Part shown: positions 1 to 64,000 of the stretch, piece after piece
How the letters are laid out: the number at the start of each line of letters is the position of its first letter
How positions within the stretch are numbered: position 1 is the stretch's first letter
NCBI GenBank assembly: GCA_947497315.1
Contig: CANMFX010000001.1
Location: 1,116,001-1,180,000, forward strand
Direction: 5' to 3'
Origin: an uncultured Sphingomonadaceae bacterium
GTDB taxonomy: Bacteria > Pseudomonadota > Alphaproteobacteria > Sphingomonadales > Sphingomonadaceae
Length of the DNA: 64,000 nt
Translations under genes and position numbers: made by a program
The notes under the pieces: model-generated
The model's input: only the letters and a program-made list of their open reading frames with translations
Told to the model about the DNA's origin: nothing
Databases searched by the model: none

Positions 1-1655
1 GACCAGACTTTCTCCGATCCAAAGGGCTGCAATCCGGACGCCGTATTGACACGAGCGTTCCAGCCGCCGGAGCGGAAACCACGGGTGGCAGAAGCGTAGA
101 ACATCAAATCGTCATCGGGCTCAAACTGCAGAGCAAAGCGCGGTGTCCAAACTTTCTCGCGCTGGTCGATGGGAATGCCGAGCGCAATCATGTTTGCCGT
201 AGTCAGATCTGTAATATCACCGACCGGGCGATTGTCCGAAATGCGAAAATCCTTTTTCTCATCTGTGTAACGGACACCGGCTGTTGCGGTAATCTGGTCG
301 GAGAGCGCGAAATCGCCTTGGATATAGCCGGCAATATTTTCCGTATCATTGCTGATTATCCGATCGCGTGATGGTGTCGGTCCGGCAAAATAGGCGGCAA
401 AGTCACTACGGTTTTCTTCTTTCAAATAGAATAAACCAGCTGTCAGGTTGAGGAAATCATCAAACAGCGAACCATTATATTTGAGTTCGGCCGAATATTG
501 TTTGAAATCGCCAATATTGTCGATGATGAAAATGTCATCCAATGCCGGGTTTGCCGGAGATGGAAACTGCATGAACGCATCAAATTGCGGTAATGGGAAA
601 TTCACCAGAAAGTCATTTTCAACCTTGCGATAGCCCATGATCAACGAAATGGATCCATTGTCCATTTCATATGTAAGATTGGATGACGTGTTGTAGGATT
701 TGGTTAGGCTGCCATAATCCGCCTTGGACACAGCGCCCGGGAAAACGGCATCCAGCCCCAAGGGGAGGATGGAGGTGGATACCAGATCAACGTCACCATA
801 ATTGCCAGATGTTCTGACTGGCCCAGTGGCAGCGTCGGTATCCAGATTGATATCCCGGCCCGTAATGTTGGTACCGCTATCGCGAATATAGTCGCCGACG
901 ACGTACCAGTTGAGATCGTCCGTCAGGTCGATGTCAATGGCAATGCGGCCGCCATAAGCGTTGCGGTCATTAATATTGCGGTCGAGGGCTGTGTTTTCCA
1001 GCCAACCATTATCATCGACATAGAATCCGCTGACAAGGAACCGGACGCGTTCCGATAGTGGTAGATCGACGGAGCCACGCAGGGTTATCTCATCGAACCG
1101 GCCATAGCTGGCTTCGGCAAAGCCTCCAAATTCCTCACCAGGCCTACGGAGAACGACGTTAATTGCGCCGCCGGTGGTGTTCTTGCCAAAAAGCGTTCCC
1201 TGGGGGCCGCGCAGAACTTCTGTTCGCTCTATATCGAACAGGGCAATATTATTGCCGTTCTGGCGCGCATAGAAAATCTCGTCGACATAGGTACCTACGG
1301 CGGGGTCGAACGTCGGGAAGGATTCGTCCTGACCTTGCCCGCGCAGGAAGTAGACATTGGCACTTCCCAGCGAAGTGTTGTTGCTGCCGACGAGGTTGGG
1401 AAGGGTGTCGACGAGATCGATGGTTTTCTTCACCGCCAAAGTATCGAGCTGTTTTGGGGTAAAAGCGGAAATCGCGATCGGAACATCCTGGATGCTTTGC
1501 TCACGACGCTGGGCGGTCACAATGATGACGTTATCGCTGGTTTCAGCTGCATCTGATTGGTCGCCGTCCTGTGCATGGACGGGGGCGCCGGCTAGCGCCG
1601 CCAGTGCCAATCCAAAAATGGCAGTATTTCGATAGATTGCTTTGCGCGATATCAT
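1..1655 (-). CDS. TonB-dependent receptor (partial, runs off left edge)
   Basis: Reverse-strand reading from ATG at 1655 gives a signal peptide, TonB-box-like SDNVIIVTAQRREQSIQDVPIAIS, and plug motifs VLRGPQGTLFGKNTTGGAINVV; no stop before window edge. Confidence 0.93.
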   Translation of the reverse strand, partial: MISRKAIYRNTAIFGLALAALAGAPVHAQDGDQSDAAETSDNVIIVTAQRREQSIQDVPIAISAFTPKQLDTLAVKKTIDLVDTLPNLVGSNNTSLGSANVYFLRGQGQDESFPTFDPAVGTYVDEIFYARQNGNNIALFDIERTEVLRGPQGTLFGKNTTGGAINVVLRRPGEEFGGFAEASYGRFDEITLRGSVDLPLSERVRFLVSGFYVDDNGWLENTALDRNINDRNAYGGRIAIDIDLTDDLNWYVVGDYIRDSGTNITGRDINLDTDAATGPVRTSGNYGDVDLVSTSILPLGLDAVFPGAVSKADYGSLTKSYNTSSNLTYEMDNGSISLIMGYRKVENDFLVNFPLPQFDAFMQFPSPANPALDDIFIIDNIGDFKQYSAELKYNGSLFDDFLNLTAGLFYLKEENRSDFAAYFAGPTPSRDRIISNDTENIAGYIQGDFALSDQITATAGVRYTDEKKDFRISDNRPVGDITDLTTANMIALGIPIDQREKVWTPRFALQFEPDDDLMFYASATRGFRSGGWNARVNTASGLQPFGSEKVW

Positions 1656-1707
1656 TGTTTGTCTCCCTGGTTCCCGACATTTCTAGAATGCTTGATTTGC
1701 ATCCAAG

Positions 1708-1719
1708 TTGTCCAGACAA
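1708..1719. promoter_or_regulatory. Palindromic operator TTGTCCAGACAA
   Basis: Member of the nine-site palindrome family; ~52 bp upstream of the TonB receptor start. Confidence 0.7.
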
Positions 1720-1808
1720 ATTTTAGGAGTCTTGGCTAGTCTTCTTGATAGGGTCAGCGCTAACAACCAACAGTGCGTTATCTACAACCAATTGGATTTT
1801 CGGGAGCT

Positions 1809-2798
1809 TTATGACTTTTCCGCCACAGTCATGCCGCGCAACTGATTGATGCCGACCACAGACCGGCAGGCGGCGATCAGCTCATTTTTCAGGCTCTGGG
1901 CTGCCGGTTGCAGCAAGGAATTACGGCGAATCGCAAAATAGGCGGTACGTGCCACCGGAAATTCTGTTCCCTCGATGATATGATATTGGGCGCGTTCCTC
2001 TTCCGTCGCGAACAATTCCTTGGCGAGCAGCATGACCGCGTCACTTTGTAACAGGGTTGATTTAGCGAGGATGACCGAATCCATATCGACATATTTGGCC
2101 GGTGGGGACAGACCGGCGGCGAGAAACACGTTGCAGATTCGCTGCCATTGCATCTGCAACTGCATGGATACCAGCCATGTCTGGGAGGACAGATCCTCCA
2201 GGGTAATGTCGGTTTTTGATGCGAGCGGATGATCGCGCCGCATCATGATGACATCACGATCCTCAAACATCTCGATTGTGTCGATGGCACTGTCGATTTC
2301 CAGATCGGAGGGCGGGGCGCTGGCGACAAATTCTACCTCGCCGCGCAGCAACTTCTCGTGGAGCGTTTTAGTGTCGCCTGAGGTGATACTCAGCGTGACA
2401 CCTGGCTGCTTTTCGCTGAAACGATTAATAACCATCGGGGCAATACGGGTGAGGAAGGACCAGCCGAGGCCGATCCGGACATAGCCACGATCTGCACCGC
2501 GCATGGCACTGATCTCTGCTGCTGCGAGCCGGCTTTCCGCGGTAATGACTTTCGCGCGGCGAGCCAGGGCATGGCCGAACTGTGTGGGCTCTGCGCCAAA
2601 CGCGCCCCTTTCAAACAGCCGCACACTGAGTGTCTCTTCCAGTTTTGCAACGCTTTTGGAAACGGCCTGCTGGCTGACATCATTATTGCTGGCGGCGCGG
2701 GAAAAGCTGCCTGTGTCATAGACGGACAGGAAATGCTGCAATTTCTGCGGATCCATCGATGGCTTGATGAAGCGTTGGCGCAAGTCGGGTTGGGTCAT
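1809..2798 (-). CDS. LysR-family transcriptional regulator
   Basis: N-terminal HTH (LQHFLSVYDTGSFSRAASNNDVSQQAVSKSVAKLEETLSVRLFERG); start MTQPDLRQ preceded by GAGAGGAAT. Confidence 0.9.
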   Translation of the reverse strand: MTQPDLRQRFIKPSMDPQKLQHFLSVYDTGSFSRAASNNDVSQQAVSKSVAKLEETLSVRLFERGAFGAEPTQFGHALARRAKVITAESRLAAAEISAMRGADRGYVRIGLGWSFLTRIAPMVINRFSEKQPGVTLSITSGDTKTLHEKLLRGEVEFVASAPPSDLEIDSAIDTIEMFEDRDVIMMRRDHPLASKTDITLEDLSSQTWLVSMQLQMQWQRICNVFLAAGLSPPAKYVDMDSVILAKSTLLQSDAVMLLAKELFATEEERAQYHIIEGTEFPVARTAYFAIRRNSLLQPAAQSLKNELIAACRSVVGINQLRGMTVAEKS

Positions 2799-2886
2799 CA
2801 ATATTCCTCTCCACGTCTGATACAATCAATGGCTGTGCAAAAGCCAATGATGGTTGTTAGCAGGCGAGTATCACGTCGCCTAACGA

Positions 2887-3384
2887 ATGCAAAATCTTAT
2901 GCAACAGGGGCGGACGACCGTGACAGCGCAGACCAAAGCGATACTGACCGATCTCATGCCAGGTATGATGAAGCATGAAGGCGTCTGGACAGGCATTTAC
3001 AGCCACGTCGACACAGAAAATCAACTGATCGATCGGCACAAGGCGCGCGTTGAATGCATCTTTCCGCATGACGGCCCCTATGCCTATATCCAGAAAAACC
3101 TGTTCCAGTGGGATGATGGCCGCGAATATCGATCGACCCTCAACGGTATATTGCGCGATCACAAGTTGTGGTGGGACAATGATAATTTCGATGGTTGCGG
3201 ATGGGAAACGGACTTTGGACTCGTCCTGCTCAACCTGAACCGCAAGGATGATCCGGGAGCGAATTTCTATGAGATTATCTGCCTCGGCGACGATGGCAAC
3301 CACCGGGCGCGTACGTGGCACTGGTTCAAGGACGGAAAATTGTTCAAGCGGACCCTTTGCGACGAACACCGGGTCACGGACTAA
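2887..3384 (+). CDS. DUF3598-like small protein, function unknown
   Basis: KHEGVWTGIYSHVDTENQLIDRHKARVECIFP pattern resembles the DUF3598 N-terminal fold; divergent from LysR. Confidence 0.5.
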   Translation: MQNLMQQGRTTVTAQTKAILTDLMPGMMKHEGVWTGIYSHVDTENQLIDRHKARVECIFPHDGPYAYIQKNLFQWDDGREYRSTLNGILRDHKLWWDNDNFDGCGWETDFGLVLLNLNRKDDPGANFYEIICLGDDGNHRARTWHWFKDGKLFKRTLCDEHRVTD

Positions 3385-3419
3385 CCAATCTGTTGGGATT
3401 TACGGATCGGCATTGCAAT

Positions 3420-3431
3420 TTGTCCGGACAT
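3420..3431. promoter_or_regulatory. Palindromic operator TTGTCCGGACAT (one mismatch)
   Basis: Nine-site family; ~43 bp upstream of the membrane protein at 3475. Confidence 0.65.
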
Positions 3432-3474
3432 ATATGATCATAAGATGATCAGGTAACAGACGGGGGCCGGTGCA

Positions 3475-4161
3475 ATGATAGAACTTTTCAACTTTTCCTT
3501 TTATCAGCTGCTGGTATTTGTCCACATCCTGCTGTTTGTCCTGTGGCTCGGTGCCGATGTCGGCGTCTTCATGCTCGGCCAGCATTTTCGCAAGCGGGAG
3601 AAATATGATCTGCCGCAGCGTTTGATTCTGCTGCAACTGCTCGTCAATCTCGACATGACGCCGCGCACGGCTTGGGCCCTGATGGTACCGCTAACGATAA
3701 CGATGGTTGATGCGGGCGGCTGGTGGGATGTGCCAGTCTGGGGTGTCGCACTATCCTGGGTGGTTGGAGCTGTCTGGCTCTGGCTGGTCTGGGACGCGCA
3801 TATCCATGACCAGACAGAGCGCGCTGCACGGGACCGGAAAATCGAGTTTGTACTGAAAATCGGTCTGACCGCCTTTTACCTTGGCCTCGGCGTCCTTTCG
3901 TTGGCGCAAGGCGAGCCGCTTATGCCGGTGTGGCTGGCGACCAAGGCGCTGATGTTCGGCCTGATTTTCGCTGCAGCCATCATGATCGATGTTGCGTTCA
4001 AGCCAGTTGGCCCACAGCTTGGCAAATTGATTGCAGAAGGATCATCGGATGAAACCGAAATTCCGTTGCGCAAAACCATGGACACCACTCGCATCTGGGT
4101 CTGGATCGTTTACCTGTTGCTGCTCGCGACAGCGTTTCTCGGCAACATCAAACCGTTTTAG
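3475..4161 (+). CDS. Integral membrane protein, uncharacterised
   Basis: Multiple hydrophobic segments (LLVFVHILLFVLWLGADVGVFML..., IWVWIVYLLLLATAFLG). Confidence 0.75.
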   Translation: MIELFNFSFYQLLVFVHILLFVLWLGADVGVFMLGQHFRKREKYDLPQRLILLQLLVNLDMTPRTAWALMVPLTITMVDAGGWWDVPVWGVALSWVVGAVWLWLVWDAHIHDQTERAARDRKIEFVLKIGLTAFYLGLGVLSLAQGEPLMPVWLATKALMFGLIFAAAIMIDVAFKPVGPQLGKLIAEGSSDETEIPLRKTMDTTRIWVWIVYLLLLATAFLGNIKPF

Positions 4162-4163
4162 GG

Positions 4164-4193
4164 AAAAAAAGAGGCCGACCATATTGGTCGACC
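4164..4193 (-). terminator. Rho-independent terminator for the DUF1838 gene
   Basis: Minus strand reads GGTCGACCA-ATA-TGGTCGGCC followed by TCTTTTTTT. Confidence 0.65.
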
Positions 4194-4220
4194 CCCAGGG
4201 AGAAACTCTGACGCGAAGCT

Positions 4221-5129
4221 CTATTTCTTGTCCGCTTCGGCCGCCCGCTCCGCATCAATCATCTTCTTGAACACGGTCCAAGTCGTTTCATTCTTGCGCG
4301 GATCATCGCCCGGAGGCGGTGCGGTATACTCGGGATAATTGAGTGCAATCTCATCCTTGATTACGTCCGGTAGCTCATCATAGCTTTTCAGCTTCGCGCC
4401 CATGGCGTTAAAGACCATCTGTCCTTGCCGTCCGCGCATTTTCATCCATGGCATCCAGTCTGAAATGCGCACCCAGCTGATCGACGGATAGGCGGTTGGG
4501 TTTTTGGTATCGAGAATCTCGTCAGCCAGCATCGTGAAGTCGAAAATCTCCATCGCGTGATATTTATTGCCGACATAATCCTGATAATCGCCCGCCAACA
4601 CATTGTGGTAAAAGAGCGGCACTTCGATCGGCATGAACATCCAGTTACCCTGCTGCCGGATATTGGGGAGCGTATAAGGCTTGCCATCGGCGCGATAAGG
4701 GTAGTTGGGACGGCTGTTCACCGGATCATTGGCGATTTGCATGACCTTGACCGTCTCTCCCGTCCAGGGATTGTCCCATGTGCGCAGTACCTCGTTGGTC
4801 TTGGGATCGAGATAGAACATAACTTCGCGGCTGACCTGCCGATAGCCGACTCCGCGCTTGGGGTCTTCGATCCGCACACATTGACGGATATTCATACCTT
4901 CGCCGTTATAAAGATGCCGATCAGGTTCGCCCTGTACGCGGGAATAGACTTTTCCCGACCAGTGATAAACAGCCGGTACGCCATCTGCGGTGCCGCACTG
5001 TGTTCGCTTCATAATTTCCAAGGCATCTTCAGGTTTTTCAGGGTCAAGCATCCGCGCTGCAGAAGGGCTGGTCAAAGCAAAAGATGCCACCATCGTCGCC
5101 AGAGCTGTTTGCCTAAAAAATCGATTCAT
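4221..5129 (-). CDS. DUF1838 family exported protein
   Basis: Signal peptide MNRFFRQTALATMVASFALTSPSAA; DUF1838-like WVRISDWMPWMKMRGRQGQMVFNAMGAKL. Confidence 0.75.
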   Translation of the reverse strand: MNRFFRQTALATMVASFALTSPSAARMLDPEKPEDALEIMKRTQCGTADGVPAVYHWSGKVYSRVQGEPDRHLYNGEGMNIRQCVRIEDPKRGVGYRQVSREVMFYLDPKTNEVLRTWDNPWTGETVKVMQIANDPVNSRPNYPYRADGKPYTLPNIRQQGNWMFMPIEVPLFYHNVLAGDYQDYVGNKYHAMEIFDFTMLADEILDTKNPTAYPSISWVRISDWMPWMKMRGRQGQMVFNAMGAKLKSYDELPDVIKDEIALNYPEYTAPPPGDDPRKNETTWTVFKKMIDAERAAEADKK

Positions 5130-5199
5130 TTCACGCTTCTCCCTAAAAATCATGTCGAGTGATCATGTAATTAATTTCACTTTCTGGTTGACTTTAGAT

Positions 5200-5211
5200 T
5201 TGTCCGGACAA
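5200..5211. promoter_or_regulatory. Palindromic operator TTGTCCGGACAA (divergent promoter region)
   Basis: Perfect 12-bp palindrome between divergent DUF1838 and CitE-like genes. Confidence 0.75.
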
Positions 5212-5238
5212 ATTGTGAAGGGGTAATATTGATCGAAC

Positions 5239-6066
5239 ATGATAATGGACCCTATGACCGGTTTTACCAACTTCCTTTTTGTACCTGCCAATCGGCCCGA
5301 ACGCTTTGAAAAAGCAGCGAATAGCGGTGCAGATCTGATTTGTATCGACCTGGAGGATTCGGTCCCTGCGGATCAAAAAGACAGCGCCCGCGAATCTGTC
5401 TTGGATGGCCTGAAAACTCTCGATCGGTCAAAAACTGCGGTGCGAATCAATGGGATCAAGACTGCTTCTGGTCTGGCCGACCTGCTTGCTCTATCGGCCG
5501 CCGATCATCTTCCAGCCCTGCTTTTCCTGCCGATGGTAGAAAGTGCTGCCGAGGTTGAAATTGCTCATAGTATTTTGGGCGACCGGGTTGATGGTCTGGT
5601 GCCGCTGATCGAAACGGTCAAAGGCTTGCGCGCTGGTGATGCGATCGCCGCCAGCGCTGGCGTCACCGGTATGATGTTTGGTGGCGGAGATTTTTCTGCG
5701 GAGCTTGGAACGAAACTGGAATGGGAGCCGCTTCTGGCGGCACGTGGTGCGTTTATCCTCTGCTGCGCTTCGGCGGCGATCGCGGCGATCGATGTTCCCT
5801 ATATCGATATGGGCAATGAAGCCGGGCTTGAAGAAGAATCCGCCAAGGCAAAGGCAATGGGCTTTCACGCCAAGGCTGCCATTCATCCCAAACAGATTGC
5901 TGCTATTGCCAAGGCGATGAAACCGACGGAGGCTGAAGTGGCCGAAGCGATAGACGCAATAAATGCATTTGATGCAGCTGGCGGCAAAGCGATTAGCCAT
6001 AATGGGCGTATGCTGGAGGCTCCGGTTATGCAACGATACCGGCATATCGCGGCAGCAGCCGGATAA
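5239..6066 (+). CDS. HpcH/HpaI or CitE-type CoA ester lyase
   Basis: LFVPANRPERFEKAANSGADLICIDLEDSVP, GLVPLIETVKGL, GFHAKAAIHPKQ. Confidence 0.9.
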   Translation: MIMDPMTGFTNFLFVPANRPERFEKAANSGADLICIDLEDSVPADQKDSARESVLDGLKTLDRSKTAVRINGIKTASGLADLLALSAADHLPALLFLPMVESAAEVEIAHSILGDRVDGLVPLIETVKGLRAGDAIAASAGVTGMMFGGGDFSAELGTKLEWEPLLAARGAFILCCASAAIAAIDVPYIDMGNEAGLEEESAKAKAMGFHAKAAIHPKQIAAIAKAMKPTEAEVAEAIDAINAFDAAGGKAISHNGRMLEAPVMQRYRHIAAAAG

Positions 6067-6105
6067 AGCGAAAGAATAGAATGTTTAATCAACAAGGACA
6101 AATAT

Positions 6106-6615
6106 ATGCGTGATGGAGTTATAGAAGTCAGCCCGGGACGTTTCCGCGAAACGTTTGGACGCTATTATGAAGATTTTGAAGTGGGCCATATTTACGAACA
6201 TCGCCCCGGTCGGACGATCACCGATACCGACAATGTGCATTTCACTTTGCTGACGATGAATACCCATCCGGCCCATTTCGACTATGAGTTTGCTAAGAAA
6301 ACCGAATTTAAAAAGCCGCTGGTCTGCTCTCCGCTTACCGTCGCGTTGATGGTCGGGATGAGCGTTTCGGATACCAGCCAGAAAGCGGTGGCCAATCTGG
6401 GTTGGGACAAGATCCGCCTAACCCATCCGCTATTTCCTGGTGATACACTTTATGCAGAGAGCGAAGTGCTGGAAAAGCGCGAATCTTCGTCTCGCCCCGA
6501 ACAGGGCATTGTGACGATCAAGACGATTGGCAAAAACCAAGACGATAAAGTCGTGTGCACGTTTGAACGCACCATGCTGATCTGGAAGCGCGGCTTTGGC
6601 GGCGCAGACGACTAG
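6106..6615 (+). CDS. MaoC-family acyl dehydratase
   Basis: YYEDFEVGHIYEHRPGRTITDTDNVHFTLLTMNTHPAHFD; hot-dog hydratase signature. Confidence 0.9.
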   Translation: MRDGVIEVSPGRFRETFGRYYEDFEVGHIYEHRPGRTITDTDNVHFTLLTMNTHPAHFDYEFAKKTEFKKPLVCSPLTVALMVGMSVSDTSQKAVANLGWDKIRLTHPLFPGDTLYAESEVLEKRESSSRPEQGIVTIKTIGKNQDDKVVCTFERTMLIWKRGFGGADD

Positions 6616-6666
6616 ATAAGAAAGGGGGAGGGGACCCCAGTTTTAAGACACTCAGGAGCGACAATA

Positions 6667-7845
6667 ATGGCAACGGCAATTGATAATGCACAGCATATGA
6701 TTGATCCGGAAGAAGAACAGGCTTTCATGGATGCAATCCAGAAATGGATCGACCGTTCGGTGAAACCTGTCGTCATGGAACATGACCACGAAGATAAATG
6801 GCCGGAGCAGCTGGTTGGCGAAATGGCCGACATGGGGCTGTTCGGTGCAACCATCGGCGAGGAATATGGTGGCCTTGGACTGCCGGCGACCAGCTATGCG
6901 AAGATCGTTGCCGAAATCGCTTCGCACTGGATGGCGATTACCGGCATTTTCAATTCCCACCTGATCATGGCCTGTGCGGTCGAGCGTTTTGGTACGGCAG
7001 AGCAGAAAGCCAAATGGCTGCCCAAATTTGCGAGCGGCGAAATTCGCGGCGGGCTGGCCCTGACCGAGCCCAATGCTGGCACGGACTTGCAGGCGATCCG
7101 CACCACGGCTGTCAGGGACGGCGATGAATATGTCATCAATGGGACCAAGACCTGGATTTCCAACGGGATTAACGGCAGCTGCTTCGCGCTGCTCGTTAAA
7201 ACCGACCCCAAGGCTGACCCGCGTTATAAGGGTATGAGCCTGATGATCGCACCGAAGGGTGAGGGTTTTACGGTTGGCAAGAAATTCAAGAAACTGGGTT
7301 ATAACAGTATCGATAGCGCGGAACTGGTGTTCGACAATTATCGTATCCCGGCAGAAAATCTGATTGGCGGTGTTGAAGGGCAAGGCTTCTTTCAGGCCAC
7401 TGGCGGTCTGGAACTGGGCCGCATCAACGTCGCAGCGCGGGGCGTTGGCTTGGCTGAAGGCTCGCTGAGGCTGGCAACCGAATATGCGCAGCTGCGCGAG
7501 ACGATGGGCAAGCCGATATCCGAGCATCAGGCGATCCAGTTGAAATTGGGCGAAATGGTCACGCGAGCCCGGGCTGCGCGTTTGCTGACCCTCGATGCGG
7601 CGGAAGCCTATGACCGCGGGGAGCGTTGTGATCTGGAAGCGGGCATGGCGAAATATTTTGCCTCCGAAGCGGCGGTGCGCAATTCGGAAGAATCCATGCG
7701 CGTCCATGGCGGCTATGCTTATTCCAAGGAATATGAAATTGAGCGTTATTATCGCGATTCTTTGCTTATGTGTATTGGTGAGGGGACCAACGAGATGCAG
7801 CGGATGATCATTTCCAAACAATGGGTGAAAAGGAATCCTGCGTGA
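6667..7845 (+). CDS. Acyl-CoA dehydrogenase
   Basis: GLALTEPNAGTDLQAIRTTAVRDGDEYVINGTKTWISNG; MRVHGGYAYSKEYEIERYYRD. Confidence 0.95.
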   Translation: MATAIDNAQHMIDPEEEQAFMDAIQKWIDRSVKPVVMEHDHEDKWPEQLVGEMADMGLFGATIGEEYGGLGLPATSYAKIVAEIASHWMAITGIFNSHLIMACAVERFGTAEQKAKWLPKFASGEIRGGLALTEPNAGTDLQAIRTTAVRDGDEYVINGTKTWISNGINGSCFALLVKTDPKADPRYKGMSLMIAPKGEGFTVGKKFKKLGYNSIDSAELVFDNYRIPAENLIGGVEGQGFFQATGGLELGRINVAARGVGLAEGSLRLATEYAQLRETMGKPISEHQAIQLKLGEMVTRARAARLLTLDAAEAYDRGERCDLEAGMAKYFASEAAVRNSEESMRVHGGYAYSKEYEIERYYRDSLLMCIGEGTNEMQRMIISKQWVKRNPA

Positions 7846-9038
7846 GTCAGCCGAAGCAACCGCTGAAAGGCTTCCGAGTATTGTCCGCTGAGCAATATGG
7901 GGCGGGCCCATATGGCACAATGTTCCTGGCCCAGATGGGTGCGGATGTTATTAAAATCGAACCGCCAAAAGGCGGTGACACGGCGCGCCATGTCGGGCCG
8001 CATTGGCTCCGCGAGCAGGAAAGTCTCTATTTTCAGAGCTTCAATCTGAACAAGCGCTCGCTTACCCTCGACTTGCGTACGGAGGAAGGGCAGCAGGTAC
8101 TGCATGCACTCGCCAAAGACGCGCATGTCGTGGCAAACAATTTGCGTGGGGATGTGCCGGACAAGGTTGGTCTGAACTATGACGCGTTGAAAGCGGTCAA
8201 CCCGGCCATCGTCTGCGCGCATATTTCTGCTTATGGGCGCGGCAATGAGCGGTCGAAATGGCCGGGCTATGACTATCTGATGCAGGCCGAGGCCGGTTTT
8301 TGTGCGCTAACCGGTGATCCAGATGGGCCGCCCGTGCGCTTTGGCTTGTCGATGGTCGATTTTATGACCGGGACGATGGCGGCCGTTGGCTTGCTCGCCG
8401 CCTTGCTGGATGCCCAGCGGTCGGGCGAGGGCTGTGATGTGGATGTTGATCTGTTATCTGCCGCTGTACATCAGACCAGCTATCCGGCGCTGTGGTATAT
8501 GAATGAGGACGATGTTACCGGCCGTGCACCCTATGGCGCGCATCCGTCGGCAACGCCTAGCCAGATGTTCAAGGCCGCCGATGGCTGGATGTTTGTCATG
8601 GCGCAGCTGCCAAAATTTTGGGCCATATTATGTGAGCGTATTGGTCACGAGGAACTAATGACAGATCCGCGCTTTGATACGCCAGCCAATCGTCTGACCA
8701 ATCGGGAAGCCTTGTCGGACGTATTGAGCGAGATATTCGCTCCGCAACCAGTCGCACACTGGCTCGACCTGCTTCAGGGTCTGATGCCGGTTGCGCCCGT
8801 CTATGACCTCGATCAGGCACTGGACAGCCCGTGGCTGCAAACCATTGGTATGCGGGACACGGTCAGTCATCCGGACCGTGCGGACATGAATGTGCTGTCC
8901 AGCCCGATCAAGCTGAATGGCGAGCGATTGCCGAACCGGGCAGGGCCATTGCTTGGCGCGGATAGCGATGCCGTGCTCGCCGAGGCCGGCTATGATACGG
9001 ATATGATTGCCGACCTGCGTGCGAAAGGGATAGTCTGA
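7842..9038 (+). CDS. CaiB/BaiF family III CoA-transferase
   Basis: GADVIKIEPPKGGDTARHVGP, NLNKRSLTLDLRTEEGQQVL; GTG start overlaps the previous stop (GTGA). Confidence 0.93.
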   Translation: MSQPKQPLKGFRVLSAEQYGAGPYGTMFLAQMGADVIKIEPPKGGDTARHVGPHWLREQESLYFQSFNLNKRSLTLDLRTEEGQQVLHALAKDAHVVANNLRGDVPDKVGLNYDALKAVNPAIVCAHISAYGRGNERSKWPGYDYLMQAEAGFCALTGDPDGPPVRFGLSMVDFMTGTMAAVGLLAALLDAQRSGEGCDVDVDLLSAAVHQTSYPALWYMNEDDVTGRAPYGAHPSATPSQMFKAADGWMFVMAQLPKFWAILCERIGHEELMTDPRFDTPANRLTNREALSDVLSEIFAPQPVAHWLDLLQGLMPVAPVYDLDQALDSPWLQTIGMRDTVSHPDRADMNVLSSPIKLNGERLPNRAGPLLGADSDAVLAEAGYDTDMIADLRAKGIV

Positions 9039-9045
9039 ACATCTT

Positions 9046-10134
9046 ATGGCCAAACTGACGGGTATCAAGGTCGTTGACCTCTCGCTTTTTCTGCCGGGCC
9101 CGATGCTCAGCATGATGATGGCCGACCATGGGGCCGAGGTGATCAAGGTTGAGCCGCCGACCGGTGATCCGGCGCGCGCGATGGAACCGATGGAGGCGGG
9201 GCAATCTGTCTGGTTCCGCAATCTCAATCGCGGCAAACAGGCGCTGGCGCTTGATCTGAAATCCGACAAAGGGCGGGCGCAGCTTTGGGAACTGCTGGCC
9301 GATGCCGACGTGATGATCGAAGGGTTTCGGCCCGGTGTGATGAAACGGCTGGGTTTTGACTATGACACTGTGTCAGAGCGTTTCCCGCGCATCGTCTATT
9401 GTTCGATCTCCGCTTTTGGGCAGGAAGGTGAAATGGCGCATCACCCGGCGCATGATCTGGCGGTGCAGGCCTTGTCCGGTTTTTTGTCTGTCAACGATGG
9501 TGCTGATGGCACACCAGTGGTGCCCGGGGTGCCTTCGGCGGATATGGCCGCGGGTCTCAACGGATTGTCGGCGGTGCTGATGGCGCTGATCGGGCGCGAT
9601 AAGTCGGGCGAGGGCGATTATATCGACATCGCGATGTTTGACTCCATGCTGCCCTGGAGCGCCCATATTGCCGGATCGGCCATATCTGGTGGAACTTCTC
9701 CGCAATCACAATCGCAGCGGTCATTAGGCGGCGCGGCTTTTTACAATGTGTACAAGACCGCAGATGACAAGCATGTCGTGCTGGGCGCGCGCGAGGTTAA
9801 ATTTGCGCGCAACCTTCTGACCGCGCTGGATCGGCTGGACCTGTTACCGCTTGCCGAAGCGGAGCCGGGCGACGGGCAAGCACCATTGATTGCATTCCTG
9901 CGGGAGGTTTTCGCGACCAAAACGCGCGATCAATGGGTTGAGTGGTTTGCCGACAAAGACGTCGCATTCTCCCCCGTTCTCGATTTTCGCGAAGCGCTTG
10001 ATCAGGATTTTCTGCTTGAACGCGGCCTGCTGATCGAGGCCCACGGCAGCCATCAAATCGGCCCGTCTTTTCGCTTTGCTTCGGAAACTGATTGGCAGGC
10101 GAAAGATGCGCCGACCTTGGATGAGCCGCAATGA
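9046..10134 (+). CDS. CaiB/BaiF family III CoA-transferase
   Basis: DHGAEVIKVEPPTGDPARAMEPMEAG, FRNLNRGKQALALDLKSDKGRA. Confidence 0.93.
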   Translation: MAKLTGIKVVDLSLFLPGPMLSMMMADHGAEVIKVEPPTGDPARAMEPMEAGQSVWFRNLNRGKQALALDLKSDKGRAQLWELLADADVMIEGFRPGVMKRLGFDYDTVSERFPRIVYCSISAFGQEGEMAHHPAHDLAVQALSGFLSVNDGADGTPVVPGVPSADMAAGLNGLSAVLMALIGRDKSGEGDYIDIAMFDSMLPWSAHIAGSAISGGTSPQSQSQRSLGGAAFYNVYKTADDKHVVLGAREVKFARNLLTALDRLDLLPLAEAEPGDGQAPLIAFLREVFATKTRDQWVEWFADKDVAFSPVLDFREALDQDFLLERGLLIEAHGSHQIGPSFRFASETDWQAKDAPTLDEPQ

Positions 10135-10142
10135 CGCCGGCC

Positions 10143-10922
10143 CTAGTCCACCTCGATATGCATCGAATAGGCAAAGCGTTCGCCGGGATGATAGCTCGCC
10201 GAAATTTCGAACATCCGGTCGCTTTCGTCAAAATAGCAGCGCAGGATGCGCAATACCGGATCGCCCTTTTCCAGGCCAAGCTCCGAGAGAATGTCTTTGG
10301 TGCCCTTAATCGCTTGGATATCCTGCGTCACCCGGGCCACACTGACTTCGCCCAGCGTTTCAATCTGCCCAAACAAGGTGGTAGCGTTTACGTCGATCTG
10401 CGCGACAGCGTCGGCCAATTCGGGGTGAACCCAAGCCTCGGTCACCGCAATGGGTCGTTTTCTGCCGGGCTTCATCCGCTTGCCGCGAAACGCGAACCAG
10501 TCGCCATCAGCCTTGGCGCCAATCTGTTCCACGACATCTTTGGGAATGGCACCAGCTTTTTTCTTTTCAAAGGCAATGGTGGTGTCACGCGCATATTGCA
10601 AAATCTCACCGACATTGCTCAGCGGCTGGTGCAGCGCACCGGCGCGCGCGGTCGCCGGTTGAACGACCGTACCGGAACCACGCTTGCGGGTGATCAGGCC
10701 TTCCGCGGTCAGTTTGCGCAAGGCCTCCCGCACAGTGAAGCGGCTGACATCATATTTTTTACACAAGACAGATTCGGTCGGAAAATCACCGGGATCAGGA
10801 TAGTCTCCGCGCAACACCGCCTCGCGCAGTTCGTCTGCCAATTCGAGATAGCGCGGTTTCTTCTTCGACGCGTTTTTGGATTTAGCGGGTGCTTTCGCGG
10901 CCAATTTTTCTCTCCCGGACAT
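10143..10922 (-). CDS. GntR family transcriptional regulator, HutC type (UTRA effector domain)
   Basis: wHTH: PRYLELADELREAVLRGDYPDPGDFPTESVLCKKYDVSRFTVREALRKLTAEGLITRKRGSGTVV; C-terminal UTRA-like domain. Confidence 0.9.
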   Translation of the reverse strand: MSGREKLAAKAPAKSKNASKKKPRYLELADELREAVLRGDYPDPGDFPTESVLCKKYDVSRFTVREALRKLTAEGLITRKRGSGTVVQPATARAGALHQPLSNVGEILQYARDTTIAFEKKKAGAIPKDVVEQIGAKADGDWFAFRGKRMKPGRKRPIAVTEAWVHPELADAVAQIDVNATTLFGQIETLGEVSVARVTQDIQAIKGTKDILSELGLEKGDPVLRILRCYFDESDRMFEISASYHPGERFAYSMHIEVD

Positions 10923-10948
10923 CGGGCAGTCTTAGGACGGGCGCCGCT

Positions 10949-12199
10949 ATGACGCAAGAGAGCCTGACCGAGAAATTGGCGACTCACCTCATGCGCCCGG
11001 TCGATGAAGCGACAAGGCAGCGCGCGCGTCTGCATTTGCTGGATTGGCTTGGCTGTGTGGCGGGCGCGCTCAAGTCGGAACTGGGAACACTTCCCAAAGG
11101 TATTTTTGACATTCGACCATCTGTAGAAGCAGCCTGGCTCGGCAATTTTCTGGAAATGGACGACATTCACAGGAGCGCCATTCTACACCCCGGGCCGGTG
11201 GTCTGGGGCACGGTCTTTGCAAATCAGATAGGCGATATGGACGAGATCGTCGATGCGGCAGTTCGCGGTTATGAAGCAATAATTTGCGTTGGCGCTACTT
11301 TGGATGACGGTCACTATGCCATGTGGCACAACACTAGTACGGCCGGAATTTTCGGGGCTGCAGTGACAGCCTGCCATTTGTTTGAGCCAGAAATGGATTT
11401 TAATGCCCTTGTGTCTGCGATGGGGCTTGCCGGATCGATAGCAGGAGGGCTCTGGCAAATGCGGCACGAGCAGGGGCAGGCCAAACAATGGCATATTTCG
11501 CATGCCGCAGAGACAGGATGGCGTGCTGCCGACGCTGTCTTGGAAGGTGTCGTTGGCCCCCGCTTCATTCTCGAGGGGCCGCAAGGTCTCTATGCTGCCA
11601 CTTGCAAAAACCCGAAGCCGATGGCTTTTCCGGATCAATGGCGTATCCATGAAGTCAGCTTGAAGCCATGGGGCGCTTGCCGCCATGCCCATCCGGCTAT
11701 CGATGCGGCATTGGAACTCAAGGCCAAGCTCGGATCGCTTGAAGGCGATATCCATGTCGAAACCTATGCCGACGCCATCAGTTTCTGTGATCGCCCGGAT
11801 CCCAAAACCGTGATCGACGCGAAATTCTCGCTTCAGCATGCAGTGGCAGTCGTGGCCGAGCGCGGTGTGCCGCAGCTTGGTGACTTTGAACCGGACGCGA
11901 TTGCCGCGTTGTCGGGAAATCGTGCCCGCGTTACGGTTGGCGAAGTCAGCGACATAACCACTCGTTATCCCGAACATTATGGTGCTCGGGTCACTCGCGG
12001 CGGAGAGAGTATTGAACTGGTCGACACTCTGGGTGACCCGGAACGGCCACTGTCGAAAGAGGGCATTATCGACAAAGCGCGGGCGCTGATCGCATGGGGC
12101 GGGCTGGCTGAAAGAGAAGCAGATCGAGCGATTGATCTGGCGCTGAATGGAGATGACCCAGAGGCGATCCATGAGATGCTATCAGAGTGGCTGTCATGA
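10949..12199 (+). CDS. MmgE/PrpD family protein
   Basis: LHLLDWLGCVAGALKSE, WHNTSTAGIFGAAVTAC, KPWGACRHAHPAIDAALEL. Confidence 0.85.
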   Translation: MTQESLTEKLATHLMRPVDEATRQRARLHLLDWLGCVAGALKSELGTLPKGIFDIRPSVEAAWLGNFLEMDDIHRSAILHPGPVVWGTVFANQIGDMDEIVDAAVRGYEAIICVGATLDDGHYAMWHNTSTAGIFGAAVTACHLFEPEMDFNALVSAMGLAGSIAGGLWQMRHEQGQAKQWHISHAAETGWRAADAVLEGVVGPRFILEGPQGLYAATCKNPKPMAFPDQWRIHEVSLKPWGACRHAHPAIDAALELKAKLGSLEGDIHVETYADAISFCDRPDPKTVIDAKFSLQHAVAVVAERGVPQLGDFEPDAIAALSGNRARVTVGEVSDITTRYPEHYGARVTRGGESIELVDTLGDPERPLSKEGIIDKARALIAWGGLAEREADRAIDLALNGDDPEAIHEMLSEWLS

Positions 12200-13503
12200 G
12201 CGCGACGCAGAAAATAATTGATTTCGCAGCTGCCGAACATGTCTTGCCCGACAGCACTCAGGCGGCCGCAATCCGTTTGCTGGGCGACACATTGGCTGGC
12301 GGTGCGGCGGGAGCAGCATCCGAGGAAGCGCAGGCCATGCTCGCCGCTGTGCGTACCTGGGGCGCCGGGGATGGAGCCCGGTTGCTTGGTCTCACAGATC
12401 GGCTGCCGGCCCCATCGGCCGCGTGGTTTAACGGCTTTGCGATCCACTGCCTGGAATGGGATGCCGTGCATGAACCCGCAGTGGTCCATGCCATGTCAGT
12501 CGTGACGGCGGCCTTGCTGGCTAGCGCGGATCGGAAGAGTGGATGCGACGCTGAGCATTTTTTAACCGCCTTGGCCGTTGGTGTGGATATCGCCAGCGGC
12601 ATAGGCGTTGCGGCGACTGGTGCCATGCAGTTTTTCCGCCCGGCGACAGCTGGCATCATCGGTGCGGCTTTGGCCGTGGCACGGCTGGAAAGCGTGCCAG
12701 CTGACAGATTTGCCGATGTTTTGGGCATAGCCTACTCTCAAGCCGCAGGCACCATGCAGGCCCATGTCGAGGCGTCTATTGCACTGCCCTTGCAGATCGC
12801 CAACGCATCCCGCGCGGCAATCACCGCCGTTGATCTGGCAAAGGCTGGCATGGATGGTCCGCATGATGCGCTTGAAGGACCTTTTGGCTATTTCAAGCTG
12901 TTCGAACCGGGTGATCTAACGCGCTATACCGATGACATCGGAAAGCGCTGGCTGATTGAGGAAGTCAGCACAAAGCCCTTCCCATCTGGTCGTGCCAGCC
13001 ATGGAATATTGGGCGCGATTGACGACATGATCCGCGACGGATCACTGGACCCGATGATGGTAGAGTCGGTTGATGTGGCTGCGCCGCCATTGATCCATCG
13101 ATTGGTCGGGCGTGCTTATAAATCTGACATGACGCCCAGCTATGCGCGGCTCTGTTTGCCCTTTCTGCTGCCGTTAATGTTGCGTGACCGGATTATTGAC
13201 CCGCGCTGCTTCCATGCGCAGGAATTTGCCAATCCCGACCTGATGGAGCTCGGCAGCAAGGTTGTTGTCCGTATCGACGACAATCCTGATCACAATGCCC
13301 TGGCACCGCAAAAACTGAGCATCACGCTCTCGGACGGTGGCAGTATCCAGCGCACCATCACAGATAATCTTGGCAGCCCGACGGCACCAATGTCGGATTC
13401 GCAGAACCAGTCCAAACAGAGTCTCGCCCATACGCTTGCGAGTGATGATTGCGACCCCAGAATATTTGATGACCCTTTAGCCTATGCCACGGAGCCTCGA
13501 TGA
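12196..13503 (+). CDS. MmgE/PrpD family protein (second tandem copy)
   Basis: RLLGDTLAGGAAGAASEEAQAML, FNGFAIHCLEWDAVHEPAVVHAMSVV, KPFPSGRASHGILGAIDDMI; ATGA overlap with upstream gene. Confidence 0.87.
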   Translation: MSATQKIIDFAAAEHVLPDSTQAAAIRLLGDTLAGGAAGAASEEAQAMLAAVRTWGAGDGARLLGLTDRLPAPSAAWFNGFAIHCLEWDAVHEPAVVHAMSVVTAALLASADRKSGCDAEHFLTALAVGVDIASGIGVAATGAMQFFRPATAGIIGAALAVARLESVPADRFADVLGIAYSQAAGTMQAHVEASIALPLQIANASRAAITAVDLAKAGMDGPHDALEGPFGYFKLFEPGDLTRYTDDIGKRWLIEEVSTKPFPSGRASHGILGAIDDMIRDGSLDPMMVESVDVAAPPLIHRLVGRAYKSDMTPSYARLCLPFLLPLMLRDRIIDPRCFHAQEFANPDLMELGSKVVVRIDDNPDHNALAPQKLSITLSDGGSIQRTITDNLGSPTAPMSDSQNQSKQSLAHTLASDDCDPRIFDDPLAYATEPR

Positions 13504-14861
13504 CTTTTCCGACTTATTTTGAAGCCTTTGATGCCAAGCAGATGCTCGCCGACTATCCCGTCGGTGACGCTTTCACTGCGCGCTATACCGGCATGTCTCG
13601 TGACGAGCTTTTTGCCATTCAAAACAAGCAGTTTCTGAAGCTGATGAAACGCGGATGGGAAATCCCTTTTTATAAGCGTCTATGGAGCAATCAGGGAATA
13701 GAAGCGGGAGACATCGGCGGATTGGAAGATATCACCAAACTTCCGGTTTATGACAAGAGCGACCTGATGGCTTCGGTGAACGAATATCCGCCTTATGGTG
13801 ATTTTGACGGTCGCGGAGACACGCCTGTGGTGTTCCACACGACATCCGGAACAACGGGTCGTCCGCAGCCGTTGATGTTTGGTCCGAAGGGTCGAGAGAT
13901 CACCAATTTGCTGGTCGGACGTATGTATCGCTGGATGGGTCTGGGCCGTGATGATGTGGTGCAGTCCGTCTATGGTCACGGTATGATCAATGGCGGGCAT
14001 TATATTCGCGAGGCGGTGACGCATTTTACCAACGCCCTGTTTCTCAGCGCCGGCACCGGCATTGAAACCCGGTCGATCAATCAGGTCAACCTGATGGCTG
14101 ATTTCAATGTCAGCTGCATGGTCGGCTTTGTAGATTATATCCGCAAGCTGGCCGATGTCGCTGCCGCAGAGGAACTGTTCGACCGGATCAATCTGAAGAT
14201 GATCATCGGCCATCTGGGAACAGAAGATCGCGCCTCGACCGAAGCAGCCTGGCAAGGGGTCAAGGCCTATGACTGGTATGGTGTCGGAGATACCGGCAGC
14301 ATTGCGGGCGAAGGCCCTGAACGTGATGGCATGTATGTGTGGGAAGACGCGCAATATCTCGAACTGCTTGATGTCGATACCGGTGCGCCCGTGGCGGCTG
14401 GCGAGACTGGAGACATGGTCGTGACCTGCCTGTTCAAGGACGATATCGCGCCCTGTATCCGGTTCAATACCCATGATATTACCGAGGAGCGCACCGACAG
14501 CAATGCCACAGGCATGGTGTTCAAGCGGATTACCGGGTTCAAGGGTCGCAGCGACAATATGGTCAAGCTACGCGGTATCAATATCTTCCCGCATGCCATT
14601 GGGGCCATCATCGAAGGGCGCAATGATCTGACAGGTGAATATGTCTGCCGCGTCACGCGGGATGATGCCGGACGGGACGAGATGCACGTAACGCTTGAAA
14701 GCAAAGGCAGCAGCAGCCAGGCGGAGCTGGCGGAACTGCTGCGTAAAGGTATCGGTATTGAAGTCGGCGTGGCACTGGTTGATGCCGGAGGGACTGCAAA
14801 AGATACGCAAATTGATACGCGCCAGAAACCCATTCGCCTGATTGATGAGCGAGCTTTGTGA
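13500..14861 (+). CDS. Phenylacetate-CoA ligase-like (PaaK-type) adenylate-forming enzyme
   Basis: VVFHTTSGTTGRPQPLMFGPKG, YDWYGVGDTGSIAGEGP, IRFNTHDITEE, GFKGRSDNMVKLRGINIFPHAI. Confidence 0.88.
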   Translation: MTFPTYFEAFDAKQMLADYPVGDAFTARYTGMSRDELFAIQNKQFLKLMKRGWEIPFYKRLWSNQGIEAGDIGGLEDITKLPVYDKSDLMASVNEYPPYGDFDGRGDTPVVFHTTSGTTGRPQPLMFGPKGREITNLLVGRMYRWMGLGRDDVVQSVYGHGMINGGHYIREAVTHFTNALFLSAGTGIETRSINQVNLMADFNVSCMVGFVDYIRKLADVAAAEELFDRINLKMIIGHLGTEDRASTEAAWQGVKAYDWYGVGDTGSIAGEGPERDGMYVWEDAQYLELLDVDTGAPVAAGETGDMVVTCLFKDDIAPCIRFNTHDITEERTDSNATGMVFKRITGFKGRSDNMVKLRGINIFPHAIGAIIEGRNDLTGEYVCRVTRDDAGRDEMHVTLESKGSSSQAELAELLRKGIGIEVGVALVDAGGTAKDTQIDTRQKPIRLIDERAL

Positions 14862-16051
14862 TCGACTGGGATGCCTTGGAAACGGCCAATAGGCGGTTAA
14901 ATGCCTTTACCGATCTTGATCGGACCGCGACGGGCGGTGCCGGACCTCTTGCCGGGGTCACCATCGGCGTGAAGGGCAATATTGCGGTTAAATCCATGCC
15001 CTGGACCGCCGGTTGCGAACTCCATCGTGATCGCGTTGCGGATAAAGACGCTGCGGTGGTTGCAAAGCTGCGCGCGGCTGGTGGGGCGATGATGGGAATG
15101 CTGAATATGGAGGAGGCCGCGCTGGGCGCAAAGACCGACAATCCGTGGTTCGGCAAAACATATAATCCGCACAAGGAAGATTATACGCCCGGCGGCTCAT
15201 CTGGCGGAAGCGGGGCAGCGGTTGCGGCTGGTCTTTGCGATGTCGCTTTGGGCACGGACACAATGGGGTCGGTGCGGATACCGGCCGCTTATTGCGGGGT
15301 GTATGGATTTAAACCCGCACAATCGGCGATTAGCCAAGATGGTTTGGAGCTGGCGGAACGATCGCTGGACTGCATCGGCCCGCTGGCCCGGAATTTGGAT
15401 CTGTTAGAAAAGGTAGCACGGGTCATTAGCGATTTCGGTGAGGACAAGGCCGCGACGGGGTCGCTGGCGACATTGGTCGAAACGGGTGTTGAGTGCGAAC
15501 TGGAAGTCATCGAAAATTTCCGTGATATCATGCGCTGGGCGGGGGAAACTATTGCCGTGGCTCAGCTGAAACATCCGTTGTCGCGCATCCGTTTTGCCGG
15601 ATTTATAAAAACATCGAAAGCCATGGCTGCACATTTTGTGGACGAAGATCAAAGCAAGCTTTCTGATAGTTTGAAAAAAATGCTCACCTACGGCCCGAAA
15701 CGCGGCGCCGCCGATTGGGACGAGGATCAGGCAATTCTTGAACAGACCTCTGAAACGATGCAGATGCTGGTTGCAAAACACGGTTTTTGTATCTTGCCGA
15801 CCGCGCCGCAAGGTGCCTTTCCGCATAGCGAAGATGCACCAGCCAATCAGGCGGATTATACCTGTCTTGCCAATATTGCAGACCTTCCCGCGATTACCAT
15901 ACCGTCCGGCTTTAACGACAATGCTATGCCTTTGGGGCTCCAGGTTTTAGCGCCAAAAGGATGCGAAGCGGATCTATTTGCTCTGGCGCGGAGACTGGAC
16001 GAGAAGTTACGCGGTTATCGTCGCCCAGAAACCTATTTGGAAATCACATAA
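14858..16051 (+). CDS. Amidase signature family hydrolase
   Basis: GVTIGVKGNIAVK, YTPGGSSGGSGAAVAAGLCDVALGTDTMGSVRIPAAYCGVYGFKP: Ser-cisSer-Lys motifs retained. Confidence 0.92.
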   Translation: MIDWDALETANRRLNAFTDLDRTATGGAGPLAGVTIGVKGNIAVKSMPWTAGCELHRDRVADKDAAVVAKLRAAGGAMMGMLNMEEAALGAKTDNPWFGKTYNPHKEDYTPGGSSGGSGAAVAAGLCDVALGTDTMGSVRIPAAYCGVYGFKPAQSAISQDGLELAERSLDCIGPLARNLDLLEKVARVISDFGEDKAATGSLATLVETGVECELEVIENFRDIMRWAGETIAVAQLKHPLSRIRFAGFIKTSKAMAAHFVDEDQSKLSDSLKKMLTYGPKRGAADWDEDQAILEQTSETMQMLVAKHGFCILPTAPQGAFPHSEDAPANQADYTCLANIADLPAITIPSGFNDNAMPLGLQVLAPKGCEADLFALARRLDEKLRGYRRPETYLEIT

Positions 16052-16064
16052 GAGGAGAGAAACT

Positions 16065-16370
16065 ATGCGCATCATTGTATTGTTCAATCTGAAAGAAGGC
16101 GTTGATATTGCTGAATATGAGGAATGGGCGAAAACGCGGGATATCCCGACCGCGAGCGCGCTGAGCTCAGTCACGTCCTTCACGGTTCACAAGGCCACTG
16201 GCCTGTTTGGTTCGGATGATCCGTCTCCCTATGAGTATTTCGAGATTATCGACATTACCGGCATGGAAGAATTTGTCGCCGACGTGTCGGACCCCGAATT
16301 TCAGGCGATGGCGGCACCGTTTCAGGATTATGCCGATGGTCCGCAATTCATACTGACAGAAGACCTCTAA
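16065..16370 (+). CDS. EthD/REDY-like dimeric alpha-beta barrel protein
   Basis: MRIIVLFNLKEGVDIAEYEEWAKTRDIPTASALSSVTSFTVHKATG; RBS AGAGGAGAG. Confidence 0.65.
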   Translation: MRIIVLFNLKEGVDIAEYEEWAKTRDIPTASALSSVTSFTVHKATGLFGSDDPSPYEYFEIIDITGMEEFVADVSDPEFQAMAAPFQDYADGPQFILTEDL

Positions 16371-17173
16371 TGTCTGGCCGGTTTGCAGAAAAAACCATCG
16401 TCGTTACCGGTTCCGGCAAGGAAAAGGGGCTGGGGCAGGGCATATTGCAGCGTTTTGCCGATGAAGGCGCCAACTGCGTCGTGTCGGACCTCGCCATTGG
16501 CGATCAGGAAGAGGGCGTGGCCGAAGAATTGCGCGGGCGTGGTGCCAAAGTGGCTACCATAGCCTGTGATGTCAGCGATGCGGCGCAATGTCAGGCCTTG
16601 GTCGATCAAAGCGTGGATGCTTTTGGTGCGGTTGATATTTTCGTCAACAATGCCGGTATCGGGTTTATGATGAAGCCCCTTTTGGAAGTCGACACGGCGA
16701 AAGAATGGGATCAGGTTATCGGTGTGAACCTGTCCGGTGCCTTTTACTGTACTCAGGCGGCCGCCAAAGTGATGGTTGCTGCCAGCAATGGAGGACGTAT
16801 CATCAATATCGCATCGCAAGCTGCGAAAACCGGCTTTCCGCATCTGCCTGCCTATGTCAGTTCCAAACATGGCATGGTCGGTCTGACCCGGGCGAGTGCG
16901 GTTGAGCTTGGCGCACACGGGATTACTGTCAACGCGGTTTGTCCTAACCATGTGACGACCGGTCTGGGTGCCCAGCAGAATGAATATTTTTCGAAACTGC
17001 TCGGCTTTGACAGTGTCGAGGCCTATCTCGCCAATATGAGCAAGAGCAATCCGATGGGCAGGCCCGGCCTGCCATCTGATACGGCTGCCGCATGTGCGTG
17101 GCTGGCCAGTGACGATGCCTTTTATGTCACCGGAGAGGCGATCAATGTCTCTGGCGGAGAGGAAATGCACTGA
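16370..17173 (+). CDS. Short-chain dehydrogenase/reductase
   Basis: VVTGSGKEKGLGQGI, FVNNAGIG, YVSSKHGMVGLTR, terminal NVSGG. Confidence 0.93.
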   Translation: MSGRFAEKTIVVTGSGKEKGLGQGILQRFADEGANCVVSDLAIGDQEEGVAEELRGRGAKVATIACDVSDAAQCQALVDQSVDAFGAVDIFVNNAGIGFMMKPLLEVDTAKEWDQVIGVNLSGAFYCTQAAAKVMVAASNGGRIINIASQAAKTGFPHLPAYVSSKHGMVGLTRASAVELGAHGITVNAVCPNHVTTGLGAQQNEYFSKLLGFDSVEAYLANMSKSNPMGRPGLPSDTAAACAWLASDDAFYVTGEAINVSGGEEMH

Positions 17174-17595
17174 TGATGCACTATGCCGGAGCCTGTCATT
17201 GCGGCGCACTGAAGCTGGATTTTCACAGCGAAAAATCGCCCGCGGAACTTGGCGCAAGAACTTGCCAATGTTCCTTTTGTGAGGCGCATGGTGCCTCATG
17301 GACATCCGATCCCGAGGGCAATGTCGATATCACATTGACCGGTCCGGTATCCCGATACCGGTTTGGAACCAAAACCGCTGACTTTCTGGTCTGCGCCAAC
17401 TGCGGTGTTGTCCCGGCAGTGGTCAGTGAAATTGAAGGACAGTTGCGGGGCGTGATCCGGGTCAACTGCCTCGAAGAAAGTGCGGCCTTTCTTGCGCAAG
17501 CAGCCCCGATAGACCTCGATGAAGAAATATTGGATTCACGCCTCGACCGACGGGCGAAGGGCTGGACACCGGCTGCGATCAAGGACAAAAACTGA
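17173..17595 (+). CDS. GFA/CENP-V family (glutathione-dependent formaldehyde-activating-like) protein
   Basis: GACHCGALKLDFHSEK..., CQCSFCEAHGA, ADFLVCANCGVVPA zinc-binding Cys pattern. Confidence 0.88.
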   Translation: MMHYAGACHCGALKLDFHSEKSPAELGARTCQCSFCEAHGASWTSDPEGNVDITLTGPVSRYRFGTKTADFLVCANCGVVPAVVSEIEGQLRGVIRVNCLEESAAFLAQAAPIDLDEEILDSRLDRRAKGWTPAAIKDKN

Positions 17596-17596
17596 T

Positions 17597-18463
17597 ATGC
17601 AAGAAGAACGAATGGACTGGCCCGATGGCGCGAAAATGGCGCTGAGCATTGTCGTCAATGTCGAGGAAGGCAGCGAGATGACGGTTGCCCGCGGCGACCG
17701 CGGGATGGAGCCGGTGGATGAGCTTGGCATTCATATCAAGTCCCCGATCCGTAACTATGGCAATGAGAGCAATTATCTTTATGGCATCAAGGCGGGCGCG
17801 CCGCGCATCGTCAAACTGCTCAAAGAATATGAGATCATGGCAAGCTGGACGGTGGCCGCCATGAGTCTGGAAAACCATCCGGAAATTGGCGAAGCGATTG
17901 CAGATATGGGCCATGAACCGGTGAGCCATGGTTATCGCTGGGTCCATCAGTTCAAGATGGACGAGGAAAAAGAGCGCGAGTTTATTCGCAAGGCTGTCAC
18001 GTCGATTGAAAAGACCACCGGTACGCGCCCCTATGGCTGGCTATCGCGCTATTTCCATACCGATAATACCCGGCGTCTCCTGATCGAAGAGGGCTTTGCC
18101 TATCATATGGACGACTATTCCGGAGATATTCCATTTTGGGACAAGGAAACCGTGCCGGAAAAACCGATCGCGATTGTGCCCTATCAGCTTGATAGCAATG
18201 ATATGAAAATGTGGACTGATCCCGCGATGACGCCGCAGCAATGGCTGGGTTATGCCAAGCGTAACTTTGATCAAATCTATCGCGAGGGCGAAGAGGGCAA
18301 TCCGAAAATGATGTCGCTTGGCTTGCATTTGCGGATTATCGGCCGACCAGGGCGGATCTGGGCGTTTGAAGAATTTCTGAAGCATGTGCGATCGAAGAAA
18401 GATGTCTGGGTAACCACCCGCCATCAGGTTGCTCAGCATCTGGCGAAAGTTGATCCTCTATGA
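17597..18463 (+). CDS. Polysaccharide deacetylase-fold hydrolase (PuuE/allantoinase-like subgroup)
   Basis: LSIVVNVEEGSEMT, GHEPVSHGYRW, ATG at 17597 directly after upstream stop. Confidence 0.85.
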   Translation: MQEERMDWPDGAKMALSIVVNVEEGSEMTVARGDRGMEPVDELGIHIKSPIRNYGNESNYLYGIKAGAPRIVKLLKEYEIMASWTVAAMSLENHPEIGEAIADMGHEPVSHGYRWVHQFKMDEEKEREFIRKAVTSIEKTTGTRPYGWLSRYFHTDNTRRLLIEEGFAYHMDDYSGDIPFWDKETVPEKPIAIVPYQLDSNDMKMWTDPAMTPQQWLGYAKRNFDQIYREGEEGNPKMMSLGLHLRIIGRPGRIWAFEEFLKHVRSKKDVWVTTRHQVAQHLAKVDPL

Positions 18464-19224
18464 CCCTGCGGCTTGAGAAAGAGGGGAAGGTCGCGCACCT
18501 GCTCATCGACCGTCCGGATAAGCGCAATGCGTTTAACCAGGCCATGTGGGAGCTGCTGCCCGAATTGCTGGCCGATGCGATGACGGACGATGCGATCCGT
18601 ATTTTGATGCTGCATGCCAGCCGCAAGGATAGCGCTTTTTGTGCCGGGGCCGATATTGGCGAATTTGCGACCGGTTCCACTGATCCGGAATGGCGCGCAC
18701 GCAATCAGGCAGCGATAGGCCGGGTCCAGCATGAGCTGGCGCAGGCACCAAAGCCAACCGTTGCGATTGTTGATGGCGATTGCGTGGGTGGCGGCTGCGG
18801 TATCGCGCTGGCCTGTGACATGCGGGTGGCCGGACCGAAAGCCCGTTTCGGGATTACGCCTTCGAAACTGGGGCTGGTCTATCCGCTGCACGACACCAAA
18901 TTGCTGGTTGACCTGGTTGGGCCTTCGCAAGCCAAGCGGATATTGTTTACCGGCCAATTGCTGTCGGCGCAGCAAGCGCTCGATATGGGTTTGATCACCA
19001 TCCTAGCTGACGATCCCTATACAGAGGCGGACGCGCTGGCGGCCACGATGGCATCGGTCTCTTCGCACAGCCAGACGATGAGCAAGTCGATCATAAAGCG
19101 CATATTGGACGGGCAGGCCGACGATGATGCCGAAACATCAGCGCTGTTCGACTCCGCATTTGAGAGCGATGATTTCAAGGAAGGCGTCAGCGCTTTCATG
19201 GAAAAGAGAAAACCGGAATTTTGA
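18460..19224 (+). CDS. Enoyl-CoA hydratase/isomerase
   Basis: LLIDRPDKRNAFNQAMWELL, FCAGADIGEFA, GDCVGGGCGIALACDMRVAGPKARFGITPSKLGLVYP. Confidence 0.93.
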   Translation: MTLRLEKEGKVAHLLIDRPDKRNAFNQAMWELLPELLADAMTDDAIRILMLHASRKDSAFCAGADIGEFATGSTDPEWRARNQAAIGRVQHELAQAPKPTVAIVDGDCVGGGCGIALACDMRVAGPKARFGITPSKLGLVYPLHDTKLLVDLVGPSQAKRILFTGQLLSAQQALDMGLITILADDPYTEADALAATMASVSSHSQTMSKSIIKRILDGQADDDAETSALFDSAFESDDFKEGVSAFMEKRKPEF

Positions 19225-19225
19225 T

Positions 19226-20128
19226 ATGACACATGCTTTGCAACATGGCTCGATATTGGGCGGGGTATCCACAGTGCCCGATCTTGAGGCGGCGCTGCAC
19301 GATTATCGTGATGTGCTTGGCATGCAGGTTGTGGAAAGCGGGCCGCTGAACGATGATCTGGCACAAGGCTGGAACTGTCCGGGTAGTGCGGGTGCACCCA
19401 TGGCGGTGTTGCAGCCGACCAGCGGCGCTGATTGTTTTATCCGTTTGGTCGAACAGCCCGATCATCCGGATTTCAAGCCGACGACCACCTATGGCTGGGC
19501 GGCCTATGAACTGACTGTGCAGGACGTGTTTGGTTGGCCGGGCCGGCTGAAAGGCAGCGGCTTCGATATTATCGGTCCGCCGAAAGAGCTTGAAGGACTA
19601 CCCTTTTTCGTGCCGATGCAGGTGCTCGGAACTGGGCGTGAAATGGTCTATCTCAATGAAGTACGGGAGGATACACCGTCATCGGATCTTCCCAAGGCTC
19701 GTTCGCTGACCGATTATATTTTTATCGTCATATTGGCGACGCCGGATCGTGCCGGAACGGTGGATTGGTATCGCGATCAGCTGCATCTGACCGTGGGCGA
19801 TACTTATACGCTGGAATATAGCATGATCAATCAGGCGTTCGGCAAACCGGCTGGCACGGTATCCGACCTGACCATGGTCCAGAATGACCGCTTACCGATT
19901 GTCGAGGTAGATGATTATCCGGAAGAGGCGACGCGGCGACCAAGACATGACGGCATGTTGCCGCCAGGAAATGCGCTGGTGACACTGGCGGTTGATGATC
20001 TGGATGCGATCACAATTGACTGGATTATGCCGCCACAAGTGCGGACAGGGGCACTTTATCGGGATCGCCGAACCGCTACGGCCCTTGGCCCGGCCGGGGA
20101 ATTGCTGGAGCTGATCGAGATCGGTTAA
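19226..20128 (+). CDS. VOC/glyoxalase family protein, two tandem VOC domains
   Basis: VPDLEAALHDYRDVLGMQVVESGPL; second repeat around TPDRAGTVDWYRDQLHLTVG. Confidence 0.8.
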   Translation: MTHALQHGSILGGVSTVPDLEAALHDYRDVLGMQVVESGPLNDDLAQGWNCPGSAGAPMAVLQPTSGADCFIRLVEQPDHPDFKPTTTYGWAAYELTVQDVFGWPGRLKGSGFDIIGPPKELEGLPFFVPMQVLGTGREMVYLNEVREDTPSSDLPKARSLTDYIFIVILATPDRAGTVDWYRDQLHLTVGDTYTLEYSMINQAFGKPAGTVSDLTMVQNDRLPIVEVDDYPEEATRRPRHDGMLPPGNALVTLAVDDLDAITIDWIMPPQVRTGALYRDRRTATALGPAGELLELIEIG

Positions 20129-20143
20129 GTCGTCTCTGACCTT

Positions 20144-20737
20144 TTAGCGGCGATGCTGCCCCGCCTGCCATTGATCAGGCGAATAGAGTGTGCTCGCAGA
20201 ATCAAACGGTTTGTCTTCGAGTTCTGTTGCAAGGCTGTCATTCCACCGGTTGAGAAAACCAAACATGCTGATAACCGCCATGATCTCGGTTTTCTGACGC
20301 TCGTCATAAAAGGGGTTGAGTGCTGCGAAATGCGCGTCTGTCGCTGCATTGGGTACCTGTCCGGCGGCAAAGGCGAGGTCAAGCGCCGCTCGCTCGGCCT
20401 CGCTGAACAGGTCGCTGGACTGATAGTCCCAGACAGCTTTTACTTTCTCCTCGTCCACCCCGACATCGCGGGCGCCCAATGTCGTATGGGCCTTGCAATA
20501 TTGGCATCCGGCTGCGGCGCTGACAACCGCTCCGATCAGGCGTTTCAGGCCATTGTCAATGGTGCTTTCTCCATAGATCACGCTTACCAGCCCGCGAAAT
20601 GCGCCTAGCAATTCCGGCCAATGCGCCATGGTCATCACCGAATTGGGAACATAGCCCATCAGGTTTTCAGAAAATTTGAGAGCGGCCTGCGTCTCATCAG
20701 GCAATTCATCCATGGATAGCGGCGTGATGCGGGTCAT
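20144..20737 (-). CDS. Carboxymuconolactone decarboxylase/AhpD-like protein
   Basis: LKRLIGAVVSAAAGCQYCKAHTTLGARDVGVDEEKV: CxxC-xxxH motif. Confidence 0.9.
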   Translation of the reverse strand: MTRITPLSMDELPDETQAALKFSENLMGYVPNSVMTMAHWPELLGAFRGLVSVIYGESTIDNGLKRLIGAVVSAAAGCQYCKAHTTLGARDVGVDEEKVKAVWDYQSSDLFSEAERAALDLAFAAGQVPNAATDAHFAALNPFYDERQKTEIMAVISMFGFLNRWNDSLATELEDKPFDSASTLYSPDQWQAGQHRR

Positions 20738-20766
20738 TTTCTGATCTCCTCAAGAAATATGGAAGC

Positions 20767-21069
20767 CTACCATATCTTGCCGCCAATCCAGTCGCCAGCG
20801 GCGGCGGTAAATTCATTGATGCGAATATCGGCCCAGATGTCGGCATGAAAATAGGGATCGGCTTCAAGCTGCGCACGGGCATCTTCTGCTGTCTCAGCCT
20901 TGACAACCAACAGCGATCCTACCGTGTCGCCTCGCGCATTTTTAAGTGGCCCGGCGACAAACAGATTATCAATGGTCTTTTCAATATGAGCAAAATGCGC
21001 GGCGCGTGTGTCGAGACGTTTTTGCGCTGTATCCGTTTTATCGGTGCAGTAAATGGCGAAGGCTTTCAT
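20767..21069 (-). CDS. YciI-family protein
   Basis: MKAFAIYCTDKTDTAQKRLDTRAAHFAHI...LFVAGPL...DPYFHADIWADIRINEF. Confidence 0.85.
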   Translation of the reverse strand: MKAFAIYCTDKTDTAQKRLDTRAAHFAHIEKTIDNLFVAGPLKNARGDTVGSLLVVKAETAEDARAQLEADPYFHADIWADIRINEFTAAAGDWIGGKIW

Positions 21070-21872
21070 GATCCCGTCCTGTCCAGAAATTTCAATATTT
21101 CCGCTGCCGTTTTTTCTGCTGCTTCGTCAAGGACAGCGCGTTTAATATCCAGCCGCTCAATGAATGTAACGCCAGGCATGATGTTGGCCGCATGCCGGGT
21201 CGCGTCGAGCAGGCCCGATTGCGAAGCCAATATCAGAGCTTCGTGTGTGACAGCTGGCAGTCTTGCATCGACATCATAGCTGAACGCCGCATGGAAAGCC
21301 TTATTCATCAGCCGCCCCGGGCGCAATTGCTCGGTAAACATCTCAAAGCTGCGCTCCAGCGTCTGGCTTTCGATGCGTTTGGTCATCCCGCGTTCCCAGG
21401 GTCCTTCAAGGCAAGCGAGATCGGGCATAATTTCAAACGTCCTGGCGCTCCCGGCTCTGAACTTGGCGCTCGTTTCGGTATCAAAAACCGGCACGTCGAT
21501 CAGCGCCAGCCGCCCTATCTTTCCCGGTGCGGTCAGGGACATTTCGGCCGCTACGAGATTTCCGGTGTGAAAGCCCATCAGATCAACCGGGCCACCGCTC
21601 GATTGTCCATCAACTACCGCCAGCATCGCTGCGGCATATTCCTCAATCGACGGTTCTTCCTTGAAAGCATCCGAGCCCCCATGGCCGGGATAGTCCGGCG
21701 CAAAGACACGGCGACCTTGGGCCAGATGCGGCATGATGGTCGTAAAGGCCAGCCCGCTAAACGGGGCTGGGTGAAGACAATATAGGTCCGGTTGTGTTGA
21801 CGCACCTTCCGGCGCCAGCAACCGCCAGTGCACTTGACCGAACGGCCCGTCACTATAGCCCTTGCGGATCAT
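21066..21872 (-). CDS. Alpha/beta hydrolase
   Basis: LHPAPFSGLAFTTIMPHLAQGRRVFAPDYPGHGGSDAF; VDLMGFHTGNLVAAEMS. Confidence 0.85.
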   Translation of the reverse strand: MIRKGYSDGPFGQVHWRLLAPEGASTQPDLYCLHPAPFSGLAFTTIMPHLAQGRRVFAPDYPGHGGSDAFKEEPSIEEYAAAMLAVVDGQSSGGPVDLMGFHTGNLVAAEMSLTAPGKIGRLALIDVPVFDTETSAKFRAGSARTFEIMPDLACLEGPWERGMTKRIESQTLERSFEMFTEQLRPGRLMNKAFHAAFSYDVDARLPAVTHEALILASQSGLLDATRHAANIMPGVTFIERLDIKRAVLDEAAEKTAAEILKFLDRTGS

Positions 21873-23227
21873 TCGCTGGCAGCGCCCAGGCGCACCATCT
21901 GTTCACGGTATAGCCGCCGCGTCAAAGGCATCATCAAAAACGGTACCAGACCGAAGATCAAGGGAACTGCCGCCACAGCATAGCGGAGATTATCTTCGCC
22001 AAAGACGCTGCTCGACAATTCACCAACTGCGATTGGACCCAGCGACCCGAACCAGCTGATCGCCAGATAATAGAGCGCAACGACCTGACCGCGGATTTGC
22101 GCTGGCGTGATCACCAGCAAGGATGTCACACCAATGGCAGAGACAATTCCGATACCGACCGTATTGATGCACAATATCGCGAAGGCCAGTTCCGCGCTGG
22201 GCATGAACAGGGGAATGGCGGCGGTCGGGACCATGATGAAAAAGCCGATATAGAGGATGCGCAAGGAGGCATCCTGCACGCCCTTTTTCGTCCACCAATC
22301 GGAGATGGTGCCCATGATCATCATGTTGGCTGGACCAATGACTAGGAGTGCGACGCCGTTGACGAAGGCATATTTCTGCGCCGACCAGCCCCAGGTCCGT
22401 TCAAACGTCGGTGCCAGAAAACCCTGACTATAGGCGATGGTCGTCATGGTGCAGATGATCAGCACGAAGCCGATATAGAGCGTCTTGTTGCGCCAGATAT
22501 ATTTGAGCGCATCGAAAAAACCGCTGCCGCTGATCACCTCTTCCGATGCCGCTACCGGACGCCGTGCCGGTTCTTTCATAAACAGGAAGAAGAGCGCAAA
22601 AACCATCCCGGGAAGGCCCACAATTATCAGTGTGAAACGCCATGGTGACAGCTCACCGAAAAAGGGTAACGACTGGCTGCCGCTGGCTGCGGTCCAGGCG
22701 ATGATCGCGCCGCTCAACAGGGAAGCCAGGCCTGCACCAATGGGAAGGGCGGAAGAATAGAAGGCGATCGGTTTGCCGCGTTTCTCGGTCGGGAAACTGT
22801 CGCCAATCATGGAAAATGTCGCGGGGCTAAGCGTCGCTTCACCCACGCCCACACCCATGCGTGCAGCGAACAGTTGAAAGAAATTTTTGGCCATGCCGGT
22901 CGCGACGGTCGCCGCAGACCATAAGGCAACCCCGATCGACACAATCCAGATCCGCTTGCCGCGATCAATCAGCCAGCCCATGAAGATGCCGACAAAACCA
23001 TAGACCAAAGTGAAGGCGCTGAGCAGCCAACCGATCTGGCGGTCGGACAGATCAAATTCCGCCTTGATCGGTTCGATCAAAAGGCCAAGAATATAGCGAT
23101 CCACAAAACTGAAAATATAGGCAATGGTTAGCATGACCACCAGAAACCAGCCAGCAGCGGCGCTGGGATACGGCTTTGCTGGAGCAGCGACTGCGTCTGT
23201 CTGGGATTGATCGGTTTGACTGGCCAT
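21869..23227 (-). CDS. MFS transporter
   Basis: 12-TM-like hydrophobic profile; FVDRYILGLLIEPIKAEFDLSDRQIGWLLSAFTLVYGFVGIFMGWLIDRGKR. Confidence 0.95.
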   Translation of the reverse strand: MASQTDQSQTDAVAAPAKPYPSAAAGWFLVVMLTIAYIFSFVDRYILGLLIEPIKAEFDLSDRQIGWLLSAFTLVYGFVGIFMGWLIDRGKRIWIVSIGVALWSAATVATGMAKNFFQLFAARMGVGVGEATLSPATFSMIGDSFPTEKRGKPIAFYSSALPIGAGLASLLSGAIIAWTAASGSQSLPFFGELSPWRFTLIIVGLPGMVFALFFLFMKEPARRPVAASEEVISGSGFFDALKYIWRNKTLYIGFVLIICTMTTIAYSQGFLAPTFERTWGWSAQKYAFVNGVALLVIGPANMMIMGTISDWWTKKGVQDASLRILYIGFFIMVPTAAIPLFMPSAELAFAILCINTVGIGIVSAIGVTSLLVITPAQIRGQVVALYYLAISWFGSLGPIAVGELSSSVFGEDNLRYAVAAVPLIFGLVPFLMMPLTRRLYREQMVRLGAASE

Positions 23228-23679
23228 TATTGAGCGTCCGGAATGAGGTAGATGACCACCAGATTATCATCAAAGTCGACAATGCCGATTTCACGACCAA
23301 TCCGCCCGTCATGGGTTTCAAGCCGTCCTTCTTCATAGACATGCAGGCCCAGGTTTCGCGCTCCTTCCATTACAGCGTCGGGATCAGCGACATCCAGAAC
23401 GATGGCTCCGCGCCGAGGATGTGGCACTGGGTCCAGAGGGACATTCTTGACTTCTGACAAGGCCATGACCCGCGGCTGGCCGGGCAGCGACAGGATCGAA
23501 AAACCAATTTCCGCCTCTTTCGGGATTTCAAAGACCGGGAAGGAATAGCTGTCGGGATTATGTCCTTTGCGAAAGGTTTCCTCGAACCCCAGCACATCGC
23601 GATAGAAAGTCAGCGACCGGTCGATATCAGCCACGACAAAATTGCCGCGCTGAAACCGCGTCTGTTGTTTTTCACCCAC
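23227..23679 (-). CDS. VOC family protein
   Basis: GNFVVADIDRSLTFYRDVLGFEETF...IVDFDDNLVVIYLIP. Confidence 0.85.
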   Translation of the reverse strand: MGEKQQTRFQRGNFVVADIDRSLTFYRDVLGFEETFRKGHNPDSYSFPVFEIPKEAEIGFSILSLPGQPRVMALSEVKNVPLDPVPHPRRGAIVLDVADPDAVMEGARNLGLHVYEEGRLETHDGRIGREIGIVDFDDNLVVIYLIPDAQ

Positions 23680-23691
23680 TAATATTCTCCC

Positions 23692-24786
23692 TCAAATCCA
23701 TGTCTCTGGTTCGCCGCGAACCGAACAGCATTGTATCCCGACATTCTGGCCATAATAGAGGTTCGCCAGCGCCCGGGGCATATATTGAAAGCCCTGTTCG
23801 ACATCCTGCACGGGCTTCAATTTGCCGTCATGAATCCATCCTGCCAGATCACCCATGACTGCATCCCAGCGGTCCAGATGATTATAGACAAAAAAGCCCT
23901 GCATCCGCGTTTCCGTGGCGCGTAGCCGGGTGTAGTTGGACAGCTTGAACGGCTCGTCCCGCGTATATTCGCTGATCGATCCGCACAGCACGACCCGGCT
24001 GTGAAGCCTCAAGCGTTCGAGACACGCTTCCAGTGTTTCGCCGCCAACATTGTCGAAATATAGATCGATGCCATCGGAGCGCAGCTGGTCAAGCCGCTCT
24101 TCGATATTCTCGGATTTATAGTCAATCGCTTGGGAACAGCCATGATCGAGAATGAAGGCGCATTTTTCGGGGCCACCCGCCATACCGATAACATCGCAGC
24201 CAACCACGTTAGCGGCCATTTGACTGACCATCGATCCGACACCGCCGGCGGCTCCGGATAACACCATGCGGTCACCTTCTCGCGGATCACCACAGGCAAA
24301 TAATCCGGCATGAGCCGAGAGGCCCGTCATACCCAACACTCCGGAACCGAGAGCCGCGGGCAAGCCGTTGGCCGGCATCCGGAAGAATTTCTCCTCCGGT
24401 GTCATTTTGGAGACCTTGTAAGTCTGCCAGCCCATCTGGCCCTGCACTATCTCGCCTTCGCGCCAGTCGGGATGGCGGGACTTGATGATTTGCGCGACGC
24501 CGCGGCCATGGATGACATCACCGGGCTCGAGAACCCGTTCTCCCGCAGCACCCGTGCCCTGCATGTAGAAGCGCATGACAGGAGCGAGGCCGAGATAGTG
24601 GGTCTTGAGCAGTACTTCGCCCTCGCCGGGCTCTGGTATGTCGGTGACCGCCCATTCAAAATCTGACGGGACAACATTACCAACGGGCCGAGCCGCAACG
24701 CGCCATTGGTAGTTGGCGTCATCGTCAATCTGCTTGCCCGCAGACAGGGCATCAAAATCGGAAAGAGAGGAACCGGTGGCGGTCAC
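23692..24786 (-). CDS. MDR-family NADP-dependent oxidoreductase
   Basis: GMTGLSAHAGLFACGDPREGDRMVLSGAAGGVGSMVSQMA; DLYFDNVGGETLEACLERL. Confidence 0.92.
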   Translation of the reverse strand: MTATGSSLSDFDALSAGKQIDDDANYQWRVAARPVGNVVPSDFEWAVTDIPEPGEGEVLLKTHYLGLAPVMRFYMQGTGAAGERVLEPGDVIHGRGVAQIIKSRHPDWREGEIVQGQMGWQTYKVSKMTPEEKFFRMPANGLPAALGSGVLGMTGLSAHAGLFACGDPREGDRMVLSGAAGGVGSMVSQMAANVVGCDVIGMAGGPEKCAFILDHGCSQAIDYKSENIEERLDQLRSDGIDLYFDNVGGETLEACLERLRLHSRVVLCGSISEYTRDEPFKLSNYTRLRATETRMQGFFVYNHLDRWDAVMGDLAGWIHDGKLKPVQDVEQGFQYMPRALANLYYGQNVGIQCCSVRGEPETWI

Positions 24787-25260
24787 TCAATCATGAACCT
24801 TTACGACCTGATTCACTTCGAAGAAATAGCCATCAAGATCCCAGAAGGAACAGCCGATCATATCCTTTTGCTTGCCATCAGCGCCGGTAACGCTCCATTC
24901 GCGTGGCTCGCTATGAATGGTTGAGCCGAGCGTACGGGCCCTTTCTACAGCGCCCTTCGCATCCTCTGATGCAACAACAAAAACCGGTGCGCCGAATTTG
25001 ATTTCGGTGGGCAATTCTTCCGGCGCATCCTGTTTGGGATCGAGCCATTCCAGCAGGCCAATCATACCGATCATGTCATGCTCGCATTTCAGGATGATCA
25101 GGCGGGTCTTGTCACCCTTTTTACCAGCGGCGAGCTGCGTCCCGGAAAGGGTAAAGGGCGTGTCCATCCACTTGGTCATGCCAAAGACGGTTTCATACCA
25201 GTTGGAGGCGGCGTCGCCGTCACGAACCATGAGGGTCGTGCGTTTGATAATATCAGTCAT
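24787..25260 (-). CDS. VOC family protein
   Basis: MTDIIKRTTLMVRDGDAASNWYETVFGM...FWDLDGYFFEVNQVVKV. Confidence 0.82.
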   Translation of the reverse strand: MTDIIKRTTLMVRDGDAASNWYETVFGMTKWMDTPFTLSGTQLAAGKKGDKTRLIILKCEHDMIGMIGLLEWLDPKQDAPEELPTEIKFGAPVFVVASEDAKGAVERARTLGSTIHSEPREWSVTGADGKQKDMIGCSFWDLDGYFFEVNQVVKVHD

Positions 25261-25559
25261 GCGATTTTGGGACTTTCTATAACAAGGACCTGGCAATCGG
25301 CGATATCAGCGCGCAACTTCTTGGCTTCCTGATATTCCGGACTGTTCCAGAATTTATGAACGGCGGCTTTGTCGGGCCATTCTGAAATCACCATCGACGC
25401 GCCATCGCCAAAATCGCCTTCCAGAAGCTCTGCTCCCGGGCCGCGCAAGACATAGCGTCCGCCGAACTTCTCAACCAGAGCACCGGCAGCAGCGCCATAG
25501 CCCTTGATGAATTTGTCGCGATCTGAAATTTTCGCAGTAACGATCATATAGGCAGGCAT
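25257..25559 (-). CDS. DUF1330 family protein
   Basis: MPAYMIVTAKISDRDKFIKGYGAAAGALVEKFGGRYVLRGPGAELLEGDF...VISEWPDKAAVHKFWNSPEY. Confidence 0.88.
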   Translation of the reverse strand: MPAYMIVTAKISDRDKFIKGYGAAAGALVEKFGGRYVLRGPGAELLEGDFGDGASMVISEWPDKAAVHKFWNSPEYQEAKKLRADIADCQVLVIESPKIA

Positions 25560-25579
25560 GGGCGAGTCCCTTTCAAAAG

Positions 25580-25591
25580 TTGTCCGGACAA
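25580..25591. promoter_or_regulatory. Palindromic operator TTGTCCGGACAA
   Basis: Perfect palindrome 20 bp upstream of the DUF1330 start. Confidence 0.75.
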
Positions 25592-25630
25592 ATTACGCAA
25601 GAGGCGGCTGATTGCAACCGCTATTTTACA

Positions 25631-26782
25631 CTATTTCGGCCACCTTGCCTTGTCGCGTAAATAGCGCCCGGAATCCCGTGTGTCCTTGGGTTGATATTCG
25701 GCAAAAAGATTGGGACCATAGCGGGATCGATATTGTTCGAACACAGGCATGAACAGCTCGCTGTGAACAATCGGTTGCCGATTGCGTGCCCGGAAACTCG
25801 CGATCGGGATGCGCGCAGAAACCAGTGTTTCAAAAGCGGTTTTGGCGATATTCATTACGTCGCCATCGGGCGCGTAAATGGCTGATCCACCGCCGCCGGC
25901 ATCAGCAAAATAGTAGGGGTTTTCCGGCGACGCGGCATTGTTCGCCACCGCTGTATAGACGCCATTGTAGAGGCTGGTTGCTTGCATATCGATGGGGTTG
26001 AAACCGCCCGTCGCGGTGCGCAGTATAATCTCCGCGCCTTTCATCGCAAAGGCCCGGAAGAGTTCCGGTTCGCGCTGTACCGAGCTAGTCGCAATATTAC
26101 CGATCGGCGTACGTGTGACGGGGAGGACTGCCTCGGCTCCGTACATATCGACATAGCGGTCCAGCACATCATAAATGGTGGTGGTGAACAGTTCGAAATC
26201 GCCCCCGAAAAAGCCCTTTATGTTGCGGGCCTTCCAATGTTTGTCGACAATCTCGCCCTTGCCATTCATGATTGTGGTGATGGACAGCAGGCTTTCCGGC
26301 CAATCCGGATCGCGCACATAAGACCCGAAAACTAGCCAGCAACCATATTCACGCGCCTTGCCCGCGAGCATTTCCGTCTCTTCGCCCGGTATCTCGATAG
26401 CTGCTCGCCGTGCATCCTGGATATTCCATTTGTGGTAATAGCCGGTAATCGGAAATTCGTGAAAGAAGATCATATCTTTCGGCCCGGAAAAACCATTTGC
26501 AGCGTCGATCAGGTCCATCATGTGTTGAACATTGTCGCGGCGGGTCTGTTTGAGGTTGCTGAGCTCGACCGGTACGACCCGCGCTTGGGCGACGCCCAGG
26601 GAAATGGTGTCCTTGGCCAATGGCACCGTTTCATAACGGCCATCTGGCGTGATACTGATCTTGTCCGGTCCGCCTTTCTTTGCGGCATGGGCGAAATCAG
26701 TCCAGCTTAATGCAGCTCCAGCGGCCAGACCCGCGCCCGCTGAAAAGAGACTGCGCCGCGAAACACCATCCTTTTGCTCCAT
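25631..26782 (-). CDS. Tat-exported nitrilase-superfamily protein lacking the catalytic Cys
   Basis: Tat-like SRRSLFSAGAGLAAGAALSW; FFHEFPITGYY (Glu), KHWKARNIKG (Lys), GNIATSSVQREPELFRAFAMKGAEIILR where Cys is expected. Confidence 0.85.
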   Translation of the reverse strand: MEQKDGVSRRSLFSAGAGLAAGAALSWTDFAHAAKKGGPDKISITPDGRYETVPLAKDTISLGVAQARVVPVELSNLKQTRRDNVQHMMDLIDAANGFSGPKDMIFFHEFPITGYYHKWNIQDARRAAIEIPGEETEMLAGKAREYGCWLVFGSYVRDPDWPESLLSITTIMNGKGEIVDKHWKARNIKGFFGGDFELFTTTIYDVLDRYVDMYGAEAVLPVTRTPIGNIATSSVQREPELFRAFAMKGAEIILRTATGGFNPIDMQATSLYNGVYTAVANNAASPENPYYFADAGGGGSAIYAPDGDVMNIAKTAFETLVSARIPIASFRARNRQPIVHSELFMPVFEQYRSRYGPNLFAEYQPKDTRDSGRYLRDKARWPK

Positions 26783-26795
26783 GATAAAATTCCTC

Positions 26796-27749
26796 TCATT
26801 TCTCGCTCATATTGGGAGGGTCATTGTCCAGGAACGGACGGATGACCGTGACATATTTTTCCGGTGCGAGATCAAAGCCGCCCAGCGTGACACCATTGAT
26901 ATGTATCAGCCTGGCTTGCGGGAACAGGGGTAAGGCCGCCTCCGTCTCCTGCCTCAGGCTACCGTCATTGGTGATCAGCAGAACAGGCTGCTCGACGTTC
27001 GGGAAACGCTCTTCTGCAGGATAGGTGAAGACGCCGTGATAGGCCTCCCAGCAATGCGGATAACATTGCATCATGTCACTAAAATGCTCCTGCGCGCGTT
27101 CCAGCGGCATGCCCGCTGCCGTCGCTGCTGTAGCAAAATCCCATTTCTTGACGAGATGAGAGCCGTCGGACGCAACTTGTTCAGGCTTGGCGTTGGCTTG
27201 ATAGGCCTTTTTGCGTTCCGCACCGGTGAAGAAGGGCAGGCCGGGTAGGACCAGCCTGCGAACGAGGTCGGGATGCCGGATGGCAAGCTCTGTCGCGATC
27301 AGGGTGCCTGTGTGATAGCCGAGTAGATCAACTGGCTGCCCCTGTTCGCCACCATATCCCATTGCCTTTAGGACAGTCGCCGCAGATTCGGCATAACCAC
27401 TTATGGATTGCAGCTCCTTTGGCCGATCCGAATCGCCATAGCCGGGTGTATCAATGGCAATGACTGTTCGATCGCTTGCCATGCGCCGCATGAACTTGAG
27501 GAAATAATCACTGGAATAGGGCGTGGGATGGAACAGCACCAGCGGGGGTTTTGGGGATTCGGTCTCGGGGCGTGCGATGCGAACATGGACCTGACCGAAC
27601 GGTCCAGCGATAAAGTCGCGTTCGATTTTTGCAGCGGAGATTTCGGTCTTGGCAGGCGGTTGCGACGCGGCGATGCCCTGAGTTGCAGCAAAAGAAAGCG
27701 CGGATGTCATAACGCAGATCAGAAAAATGCAAGTTTGATAGAGTCGCAT
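26796..27749 (-). CDS. Exported alpha/beta hydrolase
   Basis: Signal peptide MRLYQTCIFLICVMTSALSFAATQGIAA; VIAIDTPGYGDSDRPKE, VDLLGYHTGTLIATELA. Confidence 0.87.
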   Translation of the reverse strand: MRLYQTCIFLICVMTSALSFAATQGIAASQPPAKTEISAAKIERDFIAGPFGQVHVRIARPETESPKPPLVLFHPTPYSSDYFLKFMRRMASDRTVIAIDTPGYGDSDRPKELQSISGYAESAATVLKAMGYGGEQGQPVDLLGYHTGTLIATELAIRHPDLVRRLVLPGLPFFTGAERKKAYQANAKPEQVASDGSHLVKKWDFATAATAAGMPLERAQEHFSDMMQCYPHCWEAYHGVFTYPAEERFPNVEQPVLLITNDGSLRQETEAALPLFPQARLIHINGVTLGGFDLAPEKYVTVIRPFLDNDPPNMSEK

Positions 27750-27801
27750 GAAAGACCTCCTTCCCGACTATTTTAGCATTGATGGTTAGAATGCAAGCAA
27801 A

Positions 27802-27813
27802 ATGTCCGGACAA
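27802..27813. promoter_or_regulatory. Palindromic operator ATGTCCGGACAA (one mismatch)
   Basis: ~52 bp upstream of the exported hydrolase. Confidence 0.65.
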
Positions 27814-27920
27814 ATTATGCTCTCGGAAGATGACTGAAATATAGCATATTTTGAGCATTTTAGGCTTAAAAGTGATATTTTTGCGACAGTTTTTGCAAAC
27901 AGCTCGCATTATTATAAAAT

Positions 27921-27932
27921 TTGTCTGGACAA
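27921..27932. promoter_or_regulatory. Palindromic operator TTGTCTGGACAA
   Basis: Distal site upstream of the TonB receptor at 28004. Confidence 0.7.
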
Positions 27933-27968
27933 ATTTGACTGACAGTGGAAACTAACGATTGGAGATAA

Positions 27969-27980
27969 TTGTCCGGACAA
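27969..27980. promoter_or_regulatory. Palindromic operator TTGTCCGGACAA
   Basis: Proximal site, ~23 bp before the TonB receptor ATG. Confidence 0.75.
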
Positions 27981-28003
27981 TTGGACATCAGGGAGAAGCT
28001 ATA

Positions 28004-30493
28004 ATGAAAACCGTACTTAAAGGCCTTTTGCTGGCTGCTACAGCGGCAACCCCAACGCATGTACTTGCGCAGGACGTCGGGCAGCAAGATGCCGTAGAAT
28101 CCGATAATGTCATCATAGTTACCGCTCGTAAGAAAGAAGAGACACTGTTGGACGCGCCTTTGGCGGTTACCGTAATCGGTGAAACGGAGCTTGAAGGCGC
28201 TGGTTTCCAGGATATTACAGAAGTCACCAAGGCGGCACCGGGCGCTTTTGTTGAACCCTTTGGTGATAATACCAACGGCACTGCGCGTATTAATTCAACT
28301 CCTCGGTTTCGCGGCATTACGTTGATAAGCGGCAACCGCCTGCAACAAACAGCAACGGTATTTCTGGATGGCGTATTCCTGAGCGGCGGTGCGCAGACCA
28401 TCGGTATCAATGAATTGCAACGCGTGGAAATTATCAAAGGTCCGCAATCGGCTTTGTTTGGCCGCAACACTTTTGCTGGTGCGATCAACTATGTGACCAA
28501 GGATCCCAGCGACGAGTTTCAGGTTGATCTGAGCGTAACGGCGGCAACCCGGGATGAATTTAATTTCGCGGCAGGGGTAGAAGGACCGATTACGGACGGC
28601 CTGTCTTTCCGCTTGAGCGGTAATTATGATACGAAAGACGGCCATTTTGACAATGTTGCTGTTCCTGGCCAACGCCTGGGTGACGAATCGCAATGGTCGA
28701 TCGCCGGCACGTTGCTGATCGAACCAAGCGATGGCATCCGTCTCAAATTGAGAGGGTCCTATCAGGAAATTGATGACGGCCCTGCCGCTTCTGTTTTGTA
28801 CTTTGGTACCAGTCAGCATAATTTCGGGGGTTTTCAGTTCGTCAATGGAATTGCCGATCAAACGGATTCTGTCGTGCCTTCACCGGGCGGTGGTCGCGGT
28901 GAATCGGTCTTCCGCGGACGGATTACGGAACCTCCTGCTGATCGCATCGGACTGAACACAGCCCCGGAAAACCTTCAGGCATTTCTCGGTTTTTTGAATG
29001 ATGGACGTTCCGATCCAAGTGATGCGATATTTGATTTCAAATATAATCCGACGACAGTGGATGATTTCGGTTTGAACCTTGATTCATTGCGTCTGAGTGC
29101 AGTTGGATCTGCGGATCTGACCGACAATATCGAGTTCAGCTTTCTGGCGGGATACAACAAGGAAAGATTTGGTTTTTACACAGACTTTGATTCGACTCCC
29201 GACAATAGCTTCACGAGCTTTACCGCACGGGAAACAGAAGATGTGACGGTCGAAGGGCGCCTGTCCGCTTCCTTATTTGATGATAGCTTGAATCTCTCTG
29301 CCGGAGCGAGCTACGTCAAAATCGATATTGATGAGCTGGGTGGAACGGCGAGTTTCTTTGGTCCGCCGATTTTCTTTGGCGACATTTTTCGGTCTGATCC
29401 ATTTGTATCGGGCGCTGAAACCTTAGGCTTTTTTGGTTCGCTAGATTACCAGATTACGGACCAGATATCGATCACGCTCGAGGGCCGTTTCCAGAAAGAC
29501 GAGTTCAGCAATCCTGAGGTAAATGACGGTTTAGCGACGCCGATCTCGCCGGGGGAAATTAACAGCTTCCTGCCGCGCGGAACATTGCGATATCAGCCGT
29601 CAAATTACACGACATTCTATGCAACCTACAGCGAAGGCAATCTGCCAGGTGGTTTCAATCCTCAGATCGCTGGACTAGATGCACAGCAACTGGCCGAACT
29701 GGCCGCTTTGGCACCCGATGCAAGTGTGCTTTTTGGCGAAGAACAGCTGACCAACTATGAATTTGGATGGAAGCAACAACATCCTAGCGGTATCTTTGCT
29801 TTCAATCTTGCTGCCTTTTACATGAAACGGAGCGACGAAATTTTCAGTTCCATTGAGGTGATAACCGACACGGATCCGGGAGCGCCCAATCCGGTTCGGA
29901 CGGTCAACTTCACATCGAACGGGGCGAGCACCAATATCTACGGTGTCGAATTTGATGCGACAGTGAACGTCAGTGAAAACCTGTCCATGCAGGGCTCTTT
30001 TGCCTATATTGATGCCAAGATTTCATCCTTTCCCGCCGATGGTGGAACCGGAGATTTTGGCGATATCTTTGGCCCCAATGCGGATATTTCCGCACAGAGA
30101 GCACCGCGCTTTCCGCCTTTGACGCTATCATTGGGCGCAACCTATGAGGATGATTTCAGCGGTTTTGGCGGCTTTTTCGATAGCTGGTATTTGCGCAGCG
30201 ACCTTTATTTCACGGGCGACTATTTTGACAGCAATGCCAATGTCGCCAAGGTCGAGGAAGCAACCGATGTCAATCTTCGTCTGGGTCTGACGGGCGAGAA
30301 TGCGGGTATCGAGTTTTTCGTAACCAATCTTTTGAACGAAGATGCCCCGACAACGGCCTTCAACTTTGCGGATACAAGCTTTGGCACCCGCGCACTTCCC
30401 GGTGGGTTCTTCAACTTTGGCCGTGAGGGCGATCGTGTTGGGCTGCGTGACAAACGGCAATTTGGCGTGAAGTTGAAATATACGTTCAAGTAG
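28004..30493 (+). CDS. TonB-dependent receptor
   Basis: Signal peptide, SDNVIIVTARKKEETLLDAPLAVTVI, VEIIKGPQSALFGRNTFAGAINYV; C-terminal GVKLKYTFK. Confidence 0.95.
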   Translation: MKTVLKGLLLAATAATPTHVLAQDVGQQDAVESDNVIIVTARKKEETLLDAPLAVTVIGETELEGAGFQDITEVTKAAPGAFVEPFGDNTNGTARINSTPRFRGITLISGNRLQQTATVFLDGVFLSGGAQTIGINELQRVEIIKGPQSALFGRNTFAGAINYVTKDPSDEFQVDLSVTAATRDEFNFAAGVEGPITDGLSFRLSGNYDTKDGHFDNVAVPGQRLGDESQWSIAGTLLIEPSDGIRLKLRGSYQEIDDGPAASVLYFGTSQHNFGGFQFVNGIADQTDSVVPSPGGGRGESVFRGRITEPPADRIGLNTAPENLQAFLGFLNDGRSDPSDAIFDFKYNPTTVDDFGLNLDSLRLSAVGSADLTDNIEFSFLAGYNKERFGFYTDFDSTPDNSFTSFTARETEDVTVEGRLSASLFDDSLNLSAGASYVKIDIDELGGTASFFGPPIFFGDIFRSDPFVSGAETLGFFGSLDYQITDQISITLEGRFQKDEFSNPEVNDGLATPISPGEINSFLPRGTLRYQPSNYTTFYATYSEGNLPGGFNPQIAGLDAQQLAELAALAPDASVLFGEEQLTNYEFGWKQQHPSGIFAFNLAAFYMKRSDEIFSSIEVITDTDPGAPNPVRTVNFTSNGASTNIYGVEFDATVNVSENLSMQGSFAYIDAKISSFPADGGTGDFGDIFGPNADISAQRAPRFPPLTLSLGATYEDDFSGFGGFFDSWYLRSDLYFTGDYFDSNANVAKVEEATDVNLRLGLTGENAGIEFFVTNLLNEDAPTTAFNFADTSFGTRALPGGFFNFGREGDRVGLRDKRQFGVKLKYTFK

Positions 30494-30516
30494 ATTGGCA
30501 ACATCCACGAATAGGG

Positions 30517-30544
30517 AAGGCGTCTCTCAGGAGGCGCCTTTTTT
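30517..30544 (+). terminator. Rho-independent terminator after TonB receptor
   Basis: AAGGCGTCTC-TCAG-GAGGCGCCTT plus TTTT. Confidence 0.85.
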
Positions 30545-30599
30545 ATGATATTTGCTGGGACAGATAGAATATATTGCGGCGTTGGACGCTGCGCTTCCT

Positions 30600-31460
30600 T
30601 TATCCTGTCAATATCGCCAAGAGCTCATCGGGAGCGGTCACCATAGCGTCATGGCTAGTGGCAAGCGGATGATAGGTCCAGCTTGGGTCTGTTTGGACCT
30701 GCTCGGCATGGTAGGGAAAGCTGCTATTGGGCAGGACCGGCGCGGTGCAATGGATGTAGCTGCGCTTCAGGTCCAGCGATCCGCCATTTTCAAGCTGGAT
30801 CGGGTCCAACCATGTCTTGAGCGGATGGGGTGTCAGTTTTTGCGCGACCCAATCATAGCCGGGGTGATCTTTCGGAATGCCCAGAGATTCCGGCGGGAAG
30901 GTTGCGATGGCAATACCGTCGGGTGCCAAGCCTTCCAGTGCTTTGCGGGTCTGTTCGATGACTGCCGGGCTGCGTTCTGGTCCTTGCGTGATCATTGTTT
31001 CGCCATCAGTCGGCAGGGCGGCATCGAGATAGATAATCTCGCTGATCCGGTCTTTCATCGCGTCAGCAACACCGGTAATCACCATCCCGCCATAGCTGTG
31101 ACCGACTAGCACTATGTCATTCAGATCATAATAGCCGATCAGCGACGTGATGTCCGTGATATGCGTATCGAGCCCGATATCCGCCGACAAAAGATGCGCG
31201 CGGTCCGCCAGCCCGGTCAGCGTCGGCGTGAACACACGGTGCCCCAGCGCTTCCAGCTGCGACCTGACATAGCGCCAACACCACCCGCCGTGCCAGGCAC
31301 CATGGACCAGAACGAAAGTCTGGGCGGTGTTCGTGTACCTTCGTTCTTGATGACTGGCACGCGATTTGGCCTTGCCTGCCACCGAAGTCGCAAGACCTGT
31401 CGCTGTCACCGCAGCAATAAATGCGCGGCGACTGGTCAGGATTTTGGAACTGTCACTCAT
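30600..31460 (-). CDS. Exported (Tat-like) alpha/beta hydrolase
   Basis: TSRRAFIAAVTATGLATSVAG; FVLVHGAWHGGWCWRYVRSQLEALGHRVFTPTLTGLADRAHL; LVGHSYGGMVI. Confidence 0.88.
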   Translation of the reverse strand: MSDSSKILTSRRAFIAAVTATGLATSVAGKAKSRASHQERRYTNTAQTFVLVHGAWHGGWCWRYVRSQLEALGHRVFTPTLTGLADRAHLLSADIGLDTHITDITSLIGYYDLNDIVLVGHSYGGMVITGVADAMKDRISEIIYLDAALPTDGETMITQGPERSPAVIEQTRKALEGLAPDGIAIATFPPESLGIPKDHPGYDWVAQKLTPHPLKTWLDPIQLENGGSLDLKRSYIHCTAPVLPNSSFPYHAEQVQTDPSWTYHPLATSHDAMVTAPDELLAILTG

Positions 31461-31477
31461 GGCTTCCTATTTCTCCA

Positions 31478-32917
31478 CTAGACAAGGGTTAGCACTCTGG
31501 CTGCGGCCCTTTCTGCGGTTTCAAGCGCACCTTCCATGCCGGGCCAGTTTTGTGTCATATGTTCGCCGGCAAAATGAAGGCGCCCACCCTGATGCTGGAC
31601 GGTATTGGCAAGGGCAGCGCCGAGGCCCGTTCCAATATGATGATAGATACCGCGTGCAAAAGGCTCCTTTTGCCAGCTGAACATGTTGAGATAGGACAAT
31701 TTCCCCTTTGCCGCCGGCCTGATCTTCTCAATGCGAGTGATTATATCGGCGGCTGCCTGTTGCGGTTCCATCTTGTCGAGAGCTTCTGCGGCGGGGCCGT
31801 TGACCCATATCTTGAGCAACGGCGGGTCGCTGTTCAGCGTGAAAACCCGGCCGATTAGCGGGTCATCACTCCAGATATATTCCGGCAGGCCATCCTCTTT
31901 CCAGAAAGCATCGGACGCGCGCAGGAAAACAAAACTGGCCTTTGTATAGGGCAGTTGCTGGATGGTATCGCGCAGGTCTGCCGATAGGGCGGCGTCGATT
32001 TTCATATTTCTGACGGTGCTGAAAGGGGCCGTGCAAATTACCTGGCGCGCGCCATATTTCCGTCCATCGGTCAGGCTGACTTCCACGCCATCACCCTTGT
32101 CCTCGATTGCCGACACTGGGGCGTTTAATATGATATCCGAATTTATGGCATTGGTCATGGCATCGGTCATACGCTGCGACCCGCCGCGGATAAATTTGGT
32201 CGGTCCGGGATTTGCCTTGCGCGCAGTGCTGAACATGGAAAGCGTCCGCTGCATGTGGAGCATCGACATTTCTTCAAGCGTACGACCGTTGAGATTGGCG
32301 TTCATGAAGCGCATTGCTTCGTCTGACGCGCCCTTCGCCTTTAACCAGCTGGCAAGGGAGATATCCTCCGCGGTGATTGCAGGAGACATCCAGTCGGTGG
32401 TCGTTTCGAGCGCCGGCAGTTTGCGCATATAGAAGAAAAACAGTGCATCCGGACTTGTCTTCTTCTCATCATCCGCGAGCATATTTTGCGGTAAATCTGG
32501 CCATTGATCCTTCAGGAAACTCTGCCCCCGGACATTGTAAAGATAGCCGCCTTGACCGCTTTCGGGCAGATAGCGCTCGACGCCCAATCGATCGGCAATG
32601 GTGTTGAAGCGCTTATAGGCCGCCCCAATCTGGACACCGCCGGCGTCGGGCGTTCCGGGCAGGTTGTCCAGCGTATATAGCCGTCCGCCAGTCCGATTAT
32701 TGCCCTCCAGTAACATGACTTTCAGCCCGGCCTGCTCCAGCTGCCAGGTTGCGAGCAATCCCGCCAGTCCGGCGCCGATCACAATCACGTCTGCGGTGGT
32801 CTTGCCCCATGCTATGCGCGGTGCGGCACAGGCGACAAGAGACGCACTGGCACCACCGACAAAAGCGCGCCTACTGACTGCCCGCCCATTTATCGAATAT
32901 CTACCGTCCAGTTTCAT
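31478..32917 (-). CDS. Exported (Tat-like) flavin amine oxidase
   Basis: VSRRAFVGGASASLVACAAPRIAWG; VIVIGAGLAGLLATWQLEQAGLKVMLLEGNNRTGGRLYT; FAGEHMTQNWPGMEGALETAERAA. Confidence 0.9.
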   Translation of the reverse strand: MKLDGRYSINGRAVSRRAFVGGASASLVACAAPRIAWGKTTADVIVIGAGLAGLLATWQLEQAGLKVMLLEGNNRTGGRLYTLDNLPGTPDAGGVQIGAAYKRFNTIADRLGVERYLPESGQGGYLYNVRGQSFLKDQWPDLPQNMLADDEKKTSPDALFFFYMRKLPALETTTDWMSPAITAEDISLASWLKAKGASDEAMRFMNANLNGRTLEEMSMLHMQRTLSMFSTARKANPGPTKFIRGGSQRMTDAMTNAINSDIILNAPVSAIEDKGDGVEVSLTDGRKYGARQVICTAPFSTVRNMKIDAALSADLRDTIQQLPYTKASFVFLRASDAFWKEDGLPEYIWSDDPLIGRVFTLNSDPPLLKIWVNGPAAEALDKMEPQQAAADIITRIEKIRPAAKGKLSYLNMFSWQKEPFARGIYHHIGTGLGAALANTVQHQGGRLHFAGEHMTQNWPGMEGALETAERAAARVLTLV

Positions 32918-32960
32918 GTTCACATGTTGACAGAAACCACCGGTACAAGGCAAGATAAAT

Positions 32961-32972
32961 TTGTCCGGACAA
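32961..32972. promoter_or_regulatory. Palindromic operator TTGTCCGGACAA (divergent promoter region)
   Basis: Between the divergent amine oxidase (start 32917) and exported protein (start 32991). Confidence 0.75.
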
Positions 32973-32990
32973 ATAAGAAGGGGCGGTCAG

Positions 32991-33752
32991 GTGAACAGAT
33001 ATCTAAACTATTTGATAGTGACGGTCTTGGCGACAATGGCGGTTCCAGTGGGAGCAACGGATGAGCCGCTGGAGGGTGCTGCGATACTGGCGATGGCCCG
33101 GGAAGCGGCGGGTGGTGATGATTGGGCCAATGCCCGGACTTTGACCTTGTCCGGGCATGCCGTTTTCTATGGACCTAAAAGCCACGAACCGCGCATCAGG
33201 GCCAGCGATTACCGAATGTGGCGTGTCTTTGATCCCGGTCGCACTGTTGCCCATAGCGCGGATGGCAAGGTCCGCATCATCGCCAAAGATACGGACAGGC
33301 TGATTTTCGAAGTGGGCTATGATGGAGCAACCACTTGGACGGAACGCGGGATCACGCCCAAAGCAGAGGCGGACAAGTTCTGGGCGAGCAATTTTGGTTT
33401 CGGGATTATCCGTCAGGCTGACAAGCCCGGCTTTGTCGCCACCCGTTTGCCAGATGACGACGTCGGCGGCCATGCGCTCTACATGGTCGAGCTAACGGAT
33501 CCAAAGGGCGGCAAAACCCTTTTCGGCATTGACCAGAAAAGCCATGCTATCCGCACCATGGGCTTTCGTACGCCAAGAGGTTGGCATTTGCGGGTCTATG
33601 ATGATTTCGTGCATCTCGAAGACCCGCGTTGGCTGCAGGCGCGTCATGTCACGCTTTACTATGATGGGCGCAAATCCAATGAGGTTTTCTGGACAGAGAC
33701 CAAGGTGAATGCGGAGATTGATGCAGCGCTGTTTGCACCGCCGTTCCGATAA
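32991..33752 (+). CDS. Exported hypothetical protein
   Basis: GTG start, signal peptide NRYLNYLIVTVLATMAVPVGATD; the ORF-track TTG start lies inside the operator. Confidence 0.7.
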   Translation: MNRYLNYLIVTVLATMAVPVGATDEPLEGAAILAMAREAAGGDDWANARTLTLSGHAVFYGPKSHEPRIRASDYRMWRVFDPGRTVAHSADGKVRIIAKDTDRLIFEVGYDGATTWTERGITPKAEADKFWASNFGFGIIRQADKPGFVATRLPDDDVGGHALYMVELTDPKGGKTLFGIDQKSHAIRTMGFRTPRGWHLRVYDDFVHLEDPRWLQARHVTLYYDGRKSNEVFWTETKVNAEIDAALFAPPFR

Positions 33753-34559
33753 TCAGCCGCGGAAATTTTGGCTCGTCACATCCGAAGCTCTCTCGGCACC
33801 TTTAATCGTGCAACTGGCCTGCATCCAACGCAGGTTTAGGCCGACACGGCTGGCATTGATATCGGCCCAGCTATAGCTGACGGCGCTATCCGGCTTATCG
33901 GGCTTGTGGACATAAAGAACCATGCTAGGCCGGTTGGTGCTGGGTTTCGGCCAATAGACGGCGCGCATGCGGAGAATCAACGGTTCTGCTCCGCTCTCTC
34001 CCCCGCCGACCATGACCCGTCCGCCCTGATCATGCAGGTTTAGTTTTTGGACGAACAGCCAGTCCGGGCTGCCATCTGCCTTGGGTTCAGTCTTCTTCGC
34101 TGCGGCCCAGCATTCGACTGGGCGGGCGCGTTTCAACCGGGTTTCGGTGCCATCGGCAAAGCGCAGTTTTAATCCGTCGGCATCCACGCCGGTAATCTGA
34201 TAATCTTGGTTACAAAGTTTTCTGTTTTGCACTGCGCTATATGTCCAACCCGCATCCGTGCGATCCAAATTGCGGGTACATCCACCCAATGTCAGGCTGT
34301 CTCGCTCTACACCTACGGCTGCATATCCCTTTAAAGGTGTCGCAACCGCTTTGCTGAATGCATCTGTCCGGGTGACGATCAGATCATCGCCTTGCTTCTC
34401 AATTTTCAGTGCAATCCATGGCGGTGGAGTCCGGCCCGCATCCTTTTCAAAATAGGCCTGCTCTTCATTTGTATAAACACCAAGCAATTGCTGATCCAGC
34501 ATCATACTATTTTGTGATCCGGCAGCGAGTGCCAGAGCGGAGAGGCTGGTGAGAAGCAT
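33753..34559 (-). CDS. Exported hypothetical protein
   Basis: MLLTSLSALALAAGSQNS signal peptide; ORF-track upstream start lies in the operator. Confidence 0.7.
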   Translation of the reverse strand: MLLTSLSALALAAGSQNSMMLDQQLLGVYTNEEQAYFEKDAGRTPPPWIALKIEKQGDDLIVTRTDAFSKAVATPLKGYAAVGVERDSLTLGGCTRNLDRTDAGWTYSAVQNRKLCNQDYQITGVDADGLKLRFADGTETRLKRARPVECWAAAKKTEPKADGSPDWLFVQKLNLHDQGGRVMVGGGESGAEPLILRMRAVYWPKPSTNRPSMVLYVHKPDKPDSAVSYSWADINASRVGLNLRWMQASCTIKGAERASDVTSQNFRG

Positions 34560-34580
34560 AGGTACGGTCCTTTGTAAAAT

Positions 34581-34592
34581 TTGTCCGGACAA
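34581..34592. promoter_or_regulatory. Palindromic operator TTGTCCGGACAA
   Basis: 21 bp upstream of the exported protein start at 34559. Confidence 0.75.
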
Positions 34593-34623
34593 TTTAGCAG
34601 CAATTGCGCAGGACGCAACAGCG

Positions 34624-35112
34624 TTAGGCCATTGAGGTTACCCCTCGCTTGGCAGCCAGTTCGAACAGACCGCGATCACCCATTTCCCATGTCACATTGA
34701 GTTGGGTCTTGTGGATCAGCCAGCCATTACCGTTCCGCTCCAGTTCGTGCACATAATAGCCGCCGATACTATGCATTTGCCGGTCGTCACTAACAACAAG
34801 ATGGTGATGGGCGGCCATATAACAGGTACAGGTGGCGCTATCGCCGTCGAGGGTGATGACAAAATTTGTCAGCACATGCTGGGTGGCATCAAACGGCTCC
34901 AGCGTCGCTCGAACACCGGCGACCCAGTCGTCGGCTGGCATGGTGCTGGCTGGATCGCCCGACCAACTGGAGAAATCCAGTCTGACCTCATCTGCGAAGA
35001 TGGAGCGGTATAGATCCCATTGGTGCCGGTCGATACCCGTGGCATATTTCAGCACATGGTCGGTAATGGTCGCCCGGTCGATCAAGTCATCATGTGTCAT
35101 TTTCGTCTCCAA
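34624..35112 (-). CDS. SnoaL/NTF2-like protein
   Basis: DRATITDHVLKYATGIDRHQWDLYRSIFADEVRLDFS...HVLTNFVITLDGDSATCTCYMAAHH. Confidence 0.8.
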   Translation of the reverse strand: METKMTHDDLIDRATITDHVLKYATGIDRHQWDLYRSIFADEVRLDFSSWSGDPASTMPADDWVAGVRATLEPFDATQHVLTNFVITLDGDSATCTCYMAAHHHLVVSDDRQMHSIGGYYVHELERNGNGWLIHKTQLNVTWEMGDRGLFELAAKRGVTSMA

Positions 35113-35910
35113 TCACGCGAGCAACGCCTTGCTTGCTGATATTGCTTCAAGCGCCCATTTTTCCGCGTCAAAATGTTGTCCGGGCGCATAGTGGGGCACT
35201 TCAATGTCAAGATCGACATGATCTCCCAAAAGATCAATTAGTGCGCTGAGCGGAAACATGCCCTCACCAGGGATCATCCGGTTCATCGCTTCCTCAACAT
35301 AGTCATCGGATTTTCGAAAATGCGGGCCATCGCATATCTGGGCATAGCCGATGATCCGGGGATCAACGGCTTTGAGTTGTTCCAACGTTCCACCTGTCCG
35401 GAACAAATGCAGGGCGTCGATGGCGATTCTCAGATTGGTTTGGTTCATTGCCTCATGCAGTTTCACCGCTTTATCAAGACTGTCGCAGCCTTTCGCAAAG
35501 CCGGTAAACTCCAGGCCAATTTCCAGTCCCAAGCCCCGCGCCGTTTCACAAAGCGCGCCCAGTTGATCAGCGATGCGGGTGGAATCCGTTTCATGGATAT
35601 GGGTGACGGCACGTTTGGCGCCCAATTTCGCAGCCAGCTCCAGCGCTCCGGTATATTCGATGGCATCAATCTCAGGCATGACCGGGAAATATTCGGCGTT
35701 GACGATAGAAACACCATGATCGGTGAGGAGGGATTGAAATTCTTCTGGATCACCGGCTGCTACAACCGGAAACATATTCTCACCGGCCTCTGTTTTAGGA
35801 GAGCTGGTAAACAGACAGATTTTCTTCAGACCCGCTTCTGCCGCGAACAGGACAAGTCCCGCCGGGCCACCTTGTGTCATTGTAATTTGATGGAGAGCCA
35901 AGTCGCGCAT
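35113..35910 (-). CDS. Sugar phosphate isomerase/epimerase-like TIM barrel
   Basis: GLEIGLEFTGF, LRIAIDALHLFRTGGTLEQLKAVDPRIIGYAQICDGP. Confidence 0.8.
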   Translation of the reverse strand: MRDLALHQITMTQGGPAGLVLFAAEAGLKKICLFTSSPKTEAGENMFPVVAAGDPEEFQSLLTDHGVSIVNAEYFPVMPEIDAIEYTGALELAAKLGAKRAVTHIHETDSTRIADQLGALCETARGLGLEIGLEFTGFAKGCDSLDKAVKLHEAMNQTNLRIAIDALHLFRTGGTLEQLKAVDPRIIGYAQICDGPHFRKSDDYVEEAMNRMIPGEGMFPLSALIDLLGDHVDLDIEVPHYAPGQHFDAEKWALEAISASKALLA

Positions 35911-36069
35911 GATCCAAATTTAGCCCAATCCGCCATTATTGCACCTATGAATTTGGTGCACGGTGGCTCATCGGGCTAGTCAATATGCTAGGCTGTCTCC
36001 ACGGCTGTCGCGATTAGATAGAGAGAGAAGAATCGACCACAACAAGGTCACTAAAGACAGGACAGGACC

Positions 36070-37650
36070 ATGCTGAAAGAAGATATTGTCACTATCGCGG
36101 ACGTGATCCGGCAACAGGCCAAGGATCAGGGTGATGGTCTGGTGTTCACCTTTGAAGGGGACGAGATGACCTATGCCCAACTGGACGCTGGTAGCAGCCG
36201 GGCCGCCAACGGGCTGACTTCGCTGGGCGCCAAGAAGGGCGACCGGATCGCCTATATGGGTAAAAACTCGCATCTCTATTTCGAGATTCTTCTGGGTGCG
36301 GCGAAGATCGGTGCGGTGATGACGCCGGTCAACTGGCGGCTGGCTGGCCCGGAAGTCACTTACATTGTCAACAATTGTCAGGCCAAAATCCTGTTCATTG
36401 GTCCTGAATTTGTCGATCTCGTGAAACAGATCAGACCGCAGTTCGAGTATGTTGACACCATCTTCTGCTCTGAAGAGGCGACTGAAGAATTTGCCAGCTA
36501 TCCGGAATGGCGTGACGGGTTTTCGGATGTCGATCCGATGGTGCCCTGCGCGCCAGATGACGATGCGCTGCAGCTTTATACATCGGGAACAACCGGCCAC
36601 CCCAAGGGGGCGATCATGACCGGTTATTCGATTTTCGGGGCGCGCTCCAAGCTTACGGATGACGATTTGGCCGACTGGCAGAAATCGCAACCGGGTGAGA
36701 CCATGCTGCTTGCCATGCCCTGTTTTCACATCGGCGGTACTGGGTCCGGGCTAGGCAATATGTATAGCGGCGGTCATGCCATTGTCGTGCGGGAATATGA
36801 TCCGGCACAGGCGCTCGATTTCATAGAGCAATATGGAATAAGCAAGATCTTCATGGTGCCGGCCGCGATCCAGATATTGCTGAATCATCCACGTGTGGGA
36901 GAAGTGGATTTCTCAAAACTCAAATATATCACCTATGGTGCTTCGCCCATTCCGCTCGAAATGATGAAGCAGAGCATAGATATGTTCGGCTGCGAATTTG
37001 TGCAGATGTACGGAATGACCGAGACATCGGGAACAATTGTCGCGCTCCCGCCAGAGGATCATGATCCGAATGGTAACGACAAAATGCGCTCGGTCGGGAA
37101 GCCGCTTCAGGGTGTGGAAGTGAAAATCATAGATGATGAGGGCAACATAGTGGCGGCACGCGAAGTGGGTGAGATTGCCACACGATCTTCGTTCAACATG
37201 AAAGGCTATTGGAACATGGCCGAAGCGACTGCAGCGACTATCGACAGCGACGGCTGGCTGCGCACCGGTGATGCAGGCTATTTTGACGAGGACGGCTATC
37301 TCTACATCCACGACCGGGTGAAGGACATGATCATCTCGGGCGGGGAGAATATCTATCCAGCCGAGGTTGAAAATGCAATCTATGGCCATCCGGCCATTGC
37401 AGACGTGGCGGTCATTGGCGTGCCTGACGAAAAATGGGGCGAGGCCGTGAAAGCCTGTGTCGTATTGAAAGACGGTGCAGAGATGGACGAAGCAGATTTG
37501 ATTGCACATGCCCGGACCAATATTGCCGGCTTCAAATGTCCCAAGTCCGTGGACTTCATCCCGGAGCTACCGCGCAACCCGTCGGGTAAGATCCTGCGCC
37601 GTGAGTTGCGCGCACCCTATTGGGATGGCAAAGACCGGGCGGTTAACTAG
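36070..37650 (+). CDS. Long-chain-type acyl-CoA synthetase (AMP-forming)
   Basis: LYTSGTTGHPKGAIMT, YGMTETSG, LRTGDAGYFDEDGYLYIHDRVKDMIISGGENIYPAEVE, NPSGKILRRELR. Confidence 0.95.
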   Translation: MLKEDIVTIADVIRQQAKDQGDGLVFTFEGDEMTYAQLDAGSSRAANGLTSLGAKKGDRIAYMGKNSHLYFEILLGAAKIGAVMTPVNWRLAGPEVTYIVNNCQAKILFIGPEFVDLVKQIRPQFEYVDTIFCSEEATEEFASYPEWRDGFSDVDPMVPCAPDDDALQLYTSGTTGHPKGAIMTGYSIFGARSKLTDDDLADWQKSQPGETMLLAMPCFHIGGTGSGLGNMYSGGHAIVVREYDPAQALDFIEQYGISKIFMVPAAIQILLNHPRVGEVDFSKLKYITYGASPIPLEMMKQSIDMFGCEFVQMYGMTETSGTIVALPPEDHDPNGNDKMRSVGKPLQGVEVKIIDDEGNIVAAREVGEIATRSSFNMKGYWNMAEATAATIDSDGWLRTGDAGYFDEDGYLYIHDRVKDMIISGGENIYPAEVENAIYGHPAIADVAVIGVPDEKWGEAVKACVVLKDGAEMDEADLIAHARTNIAGFKCPKSVDFIPELPRNPSGKILRRELRAPYWDGKDRAVN

Positions 37651-37676
37651 ATACTGATGGCCGAGGAGGATTTGCT

Positions 37677-38414
37677 TTGACGGATTGCGTATTACGGGAA
37701 GACCATGACGGATGGTCGATGCTGACGCTCAACAGGCCTGACAAGCTTAATGCACTGACCGTCGAGATGTTTCGCGAATTGCGAAGTCACGTTGCGGACT
37801 TGCGCAAGGATGATGCGATTGGCTGTGTCGTCATTCGTGGTGCAGGCAAGTGTTTTTCCGCCGGACATGATCTGAGCGATATCGCGGAGGGTGAAGAAGT
37901 GCCTTCGCGCGGCTGGCATTCCGAAACTCTTCGTTTGCTGGAAAAGCTTCCGAAACCGGTGATCGCGGCGGTGCACGGCCATTGCTATACCGGTGCGCTG
38001 GAAGTGGCGCTGGCGGCAGATTTCATTCTGGCGGCCGATAGCGCGCGTTTTGGGGATACCCATGCGAAATGGGCATTGACCCCGGTATGGGGCATGAGCC
38101 AGCGCCTGCCGCGCCGGGTCGGTATCGCAACGGCCAAGCGGCTGATGTTTACGGCCGATATGATAGATGCTGAGGAGGCCGTGCGTATCGGTCTGGCGGA
38201 ATATGCCGTGCCGCTCGAGCAATTTGAGGATGAAATTGCTCAGCTGGCACAGAAAATTGTATCGAATTCTGGCTTCTCCCATGCTGCGAACAAGCGGCTC
38301 TTGGAGGCAACTGATGCTGGTCCGCTCGATGCGGGTCTGCAATGGGAAGTGATGGAAACAGAAGGCCATGGTCCCGACATGCATGACCGTATTTCGGCTT
38401 TTACCAAGAAATAG
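37677..38414 (+). CDS. Enoyl-CoA hydratase/isomerase
   Basis: LTLNRPDKLNALTVEMFRELR, CFSAGHDLSDI, GHCYTGALEVALAADFILAADSARFGDTHAKWAL; TTG start. Confidence 0.92.
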   Translation: MTDCVLREDHDGWSMLTLNRPDKLNALTVEMFRELRSHVADLRKDDAIGCVVIRGAGKCFSAGHDLSDIAEGEEVPSRGWHSETLRLLEKLPKPVIAAVHGHCYTGALEVALAADFILAADSARFGDTHAKWALTPVWGMSQRLPRRVGIATAKRLMFTADMIDAEEAVRIGLAEYAVPLEQFEDEIAQLAQKIVSNSGFSHAANKRLLEATDAGPLDAGLQWEVMETEGHGPDMHDRISAFTKK

Positions 38415-38501
38415 CGGTTTAAGGCGGTAACAATATATGTCGCGGGATTACGAGCACCCAATTGGGATGGAAAGGAGCAGGCGGTCAATTAAGATGTTAA
38501 T

Positions 38502-38522
38502 CCTCTCCCCTTGAGGGAGAGG
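38502..38522. repeat. Short perfect hairpin CCTCTCCC-CTTGA-GGGAGAGG
   Basis: 8-bp inverted repeat, 5-nt loop, between convergent genes. Confidence 0.6.
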
Positions 38523-38530
38523 AACGCAGC

Positions 38531-39289
38531 TTAGAATTGAACGCGCTTGGTAAAGCCGCCATCGATAACGAGATGCGCACCGGTGGTGTAGCTTGATGCC
38601 GGGCTCGCGAGGAATACCACGCTGCGTGCGACATCATCGGCACCGCCAAAGTCACCAAGCGCAAAGCCTGCTTTGGTCATCTCGTAAAATTCAGGCATGC
38701 CTGCCTCGATTTGCGACCAGTTGCCGCCCGGGAATTTGATCGGACCTGGGGATACCATGTTGACGCGAATGCCTTTGGGACCGAGCGCTTGGCTGAGCTG
38801 GCTGCCATAGGTGATCAGTGCCGCCTTCATCGCGTTAAACGCTTGCGGTGCCACGAAAGTTTCAAAAGCTGCGGTCGATGACATGAAGATCACGCTGCCG
38901 TCGTCTGATTTTTCTAGATGGGGTTCAAGCACTTCCATCGCTTTGACCGCACCGATAATGTCGGTGTTGAATGTCATGTCCCAATCACCGGTTCCGCCAG
39001 CGCCGGATGAGCTGACGTTGTGGATGAAAATATCACAGCCACCCAGTTCGCCTGCTGCCTTTTCCAGCCATTTGGGATAACCTTCGGCATCGGTCATATC
39101 GAAGGCTTCGGCGAAAACCTTTCCACCATGCGCTTCCAACTCGCTTTTGGCCGCGGCCACTTGCTCGGCATTGCGAGAGAAAAACGCGACATCCGCGCCT
39201 TCTTTGGCGAAATGCTCCAAAGCTGCGCGACCCAGTCCGCGGCTACCGCCGGTGAGAATAACTTTTTTGCCCTTCAGTCCTAAATCCAT
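38531..39289 (-). CDS. Short-chain dehydrogenase/reductase
   Basis: VILTGGSRGLGRAALEHFAKEGADVAFFSRNAEQV; terminal HLVIDGGFTKRVQF. Confidence 0.92.
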   Translation of the reverse strand: MDLGLKGKKVILTGGSRGLGRAALEHFAKEGADVAFFSRNAEQVAAAKSELEAHGGKVFAEAFDMTDAEGYPKWLEKAAGELGGCDIFIHNVSSSGAGGTGDWDMTFNTDIIGAVKAMEVLEPHLEKSDDGSVIFMSSTAAFETFVAPQAFNAMKAALITYGSQLSQALGPKGIRVNMVSPGPIKFPGGNWSQIEAGMPEFYEMTKAGFALGDFGGADDVARSVVFLASPASSYTTGAHLVIDGGFTKRVQF

Positions 39290-39339
39290 TTTGCTCTCCT
39301 TTTAAAAATTGGGGTTTGATTGGCGTCTAAATCTTTCGT

Positions 39340-40128
39340 CTAGAATTTGGCTATTGCTGGCTGACAGCACCATTTGATCCCGCGGCGCAGCAGGTCATAG
39401 ATAATCGGCTGTTGCCAACCGGAACGGTCCACTTCAGGCCACCAATCGAGGACTGGATCCATATCATAATGGCCGCGGCAATGGCCCATGGTCAGATAGA
39501 GCACGGCTCCTTCACCCATCTTGCGAACGTAGAAGACCGGGTGGCGGCTCTTCTTGATATCGCTGTGGACGAAGCCGCTAATATCATCCTCGCCATTATA
39601 TTCCGTGTCGAGCAGCACGTCGATTTCGGCGCGAGTTTCGACCAGATATTGCTCATCAATGGTCTCAAAACTGGGAATCCCCTTGACCAGCGGATGATCC
39701 GGCTGCGCATTGTCGACGGTGAACGGGATGATCGGTGGATGCGATAGAAACCGGCTGCCTAATGTGTCGACGAATGTCGGCATATCGTCCGGTGCATCGA
39801 CCCGGCCATCTTCCAGGAACTTCAATACGCTGTTGGTTCCGTGCAGCGCAAAATATTGACCGCCGCCATTCACGAAATCCTGAATATTTTTCTGCGCCGC
39901 TTCACTGGGGAGTAGATCGCAGGTGTAACTGATCAGGATATCGGCATTTTTGATTGCCTCGATATTTTCATAATCTTCAAAGACCCTCGCACGGATGCGG
40001 TCATCCTCGGCGAGCAGCTTCAATATTTCGAGCCGGGCAAAATCGATATCATGATATTTGCCAGCAGCAACCAATACGCATTTGATCGGTTTCTGGTCGG
40101 GCCGGCGCTCTGGTGGAGTTTCACTCAT
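39340..40128 (-). CDS. ThuA-like domain protein
   Basis: KCVLVAAGKYHDIDFARLEILKLL, DFVNGGGQYFALHGTNS, VLYLTMGHCRGHYD. Confidence 0.82.
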   Translation of the reverse strand: MSETPPERRPDQKPIKCVLVAAGKYHDIDFARLEILKLLAEDDRIRARVFEDYENIEAIKNADILISYTCDLLPSEAAQKNIQDFVNGGGQYFALHGTNSVLKFLEDGRVDAPDDMPTFVDTLGSRFLSHPPIIPFTVDNAQPDHPLVKGIPSFETIDEQYLVETRAEIDVLLDTEYNGEDDISGFVHSDIKKSRHPVFYVRKMGEGAVLYLTMGHCRGHYDMDPVLDWWPEVDRSGWQQPIIYDLLRRGIKWCCQPAIAKF

Positions 40129-40131
40129 ATT

Positions 40132-40680
40132 CTATTCTTTTCCTATTACCGGATTGGTCACGCCATCCCAATCGAGATGGGCTTGCCGCATGGCCGCAAA
40201 GCCGTCGAGCCCCGCTTGCGGGATTTGCAGATATTCGATGACCGTGCCGGGCCCGCCGCCATAGTCCGCGTAGAAAGCGCCGCCAACGCCGCCGGGCAGG
40301 CTAACTTCCTGAATGATCTCTCCGCCCTTCTTTTCGGTTATCTGCCGTGCCTCTGCCAGATCATCGACGATGATACACAGATGCTGAACCCCTTGCAGAC
40401 CCTTTGCGCGCCAGTCCTTGAACATCGAGGGCGCATCATTGTCGGGCCGGATCATTTCAACTTGCACATCGCCCCAATAGCCAATGGCCATGGAAAACTG
40501 AATGTCTGAAGGCTCACCGCGATATTTGACATTCTCGACCTGCACCCCCTCGGTGTGGAAAAACGGACCAGCGCCCATTTTCTGCGTCCAATAGTCAAGC
40601 GCAGCGTCATAATCTTTCGGCACATAGCTGATCTGCATGATCGTGCCGAGTTTGGCGAGAGTTGCGGGGTTTCCGGTCAT
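40132..40680 (-). CDS. VOC family protein
   Basis: QISYVPKDYDAALDYWTQKMGAGPFFHTEGV; QHLCIIVDDLAEARQITEKKGGEII. Confidence 0.85.
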   Translation of the reverse strand: MTGNPATLAKLGTIMQISYVPKDYDAALDYWTQKMGAGPFFHTEGVQVENVKYRGEPSDIQFSMAIGYWGDVQVEMIRPDNDAPSMFKDWRAKGLQGVQHLCIIVDDLAEARQITEKKGGEIIQEVSLPGGVGGAFYADYGGGPGTVIEYLQIPQAGLDGFAAMRQAHLDWDGVTNPVIGKE

Positions 40681-41306
40681 TCTGCGCCGCGCCAGATCTC
40701 GGCTGAGGGCCGTTCTTCCATCATGGCCGCAAAGCGCGCCAGATTGTCGGTGCCTTCCGGCAATGTCCATCCCACCGTACCGCCAAATTTGATGAAGCAG
40801 AAGGCGACCAGATCAGCGAGTGTTAACTTGCCGTGACAGATATGGTCTTTGTCCCCCAATTGACCATCTAGCCAGATCCAATGCTTGTCGGACATGGCCG
40901 ACAGTTCGGCTGCAGCTTCGGCGCTGACAACATTCATCCGCGGCTCGAACATGGGTCGCCCGCCGCCACCGCGAAAGCCTAGTGTCATCGGAACCGCAAT
41001 TTCCTGATCGATCCGCCGGGCCCAACGCCGGGTTTCCGCGCGCTCTTCGGCGGTCGATCCGATGAGTACGGGATCCGGTTTTGTCTCCTCGAGATACTCG
41101 CAGATCACTGTCGATTCGCTCAGCAATGTCCCATCATCCAGTTCCAGTGTCGGCGTGGTCTGCATGACATTTTTCTGGGCATAATCGTCGCTGCGGTTTT
41201 CGCCGGTGATGATATCAAGATGAATCCGTTCCACCTCAATGCCCTTTTCAACCAGAAACATGCGAACGAGCCGAGGATTGGGACCAAGGCTGGAATAAAG
41301 TTTCAC
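40677..41306 (-). CDS. Glutathione S-transferase family protein
   Basis: KLYSSLGPNPRLVRMFLVEKGIEVERIHLDI, TPTLELDDGTLLSESTVICEYLEE; GTG start with AGGAGAG RBS. Confidence 0.92.
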   Translation of the reverse strand: MKLYSSLGPNPRLVRMFLVEKGIEVERIHLDIITGENRSDDYAQKNVMQTTPTLELDDGTLLSESTVICEYLEETKPDPVLIGSTAEERAETRRWARRIDQEIAVPMTLGFRGGGGRPMFEPRMNVVSAEAAAELSAMSDKHWIWLDGQLGDKDHICHGKLTLADLVAFCFIKFGGTVGWTLPEGTDNLARFAAMMEERPSAEIWRGAE

Positions 41307-41374
41307 GGGTTTGCTCTCCTTTTTTTCGGCAGACTCAAAACCTGCTTCTTGCAGAGCAAGATACACAGGTAAGC

Positions 41375-41388
41375 GGACCGAACGGTCC
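41375..41388. promoter_or_regulatory. Palindrome GGACCG-AA-CGGTCC (possible TetR-type operator)
   Basis: 6-bp inverted repeat in the divergent GST/Rieske intergenic region. Confidence 0.4.
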
Positions 41389-41532
41389 TCTCAAAAGCAC
41401 TAGGTTATATTGCCGGTTTCGCCTTGCAGAAAATTCAACTGAACAAGCATGAGGCTGCCAGATTCACTAGTGGAGTTTGCCAGTTCTTGCGGTAGTCTGA
41501 TCGCAAATAAGTTTAGTTTTCAGGAGAAGATA

Positions 41533-43113
41533 ATGGTCGAGACGTTAACGGGTCACAATCGGTCAAACGGTATTTCCTACACGGAGTTGCTGGAAGGCGA
41601 CAAAGTGCGTGCTCCCGAAGTATATTTTGAAGAATCTCCGATGGAGCCCGGCCTGACAGAAGTGGAGGTCAGCCGGTACTGGACGAAAGAAGAGCATGAC
41701 CGCGAGGTGAAAATGCTCTGGAAACGCGTCTGGCAAATGGCTTGCCACAAGGATGATATCAAGGATGTCGGTGACACCCATGTCTACGATATTGCAGGAC
41801 TGTCGTTCATCGTTGTGCGTGTCTCTGAAGACGAAATTAAAGCCTATCCCAACAGCTGTATGCACCGCGGCCGTGCGATTTGCGACAATCATAAAAAGGG
41901 CCAGAAGGCACTGCGTTGTCCGTTCCATGGCTGGTCGTGGGAATTAGACGGGAAGCTGAAAGAGGTGCCATGCCAGTGGGATTTCCCGAGCGTCAGTGAA
42001 GAAACCCATAGCCTGAAAGAAGTGCGCGTTGGCGAGTGGGGTGGATTTGTCTTTATCAATCCCGATCCAAATTGCGAGCCGTTGGAAGACTTTCTGGGCG
42101 ATCTCGATCGGCATTTCCAGATTCCGTTCGAGCGGCGCTATAAAGCGGCGCATATGATCAAGCGGCTTCCGTGCAACTGGAAAATTGCGCAGGAAGCTTT
42201 CATGGAATCCTATCATGTGGTCGGTACGCATCCCGAATTGATGCCGGCCTTTGCCGATGCGAACAGCAAATATGACGTTTGGCACAATGTGTCGCGCGCA
42301 ATGTCCGCGCACGGTGCGCCAAGCCCGCATACTGATCTTGAAAATCCCGATCCGACAGCTTTTCCGGATCAAAAGGCGTTTCAAAGTTTTATCCATCCGA
42401 TCAGCAAGCACACGTTCAAACGGCTGGAAGAAAACCGGGTCGAGGTCTCTTTACCCAATGGCAAAAGCGGCATTTTCGATATGGAAGCCAATTATATCGA
42501 AGGCGATTTGAAATCGGCTGATCCTCATATGTGCAATTGGATCGGCGGTAAAATCGCACCGGAAGAGGAAGATATGCCGATGGTGTTCACTGACGTCTCT
42601 GCACATATGATGCGGGACGAGGCAGCGCAGGCCCGGCGCGAAGAAATGCGTCCGACATGGGGCGATGATGTTGACAAGATCAGTGACGCCGATCTCACAG
42701 ACGCCATCTTCTACAGTGTGTTTCCGAATATGAGCCCCTGGGCGGATTTCAATCCGATCTTTTATCGCTTCCGCCCCGATGGTGATAATCCTGAGCAATC
42801 ATTGCATGAGGTCATGTTCATGGTGGCCTTGCCCGAAGGCGCCGAACGCCCTGAGCCGGCAAAATGCACGTTCCTTGATTTGCACGATGATTATACGGAA
42901 GCGACCGAGTTCGGCAGCTATTTGAACAAGGTGTTCAATCAGGATTATATCAATCACAAGGCCATGCAGAAGGGCGTAAAAAATCAACCGCACGGTGTTT
43001 CTATCTTCGCCCAATATCAGGAAAGCAAGATCCGTCATTTCCATGAAACACTGGAAAAATGGCTGACGAGTAAGGAGCCACCCAAAAGTCCCAAGCTCGA
43101 GGCGGCTGAATAG
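41533..43113 (+). CDS. Rieske non-heme iron oxygenase, alpha subunit
   Basis: Rieske CMHRGRAICDNHKKGQKALRCPFHGWSW; NWKIAQEAFMESYHVVGTHPELMP iron site; AGGAGAAG RBS. Confidence 0.94.
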   Translation: MVETLTGHNRSNGISYTELLEGDKVRAPEVYFEESPMEPGLTEVEVSRYWTKEEHDREVKMLWKRVWQMACHKDDIKDVGDTHVYDIAGLSFIVVRVSEDEIKAYPNSCMHRGRAICDNHKKGQKALRCPFHGWSWELDGKLKEVPCQWDFPSVSEETHSLKEVRVGEWGGFVFINPDPNCEPLEDFLGDLDRHFQIPFERRYKAAHMIKRLPCNWKIAQEAFMESYHVVGTHPELMPAFADANSKYDVWHNVSRAMSAHGAPSPHTDLENPDPTAFPDQKAFQSFIHPISKHTFKRLEENRVEVSLPNGKSGIFDMEANYIEGDLKSADPHMCNWIGGKIAPEEEDMPMVFTDVSAHMMRDEAAQARREEMRPTWGDDVDKISDADLTDAIFYSVFPNMSPWADFNPIFYRFRPDGDNPEQSLHEVMFMVALPEGAERPEPAKCTFLDLHDDYTEATEFGSYLNKVFNQDYINHKAMQKGVKNQPHGVSIFAQYQESKIRHFHETLEKWLTSKEPPKSPKLEAAE

Positions 43114-43117
43114 CGCC

Positions 43118-43525
43118 TTGGAGTCTGTACCGGAAGGATTTGCACCGGCGACATTTTCCAGCGGTTTTCTGGATGTTGCCGGTCCATATTTCACCCGCAA
43201 AGAGGCAGATCACATCGCCGTTGGTATCCGGATATCGGAAGGGCATTTGAACGGTATCCAGGTTGCGCATGGCGGTGTGCTTACGACCTTGGCCGATGTG
43301 GCTCTCAGCTACCAATTATTCGTTAGCGAAAAACCGCGATTGCCCATCGCCACAATCAACCTCAATACGAATTTCCTTAGCGGCGCAAAACTGGACGATT
43401 GGGTCGTGGCCCATGCGCATATCGACCGCAAGGGCAAGCGGACCGCCTATTGCCATGGCGAAATTATTGCCGGTGAGCGATTATTGATGACGATGACCGG
43501 GGTTTTCGCGCTGCTGCGAAAATAG
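43118..43525 (+). CDS. PaaI-type thioesterase (hot-dog fold)
   Basis: EGHLNGIQVAHGGVLTTLADVALSYQLF...ATINLNTNFLSGAKLDDWVVAHAHI. Confidence 0.85.
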   Translation: MESVPEGFAPATFSSGFLDVAGPYFTRKEADHIAVGIRISEGHLNGIQVAHGGVLTTLADVALSYQLFVSEKPRLPIATINLNTNFLSGAKLDDWVVAHAHIDRKGKRTAYCHGEIIAGERLLMTMTGVFALLRK

Positions 43526-43529
43526 CAGA

Positions 43530-44342
43530 CTAGTCGGTCGCCCCGAGATAGCCGAGCTGGCCAGCTTTGAAAATCGTCTGACCGCGATTGACGCTGTTCA
43601 ATTTCTGCCCGGCACGATTGACGTGATAGCGGATCGTTGCATGGCTGAGCGACAGGATCATGCTGATCTCCTTGTCGGTTTTGCCGATGGCGGCCCAATG
43701 CAGGCATTCCGCTTCGCGTTTGGACAGGATGCAATTGGTCGGCATCCTGTGTTTCTTGCGCATCGCCAGCACATAGCCGGTGACAAAGCGGCTGGTGACG
43801 ATGGATAGAAAATCCGAGTATATACGATAAGGTTCACTCAGATCAGTGACGCTATAATCTATTGGTGTAAAGCTGACCGCAGCGATCTGACCGAATGGCA
43901 GGTGAACCGGAATCAAGATAGCGGATTTGGCAGTCGCACCGGTTTCGTAAAAATCCTTAAGGTCAATCTCGTCCAGATATTCGTTTTGCCAATGGCCATG
44001 AAAGCCATCGGCATTGCACCAGATTGGCTCGCTTTCATAACGGCAGGCGCGGGGCAGGGGCGAACTGAGTGCCAGCCTGGTATCTTCCCACCAGCGCTCG
44101 CCTTCGGCGACCCAGCCGAAAATATCCTTGTTGATAAGTTCACCCTCGGCATCGACCAAATGGGCTTTTGACGAGATATCCGCGCTTACGGCAATGCGAA
44201 AGCCATAGGATTGTGCGATCTTGTGGATTGCTTCTGCAGCAGACCTGATTTCCCCCGCGTTAGTGATAGTAACGCTGTCCACATTCCGGCGAAATGTAGC
44301 CTTTGAAACATCAGGTATTTCCGCGACGAAATTCTCAGCCAT
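43530..44342 (-). CDS. LuxR-family transcriptional regulator
   Basis: C-terminal LSKREAECLHWAAIGKTDKEISMILSLSHATIRYHVNRAGQKLNSVNRGQTIFKA; N-terminal autoinducer-binding-like domain. Confidence 0.88.
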   Translation of the reverse strand: MAENFVAEIPDVSKATFRRNVDSVTITNAGEIRSAAEAIHKIAQSYGFRIAVSADISSKAHLVDAEGELINKDIFGWVAEGERWWEDTRLALSSPLPRACRYESEPIWCNADGFHGHWQNEYLDEIDLKDFYETGATAKSAILIPVHLPFGQIAAVSFTPIDYSVTDLSEPYRIYSDFLSIVTSRFVTGYVLAMRKKHRMPTNCILSKREAECLHWAAIGKTDKEISMILSLSHATIRYHVNRAGQKLNSVNRGQTIFKAGQLGYLGATD

Positions 44343-44403
44343 AGTAACGCTCGTCCTCCCAGGAGCCCTTATTTGGACTCTCGATTTGCGTCACTTGTCG
44401 CGT

Positions 44404-44429
44404 TGTTTGGTTTTGCAGTCAACCAAACA
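44404..44429. promoter_or_regulatory. 9-bp perfect inverted repeat TGTTTGGTT-N8-AACCAAACA upstream of luxR-like gene
   Basis: Seen directly; ~62-87 bp upstream of the LuxR start codon. Confidence 0.5.
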
Positions 44430-44476
44430 TTACTATTAATATTGGTAGGGCTTTCGCCAGCCGCCTTCGCGGATGC

Positions 44477-44710
44477 TTATTCAATCGTACCGATTAACTC
44501 GCCAACCGGATATTCTTCTCCTGTCGTATCGATCAGGATTTTGAGTTTTCCGGTGGCAGGAGATTCAACTTCCTGTGTCGATTTATCATTTTCCAGGGCA
44601 TAGATTTCCTGCCCCTCGGTCACGTCGGAACCATCGGGTACAAGCCATTCTGCCAGCGTCCCGACTTCCATGCTGAAACCCAGTTTTGGTATGCGTATTT
44701 CAGTAGCCAT
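44477..44710 (-). CDS. Free-standing lipoyl/biotinyl carrier domain protein
   Basis: MATEIRIPKLGFSMEVGTLAEWLVPDGSDVTEGQEIYALENDKSTQEVESPATGKL; 77 aa only. Confidence 0.88.
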   Translation of the reverse strand: MATEIRIPKLGFSMEVGTLAEWLVPDGSDVTEGQEIYALENDKSTQEVESPATGKLKILIDTTGEEYPVGELIGTIE

Positions 44711-44712
44711 TT

Positions 44713-45705
44713 TCACCCCAATATTTTGCGAATTTCGCGTTCGATATCGTCTTCGCTGAACATCCATGCTTTCTCGATAGCGGGGGAGAAAGGCACTGGC
44801 GCATAGCCAGATCCGACCCGGCCGACAGGCGCTTTGAGTTCAGAGAATAATTCTTCGTGAATGCGTGAAGAAATTTCCGCACCGGTGCCAAAATTCTTCA
44901 CGGCTTCATGGACGACCACGGCAGCCTTGGTCTTGGCGACACTTTTCAGCACAGTTTCTTCGTCGAAAGGCGCTATTGTACGCAGATCGACCACTTCACA
45001 GGAAATCCCTTCGCTTGCGAGCTTTTCGGCAACCGCATGGGACGCGCCGACACCTCGCCCATAGGTGATCAGGCTGACGTCAGTTCCTTCCCGCGGAATC
45101 GATGCCTTGCCCAATGGGACAACATGGTCGGGTGCAGGAGCAGGGCCCTTGGTGAAATATGTTGGCGTATTCTCGATAAAGATTACCGGATTATCATCCA
45201 TAATCGACGAGTAGAGCAGACCATAAGCGTCCGCTGGATTGGATGCTGCGACAACCTTCAGGCCAGGGACATGTGCCAGCCATGCTTCCAGCATATCACT
45301 ATGCTGCCCGCCAAGGCCGGTGCCGGCACCGGTGGTGGTCCGGATGGTGAGCGGTACGCTGGTCTGTCCACCGGACATGAAACGCAGCTTGGCCGCATGA
45401 TTCACAATCTGATCCATCGCCACGGTAATGAAATTCATCAACATGATTTCTGCCACAGGGCGATAGCCAACAAGTGCCGAGCCGACGGCGGCGCCGACAA
45501 TTGCCTGCTCCGAAATCGGCGTCGAGCGGACCCGGTCTGTTCCATATTGAGCAGACAGGCCAGCCGTGACTTTGAACACTCCGCCGCCCTGTTCGTCCGC
45601 AATATCTTCGCCGAGCAGAATGACTTTGTCGTCATCTGCCATGGCCTTGTTCATCGCCATGTTACAAGCTTGGGCGAACATGATTTCTGCTGGCTTCTCA
45701 CTCAT
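44713..45705 (-). CDS. Thiamine-dependent dehydrogenase E1 component, beta subunit
   Basis: DDKVILLGEDIADEQGGGVFKVTAGL, RVRSTPISEQAIVGAAVGSALVGYRPVAEIM, DLRTIAPFDEETVLKSV. Confidence 0.92.
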   Translation of the reverse strand: MSEKPAEIMFAQACNMAMNKAMADDDKVILLGEDIADEQGGGVFKVTAGLSAQYGTDRVRSTPISEQAIVGAAVGSALVGYRPVAEIMLMNFITVAMDQIVNHAAKLRFMSGGQTSVPLTIRTTTGAGTGLGGQHSDMLEAWLAHVPGLKVVAASNPADAYGLLYSSIMDDNPVIFIENTPTYFTKGPAPAPDHVVPLGKASIPREGTDVSLITYGRGVGASHAVAEKLASEGISCEVVDLRTIAPFDEETVLKSVAKTKAAVVVHEAVKNFGTGAEISSRIHEELFSELKAPVGRVGSGYAPVPFSPAIEKAWMFSEDDIEREIRKILG

Positions 45706-46685
45706 GCTGCAATCTCCACGTCGAGAACATCGATGCGATATTCATCGCCTGGAGGATATGGCGCGTCGAGCGCAAATTGGGCAGCTTCTTCAATCGTCGC
45801 CGCATTTTTGGCTTCAATAGCTGCGATATCTGTCTCACTGATCTGCATATCGAGCAGCTGCTGGCGGAGGATCGGCATTGGATCGTCTTTCAGCGCCTGC
45901 TCCATTTCTTCTTCGGGGATATAGTGGCTGGTATCGCCCAGCAGGTGCCCGTGAAAACGGAATGTCATTGCCTCGATCAATGTCGGTCCGTTTCCGGCGC
46001 GTGCATATTCGACGGCCTCTTTTGCTGCGGCATACATTTCGCTGGCGTCATTGCCATTGACCCGCACAGACCGCAGGCCAAGGCCATCGCCGCGCTGCTT
46101 GATGGTTTCGGATCCCGTGGTGTCGCGCATATGGGTATGCTCACCATAATGATTGTTCTGACACAGGAATATTACCGGCAGTTTCCAGATCTGCGCCATG
46201 TTCAGGCCTTCGTGGAATGCACCGATATTGGAGGCGCCATCGCCAAAGCAGCAGACCGTTACCTTGCCATCTTTTTCCAGCTGGCTCGCCAGTCCCAGAC
46301 CATTGGCGATCGGTATGCCCGATCCGACAATGCCTGTCGTCACCATCACTCCGGTTTCGGGATGAGTAATATGCATTGGGCCGCCCTTGCCCTTGCAGGT
46401 TCCTGCCATCTTACCGGCAAACTCGGCCCAAAGGTCTTTTGAAGGAATGCCTTTGGCTAGCTGGTCGTGCAGACCGCGATAGATTGTGACGAGATAATCT
46501 TCCTGATTGACCGCCGCCATCATTGCGGCAGAGACCACTTCCTGTCCGCGCACGGGATAATAGACGATTTGCAATTGTCCGGCGCCGATCATTTTACGGA
46601 ATTTGATGTCCGACTGCATGATCAGGTCGGCTCGGGTAAAGATGTCAATCAGCACATCTTTGTCTGCCATCTGTGTATCGCTCAA
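45702..46685 (-). CDS. Thiamine-dependent dehydrogenase E1 component, alpha subunit
   Basis: GDGASNIGAFHEGLNMAQIWKLPVIFLCQNN ThDP-binding motif; EAMTFRFHGHLLGDTSHY. Confidence 0.93.
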   Translation of the reverse strand: MSDTQMADKDVLIDIFTRADLIMQSDIKFRKMIGAGQLQIVYYPVRGQEVVSAAMMAAVNQEDYLVTIYRGLHDQLAKGIPSKDLWAEFAGKMAGTCKGKGGPMHITHPETGVMVTTGIVGSGIPIANGLGLASQLEKDGKVTVCCFGDGASNIGAFHEGLNMAQIWKLPVIFLCQNNHYGEHTHMRDTTGSETIKQRGDGLGLRSVRVNGNDASEMYAAAKEAVEYARAGNGPTLIEAMTFRFHGHLLGDTSHYIPEEEMEQALKDDPMPILRQQLLDMQISETDIAAIEAKNAATIEEAAQFALDAPYPPGDEYRIDVLDVEIAA

Positions 46686-46791
46686 GGCTTCGCTCCTTTA
46701 ATGATTACCCTCTGCCGGGGAATTTGCTCTAAAATCTACATAGCGCAGGCAGGGGTACTCGCCACTATTGTTATAGGGAGTAGGGCCTTTT

Positions 46792-47562
46792 TCAGCTTGT
46801 GCCAGGACCGCCCAGATCAAGCGCTTGCGCCTGTGGAATAGTGGCCCAGAAATCCGGGTCATGCCCATAGAAAATTCGCGCTCCGTCTCTTTGTAACTGC
46901 GATAGTTTTTCCAGTGACCCACGATATTGATCCACATTATAGCAATGATCGGGCAGATGCATCTTGTCCAGCGAACGCCGCATGTTGCAGCAATCGGCAG
47001 CAAGCACTGCCTCGCCGGTTGCAGTCTTCACTCGAACTGATTGATGGCCGGGCGTGTGACCTGCGGTTGGAAAAATGACGACAGTGCCGTCACCAAACAG
47101 GTCAAGTTCACCGGCGATGCGTTTAACCGGCTGACCGGTGTCAAAGTCCTGCAGGTCATAAGCAGTATCTTCACCAGTCATGCCAAAATCCCATTCCTGA
47201 CCTTGCACGATGATGGTGGCATCGGGAATCAGCGCGTTGCCACCGGCATGGTCGATATGGAGATGCGAGTTGATGACATAGTCGATCTGTGCCGGATCAA
47301 TGTCGAGCGCACGCAATCGATCGGCAACGCTTTCTCCCCGCGGCATATCAACAATCTTGCCGAGTCCTTTTTCCATTCCGACAAACCGGTCGCTGAAGCC
47401 GGTATCGAAGAGCACCAGACCGCCGGGATGATCGATCAGGAAGACGCAGGCCGGGACTTTGGCCTTGCCCGGCTCGCCGTCCAGAAAGAAGCTCATCGGC
47501 AGGGTGATATAGCCGCAGGTAAAGGCGTAGAGCAGGACGCCTTCATCATTACTGGTCCTCAT
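46792..47562 (-). CDS. MBL-fold metallo-hydrolase (lactonase-like)
   Basis: DYVINSHLHIDHAGGNALIPDATIIVQGQEW; FPTAGHTPGHQSVRV; AADCC. Confidence 0.92.
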   Translation of the reverse strand: MRTSNDEGVLLYAFTCGYITLPMSFFLDGEPGKAKVPACVFLIDHPGGLVLFDTGFSDRFVGMEKGLGKIVDMPRGESVADRLRALDIDPAQIDYVINSHLHIDHAGGNALIPDATIIVQGQEWDFGMTGEDTAYDLQDFDTGQPVKRIAGELDLFGDGTVVIFPTAGHTPGHQSVRVKTATGEAVLAADCCNMRRSLDKMHLPDHCYNVDQYRGSLEKLSQLQRDGARIFYGHDPDFWATIPQAQALDLGGPGTS

Positions 47563-47596
47563 GTTGGTTCTCCTCCCCCTGAATAATATCAGATTG

Positions 47597-48568
47597 TCAT
47601 GCTTCTGGTTTTATCGCCAGTGTCTGAGTCGTACCGGTTACGGAATAGATGGTTTCCATCCCTGGCCGCGCACCGCCGCCAACAACTGTAATGCCGCTCG
47701 GTATTTCCATGTCGCTGACCGCGAAGCCATGGCGGGGCTGACCAAGAGGCTCTCCAGAAGACCATTGCATGGTTTCAAGATTCAATATGTGACGATCAGC
47801 AAGGACCTTTCCGGCGCTGAGCGACTCGCCTCCAAATATATGAAGTCGGTTGCCATCGACAAAGGCGCCATGGCCGCCGCGCCCGATGGGCATGTCTGGC
47901 AGACTCTCCCAACGGTCTTCGGTTAAATGATAGACGTCTACCTGCGTCATCTCGGTGCCATTTGCGGCGCTGCGTCCACCGGTGATATATAACAACGGCC
48001 CGGAACGAGCGATGGCATGGGAATGGCGCGCCATCGGCATCGGCTGCACGGCTGACCATGTGTCGGCCGCAATATCGTAGCGCCACATGGTGTCGAGATC
48101 TTTTCCGTTGTCCTGCCCGCCAACCAGATAGAGCGCGCCGCCAAAGTGGGTCATTGCATGTTGGCCGACTGGATGCGGCAGCTTGCTGATTTCGGTCCAG
48201 CTGCCAGTCGCAGGATCATGGCGAAAAAGACCGGCCTCTTGATCCGCCTCAAACGGCAACGCGACATATCCTCCCGAAGCATAAACATGCTTGTCATCGG
48301 CCGCCATCGCCACATGATGCAGCGCCCGTGGAAGTTTGCCGCAGGCCGACCAGCCGCCCGATTTCAAGTCCAGCGTTTCGCAGCTGTCGAGTACCCGGAA
48401 CAGTCCGATACCGCCAGCGACATAGAGTTGACCGTCGAGCGTTGTTGCGTGAATTTCGGAACGCGCTTCGTTCATTCCGTCGTTCCAGCCGAGCGAGGTT
48501 CGAGCCAGAAAACCGGCGCCGATGACCAGAAGGATCAGCACGAGCGTGGAGACGAGAAATTTCTTCAT
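47597..48568 (-). CDS. Kelch-repeat beta-propeller protein, exported or membrane anchored
   Basis: Repeats ...LYVAGGIG, VYASGGY, LYLVGGQDN, LYITGGRS, LHIFGGES; N-terminal hydrophobic segment. Confidence 0.88.
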   Translation of the reverse strand: MKKFLVSTLVLILLVIGAGFLARTSLGWNDGMNEARSEIHATTLDGQLYVAGGIGLFRVLDSCETLDLKSGGWSACGKLPRALHHVAMAADDKHVYASGGYVALPFEADQEAGLFRHDPATGSWTEISKLPHPVGQHAMTHFGGALYLVGGQDNGKDLDTMWRYDIAADTWSAVQPMPMARHSHAIARSGPLLYITGGRSAANGTEMTQVDVYHLTEDRWESLPDMPIGRGGHGAFVDGNRLHIFGGESLSAGKVLADRHILNLETMQWSSGEPLGQPRHGFAVSDMEIPSGITVVGGGARPGMETIYSVTGTTQTLAIKPEA

Positions 48569-48689
48569 GGAAGCGATATGCCATAGTATCGGGAAATCGC
48601 CACCCCTCGGCTGCTATCAAAGCTGCCAGTTATATCATGGACCATAGGTGATCTATCAGGCTGCAAATATTGCGTAACGGGAGAAGATA

Positions 48690-49691
48690 ATGACCGACAA
48701 CAGACAGTGGCTGATCAACGGACGTCCCAAAGGCCGCGGGTTGGTGGACGATGATTTCAAGAAAGTCGTGACACCCGTTCCGGAAGTTGCCGAAGGTCAT
48801 GTGCTGGTCAAGAACGAGATTCTCGGTTTCGACCCCGCGCAAAAAGGCTGGATGGAAAATATCGGCGGCTATGTCGCGCCGACTGAGATTGGTGAGGTCA
48901 TGCGCGGAAGCGGTGTTGGCACCGTGGTCGAATCACGCGATCCGAAATTTGCGGCTGGTGACAAGGTCATGGGCATGCTGCGCTGGCAGGATTATGCCAT
49001 GGTTCCCGGCAGCGAATTGAACAAGGTTCCCGATGATGAATTGCTGGGCGCGAATCTCGGCGCGCTGGGAACAACCGGTATGACGGCCTATTTCGGCCTG
49101 CTCAAACACGGCCGGCCACAACCGGGCGACACATTGGTGGTCTCGGGTGCAGCGGGTGCAACTGGCTCGATGGTCGGACAGATTGGCAAAATTGCCGGAT
49201 GCCGCACCATTGGTATCGCAGGCGGCAAGGAAAAATGTGACTGGCTGACCCAGGATGTCGGCTATGATCATGCGATTGATTATAAAAATGACGATGTTCG
49301 CGCGAAACTGAAAGAGCTGTGCAACCAGTCGATCAATGTCTTCTATGACAATGTCGGTGGCAGCATTTTGAATGACGCGTTATCCCACATCGCCATGCAC
49401 GCCCGGGTGGTGATTTGCGGCGGAATTTCCCGCTATGAAAAAGGTGATATGCCAGCCGGTCCGGAAAATTATTTCAATCTGATCTTCAAGCGCGGGACAA
49501 TGTCCGGCTTTATCGTGCTCGATTATATGAGCGAATATCCCGAAGCGCAAAAACGGATGCGTCAGTGGATCAAGGAAGGAAAAATCACCTTCAAGGAAGA
49601 CATTCAGGAAGGTTTCGACAATATTCCCAATACGCTGAAGCGGCTGTTTGCAGGCCAGAATTTCGGTAAGCAAATGTTGCGGCTCGACTAA
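48690..49691 (+). CDS. MDR-family NADP-dependent oxidoreductase
   Basis: GTTGMTAYFGLLKHGRPQPGDTLVVSGAAGATGSMVGQIGKIAGCRTIGIAGG; NVFYDNVGGSILNDAL. Confidence 0.94.
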   Translation: MTDNRQWLINGRPKGRGLVDDDFKKVVTPVPEVAEGHVLVKNEILGFDPAQKGWMENIGGYVAPTEIGEVMRGSGVGTVVESRDPKFAAGDKVMGMLRWQDYAMVPGSELNKVPDDELLGANLGALGTTGMTAYFGLLKHGRPQPGDTLVVSGAAGATGSMVGQIGKIAGCRTIGIAGGKEKCDWLTQDVGYDHAIDYKNDDVRAKLKELCNQSINVFYDNVGGSILNDALSHIAMHARVVICGGISRYEKGDMPAGPENYFNLIFKRGTMSGFIVLDYMSEYPEAQKRMRQWIKEGKITFKEDIQEGFDNIPNTLKRLFAGQNFGKQMLRLD

Positions 49692-49788
49692 CGCGCTACT
49701 GGGCTGGTTCTTCCTTCGGGCTAACTATTTGCGCAGTGCCAGCCTTTCGCAGTCTGCAATATGACGGTTTGATTACGAGAGGGAAATT

Positions 49789-51000
49789 ATGAGCGATCTG
49801 GAACAGTTCCGCGCGGAAACACGGGCTTGGCTGGCAGAAAACTGCCCGGAAGAAATGCGCGATGGTGACATTACGGCAGAGAATCAATGCTGGGGTGGTC
49901 GCCAATGGGAGTTCCAGTCCGATGCCCAAAAACGCTGGTTCGAAGCGGCTTTGGCCAAAGGCTATACGGTTCCAACCTGGCCCAAGGAATATGGCGGTGC
50001 CGGCCTGTCAGCGGACGAAGCTAAGATTCTTACCGAAGAGCGCGACCGGATCAACGCGCGCAAACCGCTCAGCAACTTTGGGATATCCATGCTCGGCCCC
50101 GCTTTGCTGGCCTTTGGTACGCACGAACAGAAGCTGATGCACTTGGGAGCAATCGCTCGCGGTGAAATCCGCTGGTGTCAGGGCTATTCGGAGCCGGGTG
50201 CAGGTTCTGATCTGGCTTCGCTCAAAACCAAATGCGAGGACAAGGGCGATCACTGGCTGATCAATGGCCAGAAAATCTGGACCTCCAATGCCGATATTTC
50301 CGACTGGATATTCTGCTTGGTCCGTACCGATGCTGACGCGCCGAAACATAAGGGCATTACTTTCATTCTGATCGATATGGCGAGTGAGGGGATTAGCGTG
50401 AAGCCGATCATCCTGATCTCTGGTCATTCGCCCTTTTGCGAGACTTTCTTTGATGATGTGAAAGTTCCGAAAGCCTATGGTGACGATAACCTATCGGTCG
50501 TTGGCGAGGTTAATCGCGGCTGGGATGTGGCGAAAAACCTGTTGGTGCACGAACGCGGTATGCTGGGCACGATGTCGCCGCTGCGCGGGGCTACCGGGCC
50601 TGAAAATCTTGGTGGCTATGCGGCAGGAGAAATTGGCGTGGATGCAACCGGGCGGCTGGATGATCCATCTCTGCGGCAAAAAATTGCCCAGGCCGAAATT
50701 GATGACTGGGCCTATAATCTGACGGTTGAGCGGCTGAATGACGAGGCCAATGCTGGAAACGGGCTGGGAGCAAAATCTTCCATGCTGAAATATGCAGCGT
50801 CTGAGCTGACCAAGAAAGGTAGCCAGCTGCGCATGGACATCGGCGGAACCGATGCGGCGACCATTGGTCCTGATGGCATTGAATATGGCAGCCTGGCCAA
50901 CACGTGGCTCTACAATCGCGCCTATTCCATCCTTGGCGGCACGACCGAAGTTCAACTCAACATCATTTCCAAGCGGGTCTTGGAATTGCCCAGCGCGTAA
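49789..51000 (+). CDS. Acyl-CoA dehydrogenase
   Basis: WCQGYSEPGAGSDLASLKTKCEDKGDHWLINGQKIWTS; AYSILGGTTEVQLNIISKRVLELP. Confidence 0.95.
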   Translation: MSDLEQFRAETRAWLAENCPEEMRDGDITAENQCWGGRQWEFQSDAQKRWFEAALAKGYTVPTWPKEYGGAGLSADEAKILTEERDRINARKPLSNFGISMLGPALLAFGTHEQKLMHLGAIARGEIRWCQGYSEPGAGSDLASLKTKCEDKGDHWLINGQKIWTSNADISDWIFCLVRTDADAPKHKGITFILIDMASEGISVKPIILISGHSPFCETFFDDVKVPKAYGDDNLSVVGEVNRGWDVAKNLLVHERGMLGTMSPLRGATGPENLGGYAAGEIGVDATGRLDDPSLRQKIAQAEIDDWAYNLTVERLNDEANAGNGLGAKSSMLKYAASELTKKGSQLRMDIGGTDAATIGPDGIEYGSLANTWLYNRAYSILGGTTEVQLNIISKRVLELPSA

Positions 51001-51015
51001 GAAGGCGAGATAGAT

Positions 51016-52155
51016 ATGTCCCTAATTCTCACCGAAGAACAGGAAATGTTGCAAGACGCAGCCAATGGGTTTTTGACCGAAAATGCGCCTGTTGCTGCGT
51101 TTCGTGAGGTTAGGGATAGCAAGAATCCGGATGGTTTTTGCCGGGACTTGTGGAAAGAAATGGCCGACATGGGCTGGGCCGGAATCATCGTGGACGAGGA
51201 ATTTGGCGGCAGCGAATTTGGCTATGTCGGCGCCGGTGTTCTGGCCGAACAAATGGGCCGGAACCTCACCGCTTCGCCATTTTTCTCGACTTCTGTCTTG
51301 GGCGCAACCGCTGTGCAGCGTTACGGCACTGCCAAGCAGAAAGAGCAGCATCTGGGCTCAATTTGCGATGGTTCGACGCTCTTCGCGCTGGCCGTTGATG
51401 AAGGGCCGCGCCACCACCCCGAGCATATCGAGTTTGCCGCCACCCCGCACGGCAATGGCTATAAACTATCTGGCGCGAAGACTTTCGTCGCGGACGGCCA
51501 TGTCGCCGACAAATTGATTATCGCGGCCCGCACTTCGGGTGAAGCCAATGATCCATCGGGCATCACATTATTTCTGGTTGATGCGGATGCGGAAGAGATT
51601 GATCGCACGCACACGCCGATGATCGACAGTCGTAATGCAGCGAATATCAAGGTCGATGGCCTTGAGGTTACGGGCGATGATATATTGGGTGAAGTCGACA
51701 AGGGTTATGAAGCCCTGGAAGGTATTTTGTCCGCCGGCCGTGCGGTATTGGGCGCCGAAATGTCAGGATCGTCACAACAGGCCTTTGCGATTACCACCGA
51801 TTATCTGAAAGAACGCGAGCAATTTGGTCAGAAAATCGGTTCGTTCCAGGGATTGCAGCACCGCGCCGCGCATCTCGCGACCGAGATAGAGATGACCAAA
51901 TCAGCAGTGCTCAAATCCCTGCAATTGCTTGACGATGATTTTGAAAGCGCATCGGCCACCTGTTCCATGGCGAAAGCCAAATCGGGCATGACCGCGCAAC
52001 TATCCACCCAGGAGGCAATCCAGATGCATGGCGGCATTGGCGTGACCGACGAATATGATGTCGGCCTTTATTTCAAACGCGTCCATGTCGCCCAGCAGAT
52101 GTTTGGCGATGCCGGTTTCCATGCAGATCGGCTGGCGAAACGCTCCGGCTATTGA
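51016..52155 (+). CDS. Acyl-CoA dehydrogenase family protein (probable partner subunit)
   Basis: MADMGWAGIIVDEEFGGSEFGYVGAGVLAEQMGR; QEAIQMHGGIGVTDEYDVGLYFKRVHVAQQMFGD; lacks the GGTxExQ tail motif of its neighbour. Confidence 0.9.
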   Translation: MSLILTEEQEMLQDAANGFLTENAPVAAFREVRDSKNPDGFCRDLWKEMADMGWAGIIVDEEFGGSEFGYVGAGVLAEQMGRNLTASPFFSTSVLGATAVQRYGTAKQKEQHLGSICDGSTLFALAVDEGPRHHPEHIEFAATPHGNGYKLSGAKTFVADGHVADKLIIAARTSGEANDPSGITLFLVDADAEEIDRTHTPMIDSRNAANIKVDGLEVTGDDILGEVDKGYEALEGILSAGRAVLGAEMSGSSQQAFAITTDYLKEREQFGQKIGSFQGLQHRAAHLATEIEMTKSAVLKSLQLLDDDFESASATCSMAKAKSGMTAQLSTQEAIQMHGGIGVTDEYDVGLYFKRVHVAQQMFGDAGFHADRLAKRSGY

Positions 52156-52171
52156 CCCTTTGAAAGACGGC

Positions 52172-52552
52172 TTAACCTTCGCTCATCGTTATATTTGGAG
52201 GTCCGAAATGCGCCGTCATTTTCTCAACTTTACCGGCCTCGTCAAATTCAAAAATATCGATCACTTCCACGATGAGGACCTTGCCGTCCCCTTGGCCAAT
52301 CTCCGCGCGAAACGGGAAGGCTGCGGCCTTCGCGCTTATCCTTATGCTGTCAGTCAGGTCGACTTTCGCGCCGCCGGAAAAGGCATTTTGATAAAATGTC
52401 AGAATCTCGGAGCCAGTTTTCGGTTCTGTTCCGGCAGGATCTTCGACAGCGGCATTGTCCGCATAAATTTCCATCACCGCGTGCATGTCCCCGGCATTAA
52501 TCGCCGCCAGATAGCGGTTGACGATCTCAGTCATATGTTCGGGCGTTGGCAT
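52172..52552 (-). CDS. Delta5-3-ketosteroid isomerase-like protein (SnoaL/NTF2 fold)
   Basis: MPTPEHMTEIVNRYLAAINAGDMHAVMEIYADNAAVEDPAGTEP...VIDIF; Tyr14, Asp38 and Asp99 at the canonical KSI numbering. Confidence 0.85.
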   Translation of the reverse strand: MPTPEHMTEIVNRYLAAINAGDMHAVMEIYADNAAVEDPAGTEPKTGSEILTFYQNAFSGGAKVDLTDSIRISAKAAAFPFRAEIGQGDGKVLIVEVIDIFEFDEAGKVEKMTAHFGPPNITMSEG

Positions 52553-52645
52553 CAGGCTTCCTTTCTGAACTATGGCGTGAATAATAGAGGCGCTTATTGG
52601 GCACAGGCGTCTCCCTAATTTGATAGGGATTTGAGGAGAGATGAT

Positions 52646-53416
52646 ATGACAGGGCGTTTGCAAGGAAAAGCGGCGATTATTACCGGCGGTGCATCTGGCA
52701 TTGGCGCCGCGATGGTGAAACGCTTTGCCGAAGAGGGTGCACAAGTGCTCTCCAGCGATGTTCAGGTGGAGCTTGGCCAAAAGGTCGCCGATGAAGCCGG
52801 AGCGCTTTTCATGGAACAGGATGTTTCGGGCGAGGCGGGCTGGCAGGCGGTGATGGCCACGGCGCAATCGGAATTTGGCCGCCTCGATATTCTCGTCAAC
52901 AATGCGGGGATCGTAGCGGCAAAATCGATCGAGGAAATTGATCTCGAAAGCTGGCACCATTTGCTCGGCATCAATCTGACCGGCGTGATGCTTGGGTGTC
53001 AGAATGCGATTAAGGCGATGAAGCAGAATCCCGGTGGATCATCGGGCTCGATCATCAATATCGCCTCGACATCGGCCTTTGCAGCGCTTCCGGGAGATGT
53101 CACCTATACGGCATCCAAAAGCGCGGTGCGCATGCTGACCCGGTCTGTGGCAGTGCACTGCGCGCAATCCGGCCTGAACATTCGCTGCAACAACATCGTG
53201 CCGGGCGGCACTCATACCGGGATTATCGATGCCGCCAAAGAGGTCGTGCCGGACATCTATGACCGGGTTGCCGCCATGTCGCCGATGAACCGCATGGGCG
53301 AGGGCGCGGATATGGCTGGTGCGGCAGTCTATTTGGCGAGTGAGGACGCGGCTTTCGTTACCGGCAGCGACCTGTTGGTTGACGGCGGAATGCTCGCTGT
53401 CCATCCCGGTTACTGA
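52646..53416 (+). CDS. SDR, hydroxysteroid-dehydrogenase-like
   Basis: RLQGKAAIITGGASGIGAAMVKRF, LVNNAGIV, YTASKSAVRMLTRSVAVHCAQSGLNIRCNNIVPGGTHT. Confidence 0.85.
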   Translation: MTGRLQGKAAIITGGASGIGAAMVKRFAEEGAQVLSSDVQVELGQKVADEAGALFMEQDVSGEAGWQAVMATAQSEFGRLDILVNNAGIVAAKSIEEIDLESWHHLLGINLTGVMLGCQNAIKAMKQNPGGSSGSIINIASTSAFAALPGDVTYTASKSAVRMLTRSVAVHCAQSGLNIRCNNIVPGGTHTGIIDAAKEVVPDIYDRVAAMSPMNRMGEGADMAGAAVYLASEDAAFVTGSDLLVDGGMLAVHPGY

Positions 53417-53494
53417 AGACATAACCTAGCCGTTTTGCCAGTTATTGAGCACCATGCTTTGCCCTAATGTCGCCAGCAATAAAGGAGAGGGCGA

Positions 53495-53902
53495 ATGAAC
53501 GCGCAGCCAATTGCAGATAATCTGTTCACCGACGACAATATGACCGCTCTGGTTGGCGCGCGAAATAAGCAGACGGGTCATATATCTTTCCCGCTGCCGT
53601 TGACGCCCAATGACGATATCGAGCCGATAGCGCTGGCTTCGCGGGGTACCGTGTGGACTTATACGGTGCAGCGCTTTCCGCCCAAAACGCCTTATGCCGG
53701 CCCGGCTGATCCTGAAAATTTCAAGCCTTATATCGTCGCCTATGTCTCGCTACCGGGCCAGACAATGGTGGAATCGCGGCTAACGGGTGTTGAACCGGAA
53801 GATGTTAAAATCGGAATGGAAGTGGAGCTGACCGCCATCCCGCTGGACCCGGATGCGCCAGCGAGCGAGCAAAAGATGATCCACGCTTTCCAGCCTGTTT
53901 GA
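53495..53902 (+). CDS. Zn-ribbon/OB-fold (DUF35) acyl-CoA-binding-like protein
   Basis: GTVWTYTVQRFPPKTPYAGPADPENFKPYIVAYVSLPGQTMVESRLTGVEPEDVKIGMEVELT. Confidence 0.88.
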   Translation: MNAQPIADNLFTDDNMTALVGARNKQTGHISFPLPLTPNDDIEPIALASRGTVWTYTVQRFPPKTPYAGPADPENFKPYIVAYVSLPGQTMVESRLTGVEPEDVKIGMEVELTAIPLDPDAPASEQKMIHAFQPV

Positions 53903-53914
53903 GGAGAAATTGCA

Positions 53915-55060
53915 ATGAGCGACGTATGCATAGTAGGCGCGGGTATCCATCCCTTTGGCCGGACCGAAGGCCGTGATGGCATGGATCAGGGCGTCTATGC
54001 CGTAAGACAGGCATTGGCCGATACCGGCATAGCCTGGGAAGATGTTGAATTTGCTTTTGGCGGCTCGGCCGCCTCTGGCGCTGCTGATACCATGGTGTCG
54101 AAGCTGGGGTTGACCGGTATCCAGTTTATCAATGTTTCTAACGGATGTGCCACGGGCGGATCGGCGCTGAACGCTGCGGCGAGTGCGATCAAATCAGGTG
54201 AATATGAGATTGGCATGGCCGTCGGTTTCGACAAGCACCCCCGAGGCGCGTTTAACGCGGACCCGGGCGCCTATGGGTTACCTAACTGGTATGGTGAAGC
54301 TGGCTATATGCTGACAACACAGTTTTTCGGCGCGAAGATCATGCGTTATCTGCACGAAAATGATTTGAGCCGGGAAGCGCTGGGACGGGTTTCGGAAAAA
54401 GCCTTTCGCAATGGCGCGAAGACGGACCATGCGTGGCGGCGTAGCGAGGTGGATCTCGAAACCATCATGAATGCGCCGATGATCAGCGATCCGCTGAACA
54501 AATATATGTTCTGTTCGCCGGCTGAAGGGGCGGTGGCCCTGATCCTCGCCAGCGAGAAAAAGGCGAAGGAATTGGGCGGACCGATGATCCGGCTGAAAAC
54601 TTCGGTCATGCGTACACGGCCGCCCGGATCGTTTGAGGTATTCGCTGCATCTATTGATAATGAAAGAGGCGGGACCGCAACTGAAATCGCTGCCAAGGCG
54701 GCCTTTGAACAGGCGGGCATGGGACCGGAAGATATTGATGTCGCACAGCTTCAGGATACCGAATCCGGCGCAGAGATTATGCACATGGCGGAAAACGGCT
54801 TTTGTCCCCATGGCGATCAGGAGAAATGGCTGATCGAGGGACGGACCGAGATAAACGGGGCCTTGCCTGTTAATACCGATGGCGGCTGTCTGGCTTGCGG
54901 AGAGCCGATTGGTGCTTCCGGATTGCGGCAAGTCTATGAAAATGTCGTGCAGCTGCGTGGGACTGCCGGGGAGCGGCAGGTGCCGGGCGATCCGAAGACC
55001 GCTTACACACAAGTTTACGGCGCGCCGGGTGTCTCGGCTGTGACGATATTGCAGCGTTAG
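53915..55060 (+). CDS. Thiolase-like protein of the SCP-x/Ltp type
   Basis: VSNGCATGGSALNAAASAIKSGEYEIGMAVGFDK; NTDGGCLACGEPIGASGLRQVYENVVQLRG; YGAPGVSAVTILQR. Confidence 0.9.
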   Translation: MSDVCIVGAGIHPFGRTEGRDGMDQGVYAVRQALADTGIAWEDVEFAFGGSAASGAADTMVSKLGLTGIQFINVSNGCATGGSALNAAASAIKSGEYEIGMAVGFDKHPRGAFNADPGAYGLPNWYGEAGYMLTTQFFGAKIMRYLHENDLSREALGRVSEKAFRNGAKTDHAWRRSEVDLETIMNAPMISDPLNKYMFCSPAEGAVALILASEKKAKELGGPMIRLKTSVMRTRPPGSFEVFAASIDNERGGTATEIAAKAAFEQAGMGPEDIDVAQLQDTESGAEIMHMAENGFCPHGDQEKWLIEGRTEINGALPVNTDGGCLACGEPIGASGLRQVYENVVQLRGTAGERQVPGDPKTAYTQVYGAPGVSAVTILQR

Positions 55061-55112
55061 CCATATTGACAGAAAGTGCGGAGCACGTTGCTAAAATATC
55101 TAAGGAAAACCA

Positions 55113-56276
55113 TTGAACCACGAAATCAGCGCCGAAGCCCGGACCATTGCCGACAAAGTAGAAGCCTTCGTCCGCGATAAAATCTTTGCCTATGAAAAAG
55201 ACCCGCGCTGCGAGGATCATGGGCCGACCGACGAACTGGTTCAGGAAATGCGCGCTCTCGCAAGGGAAGCCGGTGTCCTGACGCCGCATATTCGCGAAGA
55301 TGGCAGCCATTTGACCCATCTCGAAACGGCTCTGGTATTACGCAAATCCGGCCTGTCCCCGCTCGGACCACTGGCGGTCAACACGTTCGCGCCGGATGAA
55401 GGCAATATGTATCTGCTCGGCAAATGCGCATCGCCGGAGCAGAAAGAGCACTTTCTCAAACCACTTGTTGAGGGTGTCACGCGATCAGCCTTTTTCATGA
55501 CAGAGCCGGCCAGTGAAAATGGTGCCGGTTCTGACCCGATGATGATGCAGACCACCGCCAAGCCGGATGGCAATCACTGGGTTATCAACGGCCGCAAGAC
55601 CTTCATTACTGGCGCCAAAGGTGCGACTGTCGGGATTGTCATGGCGAAATCTGACGACGGCGCCTGCATGTTCCTTGTCGATCTGCCCGATCCGGCCATA
55701 ACCATCGAGCGCGTCCTCGATACGATCGACAGTTCCATGCCCGGCAGCCATTCGGTTGTGAATATCGACAATTTGCGTGTGCCTGCTGACCAGATGCTGG
55801 GTGAAAGCGGTGAAGGCTTCAAATATGCGCAGGTCCGCCTGGCACCGGCGCGGCTTACTCATTGTATGCGCTGGCTCGGCTGCTGTGACCGGGCGCAGGA
55901 AATTGCCACCGACTATGCCTGCAAGCGGATGGCTTTTGGTAAGCCGCTGGTTGACCATGAAGGCGTGGGATTCATGCTGGCGGAAAACCAGATTGATCTG
56001 AAGCAGGCGGAGCTGATGATCGACTGGTGCGCGAAGGTTCTTGATACCGGTGATATTGGCACCACCGAAAGTTCGATGGCGAAAGTCGCGGTGTCCGAAG
56101 CCTTGTTCCGCATTGCCGACAAATGCGTGCAGGTCATGGGCGGCACCGGCCTCAGTCAGGACACGGTTGTTGAGCAGGTCTTCCGCGAAGTGCGTGCATT
56201 CCGTGTTTATGATGGCCCGACCGAAGTGCATAAATGGTCGCTCGCCAAGAAAATCAAGAAATCCCAAAAGATTTGA
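55113..56276 (+). CDS. Acyl-CoA dehydrogenase
   Basis: FFMTEPASENGAGSDPMMMQTTAKPDGNHWVINGRKTFITGA; TGLSQDTVVEQVFREVRAFRVYDGPTEVHKWSLAKK; TTG start. Confidence 0.94.
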   Translation: MNHEISAEARTIADKVEAFVRDKIFAYEKDPRCEDHGPTDELVQEMRALAREAGVLTPHIREDGSHLTHLETALVLRKSGLSPLGPLAVNTFAPDEGNMYLLGKCASPEQKEHFLKPLVEGVTRSAFFMTEPASENGAGSDPMMMQTTAKPDGNHWVINGRKTFITGAKGATVGIVMAKSDDGACMFLVDLPDPAITIERVLDTIDSSMPGSHSVVNIDNLRVPADQMLGESGEGFKYAQVRLAPARLTHCMRWLGCCDRAQEIATDYACKRMAFGKPLVDHEGVGFMLAENQIDLKQAELMIDWCAKVLDTGDIGTTESSMAKVAVSEALFRIADKCVQVMGGTGLSQDTVVEQVFREVRAFRVYDGPTEVHKWSLAKKIKKSQKI

Positions 56277-56290
56277 GCAGAGGAAATCCG

Positions 56291-57313
56291 ATGACCAAGA
56301 ACCGCAAATTCACTCTTGTCAGTCGCCCTGATGGCGAACCCAAGCCGAGCGATTTCGCGCTGGTGGAAGAAGATTTGCCCGAACTGGAGGATGGTTCGTT
56401 TCTCGTTCGCAACCACTATATCTCGCTCGATCCGGCACAGCGCGGATGGATGAGCGATGCAGAAAGCTATATGCCTCCAATAGCTTTAGGCGCTGCGGTG
56501 ACGGCGAGCGCCGTGGGCCGTGTCCATGCCTCAAAAAATCCCGATTTTCCGGAAGGACAATGGGTTGTCGGCCTTGCCGCCATGGAGGAATATTCGGTGG
56601 TTCAAGCGGGTGGCTTTACCGCACCTGTTGATGCATCGCTGGTTCCGTCGCCGACCAATTTCCTCTCGGTCTTGGGCGCTGTTGGCATGACGGCTTATTT
56701 CGGTATGATCGATGACGGCAAGCCCAAGGAAGGCGAGACATTGCTTGTCACCGGTGCGGCTGGTGCTGTCGGATCACTTGTCGGCCAGATTGGCAAGATC
56801 AAGGGATGCAGGGTCGTCGGGATCGCTGGCGGCGCCGCCAAATGTGCAAAGCTGGTCGATGACTATGGCTTTGACGCAGCAATTGATTATCGCGGCAAGA
56901 GCCAGGCGGAGCTGGAAGCTGAAATTTCAGCGGCCGCGCCGGAAGGGGTCGATATTATCTGGGAAAATGTCGGCGGCATAATCATGGACGCCGGTATTGC
57001 GTCGATCAACGAATATGGCCGGATGGTGCTGTGCGGTCTGATCAGCGAATATAACAGCCCCGAGCCCGTGGGCACGCGCAACCTGTGGTATCTGATTTCG
57101 CGTCAGGCGACGATCAAAGGCTTTCTTGTCCGCGATTATCCGCCGCGCTTTCCTGAGGGCATTGCGCAGATGGGGCAATGGTTGGCCGAGGGCAAAATCA
57201 AGCATGACGAGGATATCGAAAAAGGTATCGAGAACAGCTTTGATGCCTTCATGAAGCTGTTCTCCGGCGGCAATCAGGGCAAGATGATCCTGGATGTTTC
57301 GCCCGAGGAATAA
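56291..57313 (+). CDS. MDR-family NADP-dependent oxidoreductase
   Basis: GAVGMTAYFGMIDDGKPKEGETLLVTGAAGAVGSLVGQIGKIKGCRVVGIAGG; DIIWENVGGIIMDAG. Confidence 0.94.
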   Translation: MTKNRKFTLVSRPDGEPKPSDFALVEEDLPELEDGSFLVRNHYISLDPAQRGWMSDAESYMPPIALGAAVTASAVGRVHASKNPDFPEGQWVVGLAAMEEYSVVQAGGFTAPVDASLVPSPTNFLSVLGAVGMTAYFGMIDDGKPKEGETLLVTGAAGAVGSLVGQIGKIKGCRVVGIAGGAAKCAKLVDDYGFDAAIDYRGKSQAELEAEISAAAPEGVDIIWENVGGIIMDAGIASINEYGRMVLCGLISEYNSPEPVGTRNLWYLISRQATIKGFLVRDYPPRFPEGIAQMGQWLAEGKIKHDEDIEKGIENSFDAFMKLFSGGNQGKMILDVSPEE

Positions 57314-57324
57314 GGAGTTTCATA

Positions 57325-57720
57325 ATGCCAAATTTTGCCGAACAAATCGTCCTCGACTTTATCGAAAGCTGGAACCGGATGGACTATGACTCCATCTACG
57401 CGGCGATGGCGGATGATATTTTCTACCACAATATCCCGATGGAACCGTGCGAAGGGATTGAGGCAGTGCGTGCCTTTTTCGAAGGATCCGGCATGGGATC
57501 GGATGGGGCGGAATGGATAACCCATCATATTGCAACCAACGGGAATGTCGTGCTGACGGAGCGCACCGACAAGTTCCGGATTAACGGGCAGTGGATCGCC
57601 ATCCGGGTGATGGGCACGTTTGAGATTACAGATGGCAAGATCGCCAAATGGCGCGACTATTTCGATCTCGGCCAGTTTCAGGGCGAAATGGCGCGCGTGA
57701 TGGGTGCGGGCAACGCATGA
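57325..57720 (+). CDS. Limonene-1,2-epoxide hydrolase family protein
   Basis: FYHNIPMEPCEGIEAVRAFFEG, VVLTERTDKFRINGQWIAIRVMGTFEITDGKIAKWRDYFDLGQF: Y-x-N, R-x-D and WRDYFD motifs. Confidence 0.87.
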   Translation: MPNFAEQIVLDFIESWNRMDYDSIYAAMADDIFYHNIPMEPCEGIEAVRAFFEGSGMGSDGAEWITHHIATNGNVVLTERTDKFRINGQWIAIRVMGTFEITDGKIAKWRDYFDLGQFQGEMARVMGAGNA

Positions 57721-57724
57721 CCGT

Positions 57725-58486
57725 TCAGCTTGGCTGATACAGCGTGCCGTTATCCACCGGATATTCTCCTGCCGTCATAAAGCGCGACGCATCGCTGGCC
57801 AGATAGACGCATAGCTCAGCCACATCATTGGGGTGACCCAATCCGCCGAGCGGGATCATCCCTGTTTCAGGCGTCGGATCACCTTCTGCTCCTACGGCAG
57901 CCTGTCGGACCATCGGGGTGTCGATACCGGCCGGATGCAGACTGTTGCAGCGGATCGGATAATTTTGTTCCTTGCAATGCAGCGCCACCGATTTGGTCAG
58001 CGATCGCACACCGCCCTTTGCTGCTGCATAGGCAAGAAACGGAGAGTAGCCCTGCAGTGCTGCCATCGAACTCAGGTTGATGATGGAGCTGGGTTGGTCA
58101 TTGGCTTTCATCGCCCGAACAGCTGTCTGACAGCCTAGGAATACACCTTCCAGCATGACCGAATTTGTGAGGCGAAATTGCTCCAGAGTACAGTCTTCAA
58201 TAGTGGCGGGGATGACCAGACCGGCATTATTGACCAGTATATGAGGAGTTCCGAAAGCTTTGCTGGCCTCATCAAATACTTCCGCCCAACGCCCCTGATC
58301 TGCAACATCCTGATGCAGGGCCAGCGCGCCGGGACCAATATCCGCAGCGCCTGCCTCGACATTTTCGGTGTTGATATCAGTCACCACAATCTTGGCGCCT
58401 TCATGAGCGAATATTTCGCTAATAGCTTTACCAAGGCCAGAACCGGCACCTGTGACAATCGCGATTTTACCTTCTAAACGACCCAT
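57725..58486 (-). CDS. SDR, 3-beta/17-beta-hydroxysteroid-dehydrogenase-like
   Basis: MGRLEGKIAIVTGAGSGLGKAISEIFAHEGAKIVVTDI; SVALHCKEQNYPIRCNSLHPAGIDTPMVRQA. Confidence 0.87.
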   Translation of the reverse strand: MGRLEGKIAIVTGAGSGLGKAISEIFAHEGAKIVVTDINTENVEAGAADIGPGALALHQDVADQGRWAEVFDEASKAFGTPHILVNNAGLVIPATIEDCTLEQFRLTNSVMLEGVFLGCQTAVRAMKANDQPSSIINLSSMAALQGYSPFLAYAAAKGGVRSLTKSVALHCKEQNYPIRCNSLHPAGIDTPMVRQAAVGAEGDPTPETGMIPLGGLGHPNDVAELCVYLASDASRFMTAGEYPVDNGTLYQPS

Positions 58487-58758
58487 ATTAACCTCTCCCA
58501 AACCTTCATTTTGGATCGTATAGGCGGTGATGATCCCAATCATGGCAATACCCATTATCGCTAGTATCCGTAACGGATTCCGGATGGGCATTGCTCATAA
58601 TGTTGCGCGAATATCACAGTTTGACATATTTGCTATCAAATTGGCTAGCAGAGCGTCTGCAAACTCCTGCTTAAGATGATCCCATAATTAGCGCGGAAAA
58701 ACCGCCAGTTATTTTGGATGAGACTCTGGTCCGCGACCGGGGAATTTGGGAGAGAGCG

Positions 58759-61335
58759 ATGACTAAACAATCACAACATCACAAAAGTATCTTTTCAGGA
58801 AAATCAGTACGGGGATTGCTGATGGGCTCCGCAGCAAGTCTGGCCTTCGCCGGCGTTGCTGCCCCGGCCTATGCACAGGATGAAGTTGCAGAAGATGACA
58901 GCAACGTCATTACGGTCATCGCCCGTAAGCAGACGGAAACACTACAAGAAGTGCCCGTAACAGTTACAGCCATCGGTGGTGACACGCTTGAAAATTTTCA
59001 GGTCAATGAAATTGCCGATGTGGTAAGCCGTGTTCCCGCACTAAATGTCCAGGTTGGTGGTTCCGGCTCAGGCGGTCAGATCAGTCTGCGCGGTGTCGGT
59101 TCGTCCAATATTTCGGCTTCTTTTGACTCTGCCGTGGCTTTTGACTTCGATGGCGTGCAGATCAGCACCATGCGCCTTGTTCAAGCTGGCTTTTTCGATG
59201 TCGAACAAATTGATGTGCTCAAAGGTCCGCAGTCATTGTTCTTTGGTAAAAGTGCCTCGGCTGGTGTGTTTTCCGTTCGTTCCGCCAATCCAACGCCAGA
59301 TTGGGAAGTGGGCGTCAAGGTTTCTCAGGAATTTGAGGAAAATGGCACGACTATTGGCGGTTATATTTCCGGGCCTATTTCAGATACGTTTGGCGTCAGA
59401 TTGGCGGCACAGTTCAACAGTATCGAAGATTATGTAGACTTGGCACCTGGCACACCGGCATTCAATCCCAATGGTTCAGTCCGGACAAGTCGCGGCTTGG
59501 AAAATTTCGTCAGTCGTTTGACTTTCCAATGGGATCCTTCTGACAATTTCAATGCCAATCTGAAATTGAACTATATCAAGAATGAAAATGACGGTGCGAT
59601 TGCGCATTCCGATATTAACTGCGGACCAAATGGCGTGGCGGATCCAGTATTCTTGCTACAGGGTGGACTCGTCATTCCTTCCAATGCAGATTGTAACGAC
59701 CGCGATGGTCTCTACCATCATGTCGACGCCGCTGCTGCTTTGTCCGGGCGTTTACCAGATGGTTCTGCCGGTCAGGGCAGGTTTGAAAATGGTATTCCCT
59801 ACGGTGAGACCGACATTTTCTTCGGTCGGCTGAAATGGGATCTTGGTGTGTCTGACACACTGACGATTTCTTCGGTTTCTGGCTATCTTGGTATGGATGC
59901 TGTCGATACTGATTGTTATGCTTATGTTGGGACTTTTGGACCAGGCGTACCTGCCGGCTCCGGGTGTAGTGATCCCGAAAATAAAATTGAACAATTTACC
60001 CAGGAGCTCAGGCTTGCCAGTGATTATGATGGCATGTTCAACTTTATGATCGGCGCTTTTTATGAAAGCCGTGAAATAGACTTCAACACATCGCAGCAAG
60101 CCGTGAACATCTCGTTCGCTGCAGCCGATCCTACGCTTCCTATTTTTACGATCCCTGATCCCACGCAGCCGGTGTCGGCGGTCAATGCCCCGGTTTTCCA
60201 AGGACTTGTAAACGGAACTGGTACAACATATGACTGGCTCAAGCAGCACAAGACAAAAACAGAAGCTCTCTCTTTCTTCGGCAGCATTACACTGGATTTG
60301 ACGGATCAGTTACAGATTTCCGGCGGTATTCGTTGGACCGACGAGAAAAAGGTGAACACAATACGTGTGCCATATCTTCACAATCTGCTGGAGTTTACTG
60401 GCAATGATCCAGTAACAGGTGATCCACTACCAGCCGGTGTTTTTGTGGATAGTCCCGGGTTTGTAACCGAAGGTTTCTTCTCTGGGCCAATCAACTTTTC
60501 GGACTCCAATTTTTCACCTGAGGTCTCGATAAGGTATCAAGCAACGCCAGATATTAATATTTATGCGGCATTTAAGACAGGTTTTAAATCGGGCGGTATT
60601 GACAATAGTGCGTTGCCATCAAATTCGCTGCAAGCCGCAGCTGCAGCTGGCAGTTTCGACTCCTTGATCTATGATTCAGAAACCGGTCTTGGTGGTGAAG
60701 TTGGCGTTAAGGCGCAATTTGCTGATCGCAGCGTTACCTTGAATACATCGGTATTCTACTATGTGTTCGATGATCTGCAGGTTCAGAATTTCGATGCGAC
60801 GACTATTCAATTCCAAACCTTCAACGCAAGTCAGCTGACCAGCCAAGGTGTCGACGTTGAATGGGCATGGCGGACACCGGTTGACGGTCTGAACCTCTCC
60901 GGTTCATTGGCTTATACCGATGCCGAATTTTCGGCACCGTTTGTAACCACTTCGGGCGAAGATATTAATGGTCGGGCGGCAGCACGCGCTCCGAAATTCG
61001 CCGCCAATGCCGCGTTTGACTGGTCCATTCCAATGAGCGACGCTTTTGAGCTCGGATTGAACGGCAACCTGCAATATAGCGGATCTTACTTTACCAATGA
61101 GGACTCGCTGACCGATCTCAAGCAGGATAGCTATGTGTCGATCGATGGTTCTATTTCAGTCGGTGATCCTGATGGTGCCTGGAAATTGTCATTGGTTGGT
61201 GTGAACCTGACCGACGAAATCTGGATCAATACCAGCGGCGGCCGTCCGTTCCTGGAGCCCGGTGTTGGCGATGACCTTGTCGTCACGCAAAACCGCGGTC
61301 GTCAGGTCTTTGTGGAAGCCAGCTTCAAGTTCTGA
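58759..61335 (+). CDS. TonB-dependent receptor
   Basis: Signal peptide; DSNVITVIARKQTETLQEVPVTVTAIGG; QIDVLKGPQSLFFGKSASAGVFSVRSA; C-terminal QVFVEASFKF. Confidence 0.95.
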   Translation: MTKQSQHHKSIFSGKSVRGLLMGSAASLAFAGVAAPAYAQDEVAEDDSNVITVIARKQTETLQEVPVTVTAIGGDTLENFQVNEIADVVSRVPALNVQVGGSGSGGQISLRGVGSSNISASFDSAVAFDFDGVQISTMRLVQAGFFDVEQIDVLKGPQSLFFGKSASAGVFSVRSANPTPDWEVGVKVSQEFEENGTTIGGYISGPISDTFGVRLAAQFNSIEDYVDLAPGTPAFNPNGSVRTSRGLENFVSRLTFQWDPSDNFNANLKLNYIKNENDGAIAHSDINCGPNGVADPVFLLQGGLVIPSNADCNDRDGLYHHVDAAAALSGRLPDGSAGQGRFENGIPYGETDIFFGRLKWDLGVSDTLTISSVSGYLGMDAVDTDCYAYVGTFGPGVPAGSGCSDPENKIEQFTQELRLASDYDGMFNFMIGAFYESREIDFNTSQQAVNISFAAADPTLPIFTIPDPTQPVSAVNAPVFQGLVNGTGTTYDWLKQHKTKTEALSFFGSITLDLTDQLQISGGIRWTDEKKVNTIRVPYLHNLLEFTGNDPVTGDPLPAGVFVDSPGFVTEGFFSGPINFSDSNFSPEVSIRYQATPDINIYAAFKTGFKSGGIDNSALPSNSLQAAAAAGSFDSLIYDSETGLGGEVGVKAQFADRSVTLNTSVFYYVFDDLQVQNFDATTIQFQTFNASQLTSQGVDVEWAWRTPVDGLNLSGSLAYTDAEFSAPFVTTSGEDINGRAAARAPKFAANAAFDWSIPMSDAFELGLNGNLQYSGSYFTNEDSLTDLKQDSYVSIDGSISVGDPDGAWKLSLVGVNLTDEIWINTSGGRPFLEPGVGDDLVVTQNRGRQVFVEASFKF

Positions 61336-61357
61336 TCAACTCTCCCGTTGATCAAAG

Positions 61358-61396
61358 CGGGCCGGGACAGCGGGGGGCTGTTTCCGGTCCTTTTTT
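61358..61396 (+). terminator. Probable rho-independent terminator after TonB receptor
   Basis: GGGCCGGGACAG...CTGTTTCCGGTCC imperfect stem then TTTTTT. Confidence 0.7.
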
Positions 61397-61493
61397 GTGC
61401 ATCACAAAGGTTAGGCGATAGCCATATTGAGAGTGGTTTCCGACTGACGATCATCTAGTTTGAAAGACATATTCAGGAATTGAGGAGCAGATT

Positions 61494-62285
61494 ATGGGAC
61501 GTCTTGAAGGTAAAAAGGCTGTTGTGCTGGGTGCAGCAGGCCCGGGCAATATGGGGCAGGTGATTGCCAAGCGTTTGCGAGATGAGGGTGCGGATGTTCT
61601 GGTCGCCGGCCGCAAGGAAGACGAGCTGAAGCGTTTTGCCGAAGAATTGGGCGGCCATTATGCGCTATGTGATCTGACGAACGAGGCGGAAATCAACGCC
61701 CTTGCTGAAACAGCGACCAGCAAAATGGGTGGCGTGGATATTGCGATAAACGCAACGGGCCTAGGTTTTCTGAAGCCGTTTCTGGAGAATACCAAGGAAG
61801 AGCTGGAGATGATGTCGGCGCTGCAACTGGTCGGTCCGTTCCAATTTTATCAGGCAATGATCAAGGCAATGAAAGATGGCGGTTCGATTATCCAGATCAG
61901 CTCGGCGACCGCGACGATCATGCTCAACGACCATGCGGCCTATATGGGTACCAAGGCCGCGACCGATCACATCATCCGCTGTATTGCGCATGAATTTGGT
62001 GATCGCGGCATCAGAGCCAACAGCATTTCGCCGGGTCTCACCCGCACACCGATGACGGCTGGCGTCGATCAGGTTCCGGGATTGGTGGAATCGTTTGAAG
62101 CGCGCTATCCGCTGGGCCGTATTGGTACCAGCGAGGATATTGCCGCTGCCGCTGTTTTTCTGGCCAGCGACGAATGTTTCATGACCGGCGAGAATCTGCA
62201 GGTCAATGGCGGACTATGCTTGCGCGGAAATCCGACCCGCAAGGATCAGGAGCTGATGATGGGGGCTGTTGCGGCGGCTTCATAG
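61494..62285 (+). CDS. Short-chain dehydrogenase/reductase
   Basis: AVVLGAAGPGNMGQVIAKRLRDEGADVLVAGRKEDEL; YMGTKAATDHIIRCIAHEFGDRGIRANSISPGLTRTPM. Confidence 0.92.
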   Translation: MGRLEGKKAVVLGAAGPGNMGQVIAKRLRDEGADVLVAGRKEDELKRFAEELGGHYALCDLTNEAEINALAETATSKMGGVDIAINATGLGFLKPFLENTKEELEMMSALQLVGPFQFYQAMIKAMKDGGSIIQISSATATIMLNDHAAYMGTKAATDHIIRCIAHEFGDRGIRANSISPGLTRTPMTAGVDQVPGLVESFEARYPLGRIGTSEDIAAAAVFLASDECFMTGENLQVNGGLCLRGNPTRKDQELMMGAVAAAS

Positions 62286-62299
62286 CCAGCATTATCAAC

Positions 62300-62380
62300 T
62301 CGTCATCCCAGCGAAAGCTGGGATCTACCAAAGATTTTCGCAAAGCCGTGAGGAGATCCCAGCTTTCGCTGGGATGACGA
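62300..62380. repeat. REPIN-like element: two inverted 27-bp REP-type palindromes
   Basis: TCGTCATCCCAGCGAAAGCTGGGATCT (62300-62326) is exactly repeated inverted at 62354-62380; each arm contains its own CCCAGC-GAAA-GCTGGG hairpin. Confidence 0.85.
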
Positions 62381-62499
62381 TATTGGCTAGAAGCATGTCC
62401 CGGCCTGTAGCGTCAAAATCCTGTTGGCGCTGTGGTAAATTTCCGCCATGGTGGCGCACTATTGCTTCGCCACGGGAAATTTAGTCATTGCTTGATTTA

Positions 62500-63756
62500 A
62501 TGAGCCAGTTTCAGGGCTTGATCGGGATTGCCTTCATCCTGACTCTTGCCTGGGCATTGTCGGAAAATCGTGATGACAGGCCAAGCTGGCGCTGGATTGC
62601 CGGAGCCATTGCGGTTCAATTCATTCTCGCCGTTTCGATCGTCCGTATCCCGTTCATCTGGAATATTATCAGCCTTGCCAATCAAGGGGTGCAGGCGATT
62701 GAACAGGCGACGCTGGCGGGTTCAAGCTATATGTTTGGCTATGTTGGCGGTGCGGAATTGCCTTTTGTGCTCAAAGAAGGCGTGGCCCCGCCTTTGATCA
62801 TTGCTTTCCAGATATTACCGCTCGTGATCGTTTTTTCCGCGCTCGCGGCCTTGCTATGGCATTGGCGGGTTTTGCAGATAATTGTCAGAGGTCTGTCCTG
62901 GGCCTTGCAAAAAACACTGGGTGTCAGCGGTGTCGTTGGTCTGAGCGGTGGCGCCAATATCTTCCTCGGCGTCGTGGAATCCCCGCTGGTGGTGCGTGCC
63001 TATTTTGAAAAGATGAGTCGGGCCGAGTTGTTCGCGATCATGGTGCTGGCCATGTCGACCATTTCGGGGGCGATATTGGTGCTCTATGCGACCACGCTGG
63101 AAAAGACGGTGCCCAATGCGGTGGGGCATATGATCTCGGCTTCACTGATATCCTTGCCCGCGGCCATCCTGCTTGCGCGGCTGATGGTGCCGGGACTGTC
63201 CGACACCAAAGTGAACCGCCAGGAACCGGGGCTGAAATATGAGGGCAGCTTTGACGCGATTATCAAGGGGACGATAGACGGTGTGCAGCTTTTCCTGGCG
63301 GTAATTGCGGTGATTATCGTGATCTTCGCCTTTGTCGCGCTGATTGACCAGATATTGTCGGTTCTGCCTTTGATTGGCGGCGAGGCTTTAACGCTCAAAC
63401 GCATATTCGGGTGGATATTCGCGCCGTTAATGTGGATGATCGGGGTGCCGTGGGAGGAGGCTGCTGCTGCGGGATCGTTGATGGGGACCAAAGCTATCCT
63501 CAATGAATATGTCGCCTATCTGGAGCTAGCGGCGCTGCCCATCGATACATTCAGCGCGAAGGGGCAATTGATCGTCACCTATGCGCTGTGCGGTGTGGCA
63601 AATCTTGCCAGCGTCGGCCTGATCATCTCGACCATAGGTACGCTATGCCCGCAGCGCCGCGGCGAAGTCGCGGGACTGGGTATGAAAAGCTGGTTCGCTG
63701 GCAATTGTGCGACCGCGATGACCGGCGCGGTAATCGGTATTATTACATGGAGTTGA
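62500..63756 (+). CDS. NupC-type concentrative nucleoside transporter
   Basis: LSGGANIFLGVVESPLVVRAYFEKMSRAELFAIMVLAMSTISGAILVLYA; GTKAILNEYVAYLEL; CGVANLASVGLIISTIGTLCPQRR. Confidence 0.94.
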   Translation: MSQFQGLIGIAFILTLAWALSENRDDRPSWRWIAGAIAVQFILAVSIVRIPFIWNIISLANQGVQAIEQATLAGSSYMFGYVGGAELPFVLKEGVAPPLIIAFQILPLVIVFSALAALLWHWRVLQIIVRGLSWALQKTLGVSGVVGLSGGANIFLGVVESPLVVRAYFEKMSRAELFAIMVLAMSTISGAILVLYATTLEKTVPNAVGHMISASLISLPAAILLARLMVPGLSDTKVNRQEPGLKYEGSFDAIIKGTIDGVQLFLAVIAVIIVIFAFVALIDQILSVLPLIGGEALTLKRIFGWIFAPLMWMIGVPWEEAAAAGSLMGTKAILNEYVAYLELAALPIDTFSAKGQLIVTYALCGVANLASVGLIISTIGTLCPQRRGEVAGLGMKSWFAGNCATAMTGAVIGIITWS

Positions 63757-63768
63757 GGGCTTTTCGCA

Positions 63769-64000
63769 ATGTTTGACGCCAAGATTCGGCCACTGATCGA
63801 TCCGCCGCTCAACGCGGCTGGTCGCGGTTTGGTGCGGATCGGTTTCACTGCAAACGGTGTTACGTTGCTCGGCTTGGGATTTGGATTGGGAGCCGCCTAT
63901 GCCATCACGATTCAGCATTTTGGATGGGCGTTGGCACTGGTCTTAGTCGGCCGGATATTGGACGGTCTTGATGGCGCTGTCGCAAGAGCAACGGAGAAGA
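63769..64000 (+). CDS. CDP-alcohol phosphatidyltransferase family protein (partial, runs off right edge)
   Basis: MFDAKIRPLIDPPLNAAGRGLVRIGFTANGVTLLGLGFGLG...GRILDGLDGAVARATEK: DGxxAR motif. Confidence 0.87.
   Translation, partial: MFDAKIRPLIDPPLNAAGRGLVRIGFTANGVTLLGLGFGLGAAYAITIQHFGWALALVLVGRILDGLDGAVARATEK

Follow-up and report, generated by a model that had tools for sequence, protein, structure and literature searches.

The gene considered here lies within a catabolic island on the genome of an uncultured Sphingomonadaceae bacterium, in a stretch of 64,000 nucleotides that was analysed as a whole and is referred to as the window (Table 1). It forms a single open frame of 383 residues that begins with ATG, with a Shine-Dalgarno-like GAGAGGA about 8 nt 5' of the start codon; the upstream neighbour stops 13 bp away. 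The encoded protein matches the Pfam family PF00795 (CN_hydrolase) with E=1.2e-18 (bit score 67.8; cut-off 23.2). The same family is matched by all 25 members of set A1. In sequence searches, the closest solved proteins are aliphatic amidases (2plq, E=4e-10), and none of the NCBIfam cut-offs is reached. The N-terminus resembles a Tat-type signal peptide: a twin arginine followed by a hydrophobic residue (RR-x-hydrophobic) lies inside the first 30 residues in 30 of 32 homologues, and Pfam assigned TAT_signal in one A1 member. As read from its sequence, the protein is a predicted Tat-exported member of the CN_hydrolase (nitrilase) family; the branch of Cys-less homologues to which it belongs is referred to as clade 1.

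Table 1. Genes, segments and residues of the clade-1 locus, with positions counted from the first base of the window.
Feature	Position	Strand	Remark
Clade-1 Cys-less nitrilase-superfamily protein, 383 aa	25631..26782	(-)	Open reading frame; PF00795; amidase-like predicted fold
Tat-type signal peptide, about residues 1-34 (SRRSLF, hydrophobic stretch, AHAA)	26681..26782	(-)	Predicted from sequence and homologues
Glu109 (FFHEFPITGYY), counterpart of the catalytic Glu	26456..26458	(-)	Aligned with invariant E59 of the Cys enzymes
Cys148, sole cysteine of the protein	26339..26341	(-)	Unconserved
Lys184 (DKHWKARN), counterpart of the catalytic Lys	26231..26233	(-)	Aligned with invariant K134 of the Cys enzymes
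Glu197, candidate second catalytic Glu	26192..26194	(-)	Invariant in core rows
Shortened nucleophile region, G228-E240 (GNIATSSVQREPE)	26063..26101	(-)	Two residues fewer than in the Cys enzymes
Ser233 (GNIATSSVQREPELFRAFAMKGAEIILR), seven residues before the PE Glu	26084..26086	(-)	End residue of predicted strand 228-233
Upstream gene: alpha/beta hydrolase, Sec-type signal, GYHTG	26796..27749	(-)	13 bp before the nitrilase-like gene
Downstream same-strand genes: DUF1330, glyoxalase-fold, ADH/curcumin-reductase-like, glyoxalase-fold, MFS, alpha/beta hydrolase (GFHTG), YCII-like, CMD-family	20144..25559	(-)	
Island core, part 1: HpcH/HpaI lyase, MaoC/mesaconyl-CoA hydratase-like, acyl-CoA dehydrogenase, two CaiB-type CoA-transferases, two MmgE/PrpD	5239..19221	(+)	
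Island core, part 2: PaaK-like ligase, amidase, SDR, PuuE-like deacetylase, enoyl-CoA hydratase	5239..19221	(+)	

The upstream hydrolase and the nitrilase-like gene keep their order at locus L034 and, in part, in genome G281; the order of the downstream genes is the same at L034 and L035 and in G155, and inverted in G281. Seven genes of the island core were named by Pfam and the remainder were read from sequence. The wider island has three PuuE-like deacetylases in total and also encodes an isochorismatase-fold protein, an aldehyde dehydrogenase and TonB receptors, some of them named by sequence only. Much of it recurs in other sphingomonads together with clade 1 or with a second Cys-less branch, clade 2, and a reduced form is found in Stenotrophomonas. 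This gene content fits a pathway in which an amide- or imide-containing precursor would be broken down to a dicarboxylic acid, branched or substituted, from which CoA esters would be formed. A cyclic-imide pathway was also weighed, given the PuuE-like deacetylases, the isochorismatase-fold protein and the amidase, and was not adopted.

Both alpha/beta hydrolases of the locus, at 26796-27749(-) and 21066-21872(-), have a His in place of the nucleophilic Ser of GxSxG (GYHTG and GFHTG, respectively). As GxHTG, with Y, F or H before the His, occurs in most homologues in other Sphingomonadaceae, it represents a conserved non-Ser elbow. The window additionally encodes a flavin amine-oxidase-like protein with an apparent Tat signal (SRRAFVGGASASLVACAAP; 31478-32953(-)), homologues of which lie near clade-1 genes in G109, G281 and G175 and at L038, and a DUF1838 protein with a signal-like N-terminus (4224-5153(-)) that recurs in the island across several genera.

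The AlphaFold2 model of the 383-residue protein (pLDDT 82, pTM 0.83, and a pLDDT of about 88 over residues 231-240) has the alpha-beta-beta-alpha fold of nitrilases. Its best Foldseek match is the aliphatic amidase 2uxy (E=2.3e-19), and among the 50 PDB matches listed all belong to the nitrilase family, with TM-scores of 0.52-0.60 by query length. A search of a viral structure library returned just a phage CN-hydrolase plus weak matches. The first-pass annotation, made from the sequence alone, had described an exported nitrilase-superfamily protein with recognisable Glu and Lys regions, a Ser codon at 26084-26086 and a single Cys in EYGCWLVFG. Family membership is borne out by the Pfam, sequence and structure matches, export is likewise predicted from the twin-arginine motif of the homologues, the Glu and Lys motifs align with those of the Cys enzymes, and the positions of the Ser (S233) and the Cys (C148) are exact.

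Conservation was assessed over 45 clade-1 rows, which represent 42 distinct places since three loci are present twice. Lys184 is kept in 45 of 45 rows and Glu109 in 42, with Ala in three tandem paralogues. Glu197 is invariant in the 42 core rows, but the model has low local confidence there (about 55). The core clade shares Glu109, Lys184, Arg186, Asn187 and Gln236 as invariants, of which R186, N187 and Q236 are, like a further invariant, R255, specific to the clade. At position -7 from the PE Glu, no row has the catalytic Cys: Ser is found in 37 and Thr in 8 (36 and 6, respectively, in about 42 distinct homologues). The sole Cys of the protein is present in 22 of 42 core rows and replaced by T, I, M or S in the others; this poor conservation excludes C148 as a relocated nucleophile and disposes of the earlier concern that a different Cys might occupy the active site.

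The same invariant residues (Glu, Lys, Arg186, Asn187 and Gln236) would also suit catalysis of a non-covalent kind, in which Glu109 and Lys184 drive the attack of water, an isomerisation or a lyase/hydratase step with no side chain acting as nucleophile; the position of the gene in an operon-like run of enzymes speaks for this as well. Against it counts that, to our knowledge, no member of the superfamily works without its Cys, and we consider non-covalent catalysis unlikely.

The nucleophile region differs from that of the Cys enzymes in length as well as in residue. From the strand Gly (Gly228) to the PE Glu, the spacing is 12 residues in every clade-1 row. Clade 2 and the majority of the Cys enzymes have 14, and three further Cys enzymes, in which the Gly is offset, have 15. 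Because two residues of the nucleophile turn have been lost, which residue takes the place of the Cys varies with the anchor chosen: counting back from PE leads to Ser233, and counting forward from the Gly leads to Val235. In hhalign profile-profile comparison with the set of Cys enzymes, the gap falls on the Cys itself, and in the profile alignment of clade 1 with clade 2 it falls on the clade-2 Ser. As such, Ser233 would be the residue at the Cys position only when PE serves as the anchor, and S233, S234, V235 or a deletion are all candidates. The first-pass statement that the catalytic Cys is replaced by Ser therefore stands in part: the Cys is gone and a Ser lies at -7, while a point replacement is unsupported as stated, given the 12-residue spacing and the gap on the Cys. 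The short spacing of clade 1 is also seen in an orphan sequence (L089, at a locus of genome G632) with a Cys at -8; close relatives of this orphan were sought in its family and none was found, so that it offers no pointer to the site of the nucleophile.

In a plant nitrilase-family structure, the elbow consists of a strand, a turn and a 3/10 helix; the Cys forms its apex, and the backbone N that comes next lies in the oxyanion hole (PMC4812014). The clade-1 model has a strand (228-233), a loop (234-238) and a helix (239-247), the short helix after the nucleophile being absent; with its 12-residue spacing, the protein thus departs from an elbow of normal length (strand, turn, short helix). In the model of a clade-2 protein with its normal spacing, a short helix (216-219) follows right behind Ser215. 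Clade 1 thus appears, from models and alignments, to have lost the elbow, and clade 2 to have retained it with a Ser at the apex. The active-site geometry was read off secondary structure and alignments, so the clade-1 elbow could be rebuilt in working form. Structure prediction, which had been proposed as a check, returned an amidase-like fold that lacks the short helix of the normal elbow.

Searches for clade 1 covered 301 Sphingomonadaceae genomes, a set with one genome per species, the class and the phylum. Relatives with 34-98% identity were found in Sphingorhabdus and other Sphingomonadaceae, in Stenotrophomonas and other Lysobacteraceae/Xanthomonadales and in alphaproteobacterial MAGs; one MAG carries the label Geitlerinema, perhaps through mislabelling of the bin. 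The dN/dS values between close relatives, 0.02-0.09, indicate that the protein is functional and maintained. The Cys was lost long ago, and the Cys-less state is fixed throughout a diverse clade and kept by purifying selection. The proposed search for a Tat-exported Cys-less clade has thereby uncovered a real one, with Ser or Thr at -7 in all 45 rows and the twin-arginine motif in nearly all homologues. Conversely, the possibility raised at first pass that the Ser reflects a sequencing error or a strain-specific mutation, or that the gene is a pseudogene, is refuted by the homologues and the low dN/dS: the same residues recur in dozens of genomes in intact frames, and the probability of an artefact is close to nil.

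In three clade-1 paralogues (L133, 510-1640; L134, 423-1649; L135, 3789-5060), HAQ replaces HEF, with the Lys and the Ser kept. This change takes the loss of the active site one step further. In genome G258 (L135), the HAQ paralogue adjoins a clade-1 gene on the opposite strand.

The genome also carries a clade-2 gene (locus L123, C1:1111224-1112375), the best same-genome paralogue of the clade-1 protein. It was invisible to the first-pass annotation because it is located outside the window, about 3.6-4.8 kb before the first base. Clade 2 keeps the Glu, has Arg for Lys and reads IASEEILYPE, with a Ser exactly at the Cys position and normal spacing, and is arguably a cleaner case of Ser for Cys than clade 1. 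Both clades contain the segment DVxxxYxxxYGxDxVFPVxxTxIGN. In the tree, each clade is supported at 100/100, and their union, though unsupported, passes the AU test (p=0.476). The tree calls for four or more changes between Cys and non-Cys. Other relatives with an elbow of normal length have Ala (L077, L080) or Gly (L138, L140) at the Cys position. The Cys has thus been lost recurrently in this part of the superfamily.

The two clades travel together. Of the 301 Sphingomonadaceae genomes, 16 have clade 1, and every one of these also carries clade 2, which is present in 39 genomes overall (Fisher p=2.6e-16, uncorrected for relatedness). Clade 2 likewise occurs in 9 of 10 genomes whose clade-1 gene was found by way of other loci, and in the Sphingomonadaceae carriers its gene usually lies inside the same island. 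In sphingomonads, the clade-2 gene is adjoined by genes for a 418-aa methyltransferase-like protein and a 120-aa partner (C1:1109612-1111224, outside the window; L051:3612-5224), and in Stenotrophomonas (L041, L043) and at L038 this pair adjoins the clade-1 gene instead. The strict co-occurrence raises the question whether the clade-1 protein might be a structural or regulatory subunit that forms a hetero-oligomer with its clade-2 paralogue or another nitrilase-fold protein and functions only as a complex. Functional superfamily members are dimers or larger oligomers (PMC4700190), which is consistent with such an arrangement. Nevertheless, nearly all clade-1 proteins have a Tat signal and several clade-2 proteins have no evident signal peptide, so that their compartments may differ, and clade 2 is often present without clade 1. 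We regard a subunit role of this kind as improbable.

A second question is whether the remaining hydroxyl could take over from the thiol. In a Ser/Thr-dependent hydrolase, S/T233 or S234 at a rebuilt elbow would be activated by Glu109 for attack on an amide, ester or lactone, and the oxyanion would be stabilised by Lys184. The presence of Ser or Thr at -7 in every clade-1 row, the invariance of Glu and Lys in the core clade and the occurrence of two Ser-bearing families in one island all point in this direction, and interchange of Ser and Thr is tolerated in some enzymes with a hydroxyl nucleophile, such as Ntn hydrolases. However, the elbow is shorter by two residues, its short helix is missing from the model, and the strand-anchored alignment sets Val235 at the nucleophile site. 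In addition, Cys-to-Ser mutants engineered within the family show low or no activity: MtCPA C158S kept binding with strongly lowered reactivity (PMC4812014), and Lnt C387S was inactivated (PMC5500888). A hydrolase of this type is thus doubtful. The same holds for the broader and tentative idea that the superfamily has natural enzymes with Ser/Thr nucleophiles, namely clade 2 with Ser exactly in place of Cys and Arg in place of Lys, and clade 1 with a rebuilt short elbow, which would act on intermediates of a single island.

Given the shortened elbow and the impaired Cys-to-Ser mutants, binding is the most likely role. We favour, with moderate confidence, a periplasmic, Tat-exported pseudo-nitrilase whose Glu/Lys pocket has been retained and would bind a ligand of the amide or carboxylate kind. 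Specifically, the loss of the Cys and of the normal elbow would preclude covalent hydrolysis of amides or nitriles, and the intact Glu/Lys pocket, together with R186, N187, Q236 and R255, may bind an amide- or carboxylate-containing metabolite of the island. The protein might then bind substrates for the exported enzymes and importers whose genes adjoin its own, or act as their partner. The additional loss of the Glu in tandem paralogues inside clade 1 speaks for such a pseudoenzyme, as do the lack of the Cys at all 42 distinct loci, the purifying selection, the Tat motif and the constant company of clade 2. On the other side, the full conservation of Glu109 and Lys184 in the core clade fits catalysis as well as binding, and the retention of a hydroxyl at -7 in every member is more than drift would lead one to expect. 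Of the options initially offered (a Ser-dependent variant, a pseudoenzyme or a new exported binding protein), the data thus favour a pseudoenzyme that binds, with the Ser-dependent variant as a less probable alternative.

The superfamily is usually defined by its Cys-Glu-Lys triad. In the natural relatives described here, the Glu and the Lys (or Arg) are kept and the Cys has given way to a fixed Ser, Thr, Ala or Gly, and annotation pipelines will call them hydrolases. Such Cys-less relatives would reveal either reuse of the fold without its nucleophile or function with another one. Because two Cys-less families occur as a pair in a single catabolic island, assays and gene removal can be used to address the question.

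A literature search for nitrilase pseudoenzymes, Cys-less branches and a C166S amidase found no such family described, most subscription journals lying outside its coverage. Among known systems, the aliphatic amidase AmiE (2plq, 2uxy; NF009802) is the best sequence match and shares with the clade-1 protein the fold, the aligned Glu and Lys and the 'PE...R..AMKGAE' helix. It differs in having Cys166 in an elbow of normal length, where the clade-1 protein is Cys-less and two residues shorter; the latter in turn has a Tat signal and a longer segment between the Lys and the nucleophile strand (TTTIYDVLDRYVDMYG...), and scores 51.8 against a cut-off of 427 in the NF009802 aliphatic amidase equivalog. 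The formamidase AmiF (2dyu, 2e2k; NF009803) is similar in fold and in the Glu/Lys region, but it needs Cys-Glu-Lys, and the clade-1 protein scores 28.5 against a cut-off of 406. The clade-2 paralogue is, like clade 1, a Cys-less nitrilase-family protein from the same island with a shared segment; unlike clade 1, it keeps the usual spacing, places its Ser exactly where the Cys would be and has Arg for Lys and, in several members, no evident signal. MtCPA C158S and Lnt C387S resemble the clade-1 protein in having a hydroxyl in place of the thiol. In contrast to these single mutants, which were made in the laboratory and have an intact elbow, clade 1 represents a natural and ancient loss of the Cys that is combined with a shortened elbow.
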